A stretch of 64,000 nucleotides of DNA. Origin: Celeribacter ethanolicus. GTDB lineage: Bacteria; Pseudomonadota; Alphaproteobacteria; Rhodobacterales; Rhodobacteraceae. The stretch is from assembly GCF_001550095.1 (NCBI RefSeq), contig NZ_LRUC01000045.1:1-64000 (forward strand), written 5' to 3'. Shown here piece by piece: positions 1-64,000 of the stretch (position 1 is the first letter of the stretch; each line of letters opens with the position of its first letter). Below the pieces are notes generated by a model that made no database searches, had not been told where the DNA came from, and saw only the letters and a list, made by a program, of their open reading frames with translations. Both the position numbers and the translations under genes were made by a program.

Positions 1-3000
1 CTCGAACTGGGCGGCGGCACCGTGGCCTCCGTAACCCAGAGCGGCGGGTCGACCACCGTCGACGGCGACACCACCGTGACCGGCACGACCGACATCAACG
101 GTGGGACCTTCGCGGTCAATTCCGGCGCCACCCTCACCGGCAGCGTCGATCTCGATGCAGCCGCCACCTCCGGCACCATCTCCGGCACGGTCGACGGCGA
201 TGTCACCAGCGCCACCGATGTCGACGTGGCGAGCACCGGCGAAGTCACCGGCACGCTGTCGAACTCCGGCACGGGATCGAGCAACGCGGGCACGGTCGGC
301 GCGCTGGTCAACTCCGGCGGCACCTTCGACAACAGCGGCACCGTCACCGGCACCACCACGGTCACCGGCGGCACGGTGACCTCTTCGGGCGATCTGACCG
401 GCGGCGCGACGGTGACGGGCGGTACGCTCGACATCACCGGCGGCACCTCGGGCACCCTCGACAACCAGAGCGGCACCCTCGACATCGACGGCGGCAATCT
501 GGGCGCGGTCACCAACGCCAGCACGCTCGAACTGGGCGGCGGCACCGTGGCCTCTGTCGACAACACCACCGGGACCGTCACCATGACCGGCGGTAAAATT
601 ACCGGCGATCTCGACAATGCCAACACCATGACGGTCGAGGGCGGCACCTTGTCGGGCAATGTCACCAACTCCGGCACGCTCAATGTCGCGGTCGATCAGA
701 CCGTCGGCGGCGATATCGACAACTCCGGCACGCTGGCTCTGACCACGGACGGCATCACGGTCGGCACCAGCGGCACGCTGACGACTTCGGGCAATGTGAC
801 CACGGTCGGCACCGGCACGCTGTCGGCGGGCACCATCGTGATCGACAACGCGGCAACCTTCAATGGCGGCACCGATCTCGACGGTTCGGTGGTGCTCGAC
901 GGGGACATCGAAAACGCCGCCACACTCACCGTCTCCGGCGACATGACGCTGACCGGCGATCTGACCAACACCGGGGGGCTGAGCTTTGGCGCCGCTCTCG
1001 ATGCAGGCGGCAACGCGATCACCAACGATGGCGGCAGCTTCGACGTCACTGCGACGGGGTCAATCACCGATGGCGGTCTCCTGACCAACCAGAACGGCGG
1101 CGTGATGGGCTTTGCGGACGGCAGCACCAGCACCGTTTCCAGCACGGTCAACACCGGGGCCGGGAGCACGCTCACCGTCGACGGCACCCTCAACAGCGCC
1201 GGCGGGATCACCAACGACACGGACGCCACGCTGACCCTCGGTGCGACGGGCGAGATCACGGGCGCGCTCACCAACAGTTCGACCTTCGCGCTGAACGGCG
1301 GCTCCGTCGGCGCGGCGAGCAACCTCTCGGGCGGCACCATGACCGTCACCGGCGGCGGCACCGTGAACGGCACGCTCACCAATGCCGAGACGCTCGACAT
1401 CACCTCCGGCACGCTCACCGTCACCGGTGGCAGCAGTAACAGCGGCACGGTCGACATCGCTGACGGCACGACGCTGGCCTCAGATCTCGACAACAGCGGC
1501 GACGTGACCCTGACCGGCGAGATCGACGGCAACCTGACCAACCGGAGCGGTGGCACGGTGACCGTGGACGATGCGGACTCCGCCGTCACCGGCACGACGG
1601 CCAACGCGGGCGATCTTCTGATCGACGACGGTGCGGTCCTGACCGCAGGCGGCACGGTGACCAACCAGAGCGGCGGTTTCATTGATCTGGCGGGCGATCT
1701 GGCCGGCAATGTGGTCAACCAGACAGGCGGCACGATCGAGACGACGGACGCGGCGGGCCTGATCGACGGCACGCTGACCTCCGCGGGCACGATTGACGTG
1801 GACAGCGGCGAGACCCTGACCGTCACCGGGCTGACGACGCTTCAGAACGGATCGCAGACCACGGTCGAAGGCACGTATCTTGGCGACATCACCCTAGACA
1901 GCGGGGCCTCTCTGGATGTCGATGCAAGCGCCGTACTCGGCGCGGATACCGATACGAGCACCATCCAGAACGGCGGGGACATGACGCTGGGCGGCGATGT
2001 CTATGGCTCCCTGAGTGTGCTGAACAGCGGCTCTCTGCAGGTGTTCGACGATTTCATGCTGACCGGCAGCCTCGCGAACGCGGGCAACATGCAGGTGGAG
2101 ACCGGCCTGACCATCTCGGCAGGCAGTTCGGCGGCGATCACCAACTCCGGCACACTGATGCTTTACAGCGGCAGCTCGATTGTCGGCCTGACCAACTCCT
2201 CGGGGGGCACCACCTCCCTGGTCAACGAAACAGCCGGTGTCGCGAGCACGGCAACGATTGCCTCGCTCGACACCTCCGGCACGCTGGATCTGGCCAACGG
2301 TGTCGACACCGATGTGCTGAACATCACCGGCGACGCGGTGATCAACGGCACGGTGGAGATGGATGTCGATCTCTCCGAGGGCTCCAGCACCGGCGACCTC
2401 ATCGCGGTCGGCGGCAATGTTTCGGGCAACGTCCACCTCAGCTTCAGCAACAGCAGCGGCAGCCTGGGTACAATCGACACGGGCGGAATCACGGTTCTGA
2501 CCTATGGCGGCACCTCCTCCCTGACAGTGACCGACACCAGCGGACTGGATACCTCGGGCGGTCTGGTGTACTCGCTCACCAAGGTCAACTCCGGCACAGG
2601 TTCCGGCAGCTACGTGATCGAAAGCTCGGTCGCCGACGGTGTCAGCGCGGTGGCCTCCTCAGTCGGTCTCATCCAGTCCCTTGTGGGCTCCGTGGTGAAC
2701 CGCCCGACCTCGGCCTTCGTGGCCGGCTTCAACCCGGGCGAAAACGAACCCTGCGGCTTCGGAAGCTGGGCGCGCGCGACCGGGGGCAAGGCGGATGCCG
2801 ACGGCAATTACACCGACGTGGGCACCGGGCGCAGCGGCACCAGCCCGCTCAGCCTGAACTATGGCGGGTTGCAGGCGGGCGGTGACTATTCCTGCTTCGG
2901 CGGCCATTTCAACGGCTGGAACCTCTCGTTCGGCGGCATCGTCGGGGTCAACACCGGCTCCTCCAAGAACGACGTCTACAGCTTCAGCGCCCTCACCGGG

Positions 3001-3699
3001 ACCTCGACCGACACCGTGGTCAGCCGCACCAAGACCGATTTCGATCAGACCTATGTCGGGGGCTATGTCGTGGCAGAAAAAGATCGCTTCTTCGCCGATC
3101 TGCAACTGCGTCTGGAAGACACCGCCTTCACCTCGACCAACAGCGCTGTCGCGGGGTCGAACGGCACCGATCTCGGGCTGACCAATGCGGAATACGACAA
3201 CACCGGTTACACCGTCTCCGGCTCCATGGGCTATGTCTTCCCGGACATCGACAAACGCGGCCTGAACTTCGTGACGACCGCCGGGTTCTCCTTCACCAGT
3301 TCGGAAACCGATCCGATCAACTTCGACAACGGCTCTGTGCTCGAACTCGAAGATGGCAAAACCCAAATCGGTTTCCTCAGCGGATCGCTGTCGAAAACCA
3401 AGATCGCCACGGATCAGAAGAGTGCGCTCAACTATTTCAGCACGCTCACGCTCTACAACGACTTCGCGGACGACCGCCTGGCGACCTATACCGACAGTGT
3501 GGGCGACACGAGCGATATTTCCCTCGAGTCTCTGGGGGCCTATGGCGAGTTGTCGCTGGGCATGAACTACACCCGCCTGCTGGAGCCGGGTGATTTCGGG
3601 GCGGCGAAAATGCTGAACGCCACCATCCGTCTCGACGGGCGCAAGGGTGAAAACCTCGAAAGCTGGGGGATCACGGGCCAGTTCCGTATCCAGTTCTGA
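1..3699 (+). CDS. Giant repeat-rich autotransporter adhesin, 5' truncated
   Basis: The reading frame is open from base 1, so the start codon and signal peptide lie upstream of the window and only the last 1232 codons are visible. The first ~870 residues are a low-complexity passenger rich in Gly, Thr, Ser, Asp and Asn, built from short imperfect units of the type N-S-G-T-L-x-x-x-G-G-T, as expected for a parallel beta-helix stalk. The last ~290 residues contain aromatic, alternating beta-strands and end in F-R-I-Q-F with a terminal Phe, the signature of an outer-membrane autotransporter beta-domain (type Va). Its role is probably surface adhesion or aggregation. Some repeats are conserved at the DNA level: bases 1-30 recur at 526-555 with one mismatch, a spacing of exactly 175 codons. 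A link with the neighbouring T6SS is only positional. Confidence 0.85.
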   Translation, partial: LELGGGTVASVTQSGGSTTVDGDTTVTGTTDINGGTFAVNSGATLTGSVDLDAAATSGTISGTVDGDVTSATDVDVASTGEVTGTLSNSGTGSSNAGTVGALVNSGGTFDNSGTVTGTTTVTGGTVTSSGDLTGGATVTGGTLDITGGTSGTLDNQSGTLDIDGGNLGAVTNASTLELGGGTVASVDNTTGTVTMTGGKITGDLDNANTMTVEGGTLSGNVTNSGTLNVAVDQTVGGDIDNSGTLALTTDGITVGTSGTLTTSGNVTTVGTGTLSAGTIVIDNAATFNGGTDLDGSVVLDGDIENAATLTVSGDMTLTGDLTNTGGLSFGAALDAGGNAITNDGGSFDVTATGSITDGGLLTNQNGGVMGFADGSTSTVSSTVNTGAGSTLTVDGTLNSAGGITNDTDATLTLGATGEITGALTNSSTFALNGGSVGAASNLSGGTMTVTGGGTVNGTLTNAETLDITSGTLTVTGGSSNSGTVDIADGTTLASDLDNSGDVTLTGEIDGNLTNRSGGTVTVDDADSAVTGTTANAGDLLIDDGAVLTAGGTVTNQSGGFIDLAGDLAGNVVNQTGGTIETTDAAGLIDGTLTSAGTIDVDSGETLTVTGLTTLQNGSQTTVEGTYLGDITLDSGASLDVDASAVLGADTDTSTIQNGGDMTLGGDVYGSLSVLNSGSLQVFDDFMLTGSLANAGNMQVETGLTISAGSSAAITNSGTLMLYSGSSIVGLTNSSGGTTSLVNETAGVASTATIASLDTSGTLDLANGVDTDVLNITGDAVINGTVEMDVDLSEGSSTGDLIAVGGNVSGNVHLSFSNSSGSLGTIDTGGITVLTYGGTSSLTVTDTSGLDTSGGLVYSLTKVNSGTGSGSYVIESSVADGVSAVASSVGLIQSLVGSVVNRPTSAFVAGFNPGENEPCGFGSWARATGGKADADGNYTDVGTGRSGTSPLSLNYGGLQAGGDYSCFGGHFNGWNLSFGGIVGVNTGSSKNDVYSFSALTGTSTDTVVSRTKTDFDQTYVGGYVVAEKDRFFADLQLRLEDTAFTSTNSAVAGSNGTDLGLTNAEYDNTGYTVSGSMGYVFPDIDKRGLNFVTTAGFSFTSSETDPINFDNGSVLELEDGKTQIGFLSGSLSKTKIATDQKSALNYFSTLTLYNDFADDRLATYTDSVGDTSDISLESLGAYGELSLGMNYTRLLEPGDFGAAKMLNATIRLDGRKGENLESWGITGQFRIQF

Positions 3700-3706
3700 T
3701 CAGACG

Positions 3707-3726
3707 TGGCCCGCTCAGGCGGGCCA
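3707..3726 (+). terminator. Hairpin after the autotransporter gene
   Basis: An 8-bp perfect GC-rich stem (TGGCCCGC / GCGGGCCA) with a TCAG loop begins 8 bases after the stop codon. There is no U-tract, so it may be an mRNA 3'-end stabiliser or a weak terminator rather than a classical one. Confidence 0.5.
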
Positions 3727-3811
3727 TATCGCCTCTGAGGGAAGACGTGTTTTTCCTGTGGGTGATACGATTGCCGACGTCCTGAATATCGGCATGTTGC
3801 CCCGGAACCGT

Positions 3812-3838
3812 TTGACACGCCCCCCTGCACGGTATTCG
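3812..3838 (+). promoter_or_regulatory. Possible promoter in the gap before the T6SS operon
   Basis: The 327-base gap 3700-4026 holds no convincing gene. It contains one perfect -35 hexamer, TTGACA at 3812-3817, followed 15 bases later by TATTCG at 3833-3838. The spacing is short and the -10 is poor, so this is only a candidate for the start of the forward T6SS operon. Confidence 0.2.
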
Positions 3839-4026
3839 ATTGACGAGATAAGCGATGTATTCAGCGATCAGACACGGCGGCAGCGCCCGGAACGCGTCGG
3901 CAAGCCTCTGCAACCGATTATCCGGTGCGGCGGCCCCGGATCGTACCTCCGACAGCCCCGAAGAACGGGACCGGATTGAACAAGGCAACGCGGCGCTTGA
4001 CAGAGGCGCGTGACGACAGGGAAACC

Positions 4027-4614
4027 ATGATGGATAGTGAACTCGACAGCGAACACACCATGCCCCCCATGCGCAGCTTGCGCTTCGACAGCCCGCAGGC
4101 CCTCTACCGCACCATGCCGGAAGTGGGGATTTTCACCAAGCATCGCCCGAGCGAGGACGAGGATGCGCTGGGGTATCTCGAACGGCTGCGCAGTTCGACC
4201 ACGCCGGAAGATGCGGTGACCTATGCCGCTTTCGCCGCCGAGCCGAAGATGGCGATTTCCTGGGGCGTCGATTGCGTGCGGATGAACCAGCCCAACCTCT
4301 CTGCCGAGGACAGCCATCTCGCCAATGCGGTGCTGCAATGGCTCGAATATCCCGGCCATGAAACCCGCTGGCATGCCATGCAGGGCGCGCTTTTCGCACC
4401 GCGGCGAACTCCCCTCGTCTATCTCGGCCTCGCCGTCGGCTGGTCCGGTGGCCCGATGGCCCCGAACGACCCGCTGTCCGTGCCGCTCTGGCGCACCCCG
4501 AAGGCGGTGAATGTCGCGGTTCTGTCCTCGATCGCCACTCTGGGCCTCGATCATCGCTCGGTGAGCCTTGCGCGCGTCCTCGATCTCGCGGCAGGATTGT
4601 TCAGAATCTATTGA
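4027..4614 (+). CDS. T6SS-associated DUF6931-like protein
   Basis: A 195-aa soluble protein with no signal peptide or membrane segment. ATG 4027 was chosen because it follows AGGGAA by about five bases; a longer in-frame reading from 3925 lacks a ribosome binding site and reads through untranslated-looking sequence. The protein contains Leu/Ala-rich helices and the stretch G-W-S-G-G-P-M, which I associate with the DUF6931 family often found beside FHA proteins in T6SS loci. It is the first gene of the forward T6SS operon and ends 61 bases before tagH. Its biochemical role is unknown. The family assignment is from memory of the family's look and context. Confidence 0.6.
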   Translation: MMDSELDSEHTMPPMRSLRFDSPQALYRTMPEVGIFTKHRPSEDEDALGYLERLRSSTTPEDAVTYAAFAAEPKMAISWGVDCVRMNQPNLSAEDSHLANAVLQWLEYPGHETRWHAMQGALFAPRRTPLVYLGLAVGWSGGPMAPNDPLSVPLWRTPKAVNVAVLSSIATLGLDHRSVSLARVLDLAAGLFRIY

Positions 4615-4675
4615 AACGTCATGTCCGGTCAGAGCGCTTCCTCGCACCGGACAGGCCCAGCACTTTGAAGACCCT

Positions 4676-6022
4676 ATGCATAGCCTGAAATTGCGCATCG
4701 AAAACCACGCCACTCTGCCGAACGGGGGGCCGGTCACCCTGACCCTGTCGGGAGGCTCGGCGCAAGTCGGTCGCAAAGCCGGGATGGATTGGGTTCTGCC
4801 CGATGCCTCGCGCCACATCTCCGGGCACCATTTCGATGTGAGCTTTCGAGACGGGCGCTATTACATCACCGATGTCTCCGCCAACGGCACCTTCCTGCAT
4901 GGCGAACGCTACCGGCTCGACAGCGCCCATGAGGTGCAGGATGGCGATCGCTATACGGTTGGACATTACATCATCCGCGCCACGCTCGAAGCCGGGGCGA
5001 CAGAGGGGGTGCATGACGGGCTGCAAACCCCGATGGCCACGGCGGCCTCCCCCACCCCCGTGCCCGGTGTCTCCGTACCGCCCTATCAGGCCGATCTCGA
5101 CGACTGGGCCGACCTGATGCCGCAGACACCGGCACATCACACAAGCGCGGCACAGCCGCCGCTGCAAACGCCCGGGCACATGCCCGACCAGGCGCCACCG
5201 ACACCCGATATGGGGTTCGTTCCGCCGATGACGCCGCCCCCGCCCATGCAATATGGCGGGCCCGCCGTACCGCCCTCTGGCCCCTCGGCCTGGGAGATGC
5301 CCGCAGCGCCTGAGCCTTATGCGCCGCCCCATCCCGGCTTTGCCCCCGAGCCCCCCGCCCCCGCGACGCCGCCCGAACCGCAGCCTTTCTACGGCCAGCC
5401 CGCCGCGCCGCTGGCCCCCGAGCCCCCGTCTCATCCCCAGGGGAGCACGGACACACAGGACCGTTTTCTCACCGCTTTCCTCGAAGGCGCCGGGGTGTCG
5501 CCGCACGCCGTGCCGGATATTCCGCCGGAGGTGCTTGGACGGATGCTCGGCCAATGCGTGCGCATGTGCACCGACGACTTCATGAAAATGCTGACGGATC
5601 GCTCGGCGGTGAAGATGTTCTTTTCCAAGGAAGAGCGCACCATGCTGAACGCTTCGGGAAACAACCCGATGAAGTTCATGCCGGACCGGGACATGGCCTT
5701 TGCCGCCATGTTTCTGACGCCCCGCGACGGTTACATGACCGGGCCCGACAGTTTCGCCAATGCGCTGACCGACATTCGTCAGCATCAGGCCGCCGTGGTC
5801 GCCGCACTGCAACCGGCGCTGGCGGAGATGCTCGACGGTTTGTCGCCGGACGAGATCGAGACCACGACCGAGGGCGGACGTCTCAGCGGCAAGTCGAAGA
5901 AATTCTGGGAAGAGTTCGTGCGACGCTGGGACGACAAGGCAGCAAAGGGCGAAAACGGCATGTTGGATGCTTTTATTGAAGCTTTTTCAAGACATTATGC
6001 TGACGCGCTGCGTCGGATGTGA
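4676..6022 (+). CDS. tagH: T6SS FHA-domain protein TagH/Fha
   Basis: A 448-aa cytoplasmic scaffold of the T6SS post-translational switch. Residues 1-100 form an FHA domain: G-R at 32-33, S-R-H at 45-47 and N-G-T at 70-72 are the usual phosphothreonine-contacting positions. A Pro-rich linker (about 125-265) follows. The C-terminal ~180 residues match the TagH-type domain seen only in T6SS FHA proteins. ATG 4676 was chosen because translation from the upstream in-frame start would overlap the preceding gene and add non-conserved sequence. In related systems the FHA domain binds phosphorylated TssL. Here TssL and PpkA both carry several D/E-x-T motifs that could be its ligands. Confidence 0.9.
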   Translation: MHSLKLRIENHATLPNGGPVTLTLSGGSAQVGRKAGMDWVLPDASRHISGHHFDVSFRDGRYYITDVSANGTFLHGERYRLDSAHEVQDGDRYTVGHYIIRATLEAGATEGVHDGLQTPMATAASPTPVPGVSVPPYQADLDDWADLMPQTPAHHTSAAQPPLQTPGHMPDQAPPTPDMGFVPPMTPPPPMQYGGPAVPPSGPSAWEMPAAPEPYAPPHPGFAPEPPAPATPPEPQPFYGQPAAPLAPEPPSHPQGSTDTQDRFLTAFLEGAGVSPHAVPDIPPEVLGRMLGQCVRMCTDDFMKMLTDRSAVKMFFSKEERTMLNASGNNPMKFMPDRDMAFAAMFLTPRDGYMTGPDSFANALTDIRQHQAAVVAALQPALAEMLDGLSPDEIETTTEGGRLSGKSKKFWEEFVRRWDDKAAKGENGMLDAFIEAFSRHYADALRRM

Positions 6023-6076
6023 CACAGTGGCAGATATCGGAAATGACGAGAGTCGCAGCATGAGGGAGATCGGCAG

Positions 6077-7591
6077 ATGAGTCTGGACTGGGTGAGCAAA
6101 GCGCTGGCCGGAGACAGCCCGGCGGGTCCCGATCTCTGGGAAGCCGACGACGCTGAATATGGCGACTACTACTTCTCCGCCCTCGACCGGATCGACATCA
6201 CCTATGTCAAACCCGGCATGGACAGCGCCACCGTCTTCGACCCTGCGGATGTGGACCTGAAATCCGAACTCTCAAGCATTGATGCGCTGCTGAAGCGCAG
6301 CCGCGACCTGCGACTTTTGTCGCTCAGGGCGCGATGGGCAATCCTCGCGGGCAAGCTCGAGGCCTGTGTCGAGAGTGTCGAGGCGATCGCCGGGCTGATG
6401 ACGGAGATGCCGGACGATGTCCTGCCGACGCTCGAACACGGGCCGGCGGACCGGCTCGATGCGCTCAACGACCTGGGTCATCAGGAAACCATGCTGCAAC
6501 CGCTGCGTCACCTGAACCTCGCAGGCACGCCGACCACCTATCGGCTGGTGACCGTGGCGCGGGGTGAGATGACCGCGCGCGAGGACGAACAGGATGTCGA
6601 TCTGGGCGCGCTGATGCGCGAGCTGAGTTTCGCCAAGGATGAAACCGAAGAAGAGCGGCTGGTGCTCAAGCGCTTCCGCAATGCCCTGCACCGAATCAGC
6701 GACACGGTGACCAGCGGCCCGAAACCGCAGTTCGGACCGCTCGACAGCCTGTTGTCGGATATTCTGGCCCTGCTCGATGCCGCCGTACCCGACCAGGCCC
6801 CGGTGGCGGCCCCTCCGGCCTCTGAGGCGCCTGCGACCAGCGCCGCAGCCCCCCTGGCCGGAGCCACCGCAGCCGCGCCCGCAATGGTCCCCGCCCCGCC
6901 GCAGACCGAAATCAAGTCGCAACAGGAGGCCGCCGCCCGTCTGCGCGCGGTGGAACAGTATTTCCGGCATTTCGAACCGTCGTCCGCGGCGCTGTTGCTG
7001 GTGACGCAATCGCGCATGCTTTTGGGAAAGTCGCTGATTGAGGCCTTCGAGGTGCTGATGCCCGACACCGCCGAACGGGCCGCGATCAATTTCGCCGAAG
7101 ACAGCGGGTTTCGCTTGAGTCACGGCCATTTGCGGGCGCTCTCCGATCAGGCGATGAGTGTCACGACACCGCCGCCCGTGATGCCGGAGCCCGAGCCCGC
7201 CCCCGAACCGGAGCCCGAGCCGGAAGCCCCGCGCAAATTGTCGATCGACGAGATTCTCGGCATGCACGAATCGGGGGGCTCCGCGCCAAAGCCTGCGCCC
7301 CCCAGCCCGGCCCCGACGCCCGCACCGGCCCCGACAGCCGCATCTTCGACGGGGAAAAGCCCCGCATTTGTTCCCCTTGATCCCGACGACGAGGCCGCGC
7401 TTCTGGTCGAGGCGGCCCGCTATCCGGTGACAACTTCGCAGGAGGCACAGGCGCAACTGATGTCGATCGAGAGCTATTTCCGGGCCGTAGAGCGCTCTTC
7501 TCCCATCCCGATGCTGCTCACAAAGGCCCGTTCCTACATCGGAAAGGACTTCGAATCGTTGATGCGCGAACTGATCCCCCGACAGGTCTGA
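6077..7591 (+). CDS. tssA: T6SS baseplate/cap protein TssA
   Basis: A 504-aa TssA/ImpA protein. The N-terminal ~130 residues form the ImpA_N domain, which recruits baseplate and sheath components during assembly. Ala/Pro-rich linkers (about 235-275 and 370-430) separate it from two C-terminal blocks. These blocks, near 281-330 and 451-502, resemble each other: each carries Y-F-R-x-x-E-x-S-S-x-x-x-x-L-L followed by a Gly-Lys and an L-M/I-P end. Most TssA proteins I know have one such tail. A GGGAGATCGGCAG sequence precedes the ATG. The gene lies 54 bases after tagH and is followed by a 96-base gap before tssB that contains a TTGACA at 7627-7632 and a small GGGG/CCCC hairpin at 7647-7660. Confidence 0.9.
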   Translation: MSLDWVSKALAGDSPAGPDLWEADDAEYGDYYFSALDRIDITYVKPGMDSATVFDPADVDLKSELSSIDALLKRSRDLRLLSLRARWAILAGKLEACVESVEAIAGLMTEMPDDVLPTLEHGPADRLDALNDLGHQETMLQPLRHLNLAGTPTTYRLVTVARGEMTAREDEQDVDLGALMRELSFAKDETEEERLVLKRFRNALHRISDTVTSGPKPQFGPLDSLLSDILALLDAAVPDQAPVAAPPASEAPATSAAAPLAGATAAAPAMVPAPPQTEIKSQQEAAARLRAVEQYFRHFEPSSAALLLVTQSRMLLGKSLIEAFEVLMPDTAERAAINFAEDSGFRLSHGHLRALSDQAMSVTTPPPVMPEPEPAPEPEPEPEAPRKLSIDEILGMHESGGSAPKPAPPSPAPTPAPAPTAASSTGKSPAFVPLDPDDEAALLVEAARYPVTTSQEAQAQLMSIESYFRAVERSSPIPMLLTKARSYIGKDFESLMRELIPRQV

Positions 7592-7687
7592 CGCGAAAGC
7601 TTCATGAAGTTCGGGCAATTATAGCATTGACATAACAGCGTTTCGTGGGGCTCAATCCCCCGTAGTAAGTTTTGGAGGAAGTGATTT

Positions 7688-8239
7688 ATGGCCTCAGATA
7701 CGGGCAGCGGACACATTCGACGCAATCGTCCGCCCAGGGTGCATATCGCCTATACGGATCCGATCGACTCGCAGAAGGAAGTCGAGCTTCCTTTCGTGAT
7801 GGGCGTGATGAGCGATCTGTCGGGCAACACTCCCGGCGTCGAGAAAGCGCCTGTCGATCAGCGCGAATTCGAAAAAGTGACGAATTCCACGCTCGACAGC
7901 TACATGCAGAAAAAGGTCAAACCGGGCCTCAGCATGATGGTCGAGAACAAGCTGAAGGACGGCGAGGGGCAAAAACTCGGTGTGACGCTTCGGTTCAACT
8001 CGATGGACGATTTCGAACCGGCGCAGATCGCGAAACAGGTTCCGGCGCTCAACGAGCTTCTCGAAGCGCGTCAGCAGCTTGCCGATCTCCTGCTCTACAT
8101 GACCTCGAAACCGAAGGCTCAGGAGCAGATCAAGGAACTTCTGAACGACCCGGAACGTCTCAAGGTGCTCGCCGCTCAGGCGAAAGCGGAAGCGGACGCC
8201 CGCAAGGCCGCGGAAGCGACCGAGACACCGGAAGAGTGA
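7688..8239 (+). CDS. tssB: T6SS contractile sheath small subunit TssB
   Basis: A 183-aa TssB/VipA/ImpB protein, near the usual family length. It forms the contractile sheath together with TssC. Recognisable parts are R-P-P-R-V-H-I near the N-terminus, P-F-V-M-G-V-M-S-D-L-S-G-N, and the L-R-F-N-S-M-D-D-F-x-P strand with following helices. The C-terminus is an Ala/Glu/Lys-rich tail. A strong GGAGGAA at 7674-7680 sets the start. tssC follows after 52 bases. Confidence 0.95.
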   Translation: MASDTGSGHIRRNRPPRVHIAYTDPIDSQKEVELPFVMGVMSDLSGNTPGVEKAPVDQREFEKVTNSTLDSYMQKKVKPGLSMMVENKLKDGEGQKLGVTLRFNSMDDFEPAQIAKQVPALNELLEARQQLADLLLYMTSKPKAQEQIKELLNDPERLKVLAAQAKAEADARKAAEATETPEE

Positions 8240-8291
8240 CAATCGCATGCGGCCGCCCCGGCGCGCCGCATTTTTACAGGGAGCGTGACAA

Positions 8292-9785
8292 TTGGCAGAA
8301 GAAGCCCAGGTCGCATCGGGAGAAGAGAAGTCCGCGCTGAGCGAACTTGAAGACTTCTCCGCCATTCTGAAACAGACGATCAATCCGACGACGGAGGGGG
8401 CTGAAAAAGCCATCGACAACGCGCTGGCCACCGTGGTTCAGACGGCCGTTGCCGAACAGACCATCGTCGACGATGACGTGATCGACACGTTGCAGGCGAT
8501 GATCGCCGGGCTCGACCAACAGTTGAGCGCGCAGGTCAATGAGATCCTGCATGCCGAAGAGTTCCAGAAACTCGAAAGCTCCTGGCGCGGTCTGGCCTAC
8601 ACGGTCAACAATTCGGAAACCGGCGCCTCTCTCCAGGTCGAGGTGATGAACGCCTCGAAATCCGAGCTGGCCTCGATGATGAAACGCTATCCGGGCGCCA
8701 AATGGGACCGCTCCCCGCTCTATCGCCAGATCTATGAGCGCAAGATCGGCACCCTGGGCGGTGCGCCCATCGGCGCCATCGTGGGCGACTATTATTTCGA
8801 TCACTCTTCCGCCGATGTGGCGCTTCTGAGCTCGGTGTCGAAGATCGCCGAAGCCGCGCTTGCGCCCTTCATCGCCTCCGCCGGTCCGCGCCTTCTGGGC
8901 CTCGAGAGCTGGAACGACATCGCCAATCCGCCGGACATCGAGGACCTGTTCACGGCCTCCGACTATGCTGGCTGGAATTCGCTGCGCGACAGCGAGAATG
9001 CCCGTTTCCTCGGGCTGACCCTGCCCCGCGTTCTGGCCCGCGAACCCTATGGTCCGGACAGCACCATGACCGTCGAAGAGTTCAACTTCGTCGAGGACAC
9101 CGACGGCCACAAGGGCGAGAAATACTCCTGGATGAACGCGGCCCATGCGATGGCCGTGAACATCAACCGGGCGTTCAAGGAATACGGCTGGACCGTCCGC
9201 ATCCGCGGCGTTCAGTCCGGCGGCGAAGTCACCAAGCTGCCGACACACCATTTCGACACCGGCGCGGGCGAGACCGATCTCAAATGCCCGACCGAAGTGT
9301 CGATCGACGACCGCCGCGAAGGCGAGCTGTCGAAAGTGGGCCTTCTGGGGCTCATTCACCGTCAAAACAGCGACAAAGCCGTCTTCCTCGGCGGCCAGTC
9401 TCTGTACAAGCCGAAGAAATACGTGGACCCGGAGGCGACCGCATCGGACAACATGTCCTCGCGCCTGCCTTACATGTTCGCGATTTCTCGCTTCAGCCAT
9501 TATCTGAAGGCAATGATCCGAGATCAAATCGGTTCGTCGGCAGATAAGGATCAGATCCGGAAAAACCTGCAAAGCTGGATCGATCAATATGTGACGCTCA
9601 ACCCGGAAAATGCCGATGAGCGTGAAAAGGCGAAGAAACCTCTGGCTGCCGCCAGGGTTGACGTGGTCGAGGACGAACTCAATCCCGGATATTATATGGG
9701 CAAGTTCTTCCTCAAACCGCACTTCCAGATGGAGGGAATGGACATTGGGATGAGCCTCGTGTCCAAAATCCCGCCAGCTAAGTAA
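8292..9785 (+). CDS. tssC: T6SS contractile sheath large subunit TssC
   Basis: A 497-aa TssC/VipB/ImpC protein of normal length that pairs with TssB to build the sheath. Typical blocks include S-W-R-G-L near residue 97, G-A-P-I-G-A-I-V-G-D-Y-Y-F, P-F-I-A-S-A-G-P-R, and the C-terminal sheath-fold segment ending near the stop. Translation starts at an unusual TTG (8292), preceded at 8277-8283 by a GGGAG-type ribosome binding site with good spacing; no in-frame ATG fits the conserved N-terminus. hcp follows after 21 bases. Confidence 0.95.
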   Translation: MAEEAQVASGEEKSALSELEDFSAILKQTINPTTEGAEKAIDNALATVVQTAVAEQTIVDDDVIDTLQAMIAGLDQQLSAQVNEILHAEEFQKLESSWRGLAYTVNNSETGASLQVEVMNASKSELASMMKRYPGAKWDRSPLYRQIYERKIGTLGGAPIGAIVGDYYFDHSSADVALLSSVSKIAEAALAPFIASAGPRLLGLESWNDIANPPDIEDLFTASDYAGWNSLRDSENARFLGLTLPRVLAREPYGPDSTMTVEEFNFVEDTDGHKGEKYSWMNAAHAMAVNINRAFKEYGWTVRIRGVQSGGEVTKLPTHHFDTGAGETDLKCPTEVSIDDRREGELSKVGLLGLIHRQNSDKAVFLGGQSLYKPKKYVDPEATASDNMSSRLPYMFAISRFSHYLKAMIRDQIGSSADKDQIRKNLQSWIDQYVTLNPENADEREKAKKPLAAARVDVVEDELNPGYYMGKFFLKPHFQMEGMDIGMSLVSKIPPAK

Positions 9786-9806
9786 TGATTAACCAAGGAA
9801 ACTGAC

Positions 9807-10292
9807 ATGGCTGTCGATATCTTTCTCATTCTCGACAAAATTAAAGGCGAATCCGTGGACGCAGTGCACGCGGGCTCGATTGATGTGACCGCATGGTCCT
9901 GGGGCATGTCCCAGTCCGGCACCACCCACCTCGGCCCGGGCGGCGGCTCCGGCAAGGTCAATGTGCAGGATTTGACCGTGACCAAATATGTCGACATGGC
10001 GACGCACGAACTTCTGAAGTCCTGTGCCTCCGGTCTGCATATTGCGGAAGGTGAGCTCATCGTTCGCAAGGCCGGCAGCACGCCGCTCGAATATTTCAAA
10101 ATCAAGATGACCGACATCATCATCTCGTCCTACACCACCGGCGGTTCCGGCGATGGCATGGACCGTGTGATGGAAACCGTGACGCTGAACTTCGCCAAAT
10201 ACGAAGTGACCTACGCGTCGCAAAAAGCCGACGGGTCCAAAGGTCCGGAAGGCACCGCGGGCTTCGACATCGCGAAAAACGAAGCGGTGTAA
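9807..10292 (+). CDS. hcp: T6SS inner-tube protein Hcp (TssD)
   Basis: A 161-aa Hcp of the usual size. It stacks as hexameric rings inside the TssBC sheath and is secreted on firing. It begins with the typical M-A-x-D-I-F-L-x-L-D-x-I-K-G-E-S and has the Y-x-x-x-T-L-N-F-x-K-x-x-x-x-Y strands near the C-terminus. AAGGAA about seven bases upstream is a good ribosome binding site. The gene is followed at once by an 11-bp hairpin (10315-10342). It is the only hcp in the window and has no C-terminal effector extension. Confidence 0.95.
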   Translation: MAVDIFLILDKIKGESVDAVHAGSIDVTAWSWGMSQSGTTHLGPGGGSGKVNVQDLTVTKYVDMATHELLKSCASGLHIAEGELIVRKAGSTPLEYFKIKMTDIIISSYTTGGSGDGMDRVMETVTLNFAKYEVTYASQKADGSKGPEGTAGFDIAKNEAV

Positions 10293-10314
10293 TCCCATTC
10301 GTTTGAAGATTGTC

Positions 10315-10342
10315 ATGCGCCATCCTTTACAGGGTGGCGCAT
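10315..10342 (+). promoter_or_regulatory. Hairpin between hcp and tssE
   Basis: ATGCGCCATCC (10315-10325) pairs with GGGTGGCGCAT (10332-10342) as an 11-bp stem, one G-U pair included, around a TTTACA loop, 23 bases after the hcp stop. No U-tract follows. The position suits an mRNA 3'-end stabiliser or processing site that lets Hcp be made in excess over the downstream baseplate proteins, or a partial attenuator. Confidence 0.55.
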
Positions 10343-10387
10343 CGACTTCCTGAACTGCTGACGATCCCCTTTTCAGAGCGCCCGCCC

Positions 10388-10993
10388 GTGTCACCCGCCC
10401 CATCCTCATCCCGGCGGCATCAGTCGCGCCAAATTCACGATCGGTCGCGTATCGCACTGATTGACGTGTTCCGGCTCGCCTTCGAGGAAAAGGACGCCCG
10501 CGCCGCCCATGTGGTGCATCGCGAGAGAGACAATCTCACCCTGACCTCAGAACTGTCGCAACGCTCCAACGCGCGGCGTCTCGGCGTCGATGAGGAAACG
10601 CTGCGTGCGCATGTCCGCGAACACCTGTCCATCCTGATGAACACCATTCGTCTCGACGCGACCGTCGATCTGTCGGACACGCCGCATGTGGCACGCTCAG
10701 TGGTCAATTACGGGTTCCAGGATCTCTCCAACATGTCGCGACAGGACCTGATCGCGCCCTATATTTCCCGCTCGATCCGGCAATCCCTGCTCGATCACGA
10801 GCCCCGCATCGTCAAACAGTCGCTCAACGTCAAGGTAGAAGCCATCGAAGGCGATGCCCGGCAACGTATCGCCGTTTTCGTGAGTGCCGAGCTGATCGCC
10901 GACCCGGCCGACATCGCCATCGAGTTTCAGGCTGATGTCGATCTTGGGGCCGGCAAATGCATGGTCGACAAACCGAAACGCGTCGGCTCATGA
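10388..10993 (+). CDS. tssE: T6SS baseplate protein TssE (gp25-like)
   Basis: About 201 aa, a gp25-like baseplate wedge subunit that starts sheath polymerisation. Residues ~70-185 carry the gp25 fold: L-x-x-H-V-R-E-H-L-S-I-L-M-N-T, a central N-Y-G-F-x-D-L strand, E-P-R-I-x-x-x-x-L-N-V-K-V, and a closing F-x-A-D-V-D-L strand. The start is uncertain. I use GTG 10388 because the longer frame opening at TTG 10310 runs through the hcp-proximal hairpin. The stop overlaps the tssF start by four bases (ATGA), indicating translational coupling. Confidence 0.85.
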   Translation: MSPAPSSSRRHQSRQIHDRSRIALIDVFRLAFEEKDARAAHVVHRERDNLTLTSELSQRSNARRLGVDEETLRAHVREHLSILMNTIRLDATVDLSDTPHVARSVVNYGFQDLSNMSRQDLIAPYISRSIRQSLLDHEPRIVKQSLNVKVEAIEGDARQRIAVFVSAELIADPADIAIEFQADVDLGAGKCMVDKPKRVGS

Positions 10994-12909
10994 AGGACGC
11001 GTTCAAGGCAGCTTACGAGCGCGAGCTGGCGCTCCTCAAGGAACGCGCCGCGGCCTTTGCCCTCGAAAATCCGGGGCTGGCGGAGCGTCTCGGCGGGTTG
11101 CTCGAGGAAAACCTCGATCCGTCGATTGCCGGACTTCTTGAAGGCAGCGCCTTCATGGCCGCCCGCGTCCAGCTCAACATCGACCAGCAATTCCGCACGT
11201 TCAGCCGCGAGTTGCTCGAACAGCTTTTTCCCGATGCCACCGCGCCCCTGCCCTCCGCCATGATGGTGCGCGCGGCGCTGCCCGGCAAACCCGGCGACGT
11301 CGCGGAGGGGCGTGAAATTCCCGCGGGCTCCTATCTCGACAGCTCGTTCAGCCAGGCCGAACGCCGGATCACCTGTCGCTATCGTCTCGCCGAACCGCTC
11401 ACGCTCTGGCCCTTCGCCATCCCGGAGGCGACCTATCACAGCTCCGCCACGCCGCTCAATGCGCTCGGCTGCGACACGCCCTCCGCCGATCAGAACAGCG
11501 CGGCCCGCACCGAAGCCGGTCTGGTGTTCACGCTCCGGCGTGGCGGCGGCGGACCGCTCGAAGAGCTGACCTGCGACGCCTTGCCGATCCATTTCACCGG
11601 CGCGATGCGCGAAGCCATGGCGCTTTACGAACAGGTGTTCAGCCAGCTCACCCGCATCACCCTGCGCTGGGAAGATCGCAATGGCGATCCGGTTCTGCGC
11701 CGCCTGCCGCCCGAGGTGCTGGCTCAGGTCGGTTTCGGTGGTCCCGGGCTGTTCGGCCATGACGAGTTGCTGTTCCCCGGCATCTCCACGCTTCTGGAAT
11801 ATTACGCCTTCCCGCGCAAATTCCTCGGCATGATCTTCACCGACTTGTCGCGCCATCTCGCCGGGATCAAGAGCGACAGCGTGCAGGTGATCTTCGAATT
11901 TTCCGCCGTGAACAGCTATCTGAGCACGCGGTTTTCCGAGGCGGACCTCGGTCTCTACTGCGCCCCGGCGGTCAACCTCTTTGAGGACGATGCCCAGCCC
12001 ATCGCCCTCGACAATCGCCACCATCGCTACCCGGTGGTGCCGAACCGCACCCCGGTGATGAATTACGAGGTGCACCGTGTTCTGGGCGTGCGCGCGCAAT
12101 ATGAGGGCAATCGCGAGCGGGTCGACGTGCTGCCGCTCTATGCCCTGCCCAAGGGACATTCGACCACGCGCCAGACACTGTATTACACGCTCGAACGAGA
12201 GCGGCGGCGGTTGACGAGCGAAGAGCTTCGCGCCGGCGGTGTGCGCTACCGCTACGAGGGGACGGAGACCTGGATCACGCTCTACCAGCCACCCGAGCAG
12301 GACGAAGCCAACCTCCTGTTCCTGCGCACGCTCTGTTCCAACCGGCACCTGCCTGAGATCCTGCCGATCGCCGACGCGACCTTTCATCTGCTCGACGATC
12401 GCAGCGTGCATCTCAAACCGGTGGCAGCGCCGACGAAACCGCGCGAGGCGGCGAGCGAGCTGGACCGCGAGGCCGGGCATCGCAGCCATGCGGGCGACAA
12501 TTACTGGCGCCTCATCTCGCTTCTGAACCTCAGCCAGCGCGGCTTTACCGGGCGTGACGGCAGCGGCAATATCGAGGCCCTGCGCGAGATCCTGCGGCTG
12601 TTCAGCGATGTCTCCGATCAGGTGACACAGGCCCATATCAATGCCGTCCACGAGATGAAGGTGCGCCCGATCACCCGCACGCTGCGCCGTCCCGACGGCT
12701 ATCACAGCGCGCGCGGCATCGAAATTCGCCTGACCCTCGACGAAACGGTGATTGACAGCGGCGGGATGATCACGCTCTCGGCCATTCTGGATCGGTTCTT
12801 TGCCGATTACGCCGCCGTCAACAGCTTTACCCAGCTCACGCTGCTGGATCGTACCGGCAAGCTGCACAAGACCTGGCCACCCAGGTCCGGATCGGGGCCG
12901 CTTCTGTGA
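10990..12909 (+). CDS. tssF: T6SS baseplate protein TssF
   Basis: A 639-aa TssF/VasA/ImpG baseplate wedge protein. The start at ATG 10990 overlaps the tssE stop by four bases; it gives the conserved N-terminus M-K-D-A-F-K-x-x-Y-E-R-E-L-A-L-L. Other typical parts are G-L-A-E-R-L-G, the F-P-G-I-S-T-L-L-E-Y-Y-A-F-P-x-K-F block near 265, and the later block P-x-x-N-R-x-P-V-M-N-Y-E-V. TssF forms wedges with TssG, TssE and TssK. The gene ends in a GTGA overlap with tssG, so tssEFG are coupled. Confidence 0.95.
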   Translation: MKDAFKAAYERELALLKERAAAFALENPGLAERLGGLLEENLDPSIAGLLEGSAFMAARVQLNIDQQFRTFSRELLEQLFPDATAPLPSAMMVRAALPGKPGDVAEGREIPAGSYLDSSFSQAERRITCRYRLAEPLTLWPFAIPEATYHSSATPLNALGCDTPSADQNSAARTEAGLVFTLRRGGGGPLEELTCDALPIHFTGAMREAMALYEQVFSQLTRITLRWEDRNGDPVLRRLPPEVLAQVGFGGPGLFGHDELLFPGISTLLEYYAFPRKFLGMIFTDLSRHLAGIKSDSVQVIFEFSAVNSYLSTRFSEADLGLYCAPAVNLFEDDAQPIALDNRHHRYPVVPNRTPVMNYEVHRVLGVRAQYEGNRERVDVLPLYALPKGHSTTRQTLYYTLERERRRLTSEELRAGGVRYRYEGTETWITLYQPPEQDEANLLFLRTLCSNRHLPEILPIADATFHLLDDRSVHLKPVAAPTKPREAASELDREAGHRSHAGDNYWRLISLLNLSQRGFTGRDGSGNIEALREILRLFSDVSDQVTQAHINAVHEMKVRPITRTLRRPDGYHSARGIEIRLTLDETVIDSGGMITLSAILDRFFADYAAVNSFTQLTLLDRTGKLHKTWPPRSGSGPLL

Positions 12910-13916
12910 GCACGGACACGGAAAAAGCCCGCGCCGGGCGGCGCAAGGGCTGGGGGTTTCTAACCCTCATGCGCCATCTGGAGCGGCGGGCGGGCAAGAA
13001 ACCCCGGGTCGGAGAGAACCTCCGGGTGCGCGACGAGATCGCCCAGATGGGTCAGGACCCGTTCCTGCATTTCCCCGACAGCGATCTCTCTGACGTCGAC
13101 CTCTCGGCCAATCCGCCGGTGGTGCGCCCACGCTTTCTCGGCCTCTTCGGCCCCTTCGGCCCGATGCCCTCCGCGATCACCCGCGAGGCGGCGCATTGGC
13201 AGGCCAACGGCGACGCCTCCTTTGTGCGCTTCGCCGACCTGCTCACCGCGCGGTTCCAGCAACTGTTCTACCGAAGCTGGTCGGACGCCCGCGCCATCAC
13301 CCAGTTCGATCACCCCGCGGGCGGGCGCTTTCCCGATCAGCTCCGCGCCTTTACCGGCGATGCCGGCCTGCCGCATCGCAACAGAGGCGCGGTCGATGAC
13401 ATCGTGCGGGTGCGCTACACCGCACTCGCCATGGGCCGGGTCAAAAGCCCGGTCAAACTGCGCGAGCTGCTCAAGGCGCATTTCGAATTGCCGGTGCGGG
13501 TCGAAGAGTTCGTCGCGAGTTGGCTGCCCTTTGCACCCGAGGATCTTTCCAAGCTGGGACAACAGGGCATGACCCTGGGCCAGAACCTGCGGGCGGGCCG
13601 TCGGGCACGCTCGCTGGGCGAGACACTGACGCTGCATCTCGACTGCCGCGATATGGCGCAGTTCAAAGGGTTTCTGCCCGGCCGGCCGCAGGCGCGTGAA
13701 CTTCAGGACCTCGTGACCGGCTATCTCGGGCCGTTCTTCGACGTCAACGTCGCGCTCTGGCTGCCGCAAGGCGCGATTGCGCCGGCGCAACTCGGCCAGA
13801 GCATGGAGCTTGGCTGGATGAGTGCATTGCCATTGGGCGTGCAGGCGACACCGAACATCACGAACGGGAACCGGGTGCAGGTCTGCCGCTTCCGGATCAC
13901 ACAGGATATAACTTAA
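12906..13916 (+). CDS. tssG: T6SS baseplate protein TssG
   Basis: A 336-aa TssG/VasB/ImpH protein. It starts at GTG 12906, overlapping the tssF stop by four bases. Family-like segments are G-W-G-F-L-T-L-M-R-H-L-E-R-R near the N-terminus, G-L-F-G-P-F-G-P-M-P (about 78-87), and R-P-Q-A-R-E-L-Q-D-L-V in the C-terminal half. TssG bridges two TssF copies in the baseplate wedge and contacts TssK trimers. clpV follows after 43 bases. Confidence 0.95.
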   Translation: MSTDTEKARAGRRKGWGFLTLMRHLERRAGKKPRVGENLRVRDEIAQMGQDPFLHFPDSDLSDVDLSANPPVVRPRFLGLFGPFGPMPSAITREAAHWQANGDASFVRFADLLTARFQQLFYRSWSDARAITQFDHPAGGRFPDQLRAFTGDAGLPHRNRGAVDDIVRVRYTALAMGRVKSPVKLRELLKAHFELPVRVEEFVASWLPFAPEDLSKLGQQGMTLGQNLRAGRRARSLGETLTLHLDCRDMAQFKGFLPGRPQARELQDLVTGYLGPFFDVNVALWLPQGAIAPAQLGQSMELGWMSALPLGVQATPNITNGNRVQVCRFRITQDIT

Positions 13917-13959
13917 AGGGCCGACAGGGTCCGTAAAGGGTAATAGGGGACAAGATATT

Positions 13960-16599
13960 ATGGCTGCGGAAATTCAGGTCGAAACCTATGCGGGCAAGCT
14001 CAATCGCACCGGGTATGACGCGTTTATCAAGGCGATGCGCCAGGCGCGTGGCGAAGGCCATCGCCATGTCGATCTGCTGCATTGGCTCTACCATGTGGTC
14101 TCCGATCCGAAGAGCGACATCTCGGTGATGATCGGCGAGTTCGGCCTCGACCGGGCGCGGGTTCTGACCGATCTGACCAATGCGCTGGCGAAGCTCGACA
14201 AGAACGTGACCGAGATGCCGGTGGTCTCCGAGATCATGAGCGCAACTCTGAACAACGGCTGGGTCTATGCCACGCTTTTGTTCGGTGAGGCCCAGATCCG
14301 CACCGGGCACGCGCTTGTCGCGATCCTGTCCCATGGCGAGCGCAAACGCGTGTTGCAGCGGCTCTCGCCAACACTGGGCGATCTCTCGCCCGAGCGCGTG
14401 GTGAGCGAAGGCCCGCGGGCCTGGTCGGCCTCGAACGAGGAAAACCTGCAACCGATGGACGGCTCGTCGATTGGCGCGGGCGGCACCTCCGCCGATGGGG
14501 TCGAAGGCCCCGGTGCCTCCACCGCCCTTGGCCGCTTTGCCAAGGACATGACCGCAGCGGCGGACAGCATGGACCCGATCGTGGGGCGGGACGACGAGAT
14601 TCGCCAGATCGTCGACGTGCTCCTGCGCCGTCGCCAAAACAACCCGATCCTCACCGGCGAGGCGGGGGTCGGCAAGACCGCCGTCGTGGAAGGCTTTGCC
14701 CAGAGGCTCGCCAAAGGCGATGTGCCCGACAAGCTCAAGGGCACGAAGCTGTTCGAGCTGGACATCCAGTCGATGCAGGCCGGCGCCTCCATGAAGGGTG
14801 AATTCGAGCAGCGGCTCAAATCCGTGATCGACGAGGTGCAAAACTCGCCGACCCCGATCATCCTCTTCATCGACGAGGCACATACGCTGATCGGGGCGGG
14901 CGGGAACGCCGGCACAGGCGATGCCGCCAACCTGTTGAAACCGGCCTTGGCACGCGGCACGTTGCGCACCATCGCCGCCACCACATGGTCCGAATATCGC
15001 AATTATTTCGAAAAAGACCCGGCGCTGACCCGCCGCTTCCAGCCGGTGAATGTGGACGAGCCGGATGTGGCGCGCTGTACCTATATGCTGCGCGGCATCC
15101 TAGGCCCGATGGAGGCGCACCACGGCGTGCGGATCTCCGATGAGGCGATCGTCGCCGCCGTCTCGCTGTCGCATCGCTACATCCCGGCGCGGCAATTGCC
15201 GGACAAGGCGGTGTCGCTTCTGGACACCGCCTGCGCGCGGGTTGCGGTGTCGCAGGCCGCCCTGCCCGCCCGGATCGCCGATATGCGCGAAAAACTGCGC
15301 GAGCTTGAGGCAGAGATCGCCTCGAAAACCGCCGAGCGCGAATTGGGCCAAACGGATGAAGAACGCATCCTCGAGGCCGCCGAAGAAAAACAGAAGATCG
15401 CCGACGAACTGGTCGGGATCGAAGCCGCCTATGAGGCGGAAAAGGCACTGGTCGACAGCATTCTGGAACTGCGCGCAAGCCTTGGCGCCGACGAGGCCGA
15501 AGACGTCGATCCGGCAGAGGTCCGCGCCGATCTGGCTGCCAAGCTTGCAGAACTCGAAGGCGCCAACCCCGACGAGCGTATGGTCTACGCCCATGTCGAT
15601 GCGCAATCCGTGGCCTCGGTGATTTCCGACTGGACCGGCATTCCGGCGGGCCGCATGGTGCAGGACGAGTTGGAGGCAGTTCTCACGCTGGCGGACCGGT
15701 TGAAAGAACGTGTGATCGGACAGGATCACGGGCTTCAGACCATCGCCAAACGCATCGAAACCTCGCGCGCAGGCCTGGCCAACCCGGAAAAACCCATCGG
15801 CGTGTTCATGCTCTGTGGCCCCTCGGGCGTCGGTAAAACCGAAACCGCTCTGGCACTCGCTGAGGCGCTTTACGGTGGCGAGCAGAACATCATCACCATC
15901 AACATGTCCGAATTCCAGGAGGCCCATTCCGTCTCGCTCCTGAAAGGCGCGCCTCCGGGCTATGTCGGCTATGGCGAGGGCGGGCGACTGACCGAAGCGG
16001 TGCGGCGCAAACCCTATTCCGTGGTGCTTTTGGACGAGATCGAAAAGGCCCACCCGGACATCCACGAGCTGTTCTTCCAGGTCTTCGACAAAGGCATCAT
16101 GGAGGACGGCAACGGTCGCCCGATCAATTTCAAGAACACTTTGATCCTGTTGACCTCAAATGTCGGCACCGAGGTGATCATGGAGATGGCCGAGGACGGC
16201 AACACCAAGCCGGACGTGGACGAATTGTCTGCTGCGCTGAAACCGTTCCAGCTTGATGTCTTCCCGCCCGCGCTTCTGGGTCGGATCGTGTCGATCCCCT
16301 ATTTCCCGCTGGGCAAAGAGGCGCTGGCGGACATCACCCGGCTCAAACTGCGCTCGGTCGCCAAACGCCTCAAGGCCTCGCACAATGCCGAACTGGTCTA
16401 TGGCGCGGATGTGATGGATTACATCACCGAGCAATGCCGCGACCCCGACAGCGGCGGACGGATGATCGACAATATCATCACCAACTCCATCCTGCCGGAA
16501 CTGTCGCGCCATGTGTTGGAGCGCATGGTCTCGGGCGAGGAGTTTGCGCGGGTGAATGTGACCCGGACGGAAGATGCATTTGAGTATGAGTTTGCCTGA
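13960..16599 (+). CDS. clpV: T6SS sheath-recycling AAA+ ATPase ClpV (TssH)
   Basis: An 879-aa Clp/Hsp100 ATPase that disassembles contracted TssBC sheaths. The N-terminal ~160 residues form a Clp_N-like domain for sheath binding. The first AAA+ module has Walker A G-E-A-G-V-G-K-T near 232-239 and Walker B L-F-I-D-E-A-H. A coiled middle domain (about 430-530) follows. The second module has Walker A G-P-S-G-V-G-K-T near 620-627, Walker B V-L-L-D-E-I-E-K-A-H, and a D2-small domain. Length and order match ClpV more than housekeeping ClpB. It is the last gene of the forward operon and is followed by a strong terminator. Confidence 0.95.
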   Translation: MAAEIQVETYAGKLNRTGYDAFIKAMRQARGEGHRHVDLLHWLYHVVSDPKSDISVMIGEFGLDRARVLTDLTNALAKLDKNVTEMPVVSEIMSATLNNGWVYATLLFGEAQIRTGHALVAILSHGERKRVLQRLSPTLGDLSPERVVSEGPRAWSASNEENLQPMDGSSIGAGGTSADGVEGPGASTALGRFAKDMTAAADSMDPIVGRDDEIRQIVDVLLRRRQNNPILTGEAGVGKTAVVEGFAQRLAKGDVPDKLKGTKLFELDIQSMQAGASMKGEFEQRLKSVIDEVQNSPTPIILFIDEAHTLIGAGGNAGTGDAANLLKPALARGTLRTIAATTWSEYRNYFEKDPALTRRFQPVNVDEPDVARCTYMLRGILGPMEAHHGVRISDEAIVAAVSLSHRYIPARQLPDKAVSLLDTACARVAVSQAALPARIADMREKLRELEAEIASKTAERELGQTDEERILEAAEEKQKIADELVGIEAAYEAEKALVDSILELRASLGADEAEDVDPAEVRADLAAKLAELEGANPDERMVYAHVDAQSVASVISDWTGIPAGRMVQDELEAVLTLADRLKERVIGQDHGLQTIAKRIETSRAGLANPEKPIGVFMLCGPSGVGKTETALALAEALYGGEQNIITINMSEFQEAHSVSLLKGAPPGYVGYGEGGRLTEAVRRKPYSVVLLDEIEKAHPDIHELFFQVFDKGIMEDGNGRPINFKNTLILLTSNVGTEVIMEMAEDGNTKPDVDELSAALKPFQLDVFPPALLGRIVSIPYFPLGKEALADITRLKLRSVAKRLKASHNAELVYGADVMDYITEQCRDPDSGGRMIDNIITNSILPELSRHVLERMVSGEEFARVNVTRTEDAFEYEFA

Positions 16600-16632
16600 G
16601 GCCTGGAAGCTAAGGCGACGCCCACAATGACA

Positions 16633-16657
16633 AAAACCCCCGCATCGCGGGGGTTTT
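16633..16657. terminator. Rho-independent terminator after clpV
   Basis: CCCCCGC (16637-16643) and GCGGGGG (16647-16653) form a 7-bp stem with an ATC loop, flanked by AAAA and TTTT so it works in both directions. It separates clpV from the convergent gene at 16696. Confidence 0.9.
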
Positions 16658-16695
16658 ATACCATCAGGGCCACCTGAGCGCAGATGAAGGTCCCG

Positions 16696-17538
16696 TTACG
16701 CCAGATCGTTTTCCGCCAGACACTGCTGAAGCATCGCTTCGAGCGTGCGGAGCTGGGTTTTCAACTCGGCGAATTTGCGACGGAACTGAAGTTTCAGCGT
16801 GAAAGTGCGCGTGTCGATGGAGACCTTTTCGTCGAAATAGGCATCCATGCTCTTGTTCAGGTTCTGATCATAGGTCTGAAGCGCGACAAGCCCCTTCACC
16901 CCGTTCATCACTTTGCCAAGCCCGGCGCCCCATGACGCATCGCCCTCTTCGGCAGCTTTGGCAATCAGATCGGCGGTGCCGATGATCTGGTCGCGGGCAT
17001 AGCCCATGGCCATATTCTGTGTCTCGGACTGCGCCTGTTGCGGTCCGTTGACCGCGATCTCGCCCGCGCCCAGGAAAGACCCGCCGATGAATTTCCCGGC
17101 CTGCCCCGCCGCCGAGTTGGTCGGAAGCGCGGAGACACCGGTTTTGGCAAAGCTCGTCAGAGCCTGGGACGTGGATTTCTGCCCGGCATGCCATTCCGCC
17201 GCCGTACCGGAAATCTGGATCGCGTTCACCCCTTGCGAGGCCACGGTCGCCGCCTGTTTCATGCCCACGATCTCAAGCACATTGGCGCCGACATCGAGAA
17301 AGGCGACACAACTGTCCTTGATGATCGAGGCCCAGAAAATGCCCTTGTTGGCAAAGCTCTGTTGATCGAGCGCACGCAATTGAGCCTCGAAATGTTGTTC
17401 GGCGGCAGAGATCGTGCGCTGGAGATTGGCGATTTTCGAAGAAATATCGCGACAGGACTGCGGCCGCAGGACGTTTCCGGCATGATTGATCTGACTGGCA
17501 ACCGGGGTCGACCCGGGTTGAATACTGGCACCTGACAT
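16696..17538 (-). CDS. Orphan 280-aa protein in the T6SS locus
   Basis: I do not recognise this protein. It has no signal peptide. The N-terminal (about 30-65) and C-terminal (about 225-280) parts are charged helices that could be coiled coils. The middle (about 75-210) is rich in Ala and Gly, with moderately hydrophobic stretches and a glycine-spaced run G-K-F-I-G-G-S-F-L-G-A-G. Such a centre could insert into membranes or pack as a helical bundle. It is convergent with clpV, separated by a terminator, and has its own candidate promoter, so it is not a structural operon member by arrangement. An effector, a chaperone or an accessory protein are all possible. Confidence 0.6.
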   Translation of the reverse strand: MSGASIQPGSTPVASQINHAGNVLRPQSCRDISSKIANLQRTISAAEQHFEAQLRALDQQSFANKGIFWASIIKDSCVAFLDVGANVLEIVGMKQAATVASQGVNAIQISGTAAEWHAGQKSTSQALTSFAKTGVSALPTNSAAGQAGKFIGGSFLGAGEIAVNGPQQAQSETQNMAMGYARDQIIGTADLIAKAAEEGDASWGAGLGKVMNGVKGLVALQTYDQNLNKSMDAYFDEKVSIDTRTFTLKLQFRRKFAELKTQLRTLEAMLQQCLAENDLA

Positions 17539-17570
17539 CTTGAGAATCCCACTGGCAAAAATTTGTTTTC

Positions 17571-17599
17571 ATAGAGGACGTTATCGGCTCATCTGTCAA
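17571..17599 (-). promoter_or_regulatory. Possible promoter for the orphan gene
   Basis: On the minus strand a perfect TTGACA (17594-17599) is followed after 17 bases by CTCTAT (17571-17576). The start codon of the orphan gene is 33 bases further on. The -10 is weak. Confidence 0.3.
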
Positions 17600-17677
17600 C
17601 CGGCTCCACGCCCTCCGAACACGCCGCAAACCGCTTGAGCGAAACTTCGCACAGCTCGCTTCGGAAACGGGCCGCTC

Positions 17678-20026
17678 TCACAAACGCCCCAAAAGCCCAT
17701 CCACGGCCGAAACATAGCGCTTGGTCTCCGCGGTCAGAGGCACGAAGGGGGGCGTGGCCTGAGCAACCACCCGCCCGACACCCGAGGCGTTCATCTTGCG
17801 ATCCGCCCAGGCGGCCATTTGCGACACGCTCCACCCCGTCAGGAACGGGTTCGCCCGCACCACGGCGGGGCCCATCACCTCCAGAACAGAGGCATCAGGC
17901 GTTTGCGTCGTCGCCTTAAGTGCCACATCCGCCCCCGCCGGTCCGAGGAAATGCGCCAGATAAAGCCGCCCCGGCGTGATGACATGGCCGCGCGCGCGCA
18001 GATAGGCCTCATTCTCACGCGCCAGATTAGTCACCATTTCCCGGCTCAGCGCCGGGTCGAAACGCAGTTCCAGAAGTGCGGCGCGATCAAGGCTGCGCAC
18101 CAGATCGGGGCGATAGGTGTTCATCATCCTGATCCATGTTCCGTCGATGAACTGCCCAAGCCCGGTGGCCGAGGAGCGTGTGTTCTTGGCCCGCGCATTG
18201 CCGGCACTTTCGACCCGGATGATGCGGTTGACCAAAGCCTCCACGGCTTGCGAACCATGGCTGCTGCCGGTCGGGTCGATGGCCTGTCCGTTCAGCCGGA
18301 TTTCGAAATGCAGATGCGGGCCGGTCGAGCGACCGGTGGTGCCGACATAGCCGATCAGGTCGCCCGCCTGAACCTCATCCCCCACCTTCACCCCATCGGC
18401 AAAGGCGTTGAGATGGGCATAGCGGCTCTCATATCCATTCGCATGTCTGAGCCCGACAACATTGCCGTAAGCGCCGGAAAATTCCTCCCGGATCACGGTG
18501 CCCGCCGCGGCGGCATGGACCGGCGTGCCCACCGGCGCGCCCCAGTCGAGCCCGTCGTGATTGACGGTTTTCTTCAGGATCGGATGGAACCGCGGCCCGA
18601 AGCCCGAAGTCTTGGTCCCCGCCACAGGCACGATGAAACCGGGCAAAAGTCCGCTGCCGCCCCCACCATAGGCCGGGCTCTGCGGTTTCGAAGGATCGAA
18701 ACATGCATAGGGTGCATCTTCGCGCGGTCCGCGTGTCACGTAGCATTTCAAATCGAGTTCCGGTCCGGTCAGCGATGCAAAGGCGATACGCCCAGCCGGG
18801 AGATCCGCCCCCTCCTCGGCGTAGAGAATGCGGATACGGTCCTTTTCGTCGACAATCTGGTCGAGATCCTGAACCCGGGCCAGCATCACGAGCAATTCGC
18901 CGACAAGATCGGAAGGCATCTGGTGGCGCAGGGTCAGCGAATAGATCGCGTCCTTGAGCCTGAGCTGACCTTCCGTGCCACGCGCCGCCAGGGCACGGTT
19001 GGCGAGAGACCGCAGATCTCTGGAGAACCACGGATCGGCCCCCGAGACAAACCGTCCGGGGCGCGGCTGAACCAGGGTCATGAGATAGTCCTCAGGCCCG
19101 TAGATCGACATTTGCAACAACCGCGCCTCGTAGCGATTGTCGTCGAGCCGCAGGGCCACGAGGCTGCGGGCAGGCAGATCGGTGAGGCTCTCAACCGCCA
19201 CCCCGGCGGCATCGGATTCGCGGGAAAGCGCGGCGAGGATGCGCTCGATCTCGGTCTCCGAGAGTTTCTGCGCCTTCAGGATGTCGGTGAGCCTGCGCGG
19301 CTCCGGCACGTCTTCGAGCACCTCGCGAAACAGCGCCTGACGTTCGGCAGGTGGCGTGCTCAGCGCGGAGGTGGTGGTGTTCTCGATCACCGTCTCGATA
19401 TAGCGCACCTCCTGTGCCTCCACCGTGCCGCTCTCGCCGATCACCGCGCCCCAACTGCCGCGCCCGTCCTTGATGTCCACCTCGGTGCCCGCCGAAACCT
19501 CCTCCGGCAGGCTGCTGCCGGCGTCGTCCGCTTGCGTCCCCAGCGCAATGCCGTCGGAGCGGCGGGCGTTGAAAGCCGCAAGGTCAGCGCTCGAAGAGGG
19601 AATGGACAGTTGCACCCGCTGGCTGCTGTCGAAAAGCGCATCTTCGAGCAGGTCGAAATGCCGCCCTGCCGGGAACCGTCCGGGCTCAAGCGCCGAACCG
19701 GCCACCAGACGGCGCTCGCCGAGGTTGCCATTGCCCTCGGGCAAGGTGAGGATCATCGGCGCGCCACGAATGTTGAGAAAGGCCTCGGCCCCGGCGGCAG
19801 CAATTTGCACCGTCTCGTCGGCCGTTGCCCCCATCTGCACCAGCATCGCATCTTCCGCATCCGGCAGCGCGGCGCGGTCGCCTCCGCTCCGGATCAGGAA
19901 CACCGCCCCGCCCAGAACTGCCAGGCTGCCAAGACCGAACCCAACCTGTCGCATCAGGCGCAAACGGCGGCGCTTGACGGCGCGTCGACCGCTGCCCTTG
20001 AAAGTCGGATCCACTTCGATCTGCAT
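17678..20026 (-). CDS. Membrane-anchored M23 endopeptidase / lytic transglycosylase fusion
   Basis: A 782-aa predicted bifunctional peptidoglycan hydrolase. A basic N-terminus (K-R-R-R-L-R) precedes one membrane segment (about 27-46), so the rest should be periplasmic. A ~400-residue region of no recognised family follows. Near 490-600 lies an M23/LytM domain with the zinc motif H-D-G-L-D and the later H-L-H, complete for catalysis. Directly after it is an SLT-type lysozyme-fold domain with R-V-E-S-A-G-N (catalytic Glu) and S-S-A-T-G-L-G-Q-F. The two activities would cut peptide stems and glycan strands. Given the T6SS context it could open the cell wall for TssM/TssL assembly; an effector role is less likely because of the membrane anchor. 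A secreted peptidoglycan-binding protein lies just upstream. Confidence 0.85.
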   Translation of the reverse strand: MQIEVDPTFKGSGRRAVKRRRLRLMRQVGFGLGSLAVLGGAVFLIRSGGDRAALPDAEDAMLVQMGATADETVQIAAAGAEAFLNIRGAPMILTLPEGNGNLGERRLVAGSALEPGRFPAGRHFDLLEDALFDSSQRVQLSIPSSSADLAAFNARRSDGIALGTQADDAGSSLPEEVSAGTEVDIKDGRGSWGAVIGESGTVEAQEVRYIETVIENTTTSALSTPPAERQALFREVLEDVPEPRRLTDILKAQKLSETEIERILAALSRESDAAGVAVESLTDLPARSLVALRLDDNRYEARLLQMSIYGPEDYLMTLVQPRPGRFVSGADPWFSRDLRSLANRALAARGTEGQLRLKDAIYSLTLRHQMPSDLVGELLVMLARVQDLDQIVDEKDRIRILYAEEGADLPAGRIAFASLTGPELDLKCYVTRGPREDAPYACFDPSKPQSPAYGGGGSGLLPGFIVPVAGTKTSGFGPRFHPILKKTVNHDGLDWGAPVGTPVHAAAAGTVIREEFSGAYGNVVGLRHANGYESRYAHLNAFADGVKVGDEVQAGDLIGYVGTTGRSTGPHLHFEIRLNGQAIDPTGSSHGSQAVEALVNRIIRVESAGNARAKNTRSSATGLGQFIDGTWIRMMNTYRPDLVRSLDRAALLELRFDPALSREMVTNLARENEAYLRARGHVITPGRLYLAHFLGPAGADVALKATTQTPDASVLEVMGPAVVRANPFLTGWSVSQMAAWADRKMNASGVGRVVAQATPPFVPLTAETKRYVSAVDGLLGRL

Positions 20027-20044
20027 CGTTCAGCCCGCAGCGCC

Positions 20045-20863
20045 CTATCGGAACACGCCAACACCGCCACCGGAGATCGACGGGCCGGAGGAACCCGAAG
20101 ATTCGCCCGTAGAGCCGGGGGACGTCCCGCCCGAGGAGCCGGTGCTGGCGGGACGACGGTTGCCCGTGCTGGCCGGGCGTGTCTGTGTGCCGGTCTGGGC
20201 GGCCACGACACAGGTGGTGTCTCCGCCCAGAACGATGCTGCGGAACAGCGCGGCGGTGGCCGTCGCCCCGAGGCCGTTGTCGTTCACGCCGCTGGTACGG
20301 AAATACTCCGCCGCCGCCCGGCGCGAGCCCGCCCCCCAGGCACCGTCGATCGACGACCGGTAACAGTTCATCCGCTGCAATTCTTCCTGAAGCGCTACGG
20401 CAACCCGGTCCTCTGGCGGATCAATATGGCCCTGACTTACCAGCGCGCGAAACATCTCCGGATCGGAGCTCCGAAGCGCATTGCGGCTGGCGATGTCATT
20501 ATAGGGGAAGGCGAATTGCGCCACGGTTTCCGGCATCAACCGGTCGATGCCATAGCTCTCCTCGGTCCCGGCCGGCACACGCCCGAGAATGATCGACGGA
20601 GCGGGAAATCCGGCGCGCGGTGCGATGGCTTCGCCGCTTTGCGCCTCTGTCACGGTCGTAAAACGGATCAGACGGGGCAGATCGCTGGCGGGTTCATAGG
20701 CAACGACCAGCGGTGTCTCGCCCTGTCCCGGCTCGAACAGGATCGGAGGGGCATTGAAACTCTGGGCCTGGAGGCCGGAGCCGAGCGTCACCAGCAAGGC
20801 ACCGCCCAGACAGGCGCGCCGGGCATGTCCTTTGACCACACCAGTGTCTTTGGGCTTTTCCAA
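20045..20863 (-). CDS. Secreted peptidoglycan-binding-domain protein
   Basis: I chose the TTG start at 20863 because GGAGAGG (20871-20877, minus strand) lies at good spacing; this gives a proper signal peptide (basic K-G-H-A-R-R, hydrophobic core, cleavage after L-Q-A) and a 272-aa protein. A longer frame to 20926 places the signal core internally. Residues ~165-205 resemble a PG_binding_1 domain (L-Q-x-x-x-C-Y-x-x-x-I-D-G-x-W-G-x-x-S-R-x-A). The C-terminus is a Thr/Ser/Gly-rich tail. It ends 18 bases before the M23/SLT gene and probably shares its transcript, perhaps tethering or guiding that enzyme. Confidence 0.7.
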   Translation of the reverse strand: MEKPKDTGVVKGHARRACLGGALLVTLGSGLQAQSFNAPPILFEPGQGETPLVVAYEPASDLPRLIRFTTVTEAQSGEAIAPRAGFPAPSIILGRVPAGTEESYGIDRLMPETVAQFAFPYNDIASRNALRSSDPEMFRALVSQGHIDPPEDRVAVALQEELQRMNCYRSSIDGAWGAGSRRAAAEYFRTSGVNDNGLGATATAALFRSIVLGGDTTCVVAAQTGTQTRPASTGNRRPASTGSSGGTSPGSTGESSGSSGPSISGGGVGVFR

Positions 20864-20953
20864 CGCCGACCCTCTCCACGCATTAAACACCTGTCCACGA
20901 TAGGCGAAATCCCCCCCTCCCAGCAAGTCAAGAGCTCGGAAAACGCGCGGAAT

Positions 20954-21430
20954 TTACCGGGTCTGGATGTAGAAGGTCCAACGCTCCGAGCGCCGTGTGT
21001 CGATTTCGAAGAACGGGGCACTGAGATAGCCGCGCAGGAGACAGTCCTCATGACCGCGAATCCGGAATTCCCCCGGGTCGATGCACATCTCGGTCGTGCC
21101 CGACACCATGGTCTTGTTGAACACGTCGCGGGCATAGACATAGACGAAGCGCGCGGTCAGGTCGTCCTCGATCACATCGGCGCATTGGTTCGGCCCGATG
21201 GTCCACCAGCCGGAGGTTTCCCAGGCGTCGTAATCCCATTGCCCGATGGCGAGATTGACCACGTCGAAAGTCTGGTTGCAGACCTGAAACCGCGCCTCGG
21301 CGGGACTCGCGAGCCACAGGGCCAAGGCAGCCGCCAGCCCGCGGAACGCTGACCGCCGCAAGGCGACTCGGCTCCGCGCATGGCAGTCGGACAAGGATTT
21401 CATGAGTCTCGGATGTGACATTTCCGCCAC
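20954..21430 (-). CDS. DUF1036 periplasmic protein
   Basis: A 158-aa protein with an N-terminal signal sequence (hydrophobic core A-A-A-L-A-L-W-L-A, cleavage near P-A-E-A) and then a DUF1036 domain: F-x-V-C-N-Q-T, W-x-T-x-G-W-W-x-I, C-A-D-V. DUF1036 proteins are predicted periplasmic, have conserved Cys and Trp residues and no firm function. The start is GTG 21430, preceded by AGGA at seven bases; ATG 21421 is an alternative. It may be co-transcribed with the peptidoglycan-binding and M23/SLT genes. Confidence 0.8.
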   Translation of the reverse strand: MAEMSHPRLMKSLSDCHARSRVALRRSAFRGLAAALALWLASPAEARFQVCNQTFDVVNLAIGQWDYDAWETSGWWTIGPNQCADVIEDDLTARFVYVYARDVFNKTMVSGTTEMCIDPGEFRIRGHEDCLLRGYLSAPFFEIDTRRSERWTFYIQTR

Positions 21431-21610
21431 GCCCCCTTCCTGCCTGATCGAGAAATTCGTCGCGACGTGCCTACAACAGGAGGTAAACCCTGTGCAACAG
21501 AACGCGTGCCGGACCAGTCAGGCAAGGGCTTCGACACAGCCCCCGGGAAAAATCCACTCAAGGTCGATTCCGGTTATGCTTTCGTAAAGCAATTGTGCTA
21601 TAGTGACCCC

Positions 21611-22132
21611 ATGAAACATCGTATCTTGTTCTTCGTAGGCGCCATTTGCCTTTCCGTTGCCTCTGCCTTTGGCCTGTCTTACGGCCATTGCCAGATCAGC
21701 GCATCCGACAGTGCATCCTGTGGCAGCCGGTCCATGACCTTGGCTCAGCTCGGCCCGGCTGCGATTTCGGTCGAAGAGTTGCGCGCGCCTGTGATGCCCG
21801 CTTCGGAAGATCGCATCGCACACACCTCGGTACCGCTCGCCACCGTGCCGGAGACCGCAGTTACCGCGCCCTCCGCTGCGCCGCTTGCGCCTGCGGTTTC
21901 GCCCGCCCCGGTTTCGGTCGCGGTTTCGAAGGGCAGCATGTCCGGCTTCGATCTGACCCTGCCCGAACCGCGCGGCATGACCGTGCTCTACAGCGACGCC
22001 CCGCTCGGCGCAGCATCCCAGCCGCACCTTCCCAGCATGTCGCCCGACATCGCCGCCTATAGCGGAAGCACCTATCTCGGTGTGACCGAAGTGCAAACGA
22101 TGCCGGACTATCTGATCGGCGTCTATCGCTGA
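21611..22132 (+). CDS. Small predicted exported protein, unknown function
   Basis: A 173-aa protein. ATG 21611 gives an N-terminus M-K-H-R-I-L-F-F-V-G-A-I-C-L-S with a hydrophobic core typical of a signal peptide or anchor; the longer frame from 21467 has no such logic. The mature part is Pro/Ala/Val/Ser-rich and likely disordered, then carries a C-terminal segment L-P-E-P-R-G-M-T-V-L-Y. No domain was recognised. No Shine-Dalgarno is visible. TATAGT at 21599-21604 lies only seven bases before the ATG, so the transcript could be leaderless or nearly so. It is divergent from the DUF1036 gene. Confidence 0.5.
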   Translation: MKHRILFFVGAICLSVASAFGLSYGHCQISASDSASCGSRSMTLAQLGPAAISVEELRAPVMPASEDRIAHTSVPLATVPETAVTAPSAAPLAPAVSPAPVSVAVSKGSMSGFDLTLPEPRGMTVLYSDAPLGAASQPHLPSMSPDIAAYSGSTYLGVTEVQTMPDYLIGVYR

Positions 22133-22172
22133 GCTGGCTGGCATGAGACTTGTGCAAAGTTGGACTAGCCTA

Positions 22173-22203
22173 TTGACTTAACGCCCCGGACCATCGCTAT
22201 TAC
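22173..22203 (+). promoter_or_regulatory. Possible promoter of the ExbB/ExbD/TonB-like operon
   Basis: TTGACT (22173-22178) and TATTAC (22198-22203) are separated by 19 bases in the 197-base gap before the ExbB-like gene. The spacing is longer than ideal. Confidence 0.25.
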
Positions 22204-22329
22204 AGGCGGTGGTTCTTTTGTTTCGAGGATCTCTGTACCGATCTCCATCATCATGTATTCAGACATCTTTTTCGATTTTCTCGCGCATCCCATCCTCCCT
22301 TCCCCCTGTATCGCGCCCAGAGGTTGCTC

Positions 22330-22965
22330 ATGAGTTTCAGCATTTTCCAGATCATCTCCCTCACGATCTACATCGCCCTTGCAGCTCTGTCCTTTTTCAC
22401 TGTCAGCGTGGCCATCTACAAAGTCGCGCAATTCGCGCGGATGGGGGTCGGCAAACGCAAGGCTGCGGAGAAAATTCTCGATGACTGGCTCTCGGGCAAG
22501 GTCGACCGTGCGGTGCAGGCCGCCTCGAAACGCGATTCCGTTCTGGCCCGCGTGTTGCAGGCCGCGTTCTCGGGTGTGCGCGCCAGACCGAACGATCTCA
22601 GCTATGCCGAAGAGCTGTCGCGCCAGACCGCGATCATCGAACTGGCACGAATGAGCGAACGCATGCGCTCGCTCGACATGGTGGTGCAATCGGCGCCGAT
22701 GCTCGGGCTTCTCGGCACCGTGATCGGCATGATCGACGCCTTCAGCGTGCTCTCGCAAACCGACGGTGCCGTCGATCCGACCCAACTCGCCTCCGGCATC
22801 TATGTTGCACTTTCGACCACCGCCGCGGGCCTCGCCATCGCGCTCATTGCGTTCTTCGTCGCGACCTGGTGCGAAAGCCGCATCGACCGCGAACGCAACA
22901 TGATGGAGGCGCTGATGTCGGCTTCGATCCACGGGCGCGTCGATCCGAAAGCCAAGGCCGCCTGA
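22330..22965 (+). CDS. MotA/TolQ/ExbB-family proton channel protein in the T6SS locus
   Basis: A 211-aa protein with the TolQ/ExbB layout: one N-terminal membrane helix (about 5-28), a cytoplasmic loop (about 30-115), and two further helices (about 120-145 and 160-180). The hallmark P-M-L-G-L-L-G-T-V-I-G-M-I-D-A-F and the last-helix S-T-T-A-A-G-L-A-I-A are present. ATG 22330 is used because AGAGG precedes it. Family members form a pentameric stator around an ExbD/TolR dimer and use the proton gradient. The next three genes encode two ExbD-like proteins and a TonB-like protein, packed with 4-base overlaps. Which of Exb, Tol or a new system it belongs to cannot be told from sequence alone. Confidence 0.85.
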   Translation: MSFSIFQIISLTIYIALAALSFFTVSVAIYKVAQFARMGVGKRKAAEKILDDWLSGKVDRAVQAASKRDSVLARVLQAAFSGVRARPNDLSYAEELSRQTAIIELARMSERMRSLDMVVQSAPMLGLLGTVIGMIDAFSVLSQTDGAVDPTQLASGIYVALSTTAAGLAIALIAFFVATWCESRIDRERNMMEALMSASIHGRVDPKAKAA

Positions 22966-22980
22966 GGCCGGAGGGGCGTC

Positions 22981-23451
22981 ATGAGCATCCTGATCTCCAG
23001 CCTCCCGGTGCGCAAACGGCGCTATCGCTTCGCCCTGACTCCGCTTGCGGACGCGATGTTCCAACTGCTCATCTTCTTCATGCTTTCTTCGAGCCTCACC
23101 CCCTATTCGCTTCTGACCCTGCAAAGCGCACCGTCAGAATCCGAGGGCGAGGCCCTACCCGAGGACACATCCGCACTGAGCGCCGATCCCGACGCCGGCC
23201 CCGATGCGCCGCTGTCCGGGGCCGAGATCACGGTCTGGCGACTTCTTGAGGGGCGCGTGGCCGTCGACGGACAGGAATTTGCCACGGATCAGCTCTCGGA
23301 GTTGGCCAATGCACTCGGCCAACAGGGGCTCCGCGGGCAACTCGTTCTGGCGATCACCGCCACGGCAAGGGTCCAGGACGTGGCCACCGCCCTCTCCGCC
23401 CTCGAAGGCGCCGAAATTGCCGGGGTCCGGATCATCCGGGAGGCGCCATGA
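22981..23451 (+). CDS. ExbD/TolR-family protein 1 (with proton-carrying Asp)
   Basis: A 156-aa protein with a short basic N-terminus (K-R-R-Y-R), one membrane helix (about 18-38) and a periplasmic domain. The helix starts L-T-P-L-A-D-A-M-F-Q-L-L-I-F-F and keeps the single Asp that carries protons in ExbD/TolR/MotB-type proteins. The periplasmic part (about 70-150) has the ExbD-like pattern of V-x-V-D-G, an L-A-L-A-like helix and I-T-A-x-A strands. It overlaps the next gene by four bases (ATGA). Confidence 0.85.
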   Translation: MSILISSLPVRKRRYRFALTPLADAMFQLLIFFMLSSSLTPYSLLTLQSAPSESEGEALPEDTSALSADPDAGPDAPLSGAEITVWRLLEGRVAVDGQEFATDQLSELANALGQQGLRGQLVLAITATARVQDVATALSALEGAEIAGVRIIREAP

Positions 23452-23852
23452 AGGGCCAGCGCCTGCATCCGCCAGAGTTGAAGATCAAGCTGGATTCCTC
23501 TCTGGCCATCGTCAACATCGTGCTGTTGCTGATCTTTTTCTTTCTCACGACCGGTTCGCTGATCGGCGCGCGGGAATTTCAGGTGCGTCTGCCCGAGACC
23601 GAAGACCTGCCGCTGGATTTGTTGCCAAAACCGCTTCTGATCGTCAGCGCGGATGGTGCCATGGTGCTCGATGGCGGGCCGGTCGTCCCGGGGACGCTGA
23701 ACGCGCGGCTGATCGACAATCCGGTGCTGCATGTGCTGACAGATCGCGACACGCGCGCCTTCGACTTGCTCGACATTCTCGCCGCCGAACGACTTGTGGC
23801 AGTTGAAATTCAACTCGTGACGATCCACCGTACCTCGGAGGACGCCCCGTGA
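23448..23852 (+). CDS. ExbD/TolR-family protein 2 (Asp missing in the membrane helix)
   Basis: A 134-aa ExbD/TolR-like protein with the same topology as its neighbour. Aligning the L-L-I-F-F segments of the two helices shows that the conserved Asp is replaced: this helix reads S-S-L-A-I-V-N-I-V-L-L-L-I-F-F, with Asn one position off and Asp only at the helix entry (L-D-S-S). It may be a non-conducting partner in a heterodimer with ExbD-like protein 1. It starts at ATG 23448 and overlaps genes on both sides by four bases. Confidence 0.75.
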   Translation: MKGQRLHPPELKIKLDSSLAIVNIVLLLIFFFLTTGSLIGAREFQVRLPETEDLPLDLLPKPLLIVSADGAMVLDGGPVVPGTLNARLIDNPVLHVLTDRDTRAFDLLDILAAERLVAVEIQLVTIHRTSEDAP

Positions 23853-25198
23853 ATTTTCTGCCTTACGACCGCATCCGCCCCGGTCAATGGGCTCTGCCGT
23901 TCACCGGTTCGCTGCTGTTTCACGGCGCGGCGCTTCTGTTGTTTTCAACCGCATCCCTGGCGATCATCCCCCCAAAGGAAGAGGAACCGGAGCTGCTGAT
24001 CAGCCTCGAAATTCTCGACCTCGAAAGCTTTGGCGAAACCGCACCGATCGCGGAAAACTCCGGGAATATTCCTGACACCGGGGAGGACGGCAATCCCGAC
24101 GGCGCACTCACGCCTCCGGAAGAAAGCGCCATCGAAGAAAGCGTCGCCGAGCAAGCTGCGCCGGAAGAGCCCACGCCTGAAGCCCCGGTGACCGGGGACC
24201 CCGTCTCCGAAACGCCGGAGATCGAAGAACTCGAAGCAGAAGACCCTGTCGAGGCCCCCGTCGAAGAGATCGTCGACACGCCAGAAGACACAGCCGAACC
24301 GCCCCCCCCGGTAGCCCCGGAAATTGCCGTGCCGCTGAGCGGTCTCTCCCTGCCCACGGAGCAGAGCCTCGTGCAGGACAATTTCGTCTCGCCACTGGCC
24401 GAAACCGGCGGGTTTGCCCCCTCGCCCTTCTCGGGCGACATCTCGCTCGAGGCTCCCGACAGCCTCTTTACCCAACCGCCCCTGCCGGACAGCCCGCTGG
24501 CGCTCGCGGCCCTCGAACCGCCCAGCGTGCCAGCCCCCGCCGCGTCGCTAACCGGCCCCGGCGCGCCGCTTGCCAATGCCAGCGCCGCCGATCTGACCAT
24601 CGGTCAGCTCCTGACCCGCATCCGCACCAGCGAGGCGCCGCGGTGCACTCTGGCCCTGCCCAGACGCGGCGCGGACGGTCAGGTCGGCCTGTCGCTGATC
24701 GGGGCGGATCGCGCCGCCCTCGACGCCTATGGCGCAGAAATTCTGGCCGGGATGGATACGGTGCAACGCGTTCGCGAAGAGGTGGATCCCCGACAGTGCG
24801 CCGCCCTCGATGCGCTGACCCTGACCGAATCCTACCCTGCGGCACGCATCGGGTTCAGCCTCGCCTCCACCTCCATGCAAAGCGGCGACACGGTTGAGGC
24901 GCGGATCTCCGGCGCGGGCGGGCTCGATATTGCGGTGCTGCTGGTCGACGACAATGGCGTGGTACAGGACCTCGCGCGTTTCACCACGATCGAGGATGGC
25001 GTTCCGGTGATTTCGGCTCCGGTGGCGCGCGTCGGCGACGGGCGCGAGACCCGGCAAATCCTGATGGTTCTGGGCGGCGACGGACCGTTCGATCTGACGG
25101 ATATGGACGGGCGCACGGCCGAGGAGGTGTTTTCCTCGCTCGACCGCGACCAGTTGCGGCAAAGCGCTTTTGCGATGGCGAGTTTCGACGTGCGCTAA
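23849..25198 (+). CDS. TonB-like energy-transducer candidate with a C-terminal periplasmic module
   Basis: A 449-aa protein. Residues ~18-40 form one membrane helix near the N-terminus. A long Pro/Glu/Ala/Thr-rich, acidic region (about 45-245) then replaces the basic Pro-Lys linker of classical TonB. The C-terminal ~200 residues form a folded periplasmic module: T-I-G-Q-L-L near 250, a paired Cys motif including R-Q-C-A-A-L, then a beta-sandwich-like part with S-G-D-T-V-E-A-R and V-D-D-N-G-V-V-Q-D-L. This module resembles the C-terminus of PpkA. Operon position after ExbB/ExbD/ExbD suggests it takes force from that motor. No classical TonB_C domain was recognised, so the name is by architecture. 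Confidence 0.6.
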   Translation: MNFLPYDRIRPGQWALPFTGSLLFHGAALLLFSTASLAIIPPKEEEPELLISLEILDLESFGETAPIAENSGNIPDTGEDGNPDGALTPPEESAIEESVAEQAAPEEPTPEAPVTGDPVSETPEIEELEAEDPVEAPVEEIVDTPEDTAEPPPPVAPEIAVPLSGLSLPTEQSLVQDNFVSPLAETGGFAPSPFSGDISLEAPDSLFTQPPLPDSPLALAALEPPSVPAPAASLTGPGAPLANASAADLTIGQLLTRIRTSEAPRCTLALPRRGADGQVGLSLIGADRAALDAYGAEILAGMDTVQRVREEVDPRQCAALDALTLTESYPAARIGFSLASTSMQSGDTVEARISGAGGLDIAVLLVDDNGVVQDLARFTTIEDGVPVISAPVARVGDGRETRQILMVLGGDGPFDLTDMDGRTAEEVFSSLDRDQLRQSAFAMASFDVR

Positions 25199-25213
25199 GC
25201 GCAAGATGCGCGC

Positions 25214-27502
25214 TCAGGGCGTGATTTCAAGCGCGCCGACCACCACATAGCCCGCATCGTCCTGCGCAATCTCCCGACCGATCAGCGGCAGGATCACGCT
25301 GGCCTCGGTCCCGTCCTTCATCGCGCCTGCGCGCACCGAAGCCGCCTCGGAGGCGGTGGCGACGATGACATAGACCCCAGGCTGCGCCGACGGCAGGCGG
25401 AAGGAGAAACGGCGCGTGTTGCCGATGGGAGTTTCGAGTTGCCGCGCGAGCGAGAAGACCCGCCCGTTCGGCGCGACGATGGAGAGCCAGATCTGGCGCC
25501 CCTCGGTGCCGTAAACCGTGCCGACGATGCCGGTCTGGCGCGAGACGCTCGGCGCCTCGAAGCGGATCGAAATCGGGTCGCGTGCGGTTCCGGCAAAGGG
25601 TTTGGCCAGCGCGAGAGCGGCGCATTGCGGGACGGCAATCGCGGTTTCGTCGACCTCGGGCGCGGCGTCGAACGGCCAGTTCGCGGCCAGCCCGGCAAAG
25701 GCGGTTCCGGTGTCGCTCAGTGCGGCAATCGTCCCGCTTTCGGTCACGGAGGCGTAGGCGCAGCCCTCTCCGGCCTGTGCCGCAAGATAGCCCGCAACCG
25801 TCCTCTCATCGCGGACAAGCCCGCCCTCTTCGGCCACGGTCTCCGGGCCGATCGGATGGTTACTCCACCAGGTATACGCGCCCCCGCCGATGGCCGCTGC
25901 GAGGATCACGAAGCCGAGACTGAGCATAAGCCCGCTGCGGCTTTTCTTCTCCGGCAGCTCTTCGATCTCGGCGATATCGCCAAGGCTGTCGGCGGTCACG
26001 CTTTGAATCCCCAGATGGCTCGCCGCCGGCCCGGATTGCAGCCCCGGCACGGCGTTGGTCGTGAGACCGGAGGCAAAGCCGCCCATTCCGGTTCCCATAC
26101 CGGTTCCCATACCGGTGAGCGTCGCCCCCATCCCCGTCAATGAGCCGCCAGATCCGGTCTGGCCGCCGGAGATCATGTCGAGACCTGCGATCACCGATTG
26201 CATGTCGGGCATGCGCTGTGCCGGATCGGGTTGCAACATGGCGTAGAGCAAGGGTTGAAACGGTCCCGGCAGGTCCGAGAGATCCGGGATGGTCTGGCGT
26301 TTCTGCACCGCGTCCACGATGGTGTCGCCCATCTGCGGCGTTTTCCCGGTGAGCGCCGCGATCATCAGAAGCCCCATGGAATAGACATCCGAGCGCCCGT
26401 CCGCCTCGCCGCCAAAGGCGCCGAGCTGTTCCGGAGAGACATATTTCAGCTTGCCCGCGAACTCGTTGCCGATGGTCACATCCCTGACCTTGGAAGAGCG
26501 CGAAATGCCGAAGTCGATGAGCACGCCCCGGGTGATGTCGCCATCCTGCAACATGACGTTGTCGGGCGCGAGATCGCGGTGGATCACCCCGATGTCATGC
26601 GCCCGGCGCAAACCGTCGGCAAGCCGCGAGAACAGGCGACAGGCCTCATCCGTGGTCAAGGCGCCCTTGTCGCGCAGATGATCGGACAGCTTGGTGCCCT
26701 CGATGAAGCCCATGACCAGCGCGTGCAGGTTCATCCGCTCGTCCGGCGGCACATAGGCGAAATAGCGCACGATGGCCGGGTGGTGGAGCTGGCGCAGGGT
26801 ACGCGCCTCGCGTCGGAACATCTGACCGACCTTCTGGTCCTCGGCCATCTCGGGCAGGATCACCTTGATCGCGACGGGGTCCCCCGTGCCGATCTCCTCG
26901 CCGCGAAACACCCGGCCCATGCCGCCCTGATCGAGCGCGCTTTCGACCCGGTACATGTTGTTGATCACCGTGCCGGGTTCGAGCACTGTCACCGGGCGCG
27001 GCACCTCAGAGGAGGCAAAGCCAGCGGCGCCGCTGGCCGCCCCGGCCACGACCGGAGCCACCCCCGCCAGCACCGTAGCATCGGGATCGGCGGGCGGGGC
27101 GACGGGCGGTTGCGCGCCCCCGGAAGACGGCGTGAAGACACCGGCAAGAAGGGTCGCATCCGGGTCGGCGGGCTGCATGTCCTGCGGCAGATCCGGCGTC
27201 GGCAGAGGGCTCAGGATGGTCGCATCCTCCCCCGGCTCCGGGGACGACGCGGCAGACAGATCGACCGGCACGCTCGCCGGGGCGTTCATCGGCGAGAGGA
27301 TCGTCGCATCTTCCTCGAAACGCTCTGGCTGATCTGCCACCGGCTCTTCCGTTTCAGGTGTGCCCGTCACGGCCTTCTGCGCTGCCTGCAACGTCTCGGG
27401 AGAGGCCAGAACCGTGCGGTCTTCCTCCGGCCCCTGTTCAGCGACGGGCTGCGGCTTCGGCACCTCCCCAGTCGGCGGGATCGTCTTGTCATCGTCGCTC
27501 AT
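25214..27502 (-). CDS. ppkA: T6SS Ser/Thr protein kinase PpkA
   Basis: A 762-aa membrane kinase. Residues 1-150 are a disordered tail with five similar motifs of the form D-x-T-hydrophobic-L (Thr 30, 67, 95, 117, 143). The kinase domain spans about 180-450: Gly loop G-G-M-G, Lys213, H-R-D-L-A-P-D-N with Asp310, D-F-G with Asp330. The Lys usual in H-R-D-L-K-P-x-N is Ala here. One membrane helix (about 535-555) leads to a periplasmic sensor module with Cys residues and Q-C-A-A-L, similar to the TonB-like protein encoded next door. PpkA starts T6SS assembly by phosphorylating TssL or Fha in related systems. It overlaps pppA by four bases and is the last gene of the reverse operon. Confidence 0.92.
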   Translation of the reverse strand: MSDDDKTIPPTGEVPKPQPVAEQGPEEDRTVLASPETLQAAQKAVTGTPETEEPVADQPERFEEDATILSPMNAPASVPVDLSAASSPEPGEDATILSPLPTPDLPQDMQPADPDATLLAGVFTPSSGGAQPPVAPPADPDATVLAGVAPVVAGAASGAAGFASSEVPRPVTVLEPGTVINNMYRVESALDQGGMGRVFRGEEIGTGDPVAIKVILPEMAEDQKVGQMFRREARTLRQLHHPAIVRYFAYVPPDERMNLHALVMGFIEGTKLSDHLRDKGALTTDEACRLFSRLADGLRRAHDIGVIHRDLAPDNVMLQDGDITRGVLIDFGISRSSKVRDVTIGNEFAGKLKYVSPEQLGAFGGEADGRSDVYSMGLLMIAALTGKTPQMGDTIVDAVQKRQTIPDLSDLPGPFQPLLYAMLQPDPAQRMPDMQSVIAGLDMISGGQTGSGGSLTGMGATLTGMGTGMGTGMGGFASGLTTNAVPGLQSGPAASHLGIQSVTADSLGDIAEIEELPEKKSRSGLMLSLGFVILAAAIGGGAYTWWSNHPIGPETVAEEGGLVRDERTVAGYLAAQAGEGCAYASVTESGTIAALSDTGTAFAGLAANWPFDAAPEVDETAIAVPQCAALALAKPFAGTARDPISIRFEAPSVSRQTGIVGTVYGTEGRQIWLSIVAPNGRVFSLARQLETPIGNTRRFSFRLPSAQPGVYVIVATASEAASVRAGAMKDGTEASVILPLIGREIAQDDAGYVVVGALEITP

Positions 27503-28299
27503 AGGGTGCCCTCGAATTCAGGGAAGGCCCAAAGCGCTTCCTGCCGTTCCGGCGGCTCTTCATGGCAGCGAAAAAGCACGACCGAAATATTGTCCTTGCC
27601 ACCGCGCTCCACCGCCGTCGTGACGAAACGCGCGCACAGCCTGTCGAGCTCCGTTTCTTCCCCGGTCGCAAGCACGGATGCGATCTCGTCATTCTCGTAA
27701 TATTCGGTCAGCCCGTCCGAGCAGATCAGGAACAGATCGCGGTCGTGCAGAACATCCTCGACCACATCGCATTGCGGAATTTCGGTGACGCCGATGGCGC
27801 GGGTGATGACATTCTTGCGCGGCCAGTTGGCGGCCTGCTCCTCGGTGATCGAGCCTGCGTCCAGAAGCGCCTGCACCTCCGTATGATCGCGACTGACCTG
27901 CACCAGTTGCCCGGCCCGGAAACGGTAGACCCGGCTGTCGCCCGACCAGACACAGGCGAAACGGTCGCCATGGATCAGCACGGACGCCAAAGTCGCGCCC
28001 ACCGTACCGCCCCCCAAGGACTGGGCATGCGCGATGATCCGGGCATTGGCCATCGACAACCGCTCCATGAAACGGATTTTCAGGTCATTGAGCGAAACCG
28101 GCACGCCGACGGTTTCTAGCGTCCCAGTGATGGTCTGGCTGGCGAAATCGCCCGCCGCATGACCGCCCATGCCATCGGCCACGACCCAGATTCCGCTCTC
28201 GGGCAGACAGAGCGCGCTGTCCTCGTTGATCTTGCGCACCCGTCCCACGTCGCTCTTGAGCGCGCTGTCGAAGCGGAAGCGTCGTCCGAGATCTGTCAT
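27499..28299 (-). CDS. pppA: T6SS PP2C-type protein phosphatase PppA
   Basis: A 266-aa PPM/PP2C phosphatase that opposes PpkA. Metal-binding motifs are present: an N-terminal N-E-D, V-A-D-G-M-G-G-H, a central C-S-D-G-L-T and the C-terminal G-G-K-D-N-I-S-V-V. There is no membrane segment, as usual for T6SS PppA. It overlaps tagF upstream and ppkA downstream by four bases each, so the kinase and phosphatase are made together. Confidence 0.93.
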   Translation of the reverse strand: MTDLGRRFRFDSALKSDVGRVRKINEDSALCLPESGIWVVADGMGGHAAGDFASQTITGTLETVGVPVSLNDLKIRFMERLSMANARIIAHAQSLGGGTVGATLASVLIHGDRFACVWSGDSRVYRFRAGQLVQVSRDHTEVQALLDAGSITEEQAANWPRKNVITRAIGVTEIPQCDVVEDVLHDRDLFLICSDGLTEYYENDEIASVLATGEETELDRLCARFVTTAVERGGKDNISVVLFRCHEEPPERQEALWAFPEFEGTL

Positions 28300-29027
28300 G
28301 TCCGATACTCTTCACTGACTGCTTGACTGTTTTCTGCTCCGGCCTCGTCCTGTGGCGAACGCAGTCGCTCCGTGAACAACCAGCCAAGCGCGTCCACACC
28401 CGGCAACCCGTCACAGGCCAGCCACCCGGCGGCACGCGGTCCCTGTTCGGGGTGCCACCAATGGCTGCGGCGAAATTCGGCACGCTCGGCCTCGACCCCG
28501 GCGGCGTCTTTCAGAAGCCGCCCCAGATCGCCATCGTTGCGTTGTCCCCAGATCGTCCCGCTGAGCCCCTCTTCCCACATCAGCGCCGGAGAGGATGGCA
28601 GGTCGAGCCCTTCGAGCAGATCCGCTCCGCCGCGAAATCCGCCTTCAGGCGGTTTGATCCCGGCGATATGAGCGAAAAGCGCATCGTAGATCGTCTCGTC
28701 ATGGCGCGGATCGGTCGGCGGCACACCGGCGTGGCCCTCCCCCTCCGGGTCGCTGACCCCGATCAGAAGCGGATATATGCGCCCGACCCGATCACGCGAC
28801 GGCAGGAACACGCCGTAAGCCGGCACACCCAGCACATCCGGCCCGATCCAGAACCGCAGCACCGGCGCGCTTTGCCAGACCATCGTCCAGGCGTCGCCAA
28901 GGCTGTCACGCAGCGCGGTCAACACCGGCTCCAGCCACCGATCGAGACCGGAAACCAGGGCCCCGGAGCCCCCGTAGGAGAGAAAATCGCCGAAGGCGGG
29001 ATGTTTGCCGTAAAGAAATGGGATCAC
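28296..29027 (-). CDS. tagF: T6SS post-translational repressor TagF (ImpM)
   Basis: A 243-aa TagF/ImpM-family protein. The N-terminus has the typical G-K-H-P-A-F-G-D-F-L. The middle shows P-S-x-D-x-V-G-R-x-Y-P-L, and the C-terminal part contains S-H-W-W. TagF holds the T6SS inactive independently of PpkA in Pseudomonas and binds Fha in Agrobacterium; the same role is inferred here. It follows tssM by 38 bases and overlaps pppA. It is not fused to PppA, unlike in Agrobacterium-type clusters. Confidence 0.92.
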   Translation of the reverse strand: MIPFLYGKHPAFGDFLSYGGSGALVSGLDRWLEPVLTALRDSLGDAWTMVWQSAPVLRFWIGPDVLGVPAYGVFLPSRDRVGRIYPLLIGVSDPEGEGHAGVPPTDPRHDETIYDALFAHIAGIKPPEGGFRGGADLLEGLDLPSSPALMWEEGLSGTIWGQRNDGDLGRLLKDAAGVEAERAEFRRSHWWHPEQGPRAAGWLACDGLPGVDALGWLFTERLRSPQDEAGAENSQAVSEEYRT

Positions 29028-29065
29028 GGGATCGGGTCCTCGGAGGATACTGAGTAAAAGGGCGT

Positions 29066-32000
29066 CTATTCCAAAGTGGTAGGGCAGGAGAAATCGCGCA
29101 GTTCCTTCATCAGGAACGGCACGGTGATGCTGTCGAATTCGAGACGGAAGGACACCGGTCGACCGCCGACATTATGGGTGACATCGACACGGCTGCCCGA
29201 AGGACGCGCCACACCGGCATTGATGAATTCCGCCAGCGCCCAGCGACCGTCGGCAAAGCGCAGACCGTTGGCCGCGCCGCGTTTGGCCTTGGGCAGGAGC
29301 TGGAACACGATCTCCGTCACGTCGTCGGGCCATGTCAGCGTGACCCCAGAGGAATTCGGGAACAGCTGTGCCTGACGCGCACCGAAGGACATGGCAACGC
29401 TTTCGACCGCCTCCGAAGAGGCACGCTGCGACAGGGTGAAGCTCACGGAAGGCTTCATGCTGCCGGGTTCGAAAAACGCCTGGCGGATGCGCTCGGCGCG
29501 ACCGAATTGCGCCAGAGTGGCGGGGGCCAGCCGGTCGCCGATGTCGCTGCCGTCGCGCGGTACGATGTCGCCCTCGGGGCTGCGCTGGGTGTATTCACGC
29601 AGATGGGCGTCGTAGAAATTCTCCATCCGCCCGCCATAGCCGAAGAACTCGCCAAAGGCGGCGGTCGAGATGTGACGCCCGTTCGCCGCAAACGGGAAGG
29701 CCCCGGTGACGTTTTGGGTGCAGAAGGTCGTGACCTCTTCGGACAACAACCGTTGCAGCTCTTCCATATTGGCATTGGTGGTGACGGTGAGGAATTCACG
29801 CTCGATCTGGTTGACGAACCGCACCATCGTGTCCGGATAGAAAGGGACGCCCTGCGTCAGTTTGCCAAGCGCGCCTTGCAGCCCCATGTTGTTGAGGGTC
29901 TCACCGCCGCTCGCCGCAAACTTGCGATCCTGCAACAGCTCCTCCAGGCTCGCCAGCACGGTGTCGATCGGGCGTTTGCGCTGATCGGCGTCGCCTTTCA
30001 TCAGCGCGTGCCATTTCTCGAACCGTCGTTCGATGTCCTCGATCTGACGGCGCTCGGTCGGCGCGGTGGCGGAGGGCGCGGCGCGTTCCTGGAACTTGGC
30101 CTTGTTCTTGAGCGCGTTGAGCACGATCCGCTCGAAGGCGCCGGAGCGGCGCTCCACCGCGCTGAAGCCCGCGTTCGACAGATCGTTCTCGATATTGCCG
30201 GAGGCCAGCGCCTCGGGCGAGATTTCCATATTCTCCACAATGTCGAGGAAACGGCTGAGCCGGGTTTCGCGGTCCACCATCTCGGCGAGTTTCAGGATCG
30301 GCGAGGCAAAAGGCGCGGATGCGATGGTGAGCGAGGTGTATTGTCCCGAGGGATCGGACATAGGCACCAGTTCGATCCTGTCGAGCACTCCTTGCCACGC
30401 CGCGACGAAATCCGCCTGATAGAGCGCATGGATGTCGCGATTGAGGCCCACGAGCTGGGTCTGGTAATCGGCCTTGCCCGGCTCGCCCAGCACCCAACGC
30501 TCCTCGTCGAGGCGACTCTGGGCAGAGGCGAGTTCTTCCTTGAAGACGCCCCAGTAGCCCGAGAAGGTGAAGAGCCCCGGCACGGTCAGATCGGACAGCG
30601 CCGTGCCATCGACGGTGCGCAAGACCTGATCGACCTGCACGTCGGAGAGCTGATCGTAGATGTTGAGCGGGGTCATGCTGGCCGCCTGCCCGAGGATCGA
30701 GCTATAGGCCTGACGCGCCAGAGGCAGGGTGGCGATCTGCCGCTGTGCGGTTTCCACCAGCTCCTTGTTGGGCTGAAGCGCGGGCGTCACCCGGTCGTCG
30801 AGCGCCAGCATGGCGTCGAGGTGATCGTTGATCGCCCCATAAGCCACCTCAAGCCCCGGTTCGGAATATTCCCGCGCCCAGGCTTCGGCAAACCACGACT
30901 GGATCGCGGTGTCGTCGCCCTTGCCGGGCTGCGCCTTGGCGAGCAGAAGATAGACCTTGAGCGCGCGGTAGGCCTGTTCGTAATCCTGCGCGGCCAGAAG
31001 CCGCGGCAGGGTGTTTTCGAGCTGCAACATCATGCGCGGACGCAACATGTGTTCGAGTGCGTAGGAATAGCTCTCGGTGGCGGATTTGCGGATGCTGTCG
31101 CGCCGCGACAGGCCCATACGCTCGATGAATGGTTGTTCCGTCGTATCGCCATAACCGCCCGGCAGGTTGCGCACGGTGTTCAGAGCACCGAGTACGGGAC
31201 GTGTCGCCGGATCGGTGATGATCGGCTCGGCCAGAATGTCCTGCGCCTCGACCGTATAGAGATTCATCGCGGCATTCGCCTGTCGCACCAGCGTGGCGTT
31301 CTGCCAGAAACTGTAACCGAAAAGCCCCATCGCGCCGAGACAGACGGTGGCGATCAGCCCCGTCGCACCGCTGCGCAAAATACGGCGGCGGCGCATGGAT
31401 TTGAAATCATAGCCGACCCAGTCGCGCTCGGCAAAAACCACCTTTTTCAACAGGTCATGCAGGAAATAGCTGCGCCCCTTGCCGGACATGAAGCCGGGCT
31501 GGAACCCGGCCCCCTGATCGTGACCGGAGGCCATCGCGCCCAGCACCTGGTCGATCGGCGTGCCTTCCTGAGTGCCGGAGGTGAAATAGAAGCCGCGCAG
31601 AATGGCGTGAACCTCTTCGGGTTTCTGGAAAATCCGGCGCAGGAAATCGGCGATGTTGCGCTGCATCAGCGCCATCTGCCCGGGGAAACCGAAAATCGAG
31701 ATGCGCGCCACAGGATCGTGCTCTTCGTTCAGCCGGTCGGTGACCTCGTCGGAAAGGCGCGAAATCAGCTTGTCGAACTCCGCCGACACCTCTTTATAGG
31801 TGTCTTCCTTGCGGTCGCGTGTCTGGAAGGTCACCCCCCAGACACGGCGGCGGCGATCTTCGCCCAGAGGGCCGAAATAATCCCGGAAGCCCGCGACGAT
31901 ATCGGCCTTGGTGAACATGACATAGACCGGCACGTCGATGCGCAGCGTCTCGTTCAGTTCGGCCAGACGCTGGCGCACGGTCAAAGCGTGACGCTCCAAC

Positions 32001-32668
32001 TGGGCCGCGTCGACGGTCATGATGTCTTCGCAGGAAAACGCCAGCAAAACGCCATTGACCGGCTGGTCCGAGCGGGCCTTCTTGAGTTCCGACAGAAAGG
32101 ACTGCCAGCTTTCGCGGTCGGCGGTGGCATCGCTGTCCTGCGTCGTGTAGCGCCCGGCCGTGTCGATCAGAACGGCATCCTCGGCGAACCAGAAATCGCA
32201 ATTCTTGGTGCCACCAAAGCCCGCAACGGCCTCCTTGTCGGTGCCGGGAAAATCCAAGCCGCAGTGCAAGAGCGCCGTCGTCTTGCCCGCACCGGGCGGG
32301 CCGATGATCACATACCACGGCAGATCGTAGAGATAGGTCGCGCCGCCGGATTTCTTGAGCCGTCCGAGCGCCTCCTGCATCCGCTCGGACAAAATGTCTC
32401 CATCTCCGGGGGTTACAAGCGTTTCCTCAAGTGCTTTCGCAGCTTTGCGCCGGCGCAGATACTTGAGCAGGGCCGAGGTCCCGATGGCCATGAGCACCAG
32501 CGCGATCAGACCGCCCCGGGTCCAGGGCGATACCAGCCAGCTCACCCCGGTCATCCGCAAGCCAAACCAGATCGCAAGGCTCAGGATCACCACGGCAAGG
32601 ATCAGGATCGGCAACCGGAGCCATGTGTAACCCCAGAGCTTCTTGGGCGAAACGCCGAATACTCTCAT
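29066..32668 (-). CDS. tssM: T6SS membrane-complex protein TssM (IcmF)
   Basis: A 1200-aa IcmF-family inner-membrane protein. Two membrane helices lie near 16-37 and 53-71, and a third near 435-457. The cytoplasmic domain between them holds Walker A G-P-P-G-A-G-K-T at 123-130, so this TssM keeps the NTPase site. The large periplasmic part (about 460-1200) includes the IcmF-related and C-terminal beta domains. TssM forms the trans-envelope channel with TssL. TssJ, its usual outer-membrane lipoprotein partner, is not encoded in the window. The start overlaps the tssL stop by four bases. Confidence 0.95.
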   Translation of the reverse strand: MRVFGVSPKKLWGYTWLRLPILILAVVILSLAIWFGLRMTGVSWLVSPWTRGGLIALVLMAIGTSALLKYLRRRKAAKALEETLVTPGDGDILSERMQEALGRLKKSGGATYLYDLPWYVIIGPPGAGKTTALLHCGLDFPGTDKEAVAGFGGTKNCDFWFAEDAVLIDTAGRYTTQDSDATADRESWQSFLSELKKARSDQPVNGVLLAFSCEDIMTVDAAQLERHALTVRQRLAELNETLRIDVPVYVMFTKADIVAGFRDYFGPLGEDRRRRVWGVTFQTRDRKEDTYKEVSAEFDKLISRLSDEVTDRLNEEHDPVARISIFGFPGQMALMQRNIADFLRRIFQKPEEVHAILRGFYFTSGTQEGTPIDQVLGAMASGHDQGAGFQPGFMSGKGRSYFLHDLLKKVVFAERDWVGYDFKSMRRRRILRSGATGLIATVCLGAMGLFGYSFWQNATLVRQANAAMNLYTVEAQDILAEPIITDPATRPVLGALNTVRNLPGGYGDTTEQPFIERMGLSRRDSIRKSATESYSYALEHMLRPRMMLQLENTLPRLLAAQDYEQAYRALKVYLLLAKAQPGKGDDTAIQSWFAEAWAREYSEPGLEVAYGAINDHLDAMLALDDRVTPALQPNKELVETAQRQIATLPLARQAYSSILGQAASMTPLNIYDQLSDVQVDQVLRTVDGTALSDLTVPGLFTFSGYWGVFKEELASAQSRLDEERWVLGEPGKADYQTQLVGLNRDIHALYQADFVAAWQGVLDRIELVPMSDPSGQYTSLTIASAPFASPILKLAEMVDRETRLSRFLDIVENMEISPEALASGNIENDLSNAGFSAVERRSGAFERIVLNALKNKAKFQERAAPSATAPTERRQIEDIERRFEKWHALMKGDADQRKRPIDTVLASLEELLQDRKFAASGGETLNNMGLQGALGKLTQGVPFYPDTMVRFVNQIEREFLTVTTNANMEELQRLLSEEVTTFCTQNVTGAFPFAANGRHISTAAFGEFFGYGGRMENFYDAHLREYTQRSPEGDIVPRDGSDIGDRLAPATLAQFGRAERIRQAFFEPGSMKPSVSFTLSQRASSEAVESVAMSFGARQAQLFPNSSGVTLTWPDDVTEIVFQLLPKAKRGAANGLRFADGRWALAEFINAGVARPSGSRVDVTHNVGGRPVSFRLEFDSITVPFLMKELRDFSCPTTLE

Positions 32669-34728
32669 ATCTTGTTTTCCTGTTGCAGGAGTATCTCGAC
32701 CCTGCGGTTCCTGGCCTGCGCCTCGCGCGTGCCGCTCGTGTCAACCGGATCGTTCGGCCCGACGCCCACCACGCTCATGCGCGCCGGATCGCTGAGGCTT
32801 TGCGCCAGCACATCGCGCACCGTGGCGGCACGGGCTTCCGACAGTTCCTCATTGGTGCGATACCGCCCGGTGCCCCGAATCGGGATGCTGTCCGAATGGC
32901 CCTCGACCACGATTTCCCCCGGCTCGCCATCGAGCGTCTGGCCGATGCTTTTCGCCAGAGCGGAGAAATCCGAGGTCAGATCGGCGGAACCGGAGCCAAA
33001 GCGCAGCACATCGCCCACCCGGATCATGATGTAATCGCCCTTCTCAGCCACACTCAGCGCGCCGCTGTCGATCTCCGCGGCAAGAGCATTCCGAATGCGG
33101 TCGAGCTGGGCCGTGTCCACCTCCCCCACATAGGGCACGGCAGAGGCGGCAAAGCTCTGGCCCTCGATGGCGACGGTGGCGTTCGGATCGTTGAGCCGCA
33201 GGATCGCGGCCTGTGCGGCATTAGTGTCATTCGACAGAATCCATGACAAGGTCGCGAACAGCGCCACCACCATGCCGCCCCCGATCCCGGCCACCACCCA
33301 GAGCGGCATCCCCGCTCCGCTGCGCTTGCCGGAGAAGATCACCGGCAGCCAGTTGATCGAGAGATCGGGTTTCGGGCGTTCGACGACGGAGCGCAGGCGC
33401 TGGTACACCTCGTTGCGCAAGCGCGCCAGCAAAGCCATGCCATTGGGCTCGGTGCGATATTTCCCCTCGAACCCGAGATAGAGACAGGTCAGCATCAACT
33501 CCAGAAGGTCTTTGCGCTGTGCCGGATAGGCAATCACATGATCGAGCCGTGCGAAAAAGCCGATCCCCGCAGAGCGGTCGTTCAACAACTCGGCGGCCAT
33601 GGAATATTGCTGCCAATAGCCCGGATCGCTGCCGGGGATGGTTTGCACGATGTCGTCGGCGGTCGCGGCCAGCGCATAGCGCGCGACGTCGATGTCCTCC
33701 GGCGGCACGCTCTTTTCCTGCGCCTTGCGGACGAATTCGCCGATCTCGCGAATGACGTGATCACGCAGCGGAATCGCCTGCATCTCGACCATGCCGGTGC
33801 GCAGACGCCCGAACAGCACCAGAAGGTCCGAGGCGGCCGCGAGAATCGGGTTGGTCGAGGTGCCGATGTCCAGCCCGGACCCCTTGAGCGCGTCCTGAAA
33901 GGAGATTTTCGGCACATTGCCGGCAAAGGCTGCGGCCTGTGTGGTCGGGGGCACCATGGGAAATTGCCCGTCCGTGCCACCGCCCGCAGGGTAGGTCCCA
34001 CCGTATGGGCCAGGCTGCGCCGGGTACTGACCCTGCCAGTTCGGCTGGGCGGGCTGACCATAGGCGGGCGGCTGAGCGTATCCGCCCTGCCCCTGACCGG
34101 CTTGACCGTAGGAGGGTTGACCATAGGCCGGTTGTTGCGGCGGCTGGGGGGCTGGCTGCGGGGCGTAGGATTGTGGCGGCGGCTGATAGGCCGGGGCAGG
34201 AGGCTGCTGCGGTGCACGCCCCTGAAACCAGGTGCCCTCGCCGGAAGGCGCCTGCGGCGCCTGCGGTTGCGCCGGTTGCTGCGGCGGACGTCCACCGAAC
34301 CACGTGTCCTCCGCACCGGAGGCGGGCGGCTGGGGCGTTTGCGGCGACTGATGCGGTGGATAGGCCTGCGGCGGCTGCGGATAGCCCTGTGCGGGCGGCA
34401 CTTGCGGCTGTCCCGGGGGCACTTTCATCCCGAACATGGTGCGGTCGGATGTGCCCTCCACAGGCGGCTGCGCCGGGGGCTGACCGTAATACGGCTGTTG
34501 CGGCGCCATATTCGGCGCATGCGGATTTTGCCCGACAGGCGGCGCAGATGGGTGTTGCGCCACAGGCGGCACAGGTGAGTGTTGCGCCACAGGCGGCGCG
34601 GGCCACCCCGGTTGCGCGGGCGGCTGCTGTCCGTAAGGCGCTTGCGGCGGATGCCCTACAGGCCGCGCGGGGCTCGCCGGGGGAATTTTCTGACCGAATA
34701 CCGTGCGGTCGTCGTCATCGTCACTCAT
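32665..34728 (-). CDS. tssL: T6SS membrane-complex protein TssL with OmpA-like domain
   Basis: A 687-aa TssL/DotU/ImpK protein. The N-terminal ~270 residues form an unusually long Pro/Gln/Tyr-rich cytoplasmic tail with four similar motifs of the form D/E-x-T-x-F (Thr 9, 97, 142, 166), the first two within D-R-T-V-F-G and D-R-T-M-F-G. The DotU domain spans about 275-450 and the membrane helix 474-498. The C-terminus (about 555-685) is an OmpA/MotB peptidoglycan-binding domain with G-H-S-D and N-R-R-V-E-I, so TssL anchors the complex to the wall itself. In Agrobacterium a TssL Thr is phosphorylated by PpkA and bound by Fha. The gene abuts tssK and overlaps tssM. Confidence 0.95.
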   Translation of the reverse strand: MSDDDDDRTVFGQKIPPASPARPVGHPPQAPYGQQPPAQPGWPAPPVAQHSPVPPVAQHPSAPPVGQNPHAPNMAPQQPYYGQPPAQPPVEGTSDRTMFGMKVPPGQPQVPPAQGYPQPPQAYPPHQSPQTPQPPASGAEDTWFGGRPPQQPAQPQAPQAPSGEGTWFQGRAPQQPPAPAYQPPPQSYAPQPAPQPPQQPAYGQPSYGQAGQGQGGYAQPPAYGQPAQPNWQGQYPAQPGPYGGTYPAGGGTDGQFPMVPPTTQAAAFAGNVPKISFQDALKGSGLDIGTSTNPILAAASDLLVLFGRLRTGMVEMQAIPLRDHVIREIGEFVRKAQEKSVPPEDIDVARYALAATADDIVQTIPGSDPGYWQQYSMAAELLNDRSAGIGFFARLDHVIAYPAQRKDLLELMLTCLYLGFEGKYRTEPNGMALLARLRNEVYQRLRSVVERPKPDLSINWLPVIFSGKRSGAGMPLWVVAGIGGGMVVALFATLSWILSNDTNAAQAAILRLNDPNATVAIEGQSFAASAVPYVGEVDTAQLDRIRNALAAEIDSGALSVAEKGDYIMIRVGDVLRFGSGSADLTSDFSALAKSIGQTLDGEPGEIVVEGHSDSIPIRGTGRYRTNEELSEARAATVRDVLAQSLSDPARMSVVGVGPNDPVDTSGTREAQARNRRVEILLQQENKI

Positions 34729-36060
34729 TCAGCGCTCCTCGGGAATGGCCCACAATTCCAGCTCCAGCCCCGGCCATGCGCCCGCGAAATGCATGCCGAT
34801 GGCAGGCGCGATCGAGAAGTCGCGCCACAGCGGGCTGGTCTTGTCGACGAGGAAATAGACGTGGTTGGCGACCACGCGGATCTGCGGCGGCGGATTCGGA
34901 ATATGCACCAGCGGGATGCCAGGCATGTTGTTGACGATGATCTCCTTCATCCGGGTCGAGGGGCCGAGCTTGCAGAGCTGCGGGAACTGGCCCTGGATCT
35001 GGGTGAGCGGCAGGGCCGCGGAGACCTCGACGATAAACGTCGCATTGGCGAAGAGATTCGGATCGCCCACGAGGGCGGCGAAACTGTTTTCGCGGCGCTG
35101 TTCGAGCGGCAGGCGCAGCGCACGCCCGAGATCGCGCGACAGGAACCGGCGGATGTCGTCGACCAGCGGCTTGAACGTCTCTTTCGGCTTGTCGTGGCGA
35201 TAGCTGTAATCGCGCGCCTTGCGCGCGCCGTCCTCGAATGTCGACAGCTCGCCCGCGAATCCCACAAGCAATTCATACATCCGTTCGGGATGCACGGCGG
35301 GCATGGCCTGAATATGTTTGAGCTGCGGCAGCACGCGGTTGAGAACCATCAGCATGAGATAGTCCTTGTCCTGCATCCCCCCGCCCGAGGTCGGATCGGC
35401 GGCATAGCGCGCGAGGACTTCGAGCCGGGCTTCGACCGCGCCCATCACCGCCTTGAGAAAGCCCGCATAGGCCCTGTGGCACGAGATGATCAGCCCCACC
35501 GGCGGTTCGGTCTTGTCCAGCGTGACGACCGCGCCGTCCTGCACATCGACGATGCGCCCGAGCGGGATACACTGATAGCCCTCACGCGGGGTGTCGCGGA
35601 TGACCAGTTCGAGACGCGGCACGGCGACCTCGATCTGATCCTCGGTGCGCGAGACGGCGGTGACATCAGTCACCCCCTGTTCTTCGGCCAGAATATAGCG
35701 GGTGCTCATGTCCTCGGGCATACCGACTTCACGCTCGTTTTGCGGAATGTTCGGCACGGTGAGCCAGATGGTTTTCCCCGTCGCGCTTTCGTTGACGAGC
35801 ACCTCACGCGGCAGCGGGCTTGTGTGCGGCGCGTCGAACGGCGTGCCGTCGGGCATGATTCCGGACACGTTTTCGAGTTCCAGCCGCCCCTGACGGAGCT
35901 GACTCTCGTCAAAAGACATTTCGGCAATGCCCCATGGAAAGGGCGTGATCTGAGCCGTGCGGTTGGCGATCAGTTTTTCGACATATCTGTCCGCTTGCTG
36001 GAAATGCTGGGGCTTAATGAAAAGCCCTTCTTTCCAAGCCACCTTACTAAACCGAGACAT
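34729..36060 (-). CDS. tssK: T6SS baseplate protein TssK
   Basis: A 443-aa TssK/VasE/ImpJ protein that links the baseplate (TssFGE) to TssL/TssM as trimers. The start ATG at 36060 gives the conserved opening V-x-W-x-E-G-L-F-I-K-P-Q-H-F-Q-Q; an upstream in-frame start at 36105 adds non-conserved residues. Later typical segments are G-Y-Q-C-I-P-L-G-R-I and the C-terminal H-I-P-N-P-P. It is the first gene of the reverse T6SS operon tssKLM-tagF-pppA-ppkA and its stop directly abuts the tssL start. Confidence 0.95.
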   Translation of the reverse strand: MSRFSKVAWKEGLFIKPQHFQQADRYVEKLIANRTAQITPFPWGIAEMSFDESQLRQGRLELENVSGIMPDGTPFDAPHTSPLPREVLVNESATGKTIWLTVPNIPQNEREVGMPEDMSTRYILAEEQGVTDVTAVSRTEDQIEVAVPRLELVIRDTPREGYQCIPLGRIVDVQDGAVVTLDKTEPPVGLIISCHRAYAGFLKAVMGAVEARLEVLARYAADPTSGGGMQDKDYLMLMVLNRVLPQLKHIQAMPAVHPERMYELLVGFAGELSTFEDGARKARDYSYRHDKPKETFKPLVDDIRRFLSRDLGRALRLPLEQRRENSFAALVGDPNLFANATFIVEVSAALPLTQIQGQFPQLCKLGPSTRMKEIIVNNMPGIPLVHIPNPPPQIRVVANHVYFLVDKTSPLWRDFSIAPAIGMHFAGAWPGLELELWAIPEER

Positions 36061-36116
36061 GGCCCAAAACACTCCCCGAAAGCGAACATGTGCAACAATT
36101 GCCAATATGATGGCGA

Positions 36117-36145
36117 ACTTAACGGGCGCCGATCCAGAAGGTCAA
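36117..36145 (-). promoter_or_regulatory. Possible promoter of the tssKLM operon
   Basis: On the minus strand TTGACC (36140-36145) and TTAAGT (36117-36122) are spaced by 17 bases. The tssK start codon is 56 bases beyond the -10. The -35 is good and the -10 is fair. Confidence 0.35.
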
Positions 36146-36737
36146 GGATACGTTGCAGGGCGCTTTCCCCATTGCATTTTTCCAGACGACCTTTCTCGCG
36201 ATACACAACTGGCTTTGGCCCTGTTCACATCCACGATTTCCGACCGTCTTGCGAGGGTGATCGCCAAACGCCATGCGCAGCGCCGTGGCTCTGGACAGAC
36301 CGTTCGAAACCACCCTTCAAATCGCGATCCTGTCCCCGATGCGGTCCACTCTGGCAAAAACCGCCCTGCCCTTACCGGGACATATCGGGCCTCGGCGCGC
36401 CCCTGTTCGAAATACATGATACGACCGATGGTATTGCCCGGACCTTCGGGACCGGCGCAGCATGCATGACAGCCGAAGATCGGCCATGACAGCGCCCGGG
36501 CAAGGGATGTCCGCCATGCGCGATATAGGCCCGTGTCATCGCGACGGCGGCACTCCGATCCCCGAAGATCGACGCATTTCCGCGCGGACACTATATCATA
36601 GGGAATGATCGTCGAGACATCCGGCCTTGCCCCGGCCTCGACCAACTGCGATCCGCGGCGGTCCCGGAAGGCGTCATACGCAGACCTGTTGTCGAACAGG
36701 TTCTGCATGGCCGCGTCTCCCTCGACACACAGGCAAC
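36146..36737. other. Intergenic stretch without a convincing gene
   Basis: About 590 bases between the tssK promoter region and the end of the AraC-type regulator gene. Open frames exist on both strands but have Cys/Arg/Trp-rich translations, no ribosome binding site and no recognisable domain. No terminator with a U-tract, tRNA or repeat was seen. It marks the end of the T6SS locus. Confidence 0.5.
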
Positions 36738-37769
36738 TCACGGGGGAAATGGGCGCGAAACGCCTGCGGCGAAGGGGCCAGTGCGGGGCGACGTAGGGTG
36801 AGATCGGCAAAAGTGCTCACGATACTCAGCGGGCGTCGTTTTCACCCGGCGCAGGAAGGCCCTGCGCAGGGTGTCAGGCCCGGCGAATCCACAAAGCGAA
36901 GCGATGCTCTTGAGCGGAGCATCGGTCTCCTCAAGCGCGCGGCGCACCGCATCAACACGGGCATATTCGACGAAAGCCGCGGGGGTTATCCCGGCTTCGG
37001 CCAGAAACAAGCGGGAAAAGTTACGCGGGCTCATACCCACGCGCTGCGCAAGCGCCGCCACGGACAGATCCGCCGAGACATTGTCCAAAATCCAGCCCTG
37101 AACCTGTGCAATCCGCCCCTCTTGCGCCATCTGCGCCGCCAGATGCGCGCTGAACTGAGACTGGCCTCCGGGGCGTTTCAGGAACACCACCAACCGCTGC
37201 GCCACACGCATCGCGATCTCATGCCCGTGGTCCTCCTCAATGAGGCGCAGCGCAAGGTCGATCCCCGCCGTCACCCCGGCTGAGGTATAGAGCCCCCCAT
37301 CTTCGACATAGATCGCATCGGGAAGCACATCGGCGCCCGGGCAGCACGTCGCAAGCTCTGCCGCATGTTGCCAATGGGTGGTCGCTTGCCGCCCCTCCAG
37401 CAGCCCGGCTTCGGCGAGGAAAAACGCCCCGGTACACACGGAGCCGATCCGGCGCACGTCTCCGGCCCGCGCGCGGAGCCAAGCGGAAAAGACGGGGAAA
37501 TCGTCCGCGCGATCATATCGCGGCGTTCCGGCCACCAGAAGCGTGTCGATCCCTTCGGGGATCTCGGCGAATTCCGCATCCAGCATCAGGGTCATCGCAC
37601 CCGCGCGCACCTGACGGGCGCCATCCACAGACACGAGTTGCATGTCGTAGCAGGCCTCTCCCATCAGCCGATTGGCCTCCAAAAAGCAATCGAGCGGCCC
37701 GGAGACATCCAGCGATTGCGCGTCTGGCGGGATGCAGATCACCACCCGGATTTTGTGCTGTGCGGACAT
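36738..37769 (-). CDS. GlxA-type transcription regulator (DJ-1/PfpI + AraC HTH)
   Basis: A 343-aa GlxA-family regulator. The N-terminal ~190 residues are a DJ-1/PfpI-like domain (L-D-V-S-G-P-L-D-C-F; nucleophile-elbow-like G-S-V-C-T-G-A-F). The C-terminal part (about 215-320) is an AraC/XylS double helix-turn-helix with M-S-P-R-N-F-S-R-L-F. Relatives control amine, glycine-betaine, arginine or oxidative-stress genes. It is divergent from gst, and the spacer holds a perfect 17-bp inverted repeat. A direct role in controlling gst and the ureohydrolase gene is inferred. Confidence 0.88.
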   Translation of the reverse strand: MSAQHKIRVVICIPPDAQSLDVSGPLDCFLEANRLMGEACYDMQLVSVDGARQVRAGAMTLMLDAEFAEIPEGIDTLLVAGTPRYDRADDFPVFSAWLRARAGDVRRIGSVCTGAFFLAEAGLLEGRQATTHWQHAAELATCCPGADVLPDAIYVEDGGLYTSAGVTAGIDLALRLIEEDHGHEIAMRVAQRLVVFLKRPGGQSQFSAHLAAQMAQEGRIAQVQGWILDNVSADLSVAALAQRVGMSPRNFSRLFLAEAGITPAAFVEYARVDAVRRALEETDAPLKSIASLCGFAGPDTLRRAFLRRVKTTPAEYREHFCRSHPTSPRTGPFAAGVSRPFPP

Positions 37770-37789
37770 GACGTCCCTTTCTGACGGCT

Positions 37790-37830
37790 CTTTGTCTTCA
37801 ATCGTCTTTTCACGACGATTGAAGACAAAG
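37790..37830. promoter_or_regulatory. Perfect 17-bp inverted repeat between divergent genes
   Basis: CTTTGTCTTCAATCGTC (37790-37806) is followed by a 7-base spacer and its exact reverse complement (37814-37830). It lies 20 bases from the regulator start and 45 bases from the gst start. It may be the operator of the GlxA-type regulator or a hairpin in both leader transcripts. No U-tract follows. Confidence 0.7.
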
Positions 37831-37875
37831 CTACCCGAAGACTACGATTAATCACAAGAAAATAAGGAGTTATCC

Positions 37876-38517
37876 ATGTACACGCTCTACTATTACCCCG
37901 CGAACGCCAACGCGGCACCACATATGATGCTGGAAGAAATCGGCACCGCTTTCGAGCTGTCCCTCGTGGACCGCAAGACCGAAGCCCAGAAGTCCGCAGC
38001 CTTTCTCGCGATCAATCCGAACGGGCGCATCCCGGCGCTGAGCGACGGCGGTCTGGTGATCTTCGAAGCGGCGGCGATTGCGCTGTATCTGGCGGACAAA
38101 CACCCCGGCGCGCACCTTGCCCCCGCCCCCGGCACACCGGAGCGCGCGCGGTTTTATCAATGGCTGATCTTCCTCACCAATTCCTTGCAGGAAGAGCTGA
38201 TGATCTGGCAATACCCCGAGCGCCTGACCGGCAGTGACACCCACGCCGAAGCGGTGGTCAAGGCCGGATCGGAGGCCCGGATCAACGCCTATCTCGACGT
38301 GATCGAGGCGCATCTGGCCGAGGACGGACCCTATTTCATGGGCGACAGGATCAGCGCCGCCGATTTCTATCTCACCATGCTCTGCCGCTGGGCCCGCCCC
38401 ATGGCCACGCCGCCGCGCAGCTACCCGTCGATTTCCCGCCTGCTCGATCTCATGACGAAACGCCCCTCGGTGCAACGTGCCTATGCCGCCGAAGGCATCG
38501 AAGACGGCATCGCCTGA
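37876..38517 (+). CDS. Glutathione S-transferase family protein
   Basis: A 213-aa soluble GST. The N-terminal thioredoxin-like domain (1-80) starts Y-T-L-Y-Y-Y-P and has N-P-N-G-R-I-P-A-L, the cis-Pro region that binds glutathione, and a later F-E-A-A-A-I-A-L-Y-L. The C-terminal domain is helical with G-D-R-I-S-A-A-D-F, the N-capping motif. AAGGAG seven bases upstream fixes the start. Substrate unknown. It lies 20 bases before the ureohydrolase gene, in one likely operon. Confidence 0.9.
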   Translation: MYTLYYYPANANAAPHMMLEEIGTAFELSLVDRKTEAQKSAAFLAINPNGRIPALSDGGLVIFEAAAIALYLADKHPGAHLAPAPGTPERARFYQWLIFLTNSLQEELMIWQYPERLTGSDTHAEAVVKAGSEARINAYLDVIEAHLAEDGPYFMGDRISAADFYLTMLCRWARPMATPPRSYPSISRLLDLMTKRPSVQRAYAAEGIEDGIA

Positions 38518-38537
38518 CCCTCGAAAGGATGAGAAAC

Positions 38538-39509
38538 ATGACACATAACCGCGATCTCCCCGACCGCATGAACCTGCCCTTCGTGGGGCTGGTCAGCTTT
38601 GCCGGACAACCAGCGCAGGAGGACTGGAGCCAGCTTAAAGGCGCCGATGTTGCCATTCTGGGCGTACCCATCGACACGGCCTCAAGCTATCGCGTCGGCA
38701 CCCGATTTGGGCCCCGCGCGATCCGCGAGGCCTCGATGTTCCACAGCTTTGGCCCCGAAGGCGTGTTCGATTTCGAGGATGAGGTGACCTATCTGAGCGC
38801 AGATGAGGTGCGGATCGTTGACGCAGGCGACAGCGATGTCATTTATGCCGACACGAAACGCAGCCTCACAAATGCCACCGAAGCGGTGCGCGCGCTTTTG
38901 GATCAGGGCACCCTGCCCTACATTTTGGGCGGCGATCATGCGATCACCATGGCGACCGTGGCGGCATACTCCGATAAACCGCCCCTCCACATCATCCATA
39001 TCGACGCGCATTTCGACTTTATCGACGAGCGCAACGGCATTTCCTGGGGTCACGGCAGCCCGATGCGGCGCTCCTCGGAAATGTCCCATGTGACCGGCAT
39101 CACCACTCTGGCGCCACACAACATGGCCTCGGTCAGCCGCAAGGATTACGAGGCGGCCCAGGCCTATGGCACCCATGTCGTGCCCCTGCGACGGCTGCGC
39201 CAACAGGGAGCCGCCGCCTCTCTGGCGCATCTGCCGGACGGGCAACGGGTCTATGTCTCCATCGACATCGACGCCTTCGACCCGTCCATCGCGCCAGGCA
39301 CCGCAACGATCAGCCATGGCGGGCTGAGCTATTACGAAGGCAAGGACATCCTGCGCGAAATCGCGTCACGGTTCGACGTCGTTGGCGTCGATTTCGTCGA
39401 GGTCTCGCCGCACTATGATCCGTCGGGGATCACCTCGCTTCTGGCGGCGCGACTGACACTCGATTTTCTGGGCGCGATCTTTCACGGCAAGCGCGTCGAA
39501 ACGTCGTGA
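38538..39509 (+). CDS. Agmatinase / guanidino-acid hydrolase family protein
   Basis: A 323-aa ureohydrolase that would release urea from a guanidino compound such as agmatine or guanidinobutyrate. The binuclear manganese motifs are complete: G-G-D-H-A-I-T, H-I-D-A-H-F-D and S-I-D-I-D-A-F-D-P. ATG 38538 is chosen because the AAAGGA at 38524-38529 overlaps the upstream ATG 38529. The exact substrate cannot be read from sequence. Pairing with a GST and a GlxA-type regulator suggests an inducible amine or guanidine pathway rather than polyamine housekeeping. Confidence 0.85.
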   Translation: MTHNRDLPDRMNLPFVGLVSFAGQPAQEDWSQLKGADVAILGVPIDTASSYRVGTRFGPRAIREASMFHSFGPEGVFDFEDEVTYLSADEVRIVDAGDSDVIYADTKRSLTNATEAVRALLDQGTLPYILGGDHAITMATVAAYSDKPPLHIIHIDAHFDFIDERNGISWGHGSPMRRSSEMSHVTGITTLAPHNMASVSRKDYEAAQAYGTHVVPLRRLRQQGAAASLAHLPDGQRVYVSIDIDAFDPSIAPGTATISHGGLSYYEGKDILREIASRFDVVGVDFVEVSPHYDPSGITSLLAARLTLDFLGAIFHGKRVETS

Positions 39510-39543
39510 CGGCCCCATCGCCCCAGAAGCTGGAGCGGGGCCG
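39510..39543. terminator. Hairpin between convergent ureohydrolase and nadC genes
   Basis: CGGCCCC (39510-39516) pairs with GGGGCCG (39537-39543) and an inner CCAG/CTGG pair stacks in the loop. There is no clear U-tract, so termination may be partial. The rest of the 102-base gap has no feature. Confidence 0.45.
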
Positions 39544-39611
39544 CCGATCCGTCCCGGGATGGAGCTGGCAGCCGAGGCGGACATGGGGGGACGGACATGG
39601 AATGGCGCATC

Positions 39612-40502
39612 TCACCCCGGCACGAAATCCAGACCGATGTCGAGCACCGGCGCGCTGTGGGTGATCCAGCCGAGCGAGATCAGATCGACGCCGGTCGCCG
39701 CCACAGAGGCCGCCGTATCGGGGGTGATGCCCCCCGACGCTTCGGTGATCGCGCGCCCGTCAACCATCGCCACCGCCTCGCGCAGCATGGCCGACGTCAT
39801 GTTGTCGAGCAATACGGCATCCGCCCCGATCTTCAACACCTCGACAAGCTGGTCGAGCGTGTCCACCTCGATCTCGATCTTGACCAGATGCCCCACGGTG
39901 GCACGCACGCCCTCAAGTGCCGGACGAATGCCGCCTGCCAGCGCGATATGATTGTCCTTGATCAGCACCGCATCGGCCAGCGAATAGCGGTGGTTCATGC
40001 CGCCCCCCGCCCGCACGGCGTATTTCTCAAGCGCGCGAAGACCCGGCGTGGTCTTGCGGGTACAGGCAATCGCCGCCCCGGTCCCCGCCACCGCGCGCAC
40101 CAGCTCCGCCGTGACCGTCGCGATCCCGGACAGATGCCCCATGAAGTTGAGCGCCGTGCGTTCGGCGGTCAACAGGCTGCGGGACGGCCCCTCGAACGTG
40201 GCGATCTGCGTGCCGGGCGTGACCAAAGCGCCATCTTCGACCAGTCGGGTGACGGTGATTTTGGGATCGACGAGGTGACAGGCGATCTCGGCACAATCGA
40301 GTCCCGCGATCACGCCGTCATGGCGCGACACTGCGGTGACGACGGAGCGATGCTCCGCCGGGATTGCCCCCATCGAGGTGATGTCGCCCGCCAGCCCGAG
40401 GTCTTCCTCAAGCGCCCGGCGCACCACAGGTTCGATCATCAGATGCGGCAGCGGGGCCAGAAAGGGGGGCTGAAAAGAAGCCCGAAAAGAAGTCTGGGTC
40501 AC
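39612..40502 (-). CDS. nadC: Quinolinate phosphoribosyltransferase (NadC)
   Basis: A 296-aa NadC that makes nicotinate mononucleotide from quinolinate and PRPP. Family motifs include E-D-x-x-x-x-G-D-I-T-S near 33-43, E-R-T-A-L-N-F-M-G-H-L-S-G-I-A-T, T-R-K-T-T-P-G-L-R, and K-D-N-H-I. The C-terminal S-G-G-I-T and I-S-L-G-W-I-T-H-S-A close the barrel. Last gene of nadABC; its start overlaps the nadB stop by four bases. Confidence 0.95.
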   Translation of the reverse strand: MTQTSFRASFQPPFLAPLPHLMIEPVVRRALEEDLGLAGDITSMGAIPAEHRSVVTAVSRHDGVIAGLDCAEIACHLVDPKITVTRLVEDGALVTPGTQIATFEGPSRSLLTAERTALNFMGHLSGIATVTAELVRAVAGTGAAIACTRKTTPGLRALEKYAVRAGGGMNHRYSLADAVLIKDNHIALAGGIRPALEGVRATVGHLVKIEIEVDTLDQLVEVLKIGADAVLLDNMTSAMLREAVAMVDGRAITEASGGITPDTAASVAATGVDLISLGWITHSAPVLDIGLDFVPG

Positions 40503-42094
40503 GTTACGATCTCCGGTTGAGGGATGGACTCGACGGCAAGGAGCGCGCCGCTGGTGTCGAAAATTTCATTGAGCGTCATACGACGACGGACAGGTTTCGC
40601 CGCGGTCCCGGGAAAATCGCTGCGGGCATGGCCGCCACGGGATTCTGCGCGAAGGGATGCGAAGCAGGCAATGCCAAGCGCCACGATGGCCGCATCCGCC
40701 TCTGGTCCCTCCGCCATCGCCAGAGGGCGCAAGTCACGCAAAGCGGTCGCGATCCCGGCCCCGTCCCGGATCATCCCGAGATGGCGCGAGACGATGGCGC
40801 GCACCTCTGCGGTCTCCGGTCGCGGCAAGACCTGCGGTGCAGTGCGCGGCGCGGCTTGCGGTCCCGTCACGGCATGCGCCGAAATGTCCCGCGCCGCGCT
40901 GCGCCCCATCACCACCGCCTCCAAAAGTGAATTGCTTGCCAGCCGGTTGGCCCCATGCAGCCCCGTCGCGGCACATTCTCCCACGGCCCAAAGCCCCGGC
41001 ACAAAGCTGCGCCCGCGCAGATCCGTCGCAATCCCACCCATGTAGTAATGCGCCGCCGGGCGCACCGGGATCGGGTCTCGTGCCGGGTCAATTCCGGCCT
41101 CAACACAAAACTGATGAATGATCGGAAATTTCGCGGCAAAGCCATCACCAATCGCCCGCGTCGCATCGAGGAACACGCGCTCCCCTTGGGCAATCTGTGC
41201 GTGGATCGCACGGGCCACGACATCGCGCGGAGCCAGTTCCGCACCGGGCGTGTCGGCCATGAAGCGCGCGCCCGATGCGTTCACCAACCACGCCCCCGCG
41301 CCCCGCACCGCTTCGCTCACCAGCGCCAGCGGCGTGCGCGGCACATCGAGCGCCGTTGGGTGAAACTGCACGAATTCCAGATCGGTGAGCACAGCCCCCG
41401 CGCGCGCGGCCATCATCACCCCTTGTCCGACATTGCCGCGCGGGTTCGTGGTCGCATCGTAAAGCCCGCCGAGGCCACCCGTGGCCAGAACCACATTCGC
41501 GGTCGGCAGGATCGCCGCCTCTGCGTCGGTCTGAAGCCACAGCCCGCTCACGGCCCCGTCGGTCACACAGACCCGCCGCACTTCGACCTCGGTCAGGCAG
41601 GTGATCGACGGCGTGTTCAGCACGGCAGTGACCAGCGCCTCGGTGATCGCCGCGCCCGATCCGTCGCCACCCGCGTGCAGGATGCGGTGCCGCCCATGCG
41701 CGGCCTCAAGCCCGAGCGTATAGGCGCCGGTCGCATCGCGATCAAAGCGCACACCGTAGTGTTCGAGCCGCTCGATCGCCGCGCGCGCCTGCGTGAGAAT
41801 TCCCCACGTCGCCGCCGGATCGCAAAGCCCCGCGCCCGCGCGCAGCGTGTCGTCAATATGCTGCTCCGGGTCGTCCTCCGGTCCGACACTGGCGGCGATC
41901 CCGCCCTGCGCCCAGAGGCTCGAACTTTCCCGGCCAAGCGCCGCCTTGGTCACAAGCACCACGGGGCGTGGCGCCAGTTCGAGCGCGATCATCAGCCCGG
42001 CAATGCCGCTGCCGACCACCGCGATCTGTCCGGCCAAAGGCGCGATGCGATCCACAAGGGGGGCGTCCTGAGGGCGCGCGGAGGTGGTCATCAC
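40499..42094 (-). CDS. nadB: L-aspartate oxidase (NadB)
   Basis: A 531-aa flavoenzyme that oxidises L-aspartate to iminoaspartate for NadA. The N-terminal FAD motif is G-S-G-I-A-G-L. Other family parts are [19 protein letters not shown], and H-Y-Y-M-G-G-I near 345. The C-terminal helical domain is present. Length is normal. It overlaps nadA and nadC by four bases on each side. Confidence 0.95.
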
Positions 42095-43062
42095 ACCGCC
42101 AGCATCCGCTCGACCGCGCGGCGTGCGTCATCGGCCACCGCCGGGTCGATGGTGACCTCATGCTGCCCGGTTTCCAGCGCCGTGCGGATATTCGCGAGGC
42201 TGATTTTCTTCATATGCGGGCAGAGGTTGCAGGGCCGGACGAACTCCACATCCGGGTGGTTCACCGCCACGTTGTCGCTCATCGAGCATTCGGTCAGAAG
42301 CAACACGCGGGCGGGTTTCTTGTCTCCGACGAAATCGGACATCACCGCCGTGGAGCCGGAGAAATCGGCCTCCGCCACCACCTCTGGCGGGCATTCCGGG
42401 TGCGCCAGAACGGTGACGCCCGGATAGGCCTCGCGCATGCTGCGCACATCCTGCGGGGTGAACAATTCATGCACCTCGCAATGGCCTTTCCACGCGATCA
42501 GTTCGACATCCGTTTGCTGTGCGACATTCTGCGCCAGATATTCGTCGGGCAGCATCAGCACCTTGTCGACGCCCAAGGATTCGACGACCTGTTTGGCATT
42601 GCCGGAGGTGCAGCAAATGTCCGACGCCGCTTTCACCGCCGCCGAAGTGTTGACATAGGTGACGACCGGCACGCCGGGATGGGCCGCCCGCAAGAGCGCG
42701 ATGTCCTCGGGCGTGATCGAATCCGCGAGCGAGCACCCTGCGCCCATGTCGGGGATCAGCACGGTCTTGCCCGGATTCAGGAGCTTGGCGGTTTCCGCCA
42801 TGAAATGCACCCCGGCCAGCACGATGACATCGGCCTCGACCTCCACCGCCTTGCGCGCCAGTGCCAGACTGTCGCCGACGATATCCGCCACGCCGTGAAA
42901 GATTTCCGGCGTCTGGTAATTATGCGCGAGGATCACGGCGTTTTTCTCGCGTTTCAGTCTGAGAATGGCCTCGATATCGTCCTCGAACAGCATCCAGTCG
43001 GGCTGCGGGATGATCTTCGACACGCGATCATAAAGCTCGGGCAGGCGCAGGGTTGTCATCAT
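42091..43062 (-). CDS. nadA: Quinolinate synthase (NadA)
   Basis: A 323-aa 4Fe-4S enzyme that condenses iminoaspartate with dihydroxyacetone phosphate to quinolinate. The three cluster cysteines are visible in G-A-G-C-S, H-P-E-C-P and [14 protein letters not shown] near 46 binds substrate. First gene of the operon; GGAGGATATG just upstream is a strong ribosome binding site. Two matching operator-like boxes lie in its promoter. Confidence 0.95.
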
Positions 43063-43070
43063 ATCCTCCT

Positions 43071-43128
43071 TGTACTCGACTTGAGTACATCTGAGACCTG
43101 ACTTATTCTCGATTTGAGTTTATGTCAA
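43071..43128 (-). promoter_or_regulatory. nadA promoter with two NadQ-like boxes
   Basis: On the minus strand TTGACA (43123-43128) and ATAAGT (43101-43106) form a sigma-70-type promoter with a 16-base spacer. Box 1, TGTACTCGACTTGAGTACA on the plus strand (43071-43089), has perfect 7-bp arms. Box 2, TTCTCGATTTGAGTT (43106-43120), fits the same pattern and fills the promoter spacer. The boxes are 33 bases apart, about three helical turns. The layout fits repression of nadABC by the product of the upstream gene. Confidence 0.65.
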
Positions 43129-43167
43129 GTGCATGACAATGGGACCTCTGATTTCTGGAATGGCCTG

Positions 43168-44094
43168 TCAGTGTCGGGAATACGGCAGGCGCGCGCCCGA
43201 CAGCGCGCTCGCTTCCAGAATGGCGGGACGATAGCGGAACAGCTTGGCCGGTCGCCCACCCGTCTCGCTCGACATCGCGCCAGTTTCCTCGATCAGATTC
43301 TGCTGGTCGATCTGGCGACGGAAATTCGATTTATGGAGCCTGAGCCCTGCCAATGCTTCGGTCATCCGCTGAAGATCCAGAAGCGTGAAACTGTCGGGCA
43401 TGAGTTCGAACACCACCGGGTAATATTTGATCTTCGCCCGAAGCCGCGTGATCCCTGTGGCCAGAATGCGCCGGTGGTCCCCCGCCATCTGCCGCCCAAA
43501 GCCCGGCACCTTCTCGAGCTGTGCCTCATAGATCATCTCATAGCGCTGCAAAACGAGATCTTCGTTCCAGACCATCCCGTTCAATCCGAACAGAAATTCG
43601 ACACTCTGACGTCGGGTGACATCCTCCCCCGCCCAGTCCAGAAGCCGTCCGGTGATCTCATCCATGACCGCAGGACGCCCTTCGCGGCGATCTTCCCATG
43701 GGAAATACTCGTACCAACTCCGCCATTCCGGTCGCGCGTCGCCCAGGGCCACCTGTTCACGCACCAGCCCGAGATACCCGATGGAAATGTGCCGCGGCTG
43801 ACGCTGAGGGTCCGACGCCTCCCCTGCCCGGTCGCGATCGGCAAAGGTGTAAAGCTGTTCGAGATAGCCCACCGGATGCCCGGTCTGGCTTTCGATCCAG
43901 GCGCGCAACCCGCTTTGCAGACTGCGATGCCCGGTCTCGAAGGGACCCGAGGGCAGTGCCGCCCCGGCGCCAAGCGTCATGACCCGCGGCTCATTGTCGG
44001 TCACAGCAACGAGCACGGCGATCAGTTCGGCATGGGCGAGATTCTCGGGCAAAGGGATCGTCCTGTGATCAAAAGATAAACCTGTCGGCCTCAA
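43168..44094 (-). CDS. nadQ: NadQ-like Nudix-related regulator of NAD synthesis
   Basis: About 308 aa from TTG 44094; the frame is open up to 44229, but that part includes an 8-bp inverted repeat and reads like leader sequence, so the start is uncertain. The N-terminal half is Nudix-like (V-L-V-A-V-T-D-N-E-P-R-V, A-L-P-S-G-P-F-E, G-L-R-A-W, Y-L-E-Q-L-Y-T-F) but without a full catalytic Nudix box. The C-terminal ~100 residues look like a winged helix (L-x-K-S-N-F-R-R-Q-I). This is the layout I know for alphaproteobacterial NadQ, which controls nadABC. The gene lies 105 bases upstream of nadA in the same direction. Confidence 0.75.
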   Translation of the reverse strand: MRPTGLSFDHRTIPLPENLAHAELIAVLVAVTDNEPRVMTLGAGAALPSGPFETGHRSLQSGLRAWIESQTGHPVGYLEQLYTFADRDRAGEASDPQRQPRHISIGYLGLVREQVALGDARPEWRSWYEYFPWEDRREGRPAVMDEITGRLLDWAGEDVTRRQSVEFLFGLNGMVWNEDLVLQRYEMIYEAQLEKVPGFGRQMAGDHRRILATGITRLRAKIKYYPVVFELMPDSFTLLDLQRMTEALAGLRLHKSNFRRQIDQQNLIEETGAMSSETGGRPAKLFRYRPAILEASALSGARLPYSRH

Positions 44095-44129
44095 ACTGGC
44101 CGCAGTCCCGTTTACCTTGCCCGTCCGGG

Positions 44130-44152
44130 TTTCGATAGATTCCTTATCGAAA
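44130..44152. promoter_or_regulatory. Inverted repeat upstream of nadQ
   Basis: TTTCGATA (44130-44137) and TATCGAAA (44145-44152) form perfect 8-bp arms around a 7-base gap, between the likely nadQ start and the thiamine promoter. It could be an operator. Its sequence differs from the nadA boxes. Confidence 0.4.
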
Positions 44153-44213
44153 AAACAAACCTTCTGGTCGATTTTTTCCGTTCCCCCCCTTTCATGACAG
44201 GCAGCCCCCCCGG

Positions 44214-44242
44214 TTGACAAGCCGGACAAGTCTACAGATACA
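44214..44242 (+). promoter_or_regulatory. Promoter of the thiamine operon
   Basis: TTGACA (44214-44219) and GATACA (44237-44242) are spaced by 17 bases. Transcription would begin near 44250, right at the first base of the riboswitch. Confidence 0.55.
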
Positions 44243-44250
44243 TAGGCTTA

Positions 44251-44360
44251 CGTCAGGGGAGTCCCGCCCAAGGGACTGAGAGGCTGATTGACGGCGGCAA
44301 ACCCGCCCGAGGTGACGCGACCCTTAGAACCTGACCCAGTTGACACTGGCGTAGGAAGAC
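44251..44360 (+). ncRNA. TPP riboswitch (THI element)
   Basis: The conserved aptamer parts are in order: GTCAGGGGAG at the 5' P2 side, CTGAGAGG in the pyrimidine-sensing J3-2/P3 region, then GACCCTTAGAACCTGA and the 3' GTAGGAAG. It precedes thiC by 136 bases. When thiamine pyrophosphate is bound, expression of thiCOSGEFD should fall. Confidence 0.93.
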
Positions 44361-44390
44361 CGAAGGGCATCTCCGCAATCTCGATCATGA

Positions 44391-47201
<2,811 letters not shown>

Positions 47202-47212
<11 letters not shown>

Positions 47213-47399
47213 ATTGAACGGACAGTCTGTCGAAACCTCAGTCCCCACGCTGGCCGCGCTGATCACGGAACAAAACTATGAGGCGCGCTCTGTCGCCTCT
47301 GCCGTTGACGGGCAATTCGTGCCGCGCGACGCGCGCGAGGGGGTCAACCTGACGGCGGGCATGAAGATCGAACTTCTCTCGCCCATGCAAGGGGGCTGA
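47202..47399 (+). CDS. thiS: Sulfur carrier protein ThiS
   Basis: A 65-aa ubiquitin-like protein ending in Gly-Gly, the end that ThiF adenylates and that is then converted to a thiocarboxylate. It begins M-R-I-E-L-N-G and has the V-P-R family loop. It overlaps thiO and lies one base before thiG. Confidence 0.95.
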
Positions 47400-47400
47400 C

Positions 47401-48162
47401 ATGTTCTACGGCACCGAGTTGAAAAATCGCCTGCTGCTCGGCACGGCGCAATACCCCTCTCCCGACATCTTGCGGGCGGCCATCGCGGCCTCTGGCACGG
47501 AGGTGATCACCGTCTCGCTTCGTCGCGAGGGCGCAGGCGGCGCGGGGTTTCGCGACATTCTCAAAGACAGCGGCTGTCGCATCCTGCCCAATACGGCGGG
47601 CTGTCACAGCGCCCGCGAAGCGGTCACCACGGCGCAGATGGCGAGCGAAGTGTTCGGGACCAACTGGATCAAACTCGAAGTGATCGGCCACGCCGATACG
47701 CTACAACCCGATCCCTTCGCTTTGGTCGAAGCCGCGCGCATCCTCTGCGCCGACGGGTTCGAGGTCTTTCCCTACACCACCGAAGATCTGATCCTCGGTG
47801 AAAAACTGATCGAGGCCGGATGCCGTGTGCTTATGCCCTGGGGCGCGCCGATTGGCTCCGGCCAAGGGCTGCGCAATATTGAGGGGCTCAAGTCCATGCG
47901 CGCGCATTTCCCGGACGTGCCTCTGGTGATCGACGCCGGGATCGGCGCGCCGTCTCAGGCCGCGCAGGCGATGGAGATGGGGTTCGACGCGATCCTGCTC
48001 AACACCGCCGTCGCCAAGGCGCTTGATCCCGTGGCCATGGCAGAGGCATTTTCCCGTGCTGTCGACGCCGGAAGACAGGCCTATGACGCGGGCCTCATGC
48101 CGCGTCGAGATATGGCTGAGGCTTCCACCCCGGTGTTCGGCATGGCGGAGCTTTTGGCATGA
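47401..48162 (+). CDS. thiG: Thiazole synthase (ThiG)
   Basis: A 253-aa TIM-barrel enzyme that joins deoxyxylulose phosphate, the ThiS thiocarboxylate and iminoglycine. The Schiff-base Lys lies in W-I-K-L-E-V near residue 92. Also present are [17 protein letters not shown], and D-A-G-I-G. Overlaps thiE by four bases. Confidence 0.96.
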
Positions 48163-48767
48163 CACTCGACCCGTTTTACCTCATCGTCAGCCACGTCGGT
48201 CAGCTCGAATTGCTCGTGCCTCACGGCGTGCGTCTCGTTCAGCTTCGGATCAAGGATCAGCCGGAAACAGAGGTCCGGCGGCAAATCCGCCGCGCCCGCG
48301 ATTTTTGTGCGGTGCACCGCGCGCAACTGGTGGTGAATGATCATTGGCAGGCGGCGCTCGATCTCAAATGTGGCGTTGTCCATCTCGGTCAAGAGGATAT
48401 GGAAACCGTCGACTTTGCCGCTCTCAGGCGTGCAGGTGTGCGCTTTGGCCTCTCGACCCATGACGAGACGGAGCTGAACCGTGCGCTGTCTCATGGTCCG
48501 GCCTATGTCGCGCTCGGGCCGGTCTATCCGACGCTTTTGAAACAAATGAAATGGGGGCCGCAGGGGTTGGATCGCGTTCGGGAGTGGAAAAAGGCCGCAG
48601 GGCAGACGCCGCTGGTTGGCATAGGTGGTCTGACGCCCGAACGCCTGCCCGGTCTCTTTGCGGCGGGCGCAGATTGTGCCGCCGTCGTGACCGACATTGC
48701 GACGGCTGAAAACCCGGAGGCGCGCTGCGCCGAATGGATCGCCGCCACACGGGGCAACGCGACATGA
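48159..48767 (+). CDS. thiE: Thiamine phosphate synthase (ThiE)
   Basis: A 202-aa barrel enzyme that couples HMP pyrophosphate and thiazole phosphate. It shows V-Q-L-R-I-K near 28, V-N-D-H-W, H-L-G-Q-E-D, G-P-V-Y-P-T and G-I-G-G-L-T. The canonical R-x-K-D sequence is kept as R-I-K-D. Overlaps thiF by four bases. Confidence 0.93.
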
Positions 48768-49678
48768 GCCGGTATGAAAGACAGATCTGCCTGCCGGAAA
48801 TCGGTCCCGAGGGTCAGGCGCGACTCGCCAAAGCAAGGGTGTTGGTCGTCGGTGCCGGCGGGCTTGGCGCCACTCTCTTGCCGCAACTCGTGGGCGCAGG
48901 CATTGGTTTCATCCGGCTCCTAGACCCAGATGTGGTCGAGGAAAGCAATCTGCATCGTCAGACGCTCTATCGCATGAACCATCTGGGACGCCCCAAGGCC
49001 GAGGTCGCCGCCGCGTCGCTGGGCCTGTTGAACCCCGATTGCACGCTGGAGCCCCACATCGCCCGCCTCGATCCCGCTGGCCTCCCTCAATGGGCGGCAG
49101 ATGTCGATCTGATCCTCGACGCGGCCGACACCTTCGCCACCAGCTATGCGCTTTCGGATCATTGCCGGGCCACCCGGCAACCGCTGATCAGTGCGTCCGT
49201 GACCGGCAGACAAGGCTATGTCGGCGGGTTTTGTGGTGGCGCACCCAGCCTGCGCGCCGTGTTTCCCGATCTGCCCGAGAGCCTTGGGGCTTGCGCGGAA
49301 ACCGGTGTGCTCGGGCCGGTTGTCGCATGCCTCGCAGCGCTTCAAGCTCAGATGGCCCTCGCCGTGCTGTTGCAGCATCGGCTCTCACCGCTCGGCCAAG
49401 TGCTCTCACTTGATCTGGCGACATGGCGGCTTGGTGGTTTTCGCTTTGACAACGCCCCCGAACCCACCAATCCCTCCCCCGCCATTCTCTCTCCGGCCCA
49501 GATTAACGAGACAGACCTTGTGATCGACCTGCGTAACACGCCTACCCCCGCCCCACATCCCACGCCGGGGCAACGCGTGGTTTTCACCTGCACCTCCGGT
49601 CTCCGCGCCTGGCGCGCGGCAAGGGCCTTTGCGGCACAGGGACATACGGATGTGGCCATCGTCGGAGCAGGTGCATGA
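48764..49678 (+). CDS. thiF: ThiS adenylyltransferase ThiF with a short rhodanese-like tail
   Basis: A 304-aa E1-like enzyme that adenylates the ThiS C-terminus. ATG 48764 overlaps the thiE stop. N-terminal R-Y-E-R-Q-I-C-L-P-E-I-G, nucleotide loop G-A-G-G-L-G, and D-A-A-D near 120 identify the family. The zinc cysteine pairs of some MoeB/ThiF proteins are not evident. The last ~50 residues look like a compressed rhodanese domain: V-I-D-L-R near 255, then V-V-F-T-C-T-S-G-L-R-A with a candidate active Cys. It may deliver sulfur in cis. Confidence 0.88.
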   Translation: MSRYERQICLPEIGPEGQARLAKARVLVVGAGGLGATLLPQLVGAGIGFIRLLDPDVVEESNLHRQTLYRMNHLGRPKAEVAAASLGLLNPDCTLEPHIARLDPAGLPQWAADVDLILDAADTFATSYALSDHCRATRQPLISASVTGRQGYVGGFCGGAPSLRAVFPDLPESLGACAETGVLGPVVACLAALQAQMALAVLLQHRLSPLGQVLSLDLATWRLGGFRFDNAPEPTNPSPAILSPAQINETDLVIDLRNTPTPAPHPTPGQRVVFTCTSGLRAWRAARAFAAQGHTDVAIVGAGA

Positions 49679-50421
49679 CTGCCCCCGTCCTGATGATCGG
49701 AGGCCTCGATTCAAGCGGCGGCGCCGGGGTGTTGCGCGATTGTGCCGTGGCGGAGGCCTTCGGCGTTCCGGCCCGTGTGGCCGTCACCGCCGTCACGGCA
49801 CAAAGCGATCAGGCGGTGAGCGCCGTCCATCCGGTGCCCCCTGACACGATCCGGGCACAGATCGCCATCGCCGGTCAGGTGGGCGCGGTCAAGATCGGCA
49901 TGCTCGGAACGGCGGAAACCGTCCGCGCCGTTGCGGAGCTTTTGCCTCCCGTTCCCTGTGTCGTCGACCCCGTTCTGATGACGAGCTCCGGGCATATGTT
50001 GCTAGATGAAACCGGGATCGCGGCGCTCATTGCGGATCTTTTGCCGAAAACCGACCTCCTGACCCCGAACCTGCCGGAGCTTTCCGCACTTGCGCGGGCG
50101 CTTGGGCTCGCCCCCGACGACCGGGAGGGCTGCGTCGCGAAACTGTTGAAATTGGGCTGTGGCGCCGTGTTGGTCAAAGGCGGCCATGACAACGGACCAC
50201 AGAGCGTCGACCGTCTCTATCGCGGCACCAGGCCTGCGTTGGATTTCACGGCCCGACGCACCGATACAACGCTTCGCGGCACGGGATGCCGGCTGGCCAG
50301 TGCGATCACAGTTCACCTTGCGAATCGTGACGGCGCAGGCCCTGACGCGCTCGTGTCTGCGATTGAGGTCGCGAAAAAACACGTCCTCCACGCCTTGAAA
50401 GCTGCCACGATTGCAGCCTGA
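49675..50421 (+). CDS. thiD: HMP / HMP-phosphate kinase (ThiD)
   Basis: A 248-aa ribokinase-fold enzyme that phosphorylates hydroxymethylpyrimidine twice. Family parts are G-G-L-D-S-S-G-G-A-G-V near the N-terminus, K-I-G-M-L-G, V-D-P-V-L-M-T-S-S-G, T-P-N-L-P-E, and V-L-V-K-G-G-H. The C-terminal anion-hole motif reads G-T-G-C-R-L-A-S-A. Last gene of thiCOSGEFD. Confidence 0.95.
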   Translation: MTAPVLMIGGLDSSGGAGVLRDCAVAEAFGVPARVAVTAVTAQSDQAVSAVHPVPPDTIRAQIAIAGQVGAVKIGMLGTAETVRAVAELLPPVPCVVDPVLMTSSGHMLLDETGIAALIADLLPKTDLLTPNLPELSALARALGLAPDDREGCVAKLLKLGCGAVLVKGGHDNGPQSVDRLYRGTRPALDFTARRTDTTLRGTGCRLASAITVHLANRDGAGPDALVSAIEVAKKHVLHALKAATIAA

Positions 50422-50815
50422 GAAGCCGGGTTGCCGGCAGGGCTGCTTGAAGCACACCGACCGCGTTCTGGCTCGGCCTTCCGGCAGGACCATCCGAACC
50501 GGCTATCTCAACCCGGAAACCACATATGGAACATGCGTAGGATTTCACCGCAAAGACCTTCAAACCCCATAAAAAGCACTCTGGGCGCGGAAGGCGCACT
50601 TTCCACTTCGCAGCAAGTCTCCGGCGCTTGACAGTCCGGCACTCTGGCGCAGGATGAAAGCAGCCACATCTCATCGGACACAGACCACTCTGCGGATCGA
50701 ACCGCCCCGGGTCGCCCCGGAGTTGAGCCGAGAACAGCGGCAGGGGGGGAGCGGCAGAAATGCGGCTTTCGCGACGCTCTTTCTTGTGTCCGGAACATTT
50801 TGCTTGGGATCTCAC
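50422..50815 (+). other. Intergenic stretch between thiD and the nitrilase gene
   Basis: 394 bases without a convincing gene. A TTGACA at 50628-50633 could be a -35 element, but no good -10 sits 16-18 bases on. Two GCCGGCAGG/TTCCGGCAGG-type short similar segments near 50432 and 50482 were seen. No U-tract terminator was found. Confidence 0.4.
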
Positions 50816-51607
50816 ATGCGCATCGCCCTGCTTCAGCCCTCCCCCTCTGCCGCCGATCTCGCGTCCCTGCACATCTCTCTTCTGGAGGCCCGCCGAGATG
50901 ACGCCGATGTGCTGATCGTTCCGGAACTTCTTGTCCCGGGCTACAACCACCCCCGGAAGCATCGCCGCGAAGCCGAGCCATTGGACGGCATCTGGATGCA
51001 GGCGCTGCGGGCCATGGTCGCGAAGGTCGGCTGCGCTTTGGTCATCGGATGGGCCGAGCGCGACGGGGACAAGGTCTATAATGCGGCGAGCTGTGTGGAT
51101 CGGGACGGAACGCTTCTGGCGCATTACCGCAAGGTCCAGCTTTTCGGCGAGATGGAACATGCGAGCTTTACCCCCGGCACCGAACTTGCCCCGCCCTTCG
51201 ATCTCTGCGGGCGCAGATGCGGCCTGCTGATCTGTTACGACATCGAGTTTCCCGGCCACACCGCCACCCTCGCCCACGCCGGGGCCGAGGTGATCTTCGT
51301 CCCGACCGCAAACCCCGAAGGCTACGAACATGTGCAGGAGGTGCTGGTGCCCGCCCGCGCCCATGAGCTCGGCGGTTTCGTCGCCTATGCCAATTATTGC
51401 GGCACGGACAACGGGCTGACGTTCGGCGGCGGCTCCACCGTCGCGGGGCCGGACGGACGGGCACTTGCGCGGGCCGGCACTTCGGAAAGTCTGCTGATCG
51501 TCGATCTGCCGGAACTGTCCGACTATCCTCCCGAAACGCTTTCCGGCAAGGGGACTGATTTTCGCGCCGCCCCCATCGCGGAGGACACATACACCCCGGC
51601 AAAATGA
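50816..51607 (+). CDS. Nitrilase-superfamily carbon-nitrogen hydrolase
   Basis: A 263-aa hydrolase with the complete Glu-Lys-Cys triad at E37 (V-P-E-L), K106 (Y-R-K-V-Q-L-F) and C140 (L-I-C-Y-D-I-E-F-P). Such enzymes cleave small amides, nitriles or carbamoyl compounds. The substrate is not evident; the overall sequence is amidase-like rather than true nitrilase. ATG 50816 begins exactly at the conserved first strand (M-R-I-A-L-L-Q); a longer in-frame reading from 50654 is rejected. Its stop lies in a convergent gap with the DUF475 gene. Confidence 0.85.
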   Translation: MRIALLQPSPSAADLASLHISLLEARRDDADVLIVPELLVPGYNHPRKHRREAEPLDGIWMQALRAMVAKVGCALVIGWAERDGDKVYNAASCVDRDGTLLAHYRKVQLFGEMEHASFTPGTELAPPFDLCGRRCGLLICYDIEFPGHTATLAHAGAEVIFVPTANPEGYEHVQEVLVPARAHELGGFVAYANYCGTDNGLTFGGGSTVAGPDGRALARAGTSESLLIVDLPELSDYPPETLSGKGTDFRAAPIAEDTYTPAK

Positions 51608-51611
51608 TCGC

Positions 51612-51665
51612 AGAAAAAAGAGACGCTTTCCCCGAACAAAGGGGACCTCCGGGAAAAGCGCCTCT
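51612..51665 (-). terminator. Terminator of the DUF475 gene
   Basis: On the minus strand AGAGGCGCTTTTCCC pairs imperfectly with GGGGAAAGCGTCTCT and is followed by TTTTTT. It ends transcripts of the DUF475 gene or its operon. Confidence 0.75.
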
Positions 51666-51691
51666 GGGCAGACCGGGAAGAGGTCTCCGGT

Positions 51692-52735
51692 CTATGCGGT
51701 CACGGCCTCCTCCCGACGCCGCCGGTTGTAGCGCACCGAGGACACCAGCGAGAGTGCGATGAACGCCGCGCCGATCAGCCCGGTGATCACCTCCGGGATA
51801 TGCACGAGGCTCTGCGCGAACATCACGCAGGACAGCACGAGGATCGAATAGAAAGCGCCGTGTTCGAGATAGCGGAATTCGGTGAGGGTCTGCTTTTCCA
51901 CCAGCATGATGGTCATGGAGCGCACATACATCGCCCCGATGCCGAGACCGATGGCGATCAGAAACAGGTTCTGCGTGAGGGCAAAGGCCCCGATGACCCC
52001 GTCGAAGCTGAAGGAGGCATCGAGCACTTCGAGGTAGAGGAAGGCACCCAGACCGCCTTTCGCCAGAGAGGCGCCGCTGTCGAGCACATGACCGAGGGTT
52101 TCGACGGCGATGAAGGTGACGAGCCCGGCCACGGCGGCAAACAGGAAGGTGCCGCGTTGCGAGGCGTCGATCAGGCCGGAGAAGACCAGCACGATCAAAA
52201 GCACCAACCCGATGGCCATGCCGCGCACGGAGGCCCATTTGCGCAACAGATCCTCCAGAGGCCGCAGCCAGTCGACCTCCTTTTCCGGGTCAATGAAGTA
52301 ATTCAGCGCCACCATCATCAGAAACGTGCCCCCGAAGGCCGAAATCGACAGATGCGCTTCGCCGATCAGCCGCGCATATTCGGTCGGTTCGCGCGCCGCG
52401 AGACGCAGTGCCTCGATCGGGCCGATGTGGGCGGCGACGGAGACGACGGCCAGCGGAAAGACGATGCGCATGCCGAAGACCGCGATCAGGATGCCCCAGG
52501 TCAGAAACCGCCGTCGCCAGGTTTCGTCCATATCCTTGAGCTTGCTGGCGTTGACGATGGCATTGTCGAAACTCAGCGAGATTTCCAATACCGAGAGGAT
52601 CACCCCGATCAGCGCAAAGGTGACCATGCCGGACAGATGCCCGGTATAGGCCCAGCCGAGCCAGAAACAGAGCGCAATCCCCAGACCGGTGACTGCGAAA
52701 CTCCAGTGAAAATATTTCCATACGGACGAGGACAT
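51692..52735 (-). CDS. DUF475 / TerC-like integral membrane protein
   Basis: A 347-aa protein with about eight or nine hydrophobic helices. Two copies of the TerC-like acidic motif are visible: L-S-F-D-N-A-I-V-N-A near 55 and S-F-D-G-V-I-G-A-F near 240. TerC-family proteins have been linked to tellurite resistance and to metal (Mn or Ca) export; DUF475 has no firm function. It follows the ferredoxin-reductase gene by 38 bases on the same strand and may be the last gene of that operon. Confidence 0.85.
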   Translation of the reverse strand: MSSSVWKYFHWSFAVTGLGIALCFWLGWAYTGHLSGMVTFALIGVILSVLEISLSFDNAIVNASKLKDMDETWRRRFLTWGILIAVFGMRIVFPLAVVSVAAHIGPIEALRLAAREPTEYARLIGEAHLSISAFGGTFLMMVALNYFIDPEKEVDWLRPLEDLLRKWASVRGMAIGLVLLIVLVFSGLIDASQRGTFLFAAVAGLVTFIAVETLGHVLDSGASLAKGGLGAFLYLEVLDASFSFDGVIGAFALTQNLFLIAIGLGIGAMYVRSMTIMLVEKQTLTEFRYLEHGAFYSILVLSCVMFAQSLVHIPEVITGLIGAAFIALSLVSSVRYNRRRREEAVTA

Positions 52736-52773
52736 GGGCCCCGGCCTCCCTGTGTTGCCCTGCTCGGAGGGGA

Positions 52774-53817
52774 TTAGAGATTATGCGCGAAGTGGAAGCT
52801 GTCGGCGTAGATGTGGTTGACGCTCGCCCCGGCTTCAAGGAAGCGCCCGCGCGCCTCCGCGATCATCGCGGGCGAGCCGCAGAGATAGATCGCATGATCC
52901 GAAAGATCCGGCAGATCGGCCAGAACGGCGTCCTGCACATGACCCGAGCGATGTGGGCTTCCGGGCGCACGCGACAACACCGGCACGAAGGTGAAATCGT
53001 CAAACGCCGCTCCGAGCGCCGCGATCTCTTCGGCCAGATAAAGCTCGCTTTCCGTGCGCATCCCCCAGTACAGCGCCACCGGCGGTCCGTCGGGCTCCTC
53101 CTTGAGCGCCGCAAGCATGGCACGCAGCGGCGCGATTCCGGTGCCCGTCGCGACCAGCAGAAGCGGCCGAAAATCCTCCGGGTGCAGACGAAAGAGTCCA
53201 TGCGGCCCGTGCAGGCGCAGTGTCTCGCCTGCTTCGATCCCGGACAGTACGCCCGCAGTGAACATGCCCCCCGGGATCACCCGGATATGCAGGTCGATCT
53301 CGCCTTCGGACGGCGCGGACGCAATGGAAAACGACCGTGTCGCACCGCTTTCGGTCACCACATTGATATATTGCCCAGGCTGAAAGTCAGGCATCTCGCC
53401 TTCGGGCCGCAGCCTGAGCCGCAGGATATCCGGGCAGACCGGCGTGAGCGACACCACCTCGGCTTCGATCTCGACCGGCACCGGCCGATCCGAAGGCATC
53501 AGCTCCGCCGCAACCCGCAGGTTCATCCGGGCACGCGCCTGACAGGCCAGAGCAAAGCCACAGCCGCGCTCCTCCTCGCTCAGCCCCAGGGGCTCTTCGT
53601 CATAGGCAACTTCGCCCTCGAGCAGCCGAATGCGACAGGAGCCGCAAAATCCGCTCTTGCAGTCATGCGCCAGATCGACACCAGCATTGAGCGCCGCGGC
53701 GAGAATGGTTTCATGGGACTCGACGCAGAAACTCTCTCCGCTCTCCGCCAAGGTGACCTGCGCCACGACGGCTTCGTCCCCGTCTTCGATCTTGTGAACC
53801 GCGCGAATGATCGTCAT
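52774..53817 (-). CDS. Ferredoxin-NAD(P)H reductase component of an oxygenase system
   Basis: A 347-aa three-domain electron-transfer protein. Residues ~15-105 form a plant-type 2Fe-2S domain (C-K-S-G-F-C-G-S-C and a later L-A-C-Q). Then an FAD domain with R-S-F-S-I-A-S and an NAD domain with L-L-V-A-T-G-T-G-I-A-P follow. This is the BenC/XylA/phenol-hydroxylase-reductase layout. ATG 53817 is preceded by GAGGGGG; the upstream extension is not conserved-looking. It probably reduces the ferredoxins encoded at 57.6-58.6 kb for the diiron oxygenase; this is inferred from context and shared operators. Confidence 0.9.
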   Translation of the reverse strand: MTIIRAVHKIEDGDEAVVAQVTLAESGESFCVESHETILAAALNAGVDLAHDCKSGFCGSCRIRLLEGEVAYDEEPLGLSEEERGCGFALACQARARMNLRVAAELMPSDRPVPVEIEAEVVSLTPVCPDILRLRLRPEGEMPDFQPGQYINVVTESGATRSFSIASAPSEGEIDLHIRVIPGGMFTAGVLSGIEAGETLRLHGPHGLFRLHPEDFRPLLLVATGTGIAPLRAMLAALKEEPDGPPVALYWGMRTESELYLAEEIAALGAAFDDFTFVPVLSRAPGSPHRSGHVQDAVLADLPDLSDHAIYLCGSPAMIAEARGRFLEAGASVNHIYADSFHFAHNL

Positions 53818-53824
53818 GGCCCCC

Positions 53825-54304
53825 TCACTTCTTGATATCGGCTGCGACCACGACCTCATGGCCTTGGGGGGCGAGTAGATCCGCCAGCGCCTGAAGCGCC
53901 GCGACACCCGCCGCCGTGTCCTGTTCGCCATTGCCGCCCGACAGCCCGACGCCGCCGATCACCTCGCCATCGACCACGATGGGGAAACCGCCCACGAAGA
54001 CCGCGAACTTGCCCTCGAAGGACAATTGGATACCGAAGGCCTCGTTGCCTGGCAGCGCGGGGCCATTGGGCGCCTTGTTAAACAGATGGGTGGAGCGTTT
54101 GTGCGTGGCGGCGGTGAAGGCCTTGTTCCACGAAATCTGCGGCCCGGTCACCCGCGCCCCGTCCATGCGCTCGATCAGGATCGGAAACCCGCCGTCATCG
54201 GCGATGCAGATGGTCTCCAAAACACCGATTTCCCTGGATTTTTCAACAGCGGCGGCGATCATCACACGCGCCTCTTCGGATTGCAGTCTGAGAACTGTTT
54301 TCAA
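53825..54304 (-). CDS. HbpS/GlcG-family (DUF336) protein
   Basis: A 159-aa member of the GlcG/HbpS family. Motifs are D-G-G-F-P-I-L-I-E-R-M-D-G-A, K-A-F-T-A-A-T, and the C-terminal G-G-F-P-I-V-V-D-G-E-V-I-G-G-V-G-L-S-G-G. Relatives bind heme or act in diol, glycolate or aromatic-degradation operons, often with unclear function. No signal peptide, so cytoplasmic. It is seven bases before the reductase gene, and two GTATACC operator cores lie in its promoter region. Confidence 0.88.
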   Translation of the reverse strand: MKTVLRLQSEEARVMIAAAVEKSREIGVLETICIADDGGFPILIERMDGARVTGPQISWNKAFTAATHKRSTHLFNKAPNGPALPGNEAFGIQLSFEGKFAVFVGGFPIVVDGEVIGGVGLSGGNGEQDTAAGVAALQALADLLAPQGHEVVVAADIKK

Positions 54305-54344
54305 TGGTCCATCTCTTAGGTTGTGCGTTTCTCTTTCCTCAATT

Positions 54345-54357
54345 TAGTATACCATAT
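54345..54357. promoter_or_regulatory. GntR operator A (GTATACC core)
   Basis: TAGTATACCATA contains the GTATACC core at 54347-54353, 43 bases upstream of the HbpS-like gene start. It overlaps a second imperfect GTATAC/ATATAC repeat. Confidence 0.5.
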
Positions 54358-54439
54358 ACTCAAAATTCCAAGGGCTATTTGAGAGATTTTTGCTGAATTA
54401 GCGCCTTTAAATCCAATTTATACTCCGAATGCCTATTTT

Positions 54440-54453
54440 TTTGGTATACCAAA
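54440..54453. promoter_or_regulatory. GntR operator B, perfect 14-bp palindrome
   Basis: TTTGGTATACCAAA is a perfect palindrome in the divergent region between the HbpS-like operon and gntR. The T-G-G-T-A-T-A-C-C-A layout is typical of FCD-type GntR operators. Confidence 0.7.
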
Positions 54454-54622
54454 TATGACGACACACATTCTGAAATGCACTCACATCCGGATTTCCCATC
54501 GCCATAGGAATCGCGCGATCCCACGCTCCGAAAGCGCGGCAATGCCGGCACTCGAACCCCGCCCCCTGCACGCGACACGTCGCGAAGAGCACGCGAGAGG
54601 CTTGGCAAAGCGTAACCGGCTC

Positions 54623-54632
54623 TGGTATACCG
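54623..54632. promoter_or_regulatory. GntR operator C (GGTATACC)
   Basis: TGGTATACCG has the 8-bp palindrome GGTATACC at 54624-54631, 83 bases upstream of the gntR start. It suggests autoregulation. Confidence 0.55.
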
Positions 54633-54714
54633 AATGCAGCATCGCGACCCCCAACCGAGAGCGGCCTTCCGCCCGGCCCGAAGGATGCGCGACCGAATAT
54701 GAACAGGACATAAC

Positions 54715-55362
54715 ATGGCTCTGGCAATTGGCGACGCCCACACGCCCTTGACGAAAATGGTCAAGGATGCGCTGCGCGAACGGATTCTGAATGCGGAATT
54801 CGAACCGGGAACACGGCTTGTCGAGGGCAGGATTTCCGAAGAAATGGGCGTGTCCCGGATGCCCGTGCGCGAAGCCTTGCGGGAACTGGCGGCCGAAGGT
54901 CTGGTCAAGATCATTCCCCGACGCGGCGCGACCGTTTCCATGCCGGCTGCGGATCAGAAAATGGACCTGATCGAAGTGCGTGCCACGCTTGAGGCCCTGA
55001 ACGCCCGGCTTGCGGCCCGACGCAAGGACCCCGAGCGGATCGAGGAGCTGCAACGGGTTCTGGCCGCCGGGGAATCCGACATCGAGAAGAGCGATTTCAG
55101 CGAGATGCGCGCCCATAACGATGCCTTTCACACGGCTCTGGGCGAGGTCTCGGGCAATGTGACACTTCAGGATCTGATCCGCACCCTGCGCGACCAGACC
55201 GCCATGCTGTTCAAACAGGACGATCCGGTCAAGGTGCGCGAAACCTGGCGCGAGCATGCCGATATTCTCCGGGCGGTGATCGCAGGCGACGAAGAGCTCG
55301 CGGCCATTCTCGCCTCCCGGCACGTCTACAATGCGGTCGAGCCGGAACAAGCCACCGACTGA
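54715..55362 (+). CDS. FCD-type GntR-family transcription regulator
   Basis: A 215-aa regulator. The N-terminal winged helix (about 10-75) has I-L-N-A-E-F-x-P-G-x-R-L-V-E and the recognition-helix stretch S-R-M-P-V-R-E-A-L-R-E-L. The C-terminal FCD domain (about 85-205) keeps metal-type positions such as H-x-x-F-H-x-A-L and the later R-E-H-A-D-I. It sits between the two minus-strand operons it probably controls, and GTATACC cores occur at three promoters. The ligand is unknown, perhaps the pathway substrate. Confidence 0.9.
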   Translation: MALAIGDAHTPLTKMVKDALRERILNAEFEPGTRLVEGRISEEMGVSRMPVREALRELAAEGLVKIIPRRGATVSMPAADQKMDLIEVRATLEALNARLAARRKDPERIEELQRVLAAGESDIEKSDFSEMRAHNDAFHTALGEVSGNVTLQDLIRTLRDQTAMLFKQDDPVKVRETWREHADILRAVIAGDEELAAILASRHVYNAVEPEQATD

Positions 55363-55374
55363 GGTAAGCCAGCC

Positions 55375-56124
55375 CTACAGCAGCGCCCGCATCAACAGCC
55401 CCACCGCACTGAGCGCCGACAACCCGAGAAGGACATGCCGGATCGCGCCTTTCGGCACATGCCGCGCCAGAGGGGTCGAAACGGTAAAGCCGAGCAGAAG
55501 CGCAGGGAAAAGCAAGAGACCCAGCATGAGTTGGCGCAGCTCGAACCGACCGATGGACGCCAACAGGATGAGCGACGTCGTCGCCCCGAAGAAGAAGGTG
55601 AAATTCAGCGTCGAACGCAGGGTCGCAGGCGGGGTGTTTTGCATGACGATGGCATAGGGCGGTGCGCCCGAAGAGGTGATCGTGCCCATGATGCCCGACA
55701 TCACACCGGCAAAGCCCAGCGTGCGCCAGTTGGCGACGATGCGCCAGCCGCTATAGCTCAGCGCCACCCCGATCAGGATCAGCACCGCGAAGAGAATGTA
55801 GAAACTGTTGGCACTGAGCATCGCCATGATGAAGACGGCGATGAAATTGCCGATGACACGGCCGGAAATCATCGTGCCTGCGGATTTGAAGTCGATGGCG
55901 GAGCGCTCACGCAACACCACCATGACGGAGAGGCAGCCGCCGAGCACGAGCAAGGGCCCCGGCGCAAGTTCGGGAAAGAACAGCGCCGAGAGCGGCGCGG
56001 AAAACATGGCAAAGCCAAGCCCGCCCACGCCCTGAAGAATGGCGGCCACGAAGACCATGGCCACCATGCCCATAAAATGCGGCGTCAAAAGATTGCCGCC
56101 GATCAACTCGTGCACAAGCTCCAT
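55375..56124 (-). CDS. TauE/SafE-family membrane transporter
   Basis: A 249-aa protein with seven or eight hydrophobic helices and family segments G-G-L-G-F-A-M-F-S-A-P near the N-terminus and S-G-I-M-G-T-I-T-S-S-G-A-P-P in the middle. TauE/SafE proteins export or import sulfite, sulfoacetate and other small organic anions. Its start abuts the stop of the aldehyde dehydrogenase gene, so it belongs to the oxygenase operon and may move a pathway acid or by-product. It is convergent with gntR. Confidence 0.85.
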   Translation of the reverse strand: MELVHELIGGNLLTPHFMGMVAMVFVAAILQGVGGLGFAMFSAPLSALFFPELAPGPLLVLGGCLSVMVVLRERSAIDFKSAGTMISGRVIGNFIAVFIMAMLSANSFYILFAVLILIGVALSYSGWRIVANWRTLGFAGVMSGIMGTITSSGAPPYAIVMQNTPPATLRSTLNFTFFFGATTSLILLASIGRFELRQLMLGLLLFPALLLGFTVSTPLARHVPKGAIRHVLLGLSALSAVGLLMRALL

Positions 56125-57570
56125 TCAGCCCCCCAGATAGACGGATTTGATCCGGCTGTAGAAGTCCATGACATTCGCCCCACCCTGCTCTTTCGCGCTC
56201 TGGTTGGAGGAATGCTTGAAGCCGCCAAAAGGGGCATTCAGCGCCACGCCCGTGGTCGGGCTGTTGACCTTGACGACACCGTGCTGGGTCTTTTGCGCAA
56301 TCTTCAGAACGGAGGCCATGTCATTGGACACGACGGAAACGGCCAGCCCGTATTCGGTATCGTCGGCAATTTCGATAGCTTCATCCACATCCTCGATGGC
56401 ACGCACCGCGACCACCGGGGCAAAGATTTCATCGCGCAGAAGACGGCTGTCCGTCGGCACATCGGCGATCACCGTCGGGCGCACAAAGAACCCGTTCGAC
56501 AGACCGGCGGAGGCCTCCGGCAGACCGCCGGTGGTGATCCGACCGCCTTCCTGTTTGGCGATGCCGAGATAGGCATTGACCTTGTCGAGCTGCGCCTCGG
56601 TGGCGAGCGGCCCCATGGTGACCCCCGCACGCGTGCCTGCACCGATGGTGATGCCCTCCGCCGCGCCGGTAAGTTTTTCCACCAACGCGTCGTAATGGCT
56701 GCGCGCGACCAGAACCCGGCTGGTGCCGGTACAGGCCTGCCCGGTCAGCCCGAAGGCACCGCGGCGGATGATGTCGGCGGCACGGTCGAGATCGGCATCG
56801 CCGAGAACGATGGTGGCGTTCTTACCGCCCATTTCGAGCTGACAGCGCGTGTCGGTGGTCAGCGCCCGGGCGATCTGCATGCCCACGGCATAGGAGCCGG
56901 TGAAGGTCAGCGCGTCGATCCCCGGCGTCGATGTAATCGCCTTGCCGACCGTCGGCCCGCGCCCGTGGATGAGCGCCAGAAGCCCTTTCGGCAGGCCCGC
57001 ATCGAGCAGCACTTCGACCAGACGTTGCCCCATGAGCGGCGTCATCTCGGAGGGCTTGAAAATCACCCCGTTGCCCGCTGCCAGCGCCGGTGCGATCTTG
57101 CGTGCAGCCATGGAAAGCGGGAAATTCCACGGCGTGATCACCGCGACAACCCCCACAGGAGAGCGCAGAGTGAGCGCGATCTGCCCCTCCGGCATCGGAA
57201 AGCTCTCGCCCTTGAGCCGCAGCGCCTCACCGGCGTAAAAACGAAAGTTCGCGGCGATCCGGCTGGTCTCGTTGCGCGCTTCGGTGAGGGTTTTACCCTC
57301 TTCGCGGGTCAACTCCGCGGCGATGGCGTCGATCCGCGAGGAAATGATGTCGGCAGCCTTGTAAAGCACGTCGGCACGCGCCTCCGGGCCCTTGGCGGCC
57401 CAGTCCGGCCAGGCGTTCGACACGGTCTCAACGGCGGCGGCCACATCCGCCTCGCCACCATCGGGAAACAGCCCGATGAGATCGGTCAGATCCGCAGGAT
57501 TGCGGTTTTCGAATGTCGCGCCGGAGAGGGCGGGAACCCATTCCCCGCCAATGAAATTGAGATAAGACAT
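56125..57570 (-). CDS. NAD(P)-dependent aldehyde dehydrogenase
   Basis: A 481-aa ALDH. Motifs: P-W-N-F-P near 145, K-P-S-E near 170, F-T-G-S near 225, catalytic Glu in L-E-M-G-G-K-N and catalytic Cys in G-Q-A-C-T-G. ATG 57570 gives the usual N-terminus ([10 protein letters not shown]). It should oxidise an aldehyde made by the upstream oxygenase to its acid. Substrate class cannot be fixed; overall features fit the broad aldehyde or semialdehyde group. Confidence 0.92.
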
Positions 57571-57624
57571 GGCTGTCCCTTTGATCTTGCGTTTCTTGGC
57601 TGTCGGGCCTGTGCCCACCAGCCT

Positions 57625-57912
57625 CTAGCCCCAGGACACTTTCACATCCCCACGGACGAAGGTCTGGCAGGCCATGCGAAAGCCGTTGGCCACATCCTCG
57701 TCGCTCAGATGCTTGCGCTCCTTGGCCTTGATGTCGTCGGTGTGCTCCAGCCCTTCGACGATCTTGCAGCGACAGGTGCCGCAGAACCCGCCGCCGCATT
57801 TGAACGGGATACCACCCTTGTCCCTGAGCGAGGCGCGCAACAGGTTGCTGCCGCTGTCCACGGAGATGGTCTTGTTCTCGTTCGGAATGAAGGTGATGCT
57901 GATCTTTTCCAT
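57625..57912 (-). CDS. 2Fe-2S ferredoxin 2
   Basis: A 95-aa plant-type ferredoxin. Cluster cysteines: C-G-G-G-F-C-G-T-C near 39-47 and M-A-C-Q near 80. ATG 57912 was chosen to remove a non-conserved 15-residue extension. It lies between the 97-aa unknown gene and the ALDH gene, in the oxygenase operon, and likely carries electrons from the reductase. Confidence 0.9.
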   Translation of the reverse strand: MEKISITFIPNENKTISVDSGSNLLRASLRDKGGIPFKCGGGFCGTCRCKIVEGLEHTDDIKAKERKHLSDEDVANGFRMACQTFVRGDVKVSWG

Positions 57913-57972
57913 AGGCTCTTCAGGGCTTTGTGCGTTTCTCTTCAACGGTCCCGGCAAGCGGTCCCGGCGGCC

Positions 57973-58266
57973 TCAGACGAGGCGCAACTCGATGTCCATG
58001 CTGCCGTAATGGGTCAGCGTATTGAGCTCTTCGCGCGCCTCTTCGAGCGTCTCGAAGCTCTCGAACAGCTTGCTCGGGACCTTGTTGGTGATATGCGGCG
58101 GCGCGTCTTCGATGATGGTGATCCGGTCCACGCCATTGAGTTCGGCGATGGTAAAATTGGCGCGTTTGCGACCGTAGAAGATGTAGTCATAGGACTCGAC
58201 GGAGGTGACGCCCTCGCCCATGACGGTGTGGAATTCTTCGGGTTTCGTGGTCAGGATGACGAACAT
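57973..58266 (-). CDS. Unrecognised 97-aa protein between two ferredoxin genes
   Basis: A small acidic cytoplasmic protein without Cys, signal peptide or membrane helix. It begins M-F-V-I-L-T-T-K-P-E-E-F and alternates predicted strands and helices (Y-D-Y-I-F-Y-G-R-K-R-A-N-F-T-I-A-E-L; R-I-T-I-I-E-D), which suggests a compact alpha/beta fold. I do not recognise a family. Being inserted between two ferredoxin genes of an oxygenase operon makes a coupling or effector role, comparable to small regulatory proteins of diiron monooxygenases, a reasonable guess only. Confidence 0.75.
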   Translation of the reverse strand: MFVILTTKPEEFHTVMGEGVTSVESYDYIFYGRKRANFTIAELNGVDRITIIEDAPPHITNKVPSKLFESFETLEEAREELNTLTHYGSMDIELRLV

Positions 58267-58353
58267 GGCTGTCCCTCGTAGAAAATGGCAGATTGTGGGT
58301 CGGGAGCGGCCCGCCTCAGACAGCGGAACCGGCGCGGCGCAGGTGTCTTGCGC

Positions 58354-58647
58354 TCAGACGTCCTGCGTCAACTCGATGTCCTCGGACACCCAGAGCTGAC
58401 AGGCCAGACGGTAGCCCTCGTCGAGCTTGTCGCCCAACTGGCGCTTTTCCTTCCAGTTCGGCGCTTCGAGATGCTCACCGCCCTTGAGGACGCGGCAGGT
58501 GCAGGTCGAACATTTCCCCATGCCGCATTTATACGCGAGATTGGGATAGGGAAATTTCTTGATCCCGGCGCGGACGACGAGATTGGTGTTGGGATCGACA
58601 TCGTCGACAAACACCTCGCCGCCCTTGTGCAAAGTGACTTTCGGCAT
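58354..58647 (-). CDS. 2Fe-2S ferredoxin 1
   Basis: A 97-aa plant-type ferredoxin. Cluster cysteines: C-G-M-G-K-C-S-T-C near 41-49 and L-A-C-Q near 83. It lies 50 bases after the diiron oxygenase gene. It differs clearly from ferredoxin 2, so the operon has two distinct carriers. Confidence 0.92.
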   Translation of the reverse strand: MPKVTLHKGGEVFVDDVDPNTNLVVRAGIKKFPYPNLAYKCGMGKCSTCTCRVLKGGEHLEAPNWKEKRQLGDKLDEGYRLACQLWVSEDIELTQDV

Positions 58648-58697
58648 GGGGTCTTCCGATTTGGAGAGGACGGGAAGCCCGCCCTCTCGTGACAGGA

Positions 58698-59429
58698 TCA
58701 GGCTGCCAGACCCAGCTCGGCGAGCGGGATCTCGGAACCGACGTAATCGTTGTAGAGCGAGGTGGTGTAGAGCAGACGCATCTGGGCCCCAAGCTCACAG
58801 ATCTTCAGGCATTTTTGCTGAAGCTCATAGGTGCGGGCATGTTCCAGAACGATCTGGTAGCCACGTTCGCCGTGGATTTCGTCGGAGACGATGTGCAGGT
58901 CGAAGAATTCGACCTCCTCATCGGTAAAGCCGTATTTGTCGCGCAGCGTCGGGGTCTGTTTGCGATAGATCGACGGCACCTGGCTTTCGAGACCGACGAC
59001 AAGACCGGCGATGGCGACGATCGGGTCTTCGCGCATCGCGGTGTTGTAGCACCAGGCTTGCAGCGCGCGGGTGGTGGCGTTGGCGTTCTCGACGTTCTTG
59101 ATGCGCTCGCGGGTGGTGCCACAGGCCTCACCGAAGCGGATCAGGAGATCGGTGTGACGATCGGCGGCCAGTTCTTCTTCATACATGTTCTGCAACATGA
59201 AATCCTTGGCCTCCTCGTACTCCGCGGGCAGGCGGGCGTAGACATAGGCGAGGTAATCGGCGAAGGGGCCGACATAGTGGTAATGGTTTTCACACCAGCG
59301 CGCGAGATGTTCGCGCGACAGCTTGCCACTGGCCCAGGCCAGACTGAACGGCGATGCGTTTGCGGTATTGCCGCGAATGGCGTTTTCGAGGGCTGTGCGA
59401 AGTTCGTCAGGATTAAGGACCTTGCCCAT
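58698..59429 (-). CDS. Heme-oxygenase-fold diiron oxygenase (TenA/PqqC/CADD-like)
   Basis: A 243-aa all-helical protein of the TenA/PqqC superfamily. Six metal-ligand positions of the CADD/UndA-type diiron enzymes are present with matching spacing: E85 and H92 (E-E-E-L-A-A-D-R-H), E148 (V-G-L-E-S-Q), and H179, D183, H186 (H-I-V-S-D-E-I-H). TenA and true PqqC lack this full set, so an O2-activating diiron oxygenase or oxidase is the best call. Known relatives cleave C-C or C-N bonds or hydroxylate amines; this substrate is unknown. First gene of the operon with two ferredoxins, a 97-aa protein, ALDH and TauE. Confidence 0.82.
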   Translation of the reverse strand: MGKVLNPDELRTALENAIRGNTANASPFSLAWASGKLSREHLARWCENHYHYVGPFADYLAYVYARLPAEYEEAKDFMLQNMYEEELAADRHTDLLIRFGEACGTTRERIKNVENANATTRALQAWCYNTAMREDPIVAIAGLVVGLESQVPSIYRKQTPTLRDKYGFTDEEVEFFDLHIVSDEIHGERGYQIVLEHARTYELQQKCLKICELGAQMRLLYTTSLYNDYVGSEIPLAELGLAA

Positions 59430-59530
59430 TTCCGTCTCCGTGTTGGTTATGCGTCAGGTTTTATGTGTCTTGTCGAGACCCTGTCGGCGTCAGGGGAATG
59501 CGAGATTCTTCAGGTCTCAATTCACCATAC

Positions 59531-59541
59531 TGTATACCAAA
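59531..59541. promoter_or_regulatory. GntR operator D upstream of the diiron oxygenase
   Basis: TGTATACCAAA holds the GTATACC core at 59532-59538, 103 bases upstream of the oxygenase start and about 185 bases before the gamma-glutamyltransferase-like gene. It links the oxygenase operon to the GntR sites at 54.3-54.6 kb. Confidence 0.5.
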
Positions 59542-59680
59542 TTATGGGTCCATATCTTATTGAAGGAAATTTTAAAAACCAAAAATCAAACTATTTTATT
59601 GTTTTTGTTGTTTAAAATATAAATCTGCAAAAATTTCAGTCAAATTATGAAATACTAAATACTAGTATTTTCCATCCACT
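59542..59680. other. AT-rich divergent promoter region with a 14-bp palindrome
   Basis: This stretch is strikingly AT-rich compared with everything around it, with long A and T runs. At 59657-59670 lies the perfect palindrome AAATACTAGTATTT, 52 bases before the gamma-glutamyltransferase-like start. It may hold UP-like elements and binding sites for both divergent genes. No ORF is credible here. Confidence 0.6.
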
Positions 59681-59721
59681 CCTGCAAACTCAGGAAGAAA
59701 ATCCAACCCCAGAATCCCAAA

Positions 59722-61251
59722 ATGGCCTCCCAGAACAAGGACCGCACGCCCGTGACCTCCCAGACGCCGCCTCCCGCTCCCTCATCCAAGCCCATATCCT
59801 CGTCGACCAGTCTGCGCGCCCGACAAGAGGCCGTCGCCACCGGCCACCCTCTCGCCGCTCAGACCGCCATGGACATACTGGCACGCGGCGGCACGGCGGT
59901 GGACGCCGCCATCGCCGCCGACGCGATCCTCGGGGTGGTCGAACCCATGGCCACAGGGCTTGGCGGCGACAGCCTCGCCATGCTGCTGCCGCCGGGCGAG
60001 GCACCGCTCACCTATAATGGCACGGGCAAAAGCCCCCGCGCCCTGACCCCGGATCATGTGGCCGACCTGCCCGGTCGCAAAATCCCCGAACGCCATCCCT
60101 ATTCCGTCACCGTGCCGGGGCTGGCGCGCGGCTGGGCCGATCTGCACGCGCGCTTCGGCCGCCTGCCCTTCGCCGATCTGCTGGCCCCGGCCGCAAAACT
60201 CGCCCGCGAAGGCTTCGAGGTCGCACCGATCTGCGCCCGCGAATGGCAGATCTTCGCCAAGGTGATCCAGAACGACCCGGCTTCCAATGCAATCTACCAA
60301 GGCGGAGCCATCCCGCAGGCCGGCGAGCGCTTCCGCAACCCCGCACTGGCCGATCTTTTGGACGCCATCGCCATGGAGGGGCCGGATGCGTTTTACAAAG
60401 GCAAGGCCGCCGAGGCGATCGAGCGCGCAGCCAAAGCGCGCGGCGCACTTCTCACTGCCGAGGACCTCGCCGCCCACGAAGGTTTTTTCGACCGCCCGGT
60501 GCGGCGGATGTTCAAAGGCATCGAAATTCTCGAATGCCCGCCCAACACCCATGGCATCGGCGTGCTGAAGGCGCTCGAACGCCTCGATGCGATGAACCTG
60601 CCGATGGACGACCCGACGAGCATGGTCGAGGTGGTAAAGGCCACTCGCGAAGGCATGAAATACGCGCGGGAGACCGTGGCGGACCCGTCGGGCAACACGG
60701 TCTGCACCGCGATTGTCGACCGCGAGGGCTTTGCCGTGACCCTGATGAGCAGCATCTTCAAACGCTTCGGCTCGGGGATTGGCGTGCCGGAACTGGGGAT
60801 TTGCCTGCAAAACCGCGGCCACGGGTTTTCCGCGCCTGGTCATATCAATGGCGTGGCGGGCGACAAGCGCCCCTATCACACGGTGATCCCGGCGGCGGCG
60901 CTCAAAGACGGGCGGTTTCATGCGGTGTTCGGCGTGGTCGGCGGGCTGATGCAGCCGCAGGGCCATATCCAGATGATGGTCCGCCTCGCGGCCTGGGGAC
61001 AGGATGTGCAGGAGGCAATGAATGCCCCACGCTGGCGGCTCGAAAGCGACACGCAGATCGCATTGGAAACCGGCTCCGATCCGGCTTTTGCTGAGGCGTT
61101 GAGAGCCGCCGGGTTCGAGGACGCCACAGGCGCAGGCGAATTGGGCGGGCGCAGCGATTTCGGCGGGTCGCAATGCGTCATGCGCACCGATGACGGCGGA
61201 TTGATCGCCGGATCGGACCCGCGCAAGGACGGCACGAAGCTGGGTCGATAA
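59722..61251 (+). CDS. Gamma-glutamyltransferase-family Ntn hydrolase
   Basis: A 509-aa GGT homologue. It has G-G-T-A-V-D-A-A-I-A near 57, G-L-G-G-D near 80, and the autoprocessing site G-N-T-V-C-T-A-I-V-D with Thr326 as predicted nucleophile. Instead of the common T-T-H it reads T-V-C. There is no signal peptide but a Ser/Thr/Pro-rich N-terminus, so it is probably cytoplasmic, unlike classical periplasmic GGT. The start is taken at ATG 59722 although the ribosome binding site is weak. It is divergent from the diiron oxygenase operon and could remove a gamma-glutamyl group or hydrolyse a related amide in the same pathway. Confidence 0.85.
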   Translation: MASQNKDRTPVTSQTPPPAPSSKPISSSTSLRARQEAVATGHPLAAQTAMDILARGGTAVDAAIAADAILGVVEPMATGLGGDSLAMLLPPGEAPLTYNGTGKSPRALTPDHVADLPGRKIPERHPYSVTVPGLARGWADLHARFGRLPFADLLAPAAKLAREGFEVAPICAREWQIFAKVIQNDPASNAIYQGGAIPQAGERFRNPALADLLDAIAMEGPDAFYKGKAAEAIERAAKARGALLTAEDLAAHEGFFDRPVRRMFKGIEILECPPNTHGIGVLKALERLDAMNLPMDDPTSMVEVVKATREGMKYARETVADPSGNTVCTAIVDREGFAVTLMSSIFKRFGSGIGVPELGICLQNRGHGFSAPGHINGVAGDKRPYHTVIPAAALKDGRFHAVFGVVGGLMQPQGHIQMMVRLAAWGQDVQEAMNAPRWRLESDTQIALETGSDPAFAEALRAAGFEDATGAGELGGRSDFGGSQCVMRTDDGGLIAGSDPRKDGTKLGR

Positions 61252-61253
61252 AA

Positions 61254-61276
61254 AAGGGGCGCCGTGAGCGCCCCTT
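61254..61276 (-). terminator. Terminator of the dpp operon
   Basis: AAGGGGCGC / GCGCCCCTT form a 9-bp stem with a 5-base loop. On the minus strand it is followed by a T-run, ending the ABC transporter operon. It also lies directly after the gamma-glutamyltransferase-like stop. Confidence 0.88.
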
Positions 61277-61299
61277 CCCCGTCCAGCTTTCAAACGATT

Positions 61300-62328
61300 T
61301 CAGTCCGTAGACACATGCCAGCAGGCGGCCCAATGCCCACCGCCGTGCCTGGCGAAAGGCGGCGCTTCGCGCTGGCAATGGCCGCCCGACTTGTCGCAGC
61401 AATCGCGGTAGCGGCAGCCCGGCCCCGCAAGGTTCAGCTCAGGCGGACGATGGGCTTCGGGCGCACAATCGCCATTGCGGCGCAGCGCCGGATCGGGTTC
61501 AGGCACAGCAGACAACAGCACCTTGGTATAGGGATGCTCCGGTGCCTCGTAGATCGCATCCCGATCCGCCATCTCCACCATGTGACCGCGATGCAGGATC
61601 GCGATGTCATGGGAAATATGGCGCACGACGGAAAGATCGTGAGCGATGAACACATAGGTCAGCCCCAGCTCCTGTTGCAGGTCCTGCATCAGGTTCACCA
61701 CCTGCGCCCGGACCGACACATCGAGCGCCGAAACCGGCTCGTCGGCAATGATCAGCCGCGGCTTGAGCGCCAGCGCCCGGGCGATACCGATCCTCTGGCG
61801 CTGCCCGCCGGAAAAGCCATGCGGGAAACGATCCAGCGCATCGAGCGGCAGATTGACCAGACGCATCAGCTCGCCGACCTGATCGCGTGCCTCCTCGATG
61901 GAGGACACGATCCCATGCACCAAAAGCGGCTCGGCAATGAGTTCGAGCACCTTCATACGCGGGTTGAGGCTTGTGTAAGGGTCCTGAAAGATCAGTTGAA
62001 TGTCGCGGGTGAGACGACGCAGCGCCTCACCCTTGACGTTGGAAATATCCTTGCCGTCGAAAATCACCCGCCCGTCGGAGATCGGCAGACGCCGCAGGAT
62101 GGCCCGACCGAGGGTCGATTTGCCGGAACCGGATTCGCCGACGAGGCCAAGCGTCTTGCCGCGCGCCAGATCGAAGGTGATGTTCTCCAGCGCCTGGATC
62201 TTCTTCGGCGGGCCGAAGGGGCGTTCGCGTTCGCCATCGAAGGTGACGCCAAGCCCACGTACCGAGAGGATCGGCATTTCGGGGGCGACGGGATGATCCG
62301 TCGCGAAACGATTGGACTGATCGGTCAT
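61300..62328 (-). CDS. dppF: Peptide-type ABC transporter ATPase DppF
   Basis: A 342-aa ATPase. Walker A G-E-S-G-S-G-K-S-T, signature F-S-G-G-Q-R-Q-R and Walker B L-I-I-A-D-E-P are present. The Cys-rich C-terminal tail (C-R-Y-R-D-C-C) is typical of the oligopeptide/dipeptide family. It pairs with the DppD-type ATPase encoded six bases upstream. Imported substrate could be a peptide, a gamma-glutamyl compound or another small amide, judging by the neighbours. Confidence 0.9.
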   Translation of the reverse strand: MTDQSNRFATDHPVAPEMPILSVRGLGVTFDGERERPFGPPKKIQALENITFDLARGKTLGLVGESGSGKSTLGRAILRRLPISDGRVIFDGKDISNVKGEALRRLTRDIQLIFQDPYTSLNPRMKVLELIAEPLLVHGIVSSIEEARDQVGELMRLVNLPLDALDRFPHGFSGGQRQRIGIARALALKPRLIIADEPVSALDVSVRAQVVNLMQDLQQELGLTYVFIAHDLSVVRHISHDIAILHRGHMVEMADRDAIYEAPEHPYTKVLLSAVPEPDPALRRNGDCAPEAHRPPELNLAGPGCRYRDCCDKSGGHCQREAPPFARHGGGHWAACWHVSTD

Positions 62329-62333
62329 CGCGC

Positions 62334-63353
<1,020 letters not shown>

Positions 63354-63375
63354 TGTTCTGTTCCTTGTCGTCCCA

Positions 63376-64000
63376 TCAGGCCTTCGTGCGGCGCATCTTG
63401 GCGGCGCGGCCCCGGGCGTAGCGTTTTTCGCGTTCGGCGGGTTCGGTGGTGACACGCAGCCAGTTGGCGAAAAGATTGATCGAGAGCACCGTCATCGCGA
63501 TGGCGAGCCCCGGGAAGGTGATCGGCCACCAGGCGATCATCATGTAATTCTTGCCGCCCGCCACATCGAGGCCCCAGCTCGTCGCCGGAGGTTGCACCCC
63601 GAGGCCCAGAAACGACAGCGCCGCTTCGGCGAGAATGATGTTGGTGAATTCGAGAATGCCCAGTGTCAGAAGCGGCGCGATCAGGTTCGGCAGGATGTGC
63701 TTGATGATGATCCGCGAGCTTTTGCAGCCGACCACCTCGGCCGCCTCGATGAAGGGCGTCTGGCGCAAGGACATGACGATGCCGCGCACCACGCGGGTGT
63801 AGATCATCCAGTTCGAGAAGGCCAGAACGACGATGATCGTCGTGGTCGACGGCCCGATCACCGCCACCAGCAGAAGCGTGAGCAGAAGGCCCGGAAAAGC
63901 CACCTGCACATCGACAATGCGCATGATGACGGCATCGGTCAGACCGCCCTTGTAGCCCGCAATCAGCCCGGCCATGACGCCGAAACTGCCCGCAAGCGCC
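63376..64000 (-). CDS. dppC: Peptide-type ABC transporter permease DppC, 5' truncated
   Basis: The frame stays open to the window end, so the start lies outside. The visible ~208 residues hold about four membrane helices and the permease E-A-A motif E-A-A-E-V-V-G-C near 120 from the window edge, then L-P-N-L-I-A-P and L-S-F-L-G-L-G-V-Q-P, typical of DppC. Other components (DppB, binding protein) are expected beyond the window. Confidence 0.9.
   Translation of the reverse strand, partial: ALAGSFGVMAGLIAGYKGGLTDAVIMRIVDVQVAFPGLLLTLLLVAVIGPSTTTIIVVLAFSNWMIYTRVVRGIVMSLRQTPFIEAAEVVGCKSSRIIIKHILPNLIAPLLTLGILEFTNIILAEAALSFLGLGVQPPATSWGLDVAGGKNYMMIAWWPITFPGLAIAMTVLSINLFANWLRVTTEPAEREKRYARGRAAKMRRTKA

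Follow-up and report, generated by a model that had tools for sequence, protein, structure and literature searches.

A conserved gene cluster in Celeribacter ethanolicus points to a haem-oxygenase-fold diiron oxygenase with its own ferredoxins and a candidate effector

A 64,000-nt stretch of Celeribacter ethanolicus DNA (the window) carries a cluster of ten genes around a predicted diiron enzyme of the haem-oxygenase fold (HDO), whose closest relatives are encoded beside two ferredoxins (Fdx1 and Fdx2) and a small protein, U97, at nearly every locus compared. We propose, at about even confidence, that the cluster encodes an NAD(P)H-driven multicomponent HDO oxygenase with U97 as its effector, which would turn a small imported compound into an aldehyde. 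Electrons would pass from NAD(P)H through an FAD/2Fe-2S reductase and one or both ferredoxins to the HDO diiron centre, while U97, small and redox-inactive, would dock on HDO and serve as its effector or coupling protein. HDO would oxidise the imported compound at the carbon beside a leaving group (N or S), the aldehyde so formed would be oxidised by an aldehyde dehydrogenase (ALDH), a DUF336 protein may bind or sense it, and the operons would be under GntR control. We advance more tentatively, and at clearly less than even confidence, the larger claim that this could be the first multicomponent monooxygenase built on a haem-oxygenase-fold diiron enzyme, dependent on U97 as an obligatory effector and served by a ferredoxin chain of its own, catabolic in role, convergent with methane and phenol monooxygenases and possibly performing a new oxidative C-N or C-S cleavage.

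A conserved core and its optional neighbours

An earlier note, made from the sequence alone, had named the ten genes and their positions; all ten are ORFs there, and nine of the ten proteins match Pfam families of the kinds it named, the exception being the 97-aa U97 (Table 1). HDO, Fdx1, U97, Fdx2, ALDH and TauE form a tight array on the minus strand (59429 to 55375), and DUF336 and the reductase form a second (54304 to 52774); the GntR gene converges on the first array and diverges from the other. Comparison by eye with orthologues puts the probable start of ALDH near 57570 (MSYLNF...) and that of the reductase near 53820. The ABC transporter genes run past the window end and are optional neighbours, with homologues also in the clusters of Celeribacter, Mangrovicoccus and one further locus (L054).

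Table 1. Genes of the cluster and its flank, in window coordinates
Feature	Position	Strand	Basis or remark
HDO, 243-aa haem-oxygenase-fold protein (Haem_oxygenas_2)	58698..59429	-	PF14518 E 5.9e-36
Fdx1, 97-aa 2Fe-2S ferredoxin, Cys 41/46/49/83	58354..58647	-	Fer2 E 7.4e-9
U97, 97-aa cysteine-free protein, family not assigned	57973..58266	-	proposed redox-inactive effector
Fdx2, 110-aa 2Fe-2S ferredoxin, Cys 54/59/62/97	57625..57957	-	Fer2 E 8.4e-15
Aldehyde dehydrogenase (ALDH)	56125..57618	-	Aldedh E 6.1e-151
TauE/SafE-type permease, optional member	55375..56124	-	PF01925 E 2.2e-20
GntR-FCD transcription regulator	54715..55362	+	GntR and FCD domains
HbpS/DUF336 protein with K61, S122, D129	53825..54304	-	PF03928 E 4e-32
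NAD(P)H reductase, 2Fe-2S, FAD and NAD domains, BenC/MmoC-like	52774..53931	-	three domains found
GGT-like Ntn hydrolase, cephalosporin-acylase type, optional member	59722..61251	+	PF01019; PDB match; residue tests
Oligopeptide-type ABC transporter genes: two ATPases, one permease	61300..63999	-	ORFs; ATPase/permease named by eye

To count neighbours, we compared the ten window proteins by blastp with six-frame ORFs of at least 60 aa (best query, E ≤ 1e-6) at 82 loci picked by HDO similarity (77% or more), one of them the window. Fdx1 and U97 each lay near HDO at 81 loci, Fdx2 at 79, HbpS/DUF336 at 76, GntR at 72, ALDH at 64, the reductase at 50, TauE at 46 and the GGT-like gene at 15. The sample is uneven, with 25 Achromobacter loci and near-duplicate Caballeronia SBC1 and SBC2, and absences near HDO (reductase 32 loci, ALDH 18, GntR 10, DUF336 6) concern the locus only, some loci ending at contig ends. 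A tblastn recount over the 81 loci other than the window gave HDO 81, Fdx1 80, U97 79, Fdx2 76, HbpS 72, GntR 70, ALDH 63, TauE 45, reductase 44 and GGT-like 14. The earlier note's expectation that the neighbours are conserved together thus holds for a core that does not include TauE and the GGT-like gene; its claim that HDO is encoded with dedicated ferredoxins and a reductase stands. L032 alone lacks Fdx1 and U97; its contig carries another HDO gene, at L054, with both of them alongside.

The association extends to whole genomes. Among 250 genomes of one family (that of an Achromobacter genome, which is included), U97 and HDO (E ≤ 1e-60) each occurred in 62; of the 63 genomes that had at least one of the two genes, 61 carried both and two only one. 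Their starts lay at most 7 kb apart in 58 of these 61 genomes and far apart or on different contigs in three. The same four of 149 genomes in the family of a Bradyrhizobium genome carry both genes. Across 385 genomes of the window's class, HDO-like proteins (E ≤ 1e-20) occurred in 12 and U97 was confined to the genome of the window itself; U97 thus tracks this particular clade of HDOs. At L112, a 42% relative has DUF336 and GntR homologues and no U97, Fdx1 or Fdx2 match within 20 kb. Eleven stretches of viral contigs fitted a pattern and none was a relative.

HDO and its candidate partners

Residues were compared across the proteins of the tblastn recount left after length limits, plus the window protein; for tree sampling, the first six Achromobacter and the first four Bradyrhizobium met were taken and identical rows removed. 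The six diiron ligands that the earlier note had picked out in a TenA/PqqC-fold protein (E85, H92, E148, H179, D183 and H186) are invariant in all 87 aligned HDO rows (86 homologues and the window protein), giving the 3 His / 3 carboxylate set of the HDO superfamily, and are kept in a 34% relative (L007). In a pairwise alignment they line up with six positions of CADD that we take to be its metal ligands. The AlphaFold2 model (pLDDT 92) has the seven-helix haem-oxygenase fold, with CADD as its best fold match (TM 0.80/0.90) and UndA, FlcD, HrmI and BesC matched too. Ligands and predicted fold together support an HDO-type catalytic protein, which would bind iron at these residues.

CADD and NePabS, both pABA synthases, are the best sequence and fold matches of HDO among solved structures, but the residues described as sacrificial in CADD are replaced: Tyr27 by S29 (87 of 87 rows) and Lys152 by Q158 (at least 90% of 29 rows). 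HDO also scores 89.7 against a cut-off of 200 bits for the CADD family (TIGR04305) and 39.5 against 240 bits for PqqC (TIGR02111), and we rejected both PqqC membership and a CADD-like role in p-aminobenzoate synthesis.

U97 matched no family in Pfam or NCBIfam. Scanning its relatives against Pfam gave weak scatter only (11 families at E 0.057 or worse, none hit by more than two of the 54 members), and PDB profiles gave no match at E ≤ 10. Its AlphaFold2 model is confident (pLDDT 91.4), and the best fold match in the PDB had E 0.34, which is not significant. None of the 50 fold matches listed is an MmoB/DmpM-type effector. U97 is thus not visibly of that type, which counts against reading it as an effector; its small size and lack of cysteine were also noted. 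The joint inheritance of HDO, Fdx1, U97 and Fdx2 supports that reading, and we regard U97 as the probable effector of HDO.

The four ferredoxin cysteines listed in Table 1 are kept in 86 of 86 rows for Fdx1 and 71 of 71 for Fdx2. At one locus (L090), Fdx2 is fused to an alpha/beta hydrolase. The reductase resembles BenC (E 1.4e-52) and scores below the BenC cut-off. ALDH retains C296 and E262, which we take to be its catalytic residues, in 64 of 64 rows; its orthologues fall into two groups, with at least 68% or at most 48% identity to the window ALDH, a pattern that would fit two separate recruitments of an ALDH. The GntR-FCD regulator, ALDH and uptake genes give the cluster a catabolic look, in line with the catabolism suggested by the earlier note.

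Substrate and alternative readings

The earlier note had suggested an amine or gamma-glutamyl amide as substrate, in part from a divergent gamma-glutamyltransferase homologue. That protein is GGT-like but falls short of the true GGT family (TIGR00066, 271.6 against a cut-off of 357.85); its best solved relative, 2nlz, is annotated as a cephalosporin acylase, and class IV cephalosporin acylases and YwrD-type GGT-like proteins are the nearest known systems. The catalytic threonine T326 is present in 15 of 15 rows and aligns with the site at which E. coli GGT is processed. In the MDDF motif of the E. coli enzyme, which holds Asp433, the two Asp give way to H/S/F (367) and G (368) in all 15 rows, and the PLSSM serines Ser462/Ser463 to H386/T387. 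Asp433 and these serines are described as gamma-glutamyl-binding residues; with them lost and the score below cut-off, we rejected gamma-glutamyl hydrolysis by this protein, and gamma-glutamyl amides are not supported as substrate.

Amine or amide catabolism along the lines of the earlier note, in which an amide would be hydrolysed and the amine or amino acid then cleaved oxidatively to give an aldehyde, is rather unlikely in our estimate. It draws on an OCD/mu-crystallin homologue at 23 of 82 loci, spanning 12 of the 28 genus labels, an aspartate-dehydrogenase-like gene in all five Celeribacter stretches searched, and the oligopeptide ABC transporter and several kinds of hydrolases. The OCD-family and aspartate-dehydrogenase-like genes fit amino/imino chemistry, and characterised HDOs act mostly on fatty or amino acids, according to a 2026 review. 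The GGT-like enzyme lacks gamma-glutamyl-binding residues and occurs at only 15 of 82 loci, however, and positions 45001-64000 of the window gave no OCD match. (SorA, OCD, carboxylesterase and a ~510-aa permease-like protein were rechecked by tblastn at E ≤ 1e-20.)

TauE and SorA fit a sulfonate instead. HDO would then be an oxygenolytic desulfonase turning a (probably amino-) alkanesulfonate into an aldehyde and sulfite, with TauE exporting the sulfite and SorAB oxidising it; we judge this unlikely. Besides the TauE-type permeases, a homologue of SorA (E 2.9e-169 to the solved structure 2blf) lies at most 3 kb upstream of HDO at 15 of 25 Achromobacter loci and another lies near Fdx2 in Cupriavidus EM10 (L019), while SsuA-family binding proteins lie near the cluster at two C. 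baekdonensis loci, in Candidimonas (L059) and in an Alcaligenaceae genome (L035). TauE-family permeases, however, do not carry sulfite alone, and SorA is near HDO at only 16 of 82 loci in two genera; 6 of the 10 SorA-less Achromobacter loci extend 4 kb or more upstream. Of the SsuA-type proteins, two were scored (75 and 80 bits; cut-off 163.5), and the one searched against the PDB also resembles THI5. A desulfonase would, moreover, leave the OCD and hydrolase genes unexplained.

We consider it quite unlikely that HDO is a single-component enzyme served by ordinary electron donors, with U97 and DUF336 acting in assembly, repair or stress protection and not in catalysis. According to the 2026 review, no HDO studied to date requires a protein effector, and the diiron cluster of many is labile, so an assembly helper is plausible; the 42% relative without U97, Fdx1 and Fdx2 matches points the same way. 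Set against this are the co-inheritance of U97 with HDO across the 250-genome family and the ferredoxins, which travel with both.

A TenA role is unlikely, and a thiamine-related enzyme, as the thi genes beside the cluster might suggest, is highly improbable: HDO does pass the TENA_THI-4 cut-off (46.3 against 22 bits; a family broad by its own description, TENA/THI-4/PQQC) and lies near ORFs at 47401-50421 that, named from sequence, are presumably ThiG/E/F/D-like, but it has the full diiron ligand set, its predicted fold is closest to CADD with thiaminases lower among the matches listed, and the ORF starts listed beyond the cluster at two C. baekdonensis loci (L021, L118) show no thi gene by eye.

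Relation to known systems

Soluble diiron monooxygenases consist of a diiron oxygenase, a small protein, a ferredoxin and an FAD/2Fe-2S reductase, the same parts list as the cluster proposed here to encode a multicomponent HDO oxygenase. The three-domain reductase is found at 50 of 82 loci; the oxygenase, however, has the predicted haem-oxygenase fold where those systems have a ferritin-like subunit, and no solved effector is among the U97 fold matches listed. The small protein of soluble diiron monooxygenases acts as an effector (2026 review).

The HDO superfamily is young: its size is estimated at over 10,000 proteins, about a dozen have been characterised, and the review frames these known members in terms of natural-product or cofactor biosynthesis. 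The window HDO shares the predicted fold and 3 His / 3 carboxylate ligands of these members (UndA, BesC, SznF, FlcD, HrmI, AetD, PolF and MboA), whereas its cluster adds two ferredoxins, a reductase, U97 and DUF336 and looks catabolic. MboA, an HDO of mangotoxin biosynthesis, likewise has an NAD(P)H/flavin/2Fe-2S reductase dedicated to it, MboB, and by its authors' account the two may be the first characterised pair of this kind, which lends support to the multicomponent reading; that report describes a biosynthetic peptide desaturation, and no separate ferredoxins or U97-like protein figure in its account (PMC13185094). Consistent with the earlier note's view of the cluster as undescribed, we found no description of it among the best matches in the open-access literature (PMC).

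If the proposed reading is correct, U97 and the ferredoxins would make O2 gating by the HDO fold directly testable, and the HDO family would extend from biosynthesis to catabolism. The cluster also offers a named gene set to deorphanise in tractable soil bacteria, and U97, the DUF336 group and the ~510-aa permease-like protein would gain a place in one pathway. The last of these had no Pfam or NCBIfam match (two members scanned, one per library) and matched the PDB only at E 0.19 or worse.

The DUF336 protein finds EfgA as its third-best PDB match (E 1.7e-14). Its K61, S122 and D129, kept in 73 of 73 rows, match K57, S114 and D121 of the EfgA formaldehyde site. Because these residues are reported to be largely kept throughout the DUF336 family and are not specific to EfgA, they argue only weakly for an aldehyde. 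EfgA is without conserved gene context according to its paper, whereas the window DUF336 protein has one.

A predicted heme-oxygenase-fold diiron oxygenase and its probable redox partners

All ten open reading frames that an earlier note had placed in the cluster were found at the positions it gave, and Pfam bore out the kind of domain named for nine of them; U97, a 97-residue protein, matched nothing in Pfam or NCBIfam. The 243-residue oxygenase matches Haem_oxygenas_2 with 124 bits, and its AlphaFold2 model (pLDDT 92) is closest in fold to CADD of Chlamydia (TM-score 0.80 by query and 0.90 by target, 2.0 Å), followed by PqqC, UndA, FlcD, HrmI, BesC and TenA. The six diiron ligands proposed from the window alone (E85, H92, E148, H179, D183 and H186) are retained in 87/87 aligned rows and also in a 34% relative. 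According to passages of one report (PMC11965152), CADD sacrifices two residues, Tyr27 and Lys152; alignment puts S29, invariant in 87/87 rows, and Q158 at these positions of the window protein, which misses the family cut-offs of both CADD and PqqC by a wide margin. Judged by its ligands and modelled fold, the window protein is a member of the heme-oxygenase-fold diiron oxygenase (HDO) superfamily, and judged by the missed cut-offs and S29/Q158 it is assigned to neither CADD nor PqqC. HDO was found in six of the 20 same-genus genomes searched (the window's own counted), making the cluster accessory.

Both ferredoxins keep four cysteines at the expected spacing (Fdx1, 86/86 rows; Fdx2, 71/71), the aldehyde dehydrogenase (ALDH) keeps its Cys and Glu (64/64), and the reductase, which has 2Fe-2S, FAD and NAD domains, resembles BenC and MmoC. 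U97 is modelled as beta strands plus one helix (pLDDT 91); the model's best match among PDB folds had an E-value of 0.34, and the family alignment contains no conserved cysteine. Soluble diiron monooxygenases comprise a diiron oxygenase, a ferredoxin, an FAD/2Fe-2S reductase and a small non-redox protein, a parts list that HDO, U97, the ferredoxins and the reductase match. Together with the precedent of MboB, described in passages of a 2026 report as the dedicated reductase of an HDO (PMC13185094), this suggests a multicomponent HDO in which the reductase and ferredoxins would serve the diiron oxygenase and U97 would act as its effector. According to a 2026 review (PMC13108848), none of the HDOs examined to date requires an effector protein. 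We infer this role of U97 from sequence and analogy, and all functional steps of the cluster from sequence.

Conservation of U97 and the other neighbors

The earlier reading had hinged on the neighbors being conserved together, and the core partners are indeed kept in most loci. An HDO-alignment scan of genome contigs gave 506 related stretches, the best 80 of which yielded 76 loci; with five plasmid loci and the window, these make a set of 82 spanning 28 genus-level labels (25 loci are from Achromobacter). HDO is present in 82, Fdx1 and U97 in 81 each, Fdx2 in 79, the HbpS-like DUF336 protein in 76, the GntR regulator in 72, ALDH in 64, the reductase in 50, the TauE permease in 46 and the GGT-like hydrolase in 15. 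The sole locus without Fdx1 and U97 (L032) shares its contig with one that has both (L054), and two of the three loci lacking Fdx2, L062 and L084, break off no more than 250 bases from U97. Because gene order differs among genera, the association is not merely frozen synteny.

Genome samples depend less on the choice of loci. Among 250 genomes sampled from the family to which the Achromobacter genome G445 belongs (G445 counted; HDO threshold E ≤ 1e-60), U97 occurs in 62 and HDO in 62, with both in 61 and one genome holding each alone; the two genes start at most 7 kb apart in 58 of those 61. For the family containing the Bradyrhizobium genome G448, four of 149 genomes carry U97, and those four are also the ones with HDO. 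In the window's class (385 genomes sampled), U97 is confined to the window's own genome versus 12 with HDO-like proteins (E ≤ 1e-20), which argues that U97 goes with this HDO clade and not with farther relatives. A phylum sample had U97 in 3/299 genomes. U97 is single-copy in all seven genomes checked, three of which (those behind L024, L043 and L079) carry two HDO genes in the locus.

Clues to the substrate

The earlier note had proposed cleavage of a substrate, possibly an amine or gamma-glutamyl amide, to an aldehyde. The gamma-glutamyl option is not indicated: although the GGT-like protein keeps its nucleophile (T326), H/S/F and G stand in for the two Asp of the E. coli GGT MDDF motif (one being Asp433), and H and T take the places of Ser462 and Ser463, each in 15/15 rows. 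Its best solved relative, 2nlz, is annotated as a cephalosporin acylase; class IV cephalosporin acylases have Asn at the Asp433 position, and the PLSSM motif is called crucial, in passages of a GGT review (PMC8062742). A carboxylesterase occurs in L090 and three Aminobacter loci, and an alpha/beta hydrolase adjoins Fdx2 in Caballeronia; with the GGT-like protein, these varied hydrolases make it plausible that an ester or amide is hydrolyzed at some step.

As for the aldehyde, DUF336 copies in the loci are 69–96% identical to the window's, and the formaldehyde sensor EfgA is among the relatives of known structure. Passages of its report (PMC8153426) implicate K57, S114 and D121 in formaldehyde binding and describe them as mostly kept across DUF336 proteins. 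They align with K61, S122 and D129 (residue numbers of the tagged chain offset by 20, by our own reckoning), kept in 73/73 rows; being so widely conserved, they would agree with an aldehyde product but do not prove one.

An ornithine cyclodeaminase (OCD)/mu-crystallin homologue, whose closest solved relative is 3hdj ('probable ornithine cyclodeaminase'), occurs in 23/82 loci and 12/28 genus labels. The Celeribacter cluster runs on into an oligopeptide ABC transporter, an SDR, a second TSUP-like permease and an aspartate-dehydrogenase-like protein (5/5 stretches searched, two ending within the last gene), with an FAD oxidase-like protein further out in the three stretches reaching that far. These genes would fit an amino-acid-like substrate. 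Of the 25 Achromobacter loci, 15 have SorA close to the cluster, as does one Cupriavidus locus; six of the remaining ten from Achromobacter include 4 kb or more of sequence upstream. TauE and SorA would fit sulfite release and, speculatively, an amino-sulfonate would suit both clues.

A membrane protein of ~510 residues lies near HDO in 58/82 loci (17 genus labels); members scanned matched nothing in Pfam or NCBIfam, and it is perhaps an undescribed transporter family.

HDO phylogeny and duplicate copies

In the HDO tree, Celeribacter and Mangrovicoccus group together (99/98) and join Kaistia and Aminobacter (96/94). A weaker group (90/91) unites betaproteobacterial MAGs and members of Bauldia, Devosia and Bradyrhizobium, a grouping that would point to gene transfer. 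Two HDO genes per locus occur in Aminobacter (L036, L043, L051), Kaistia (L024) and C. basilensis (L079). In Aminobacter one adjoins the ferredoxins and the other DUF336 and the reductase; the copies form separate clades (each 100/99) and so are not recent within-strain duplicates. Alphaproteobacterial genomes G084, G217 and G315 (L008, L012–L015, L104, L105) hold three to five HDO-like matches.

Features near HDO genes, by locus
Locus	Positions	Feature
L057 (Achromobacter)	7364-8948	SorA and apparent SorB cytochrome (by eye), adjoining cluster
L019 (Cupriavidus)	6465-8098	SorA and apparent SorB cytochrome (by eye), adjoining cluster
L019	9146-10684	~510-residue membrane protein (example)
L112	8928-11649	42% HDO relative, then DUF336 and GntR homologues; divergent ORF upstream, Rieske-like by eye; no U97 found in locus
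L090	7705-9033	Single ORF, Fdx2 fused to alpha/beta hydrolase (hydrolase part by eye and by match)
L021	18581-20432	RutB-like hydrolase and SsuA/THI5-like binding protein (the four such loci: one alpha- and two betaproteobacterial lineages)
L022		RutB-like and SsuA/THI5-like proteins
L035	585-4263	RutB-like and SsuA/THI5-like proteins
L059	1422-4870	RutB-like and SsuA/THI5-like proteins
Window	39612-50421	Near cluster, presumably NAD genes (nadA/B/C-like) and thiamine genes (thiC, thiO, thiG, thiE, thiF, thiD-like), named from ORFs
Window	50654-52735	Nitrilase-like and TerC-like ORFs (named by eye) adjoining reductase; similar ORFs likewise adjoin it in L021 (C. baekdonensis)
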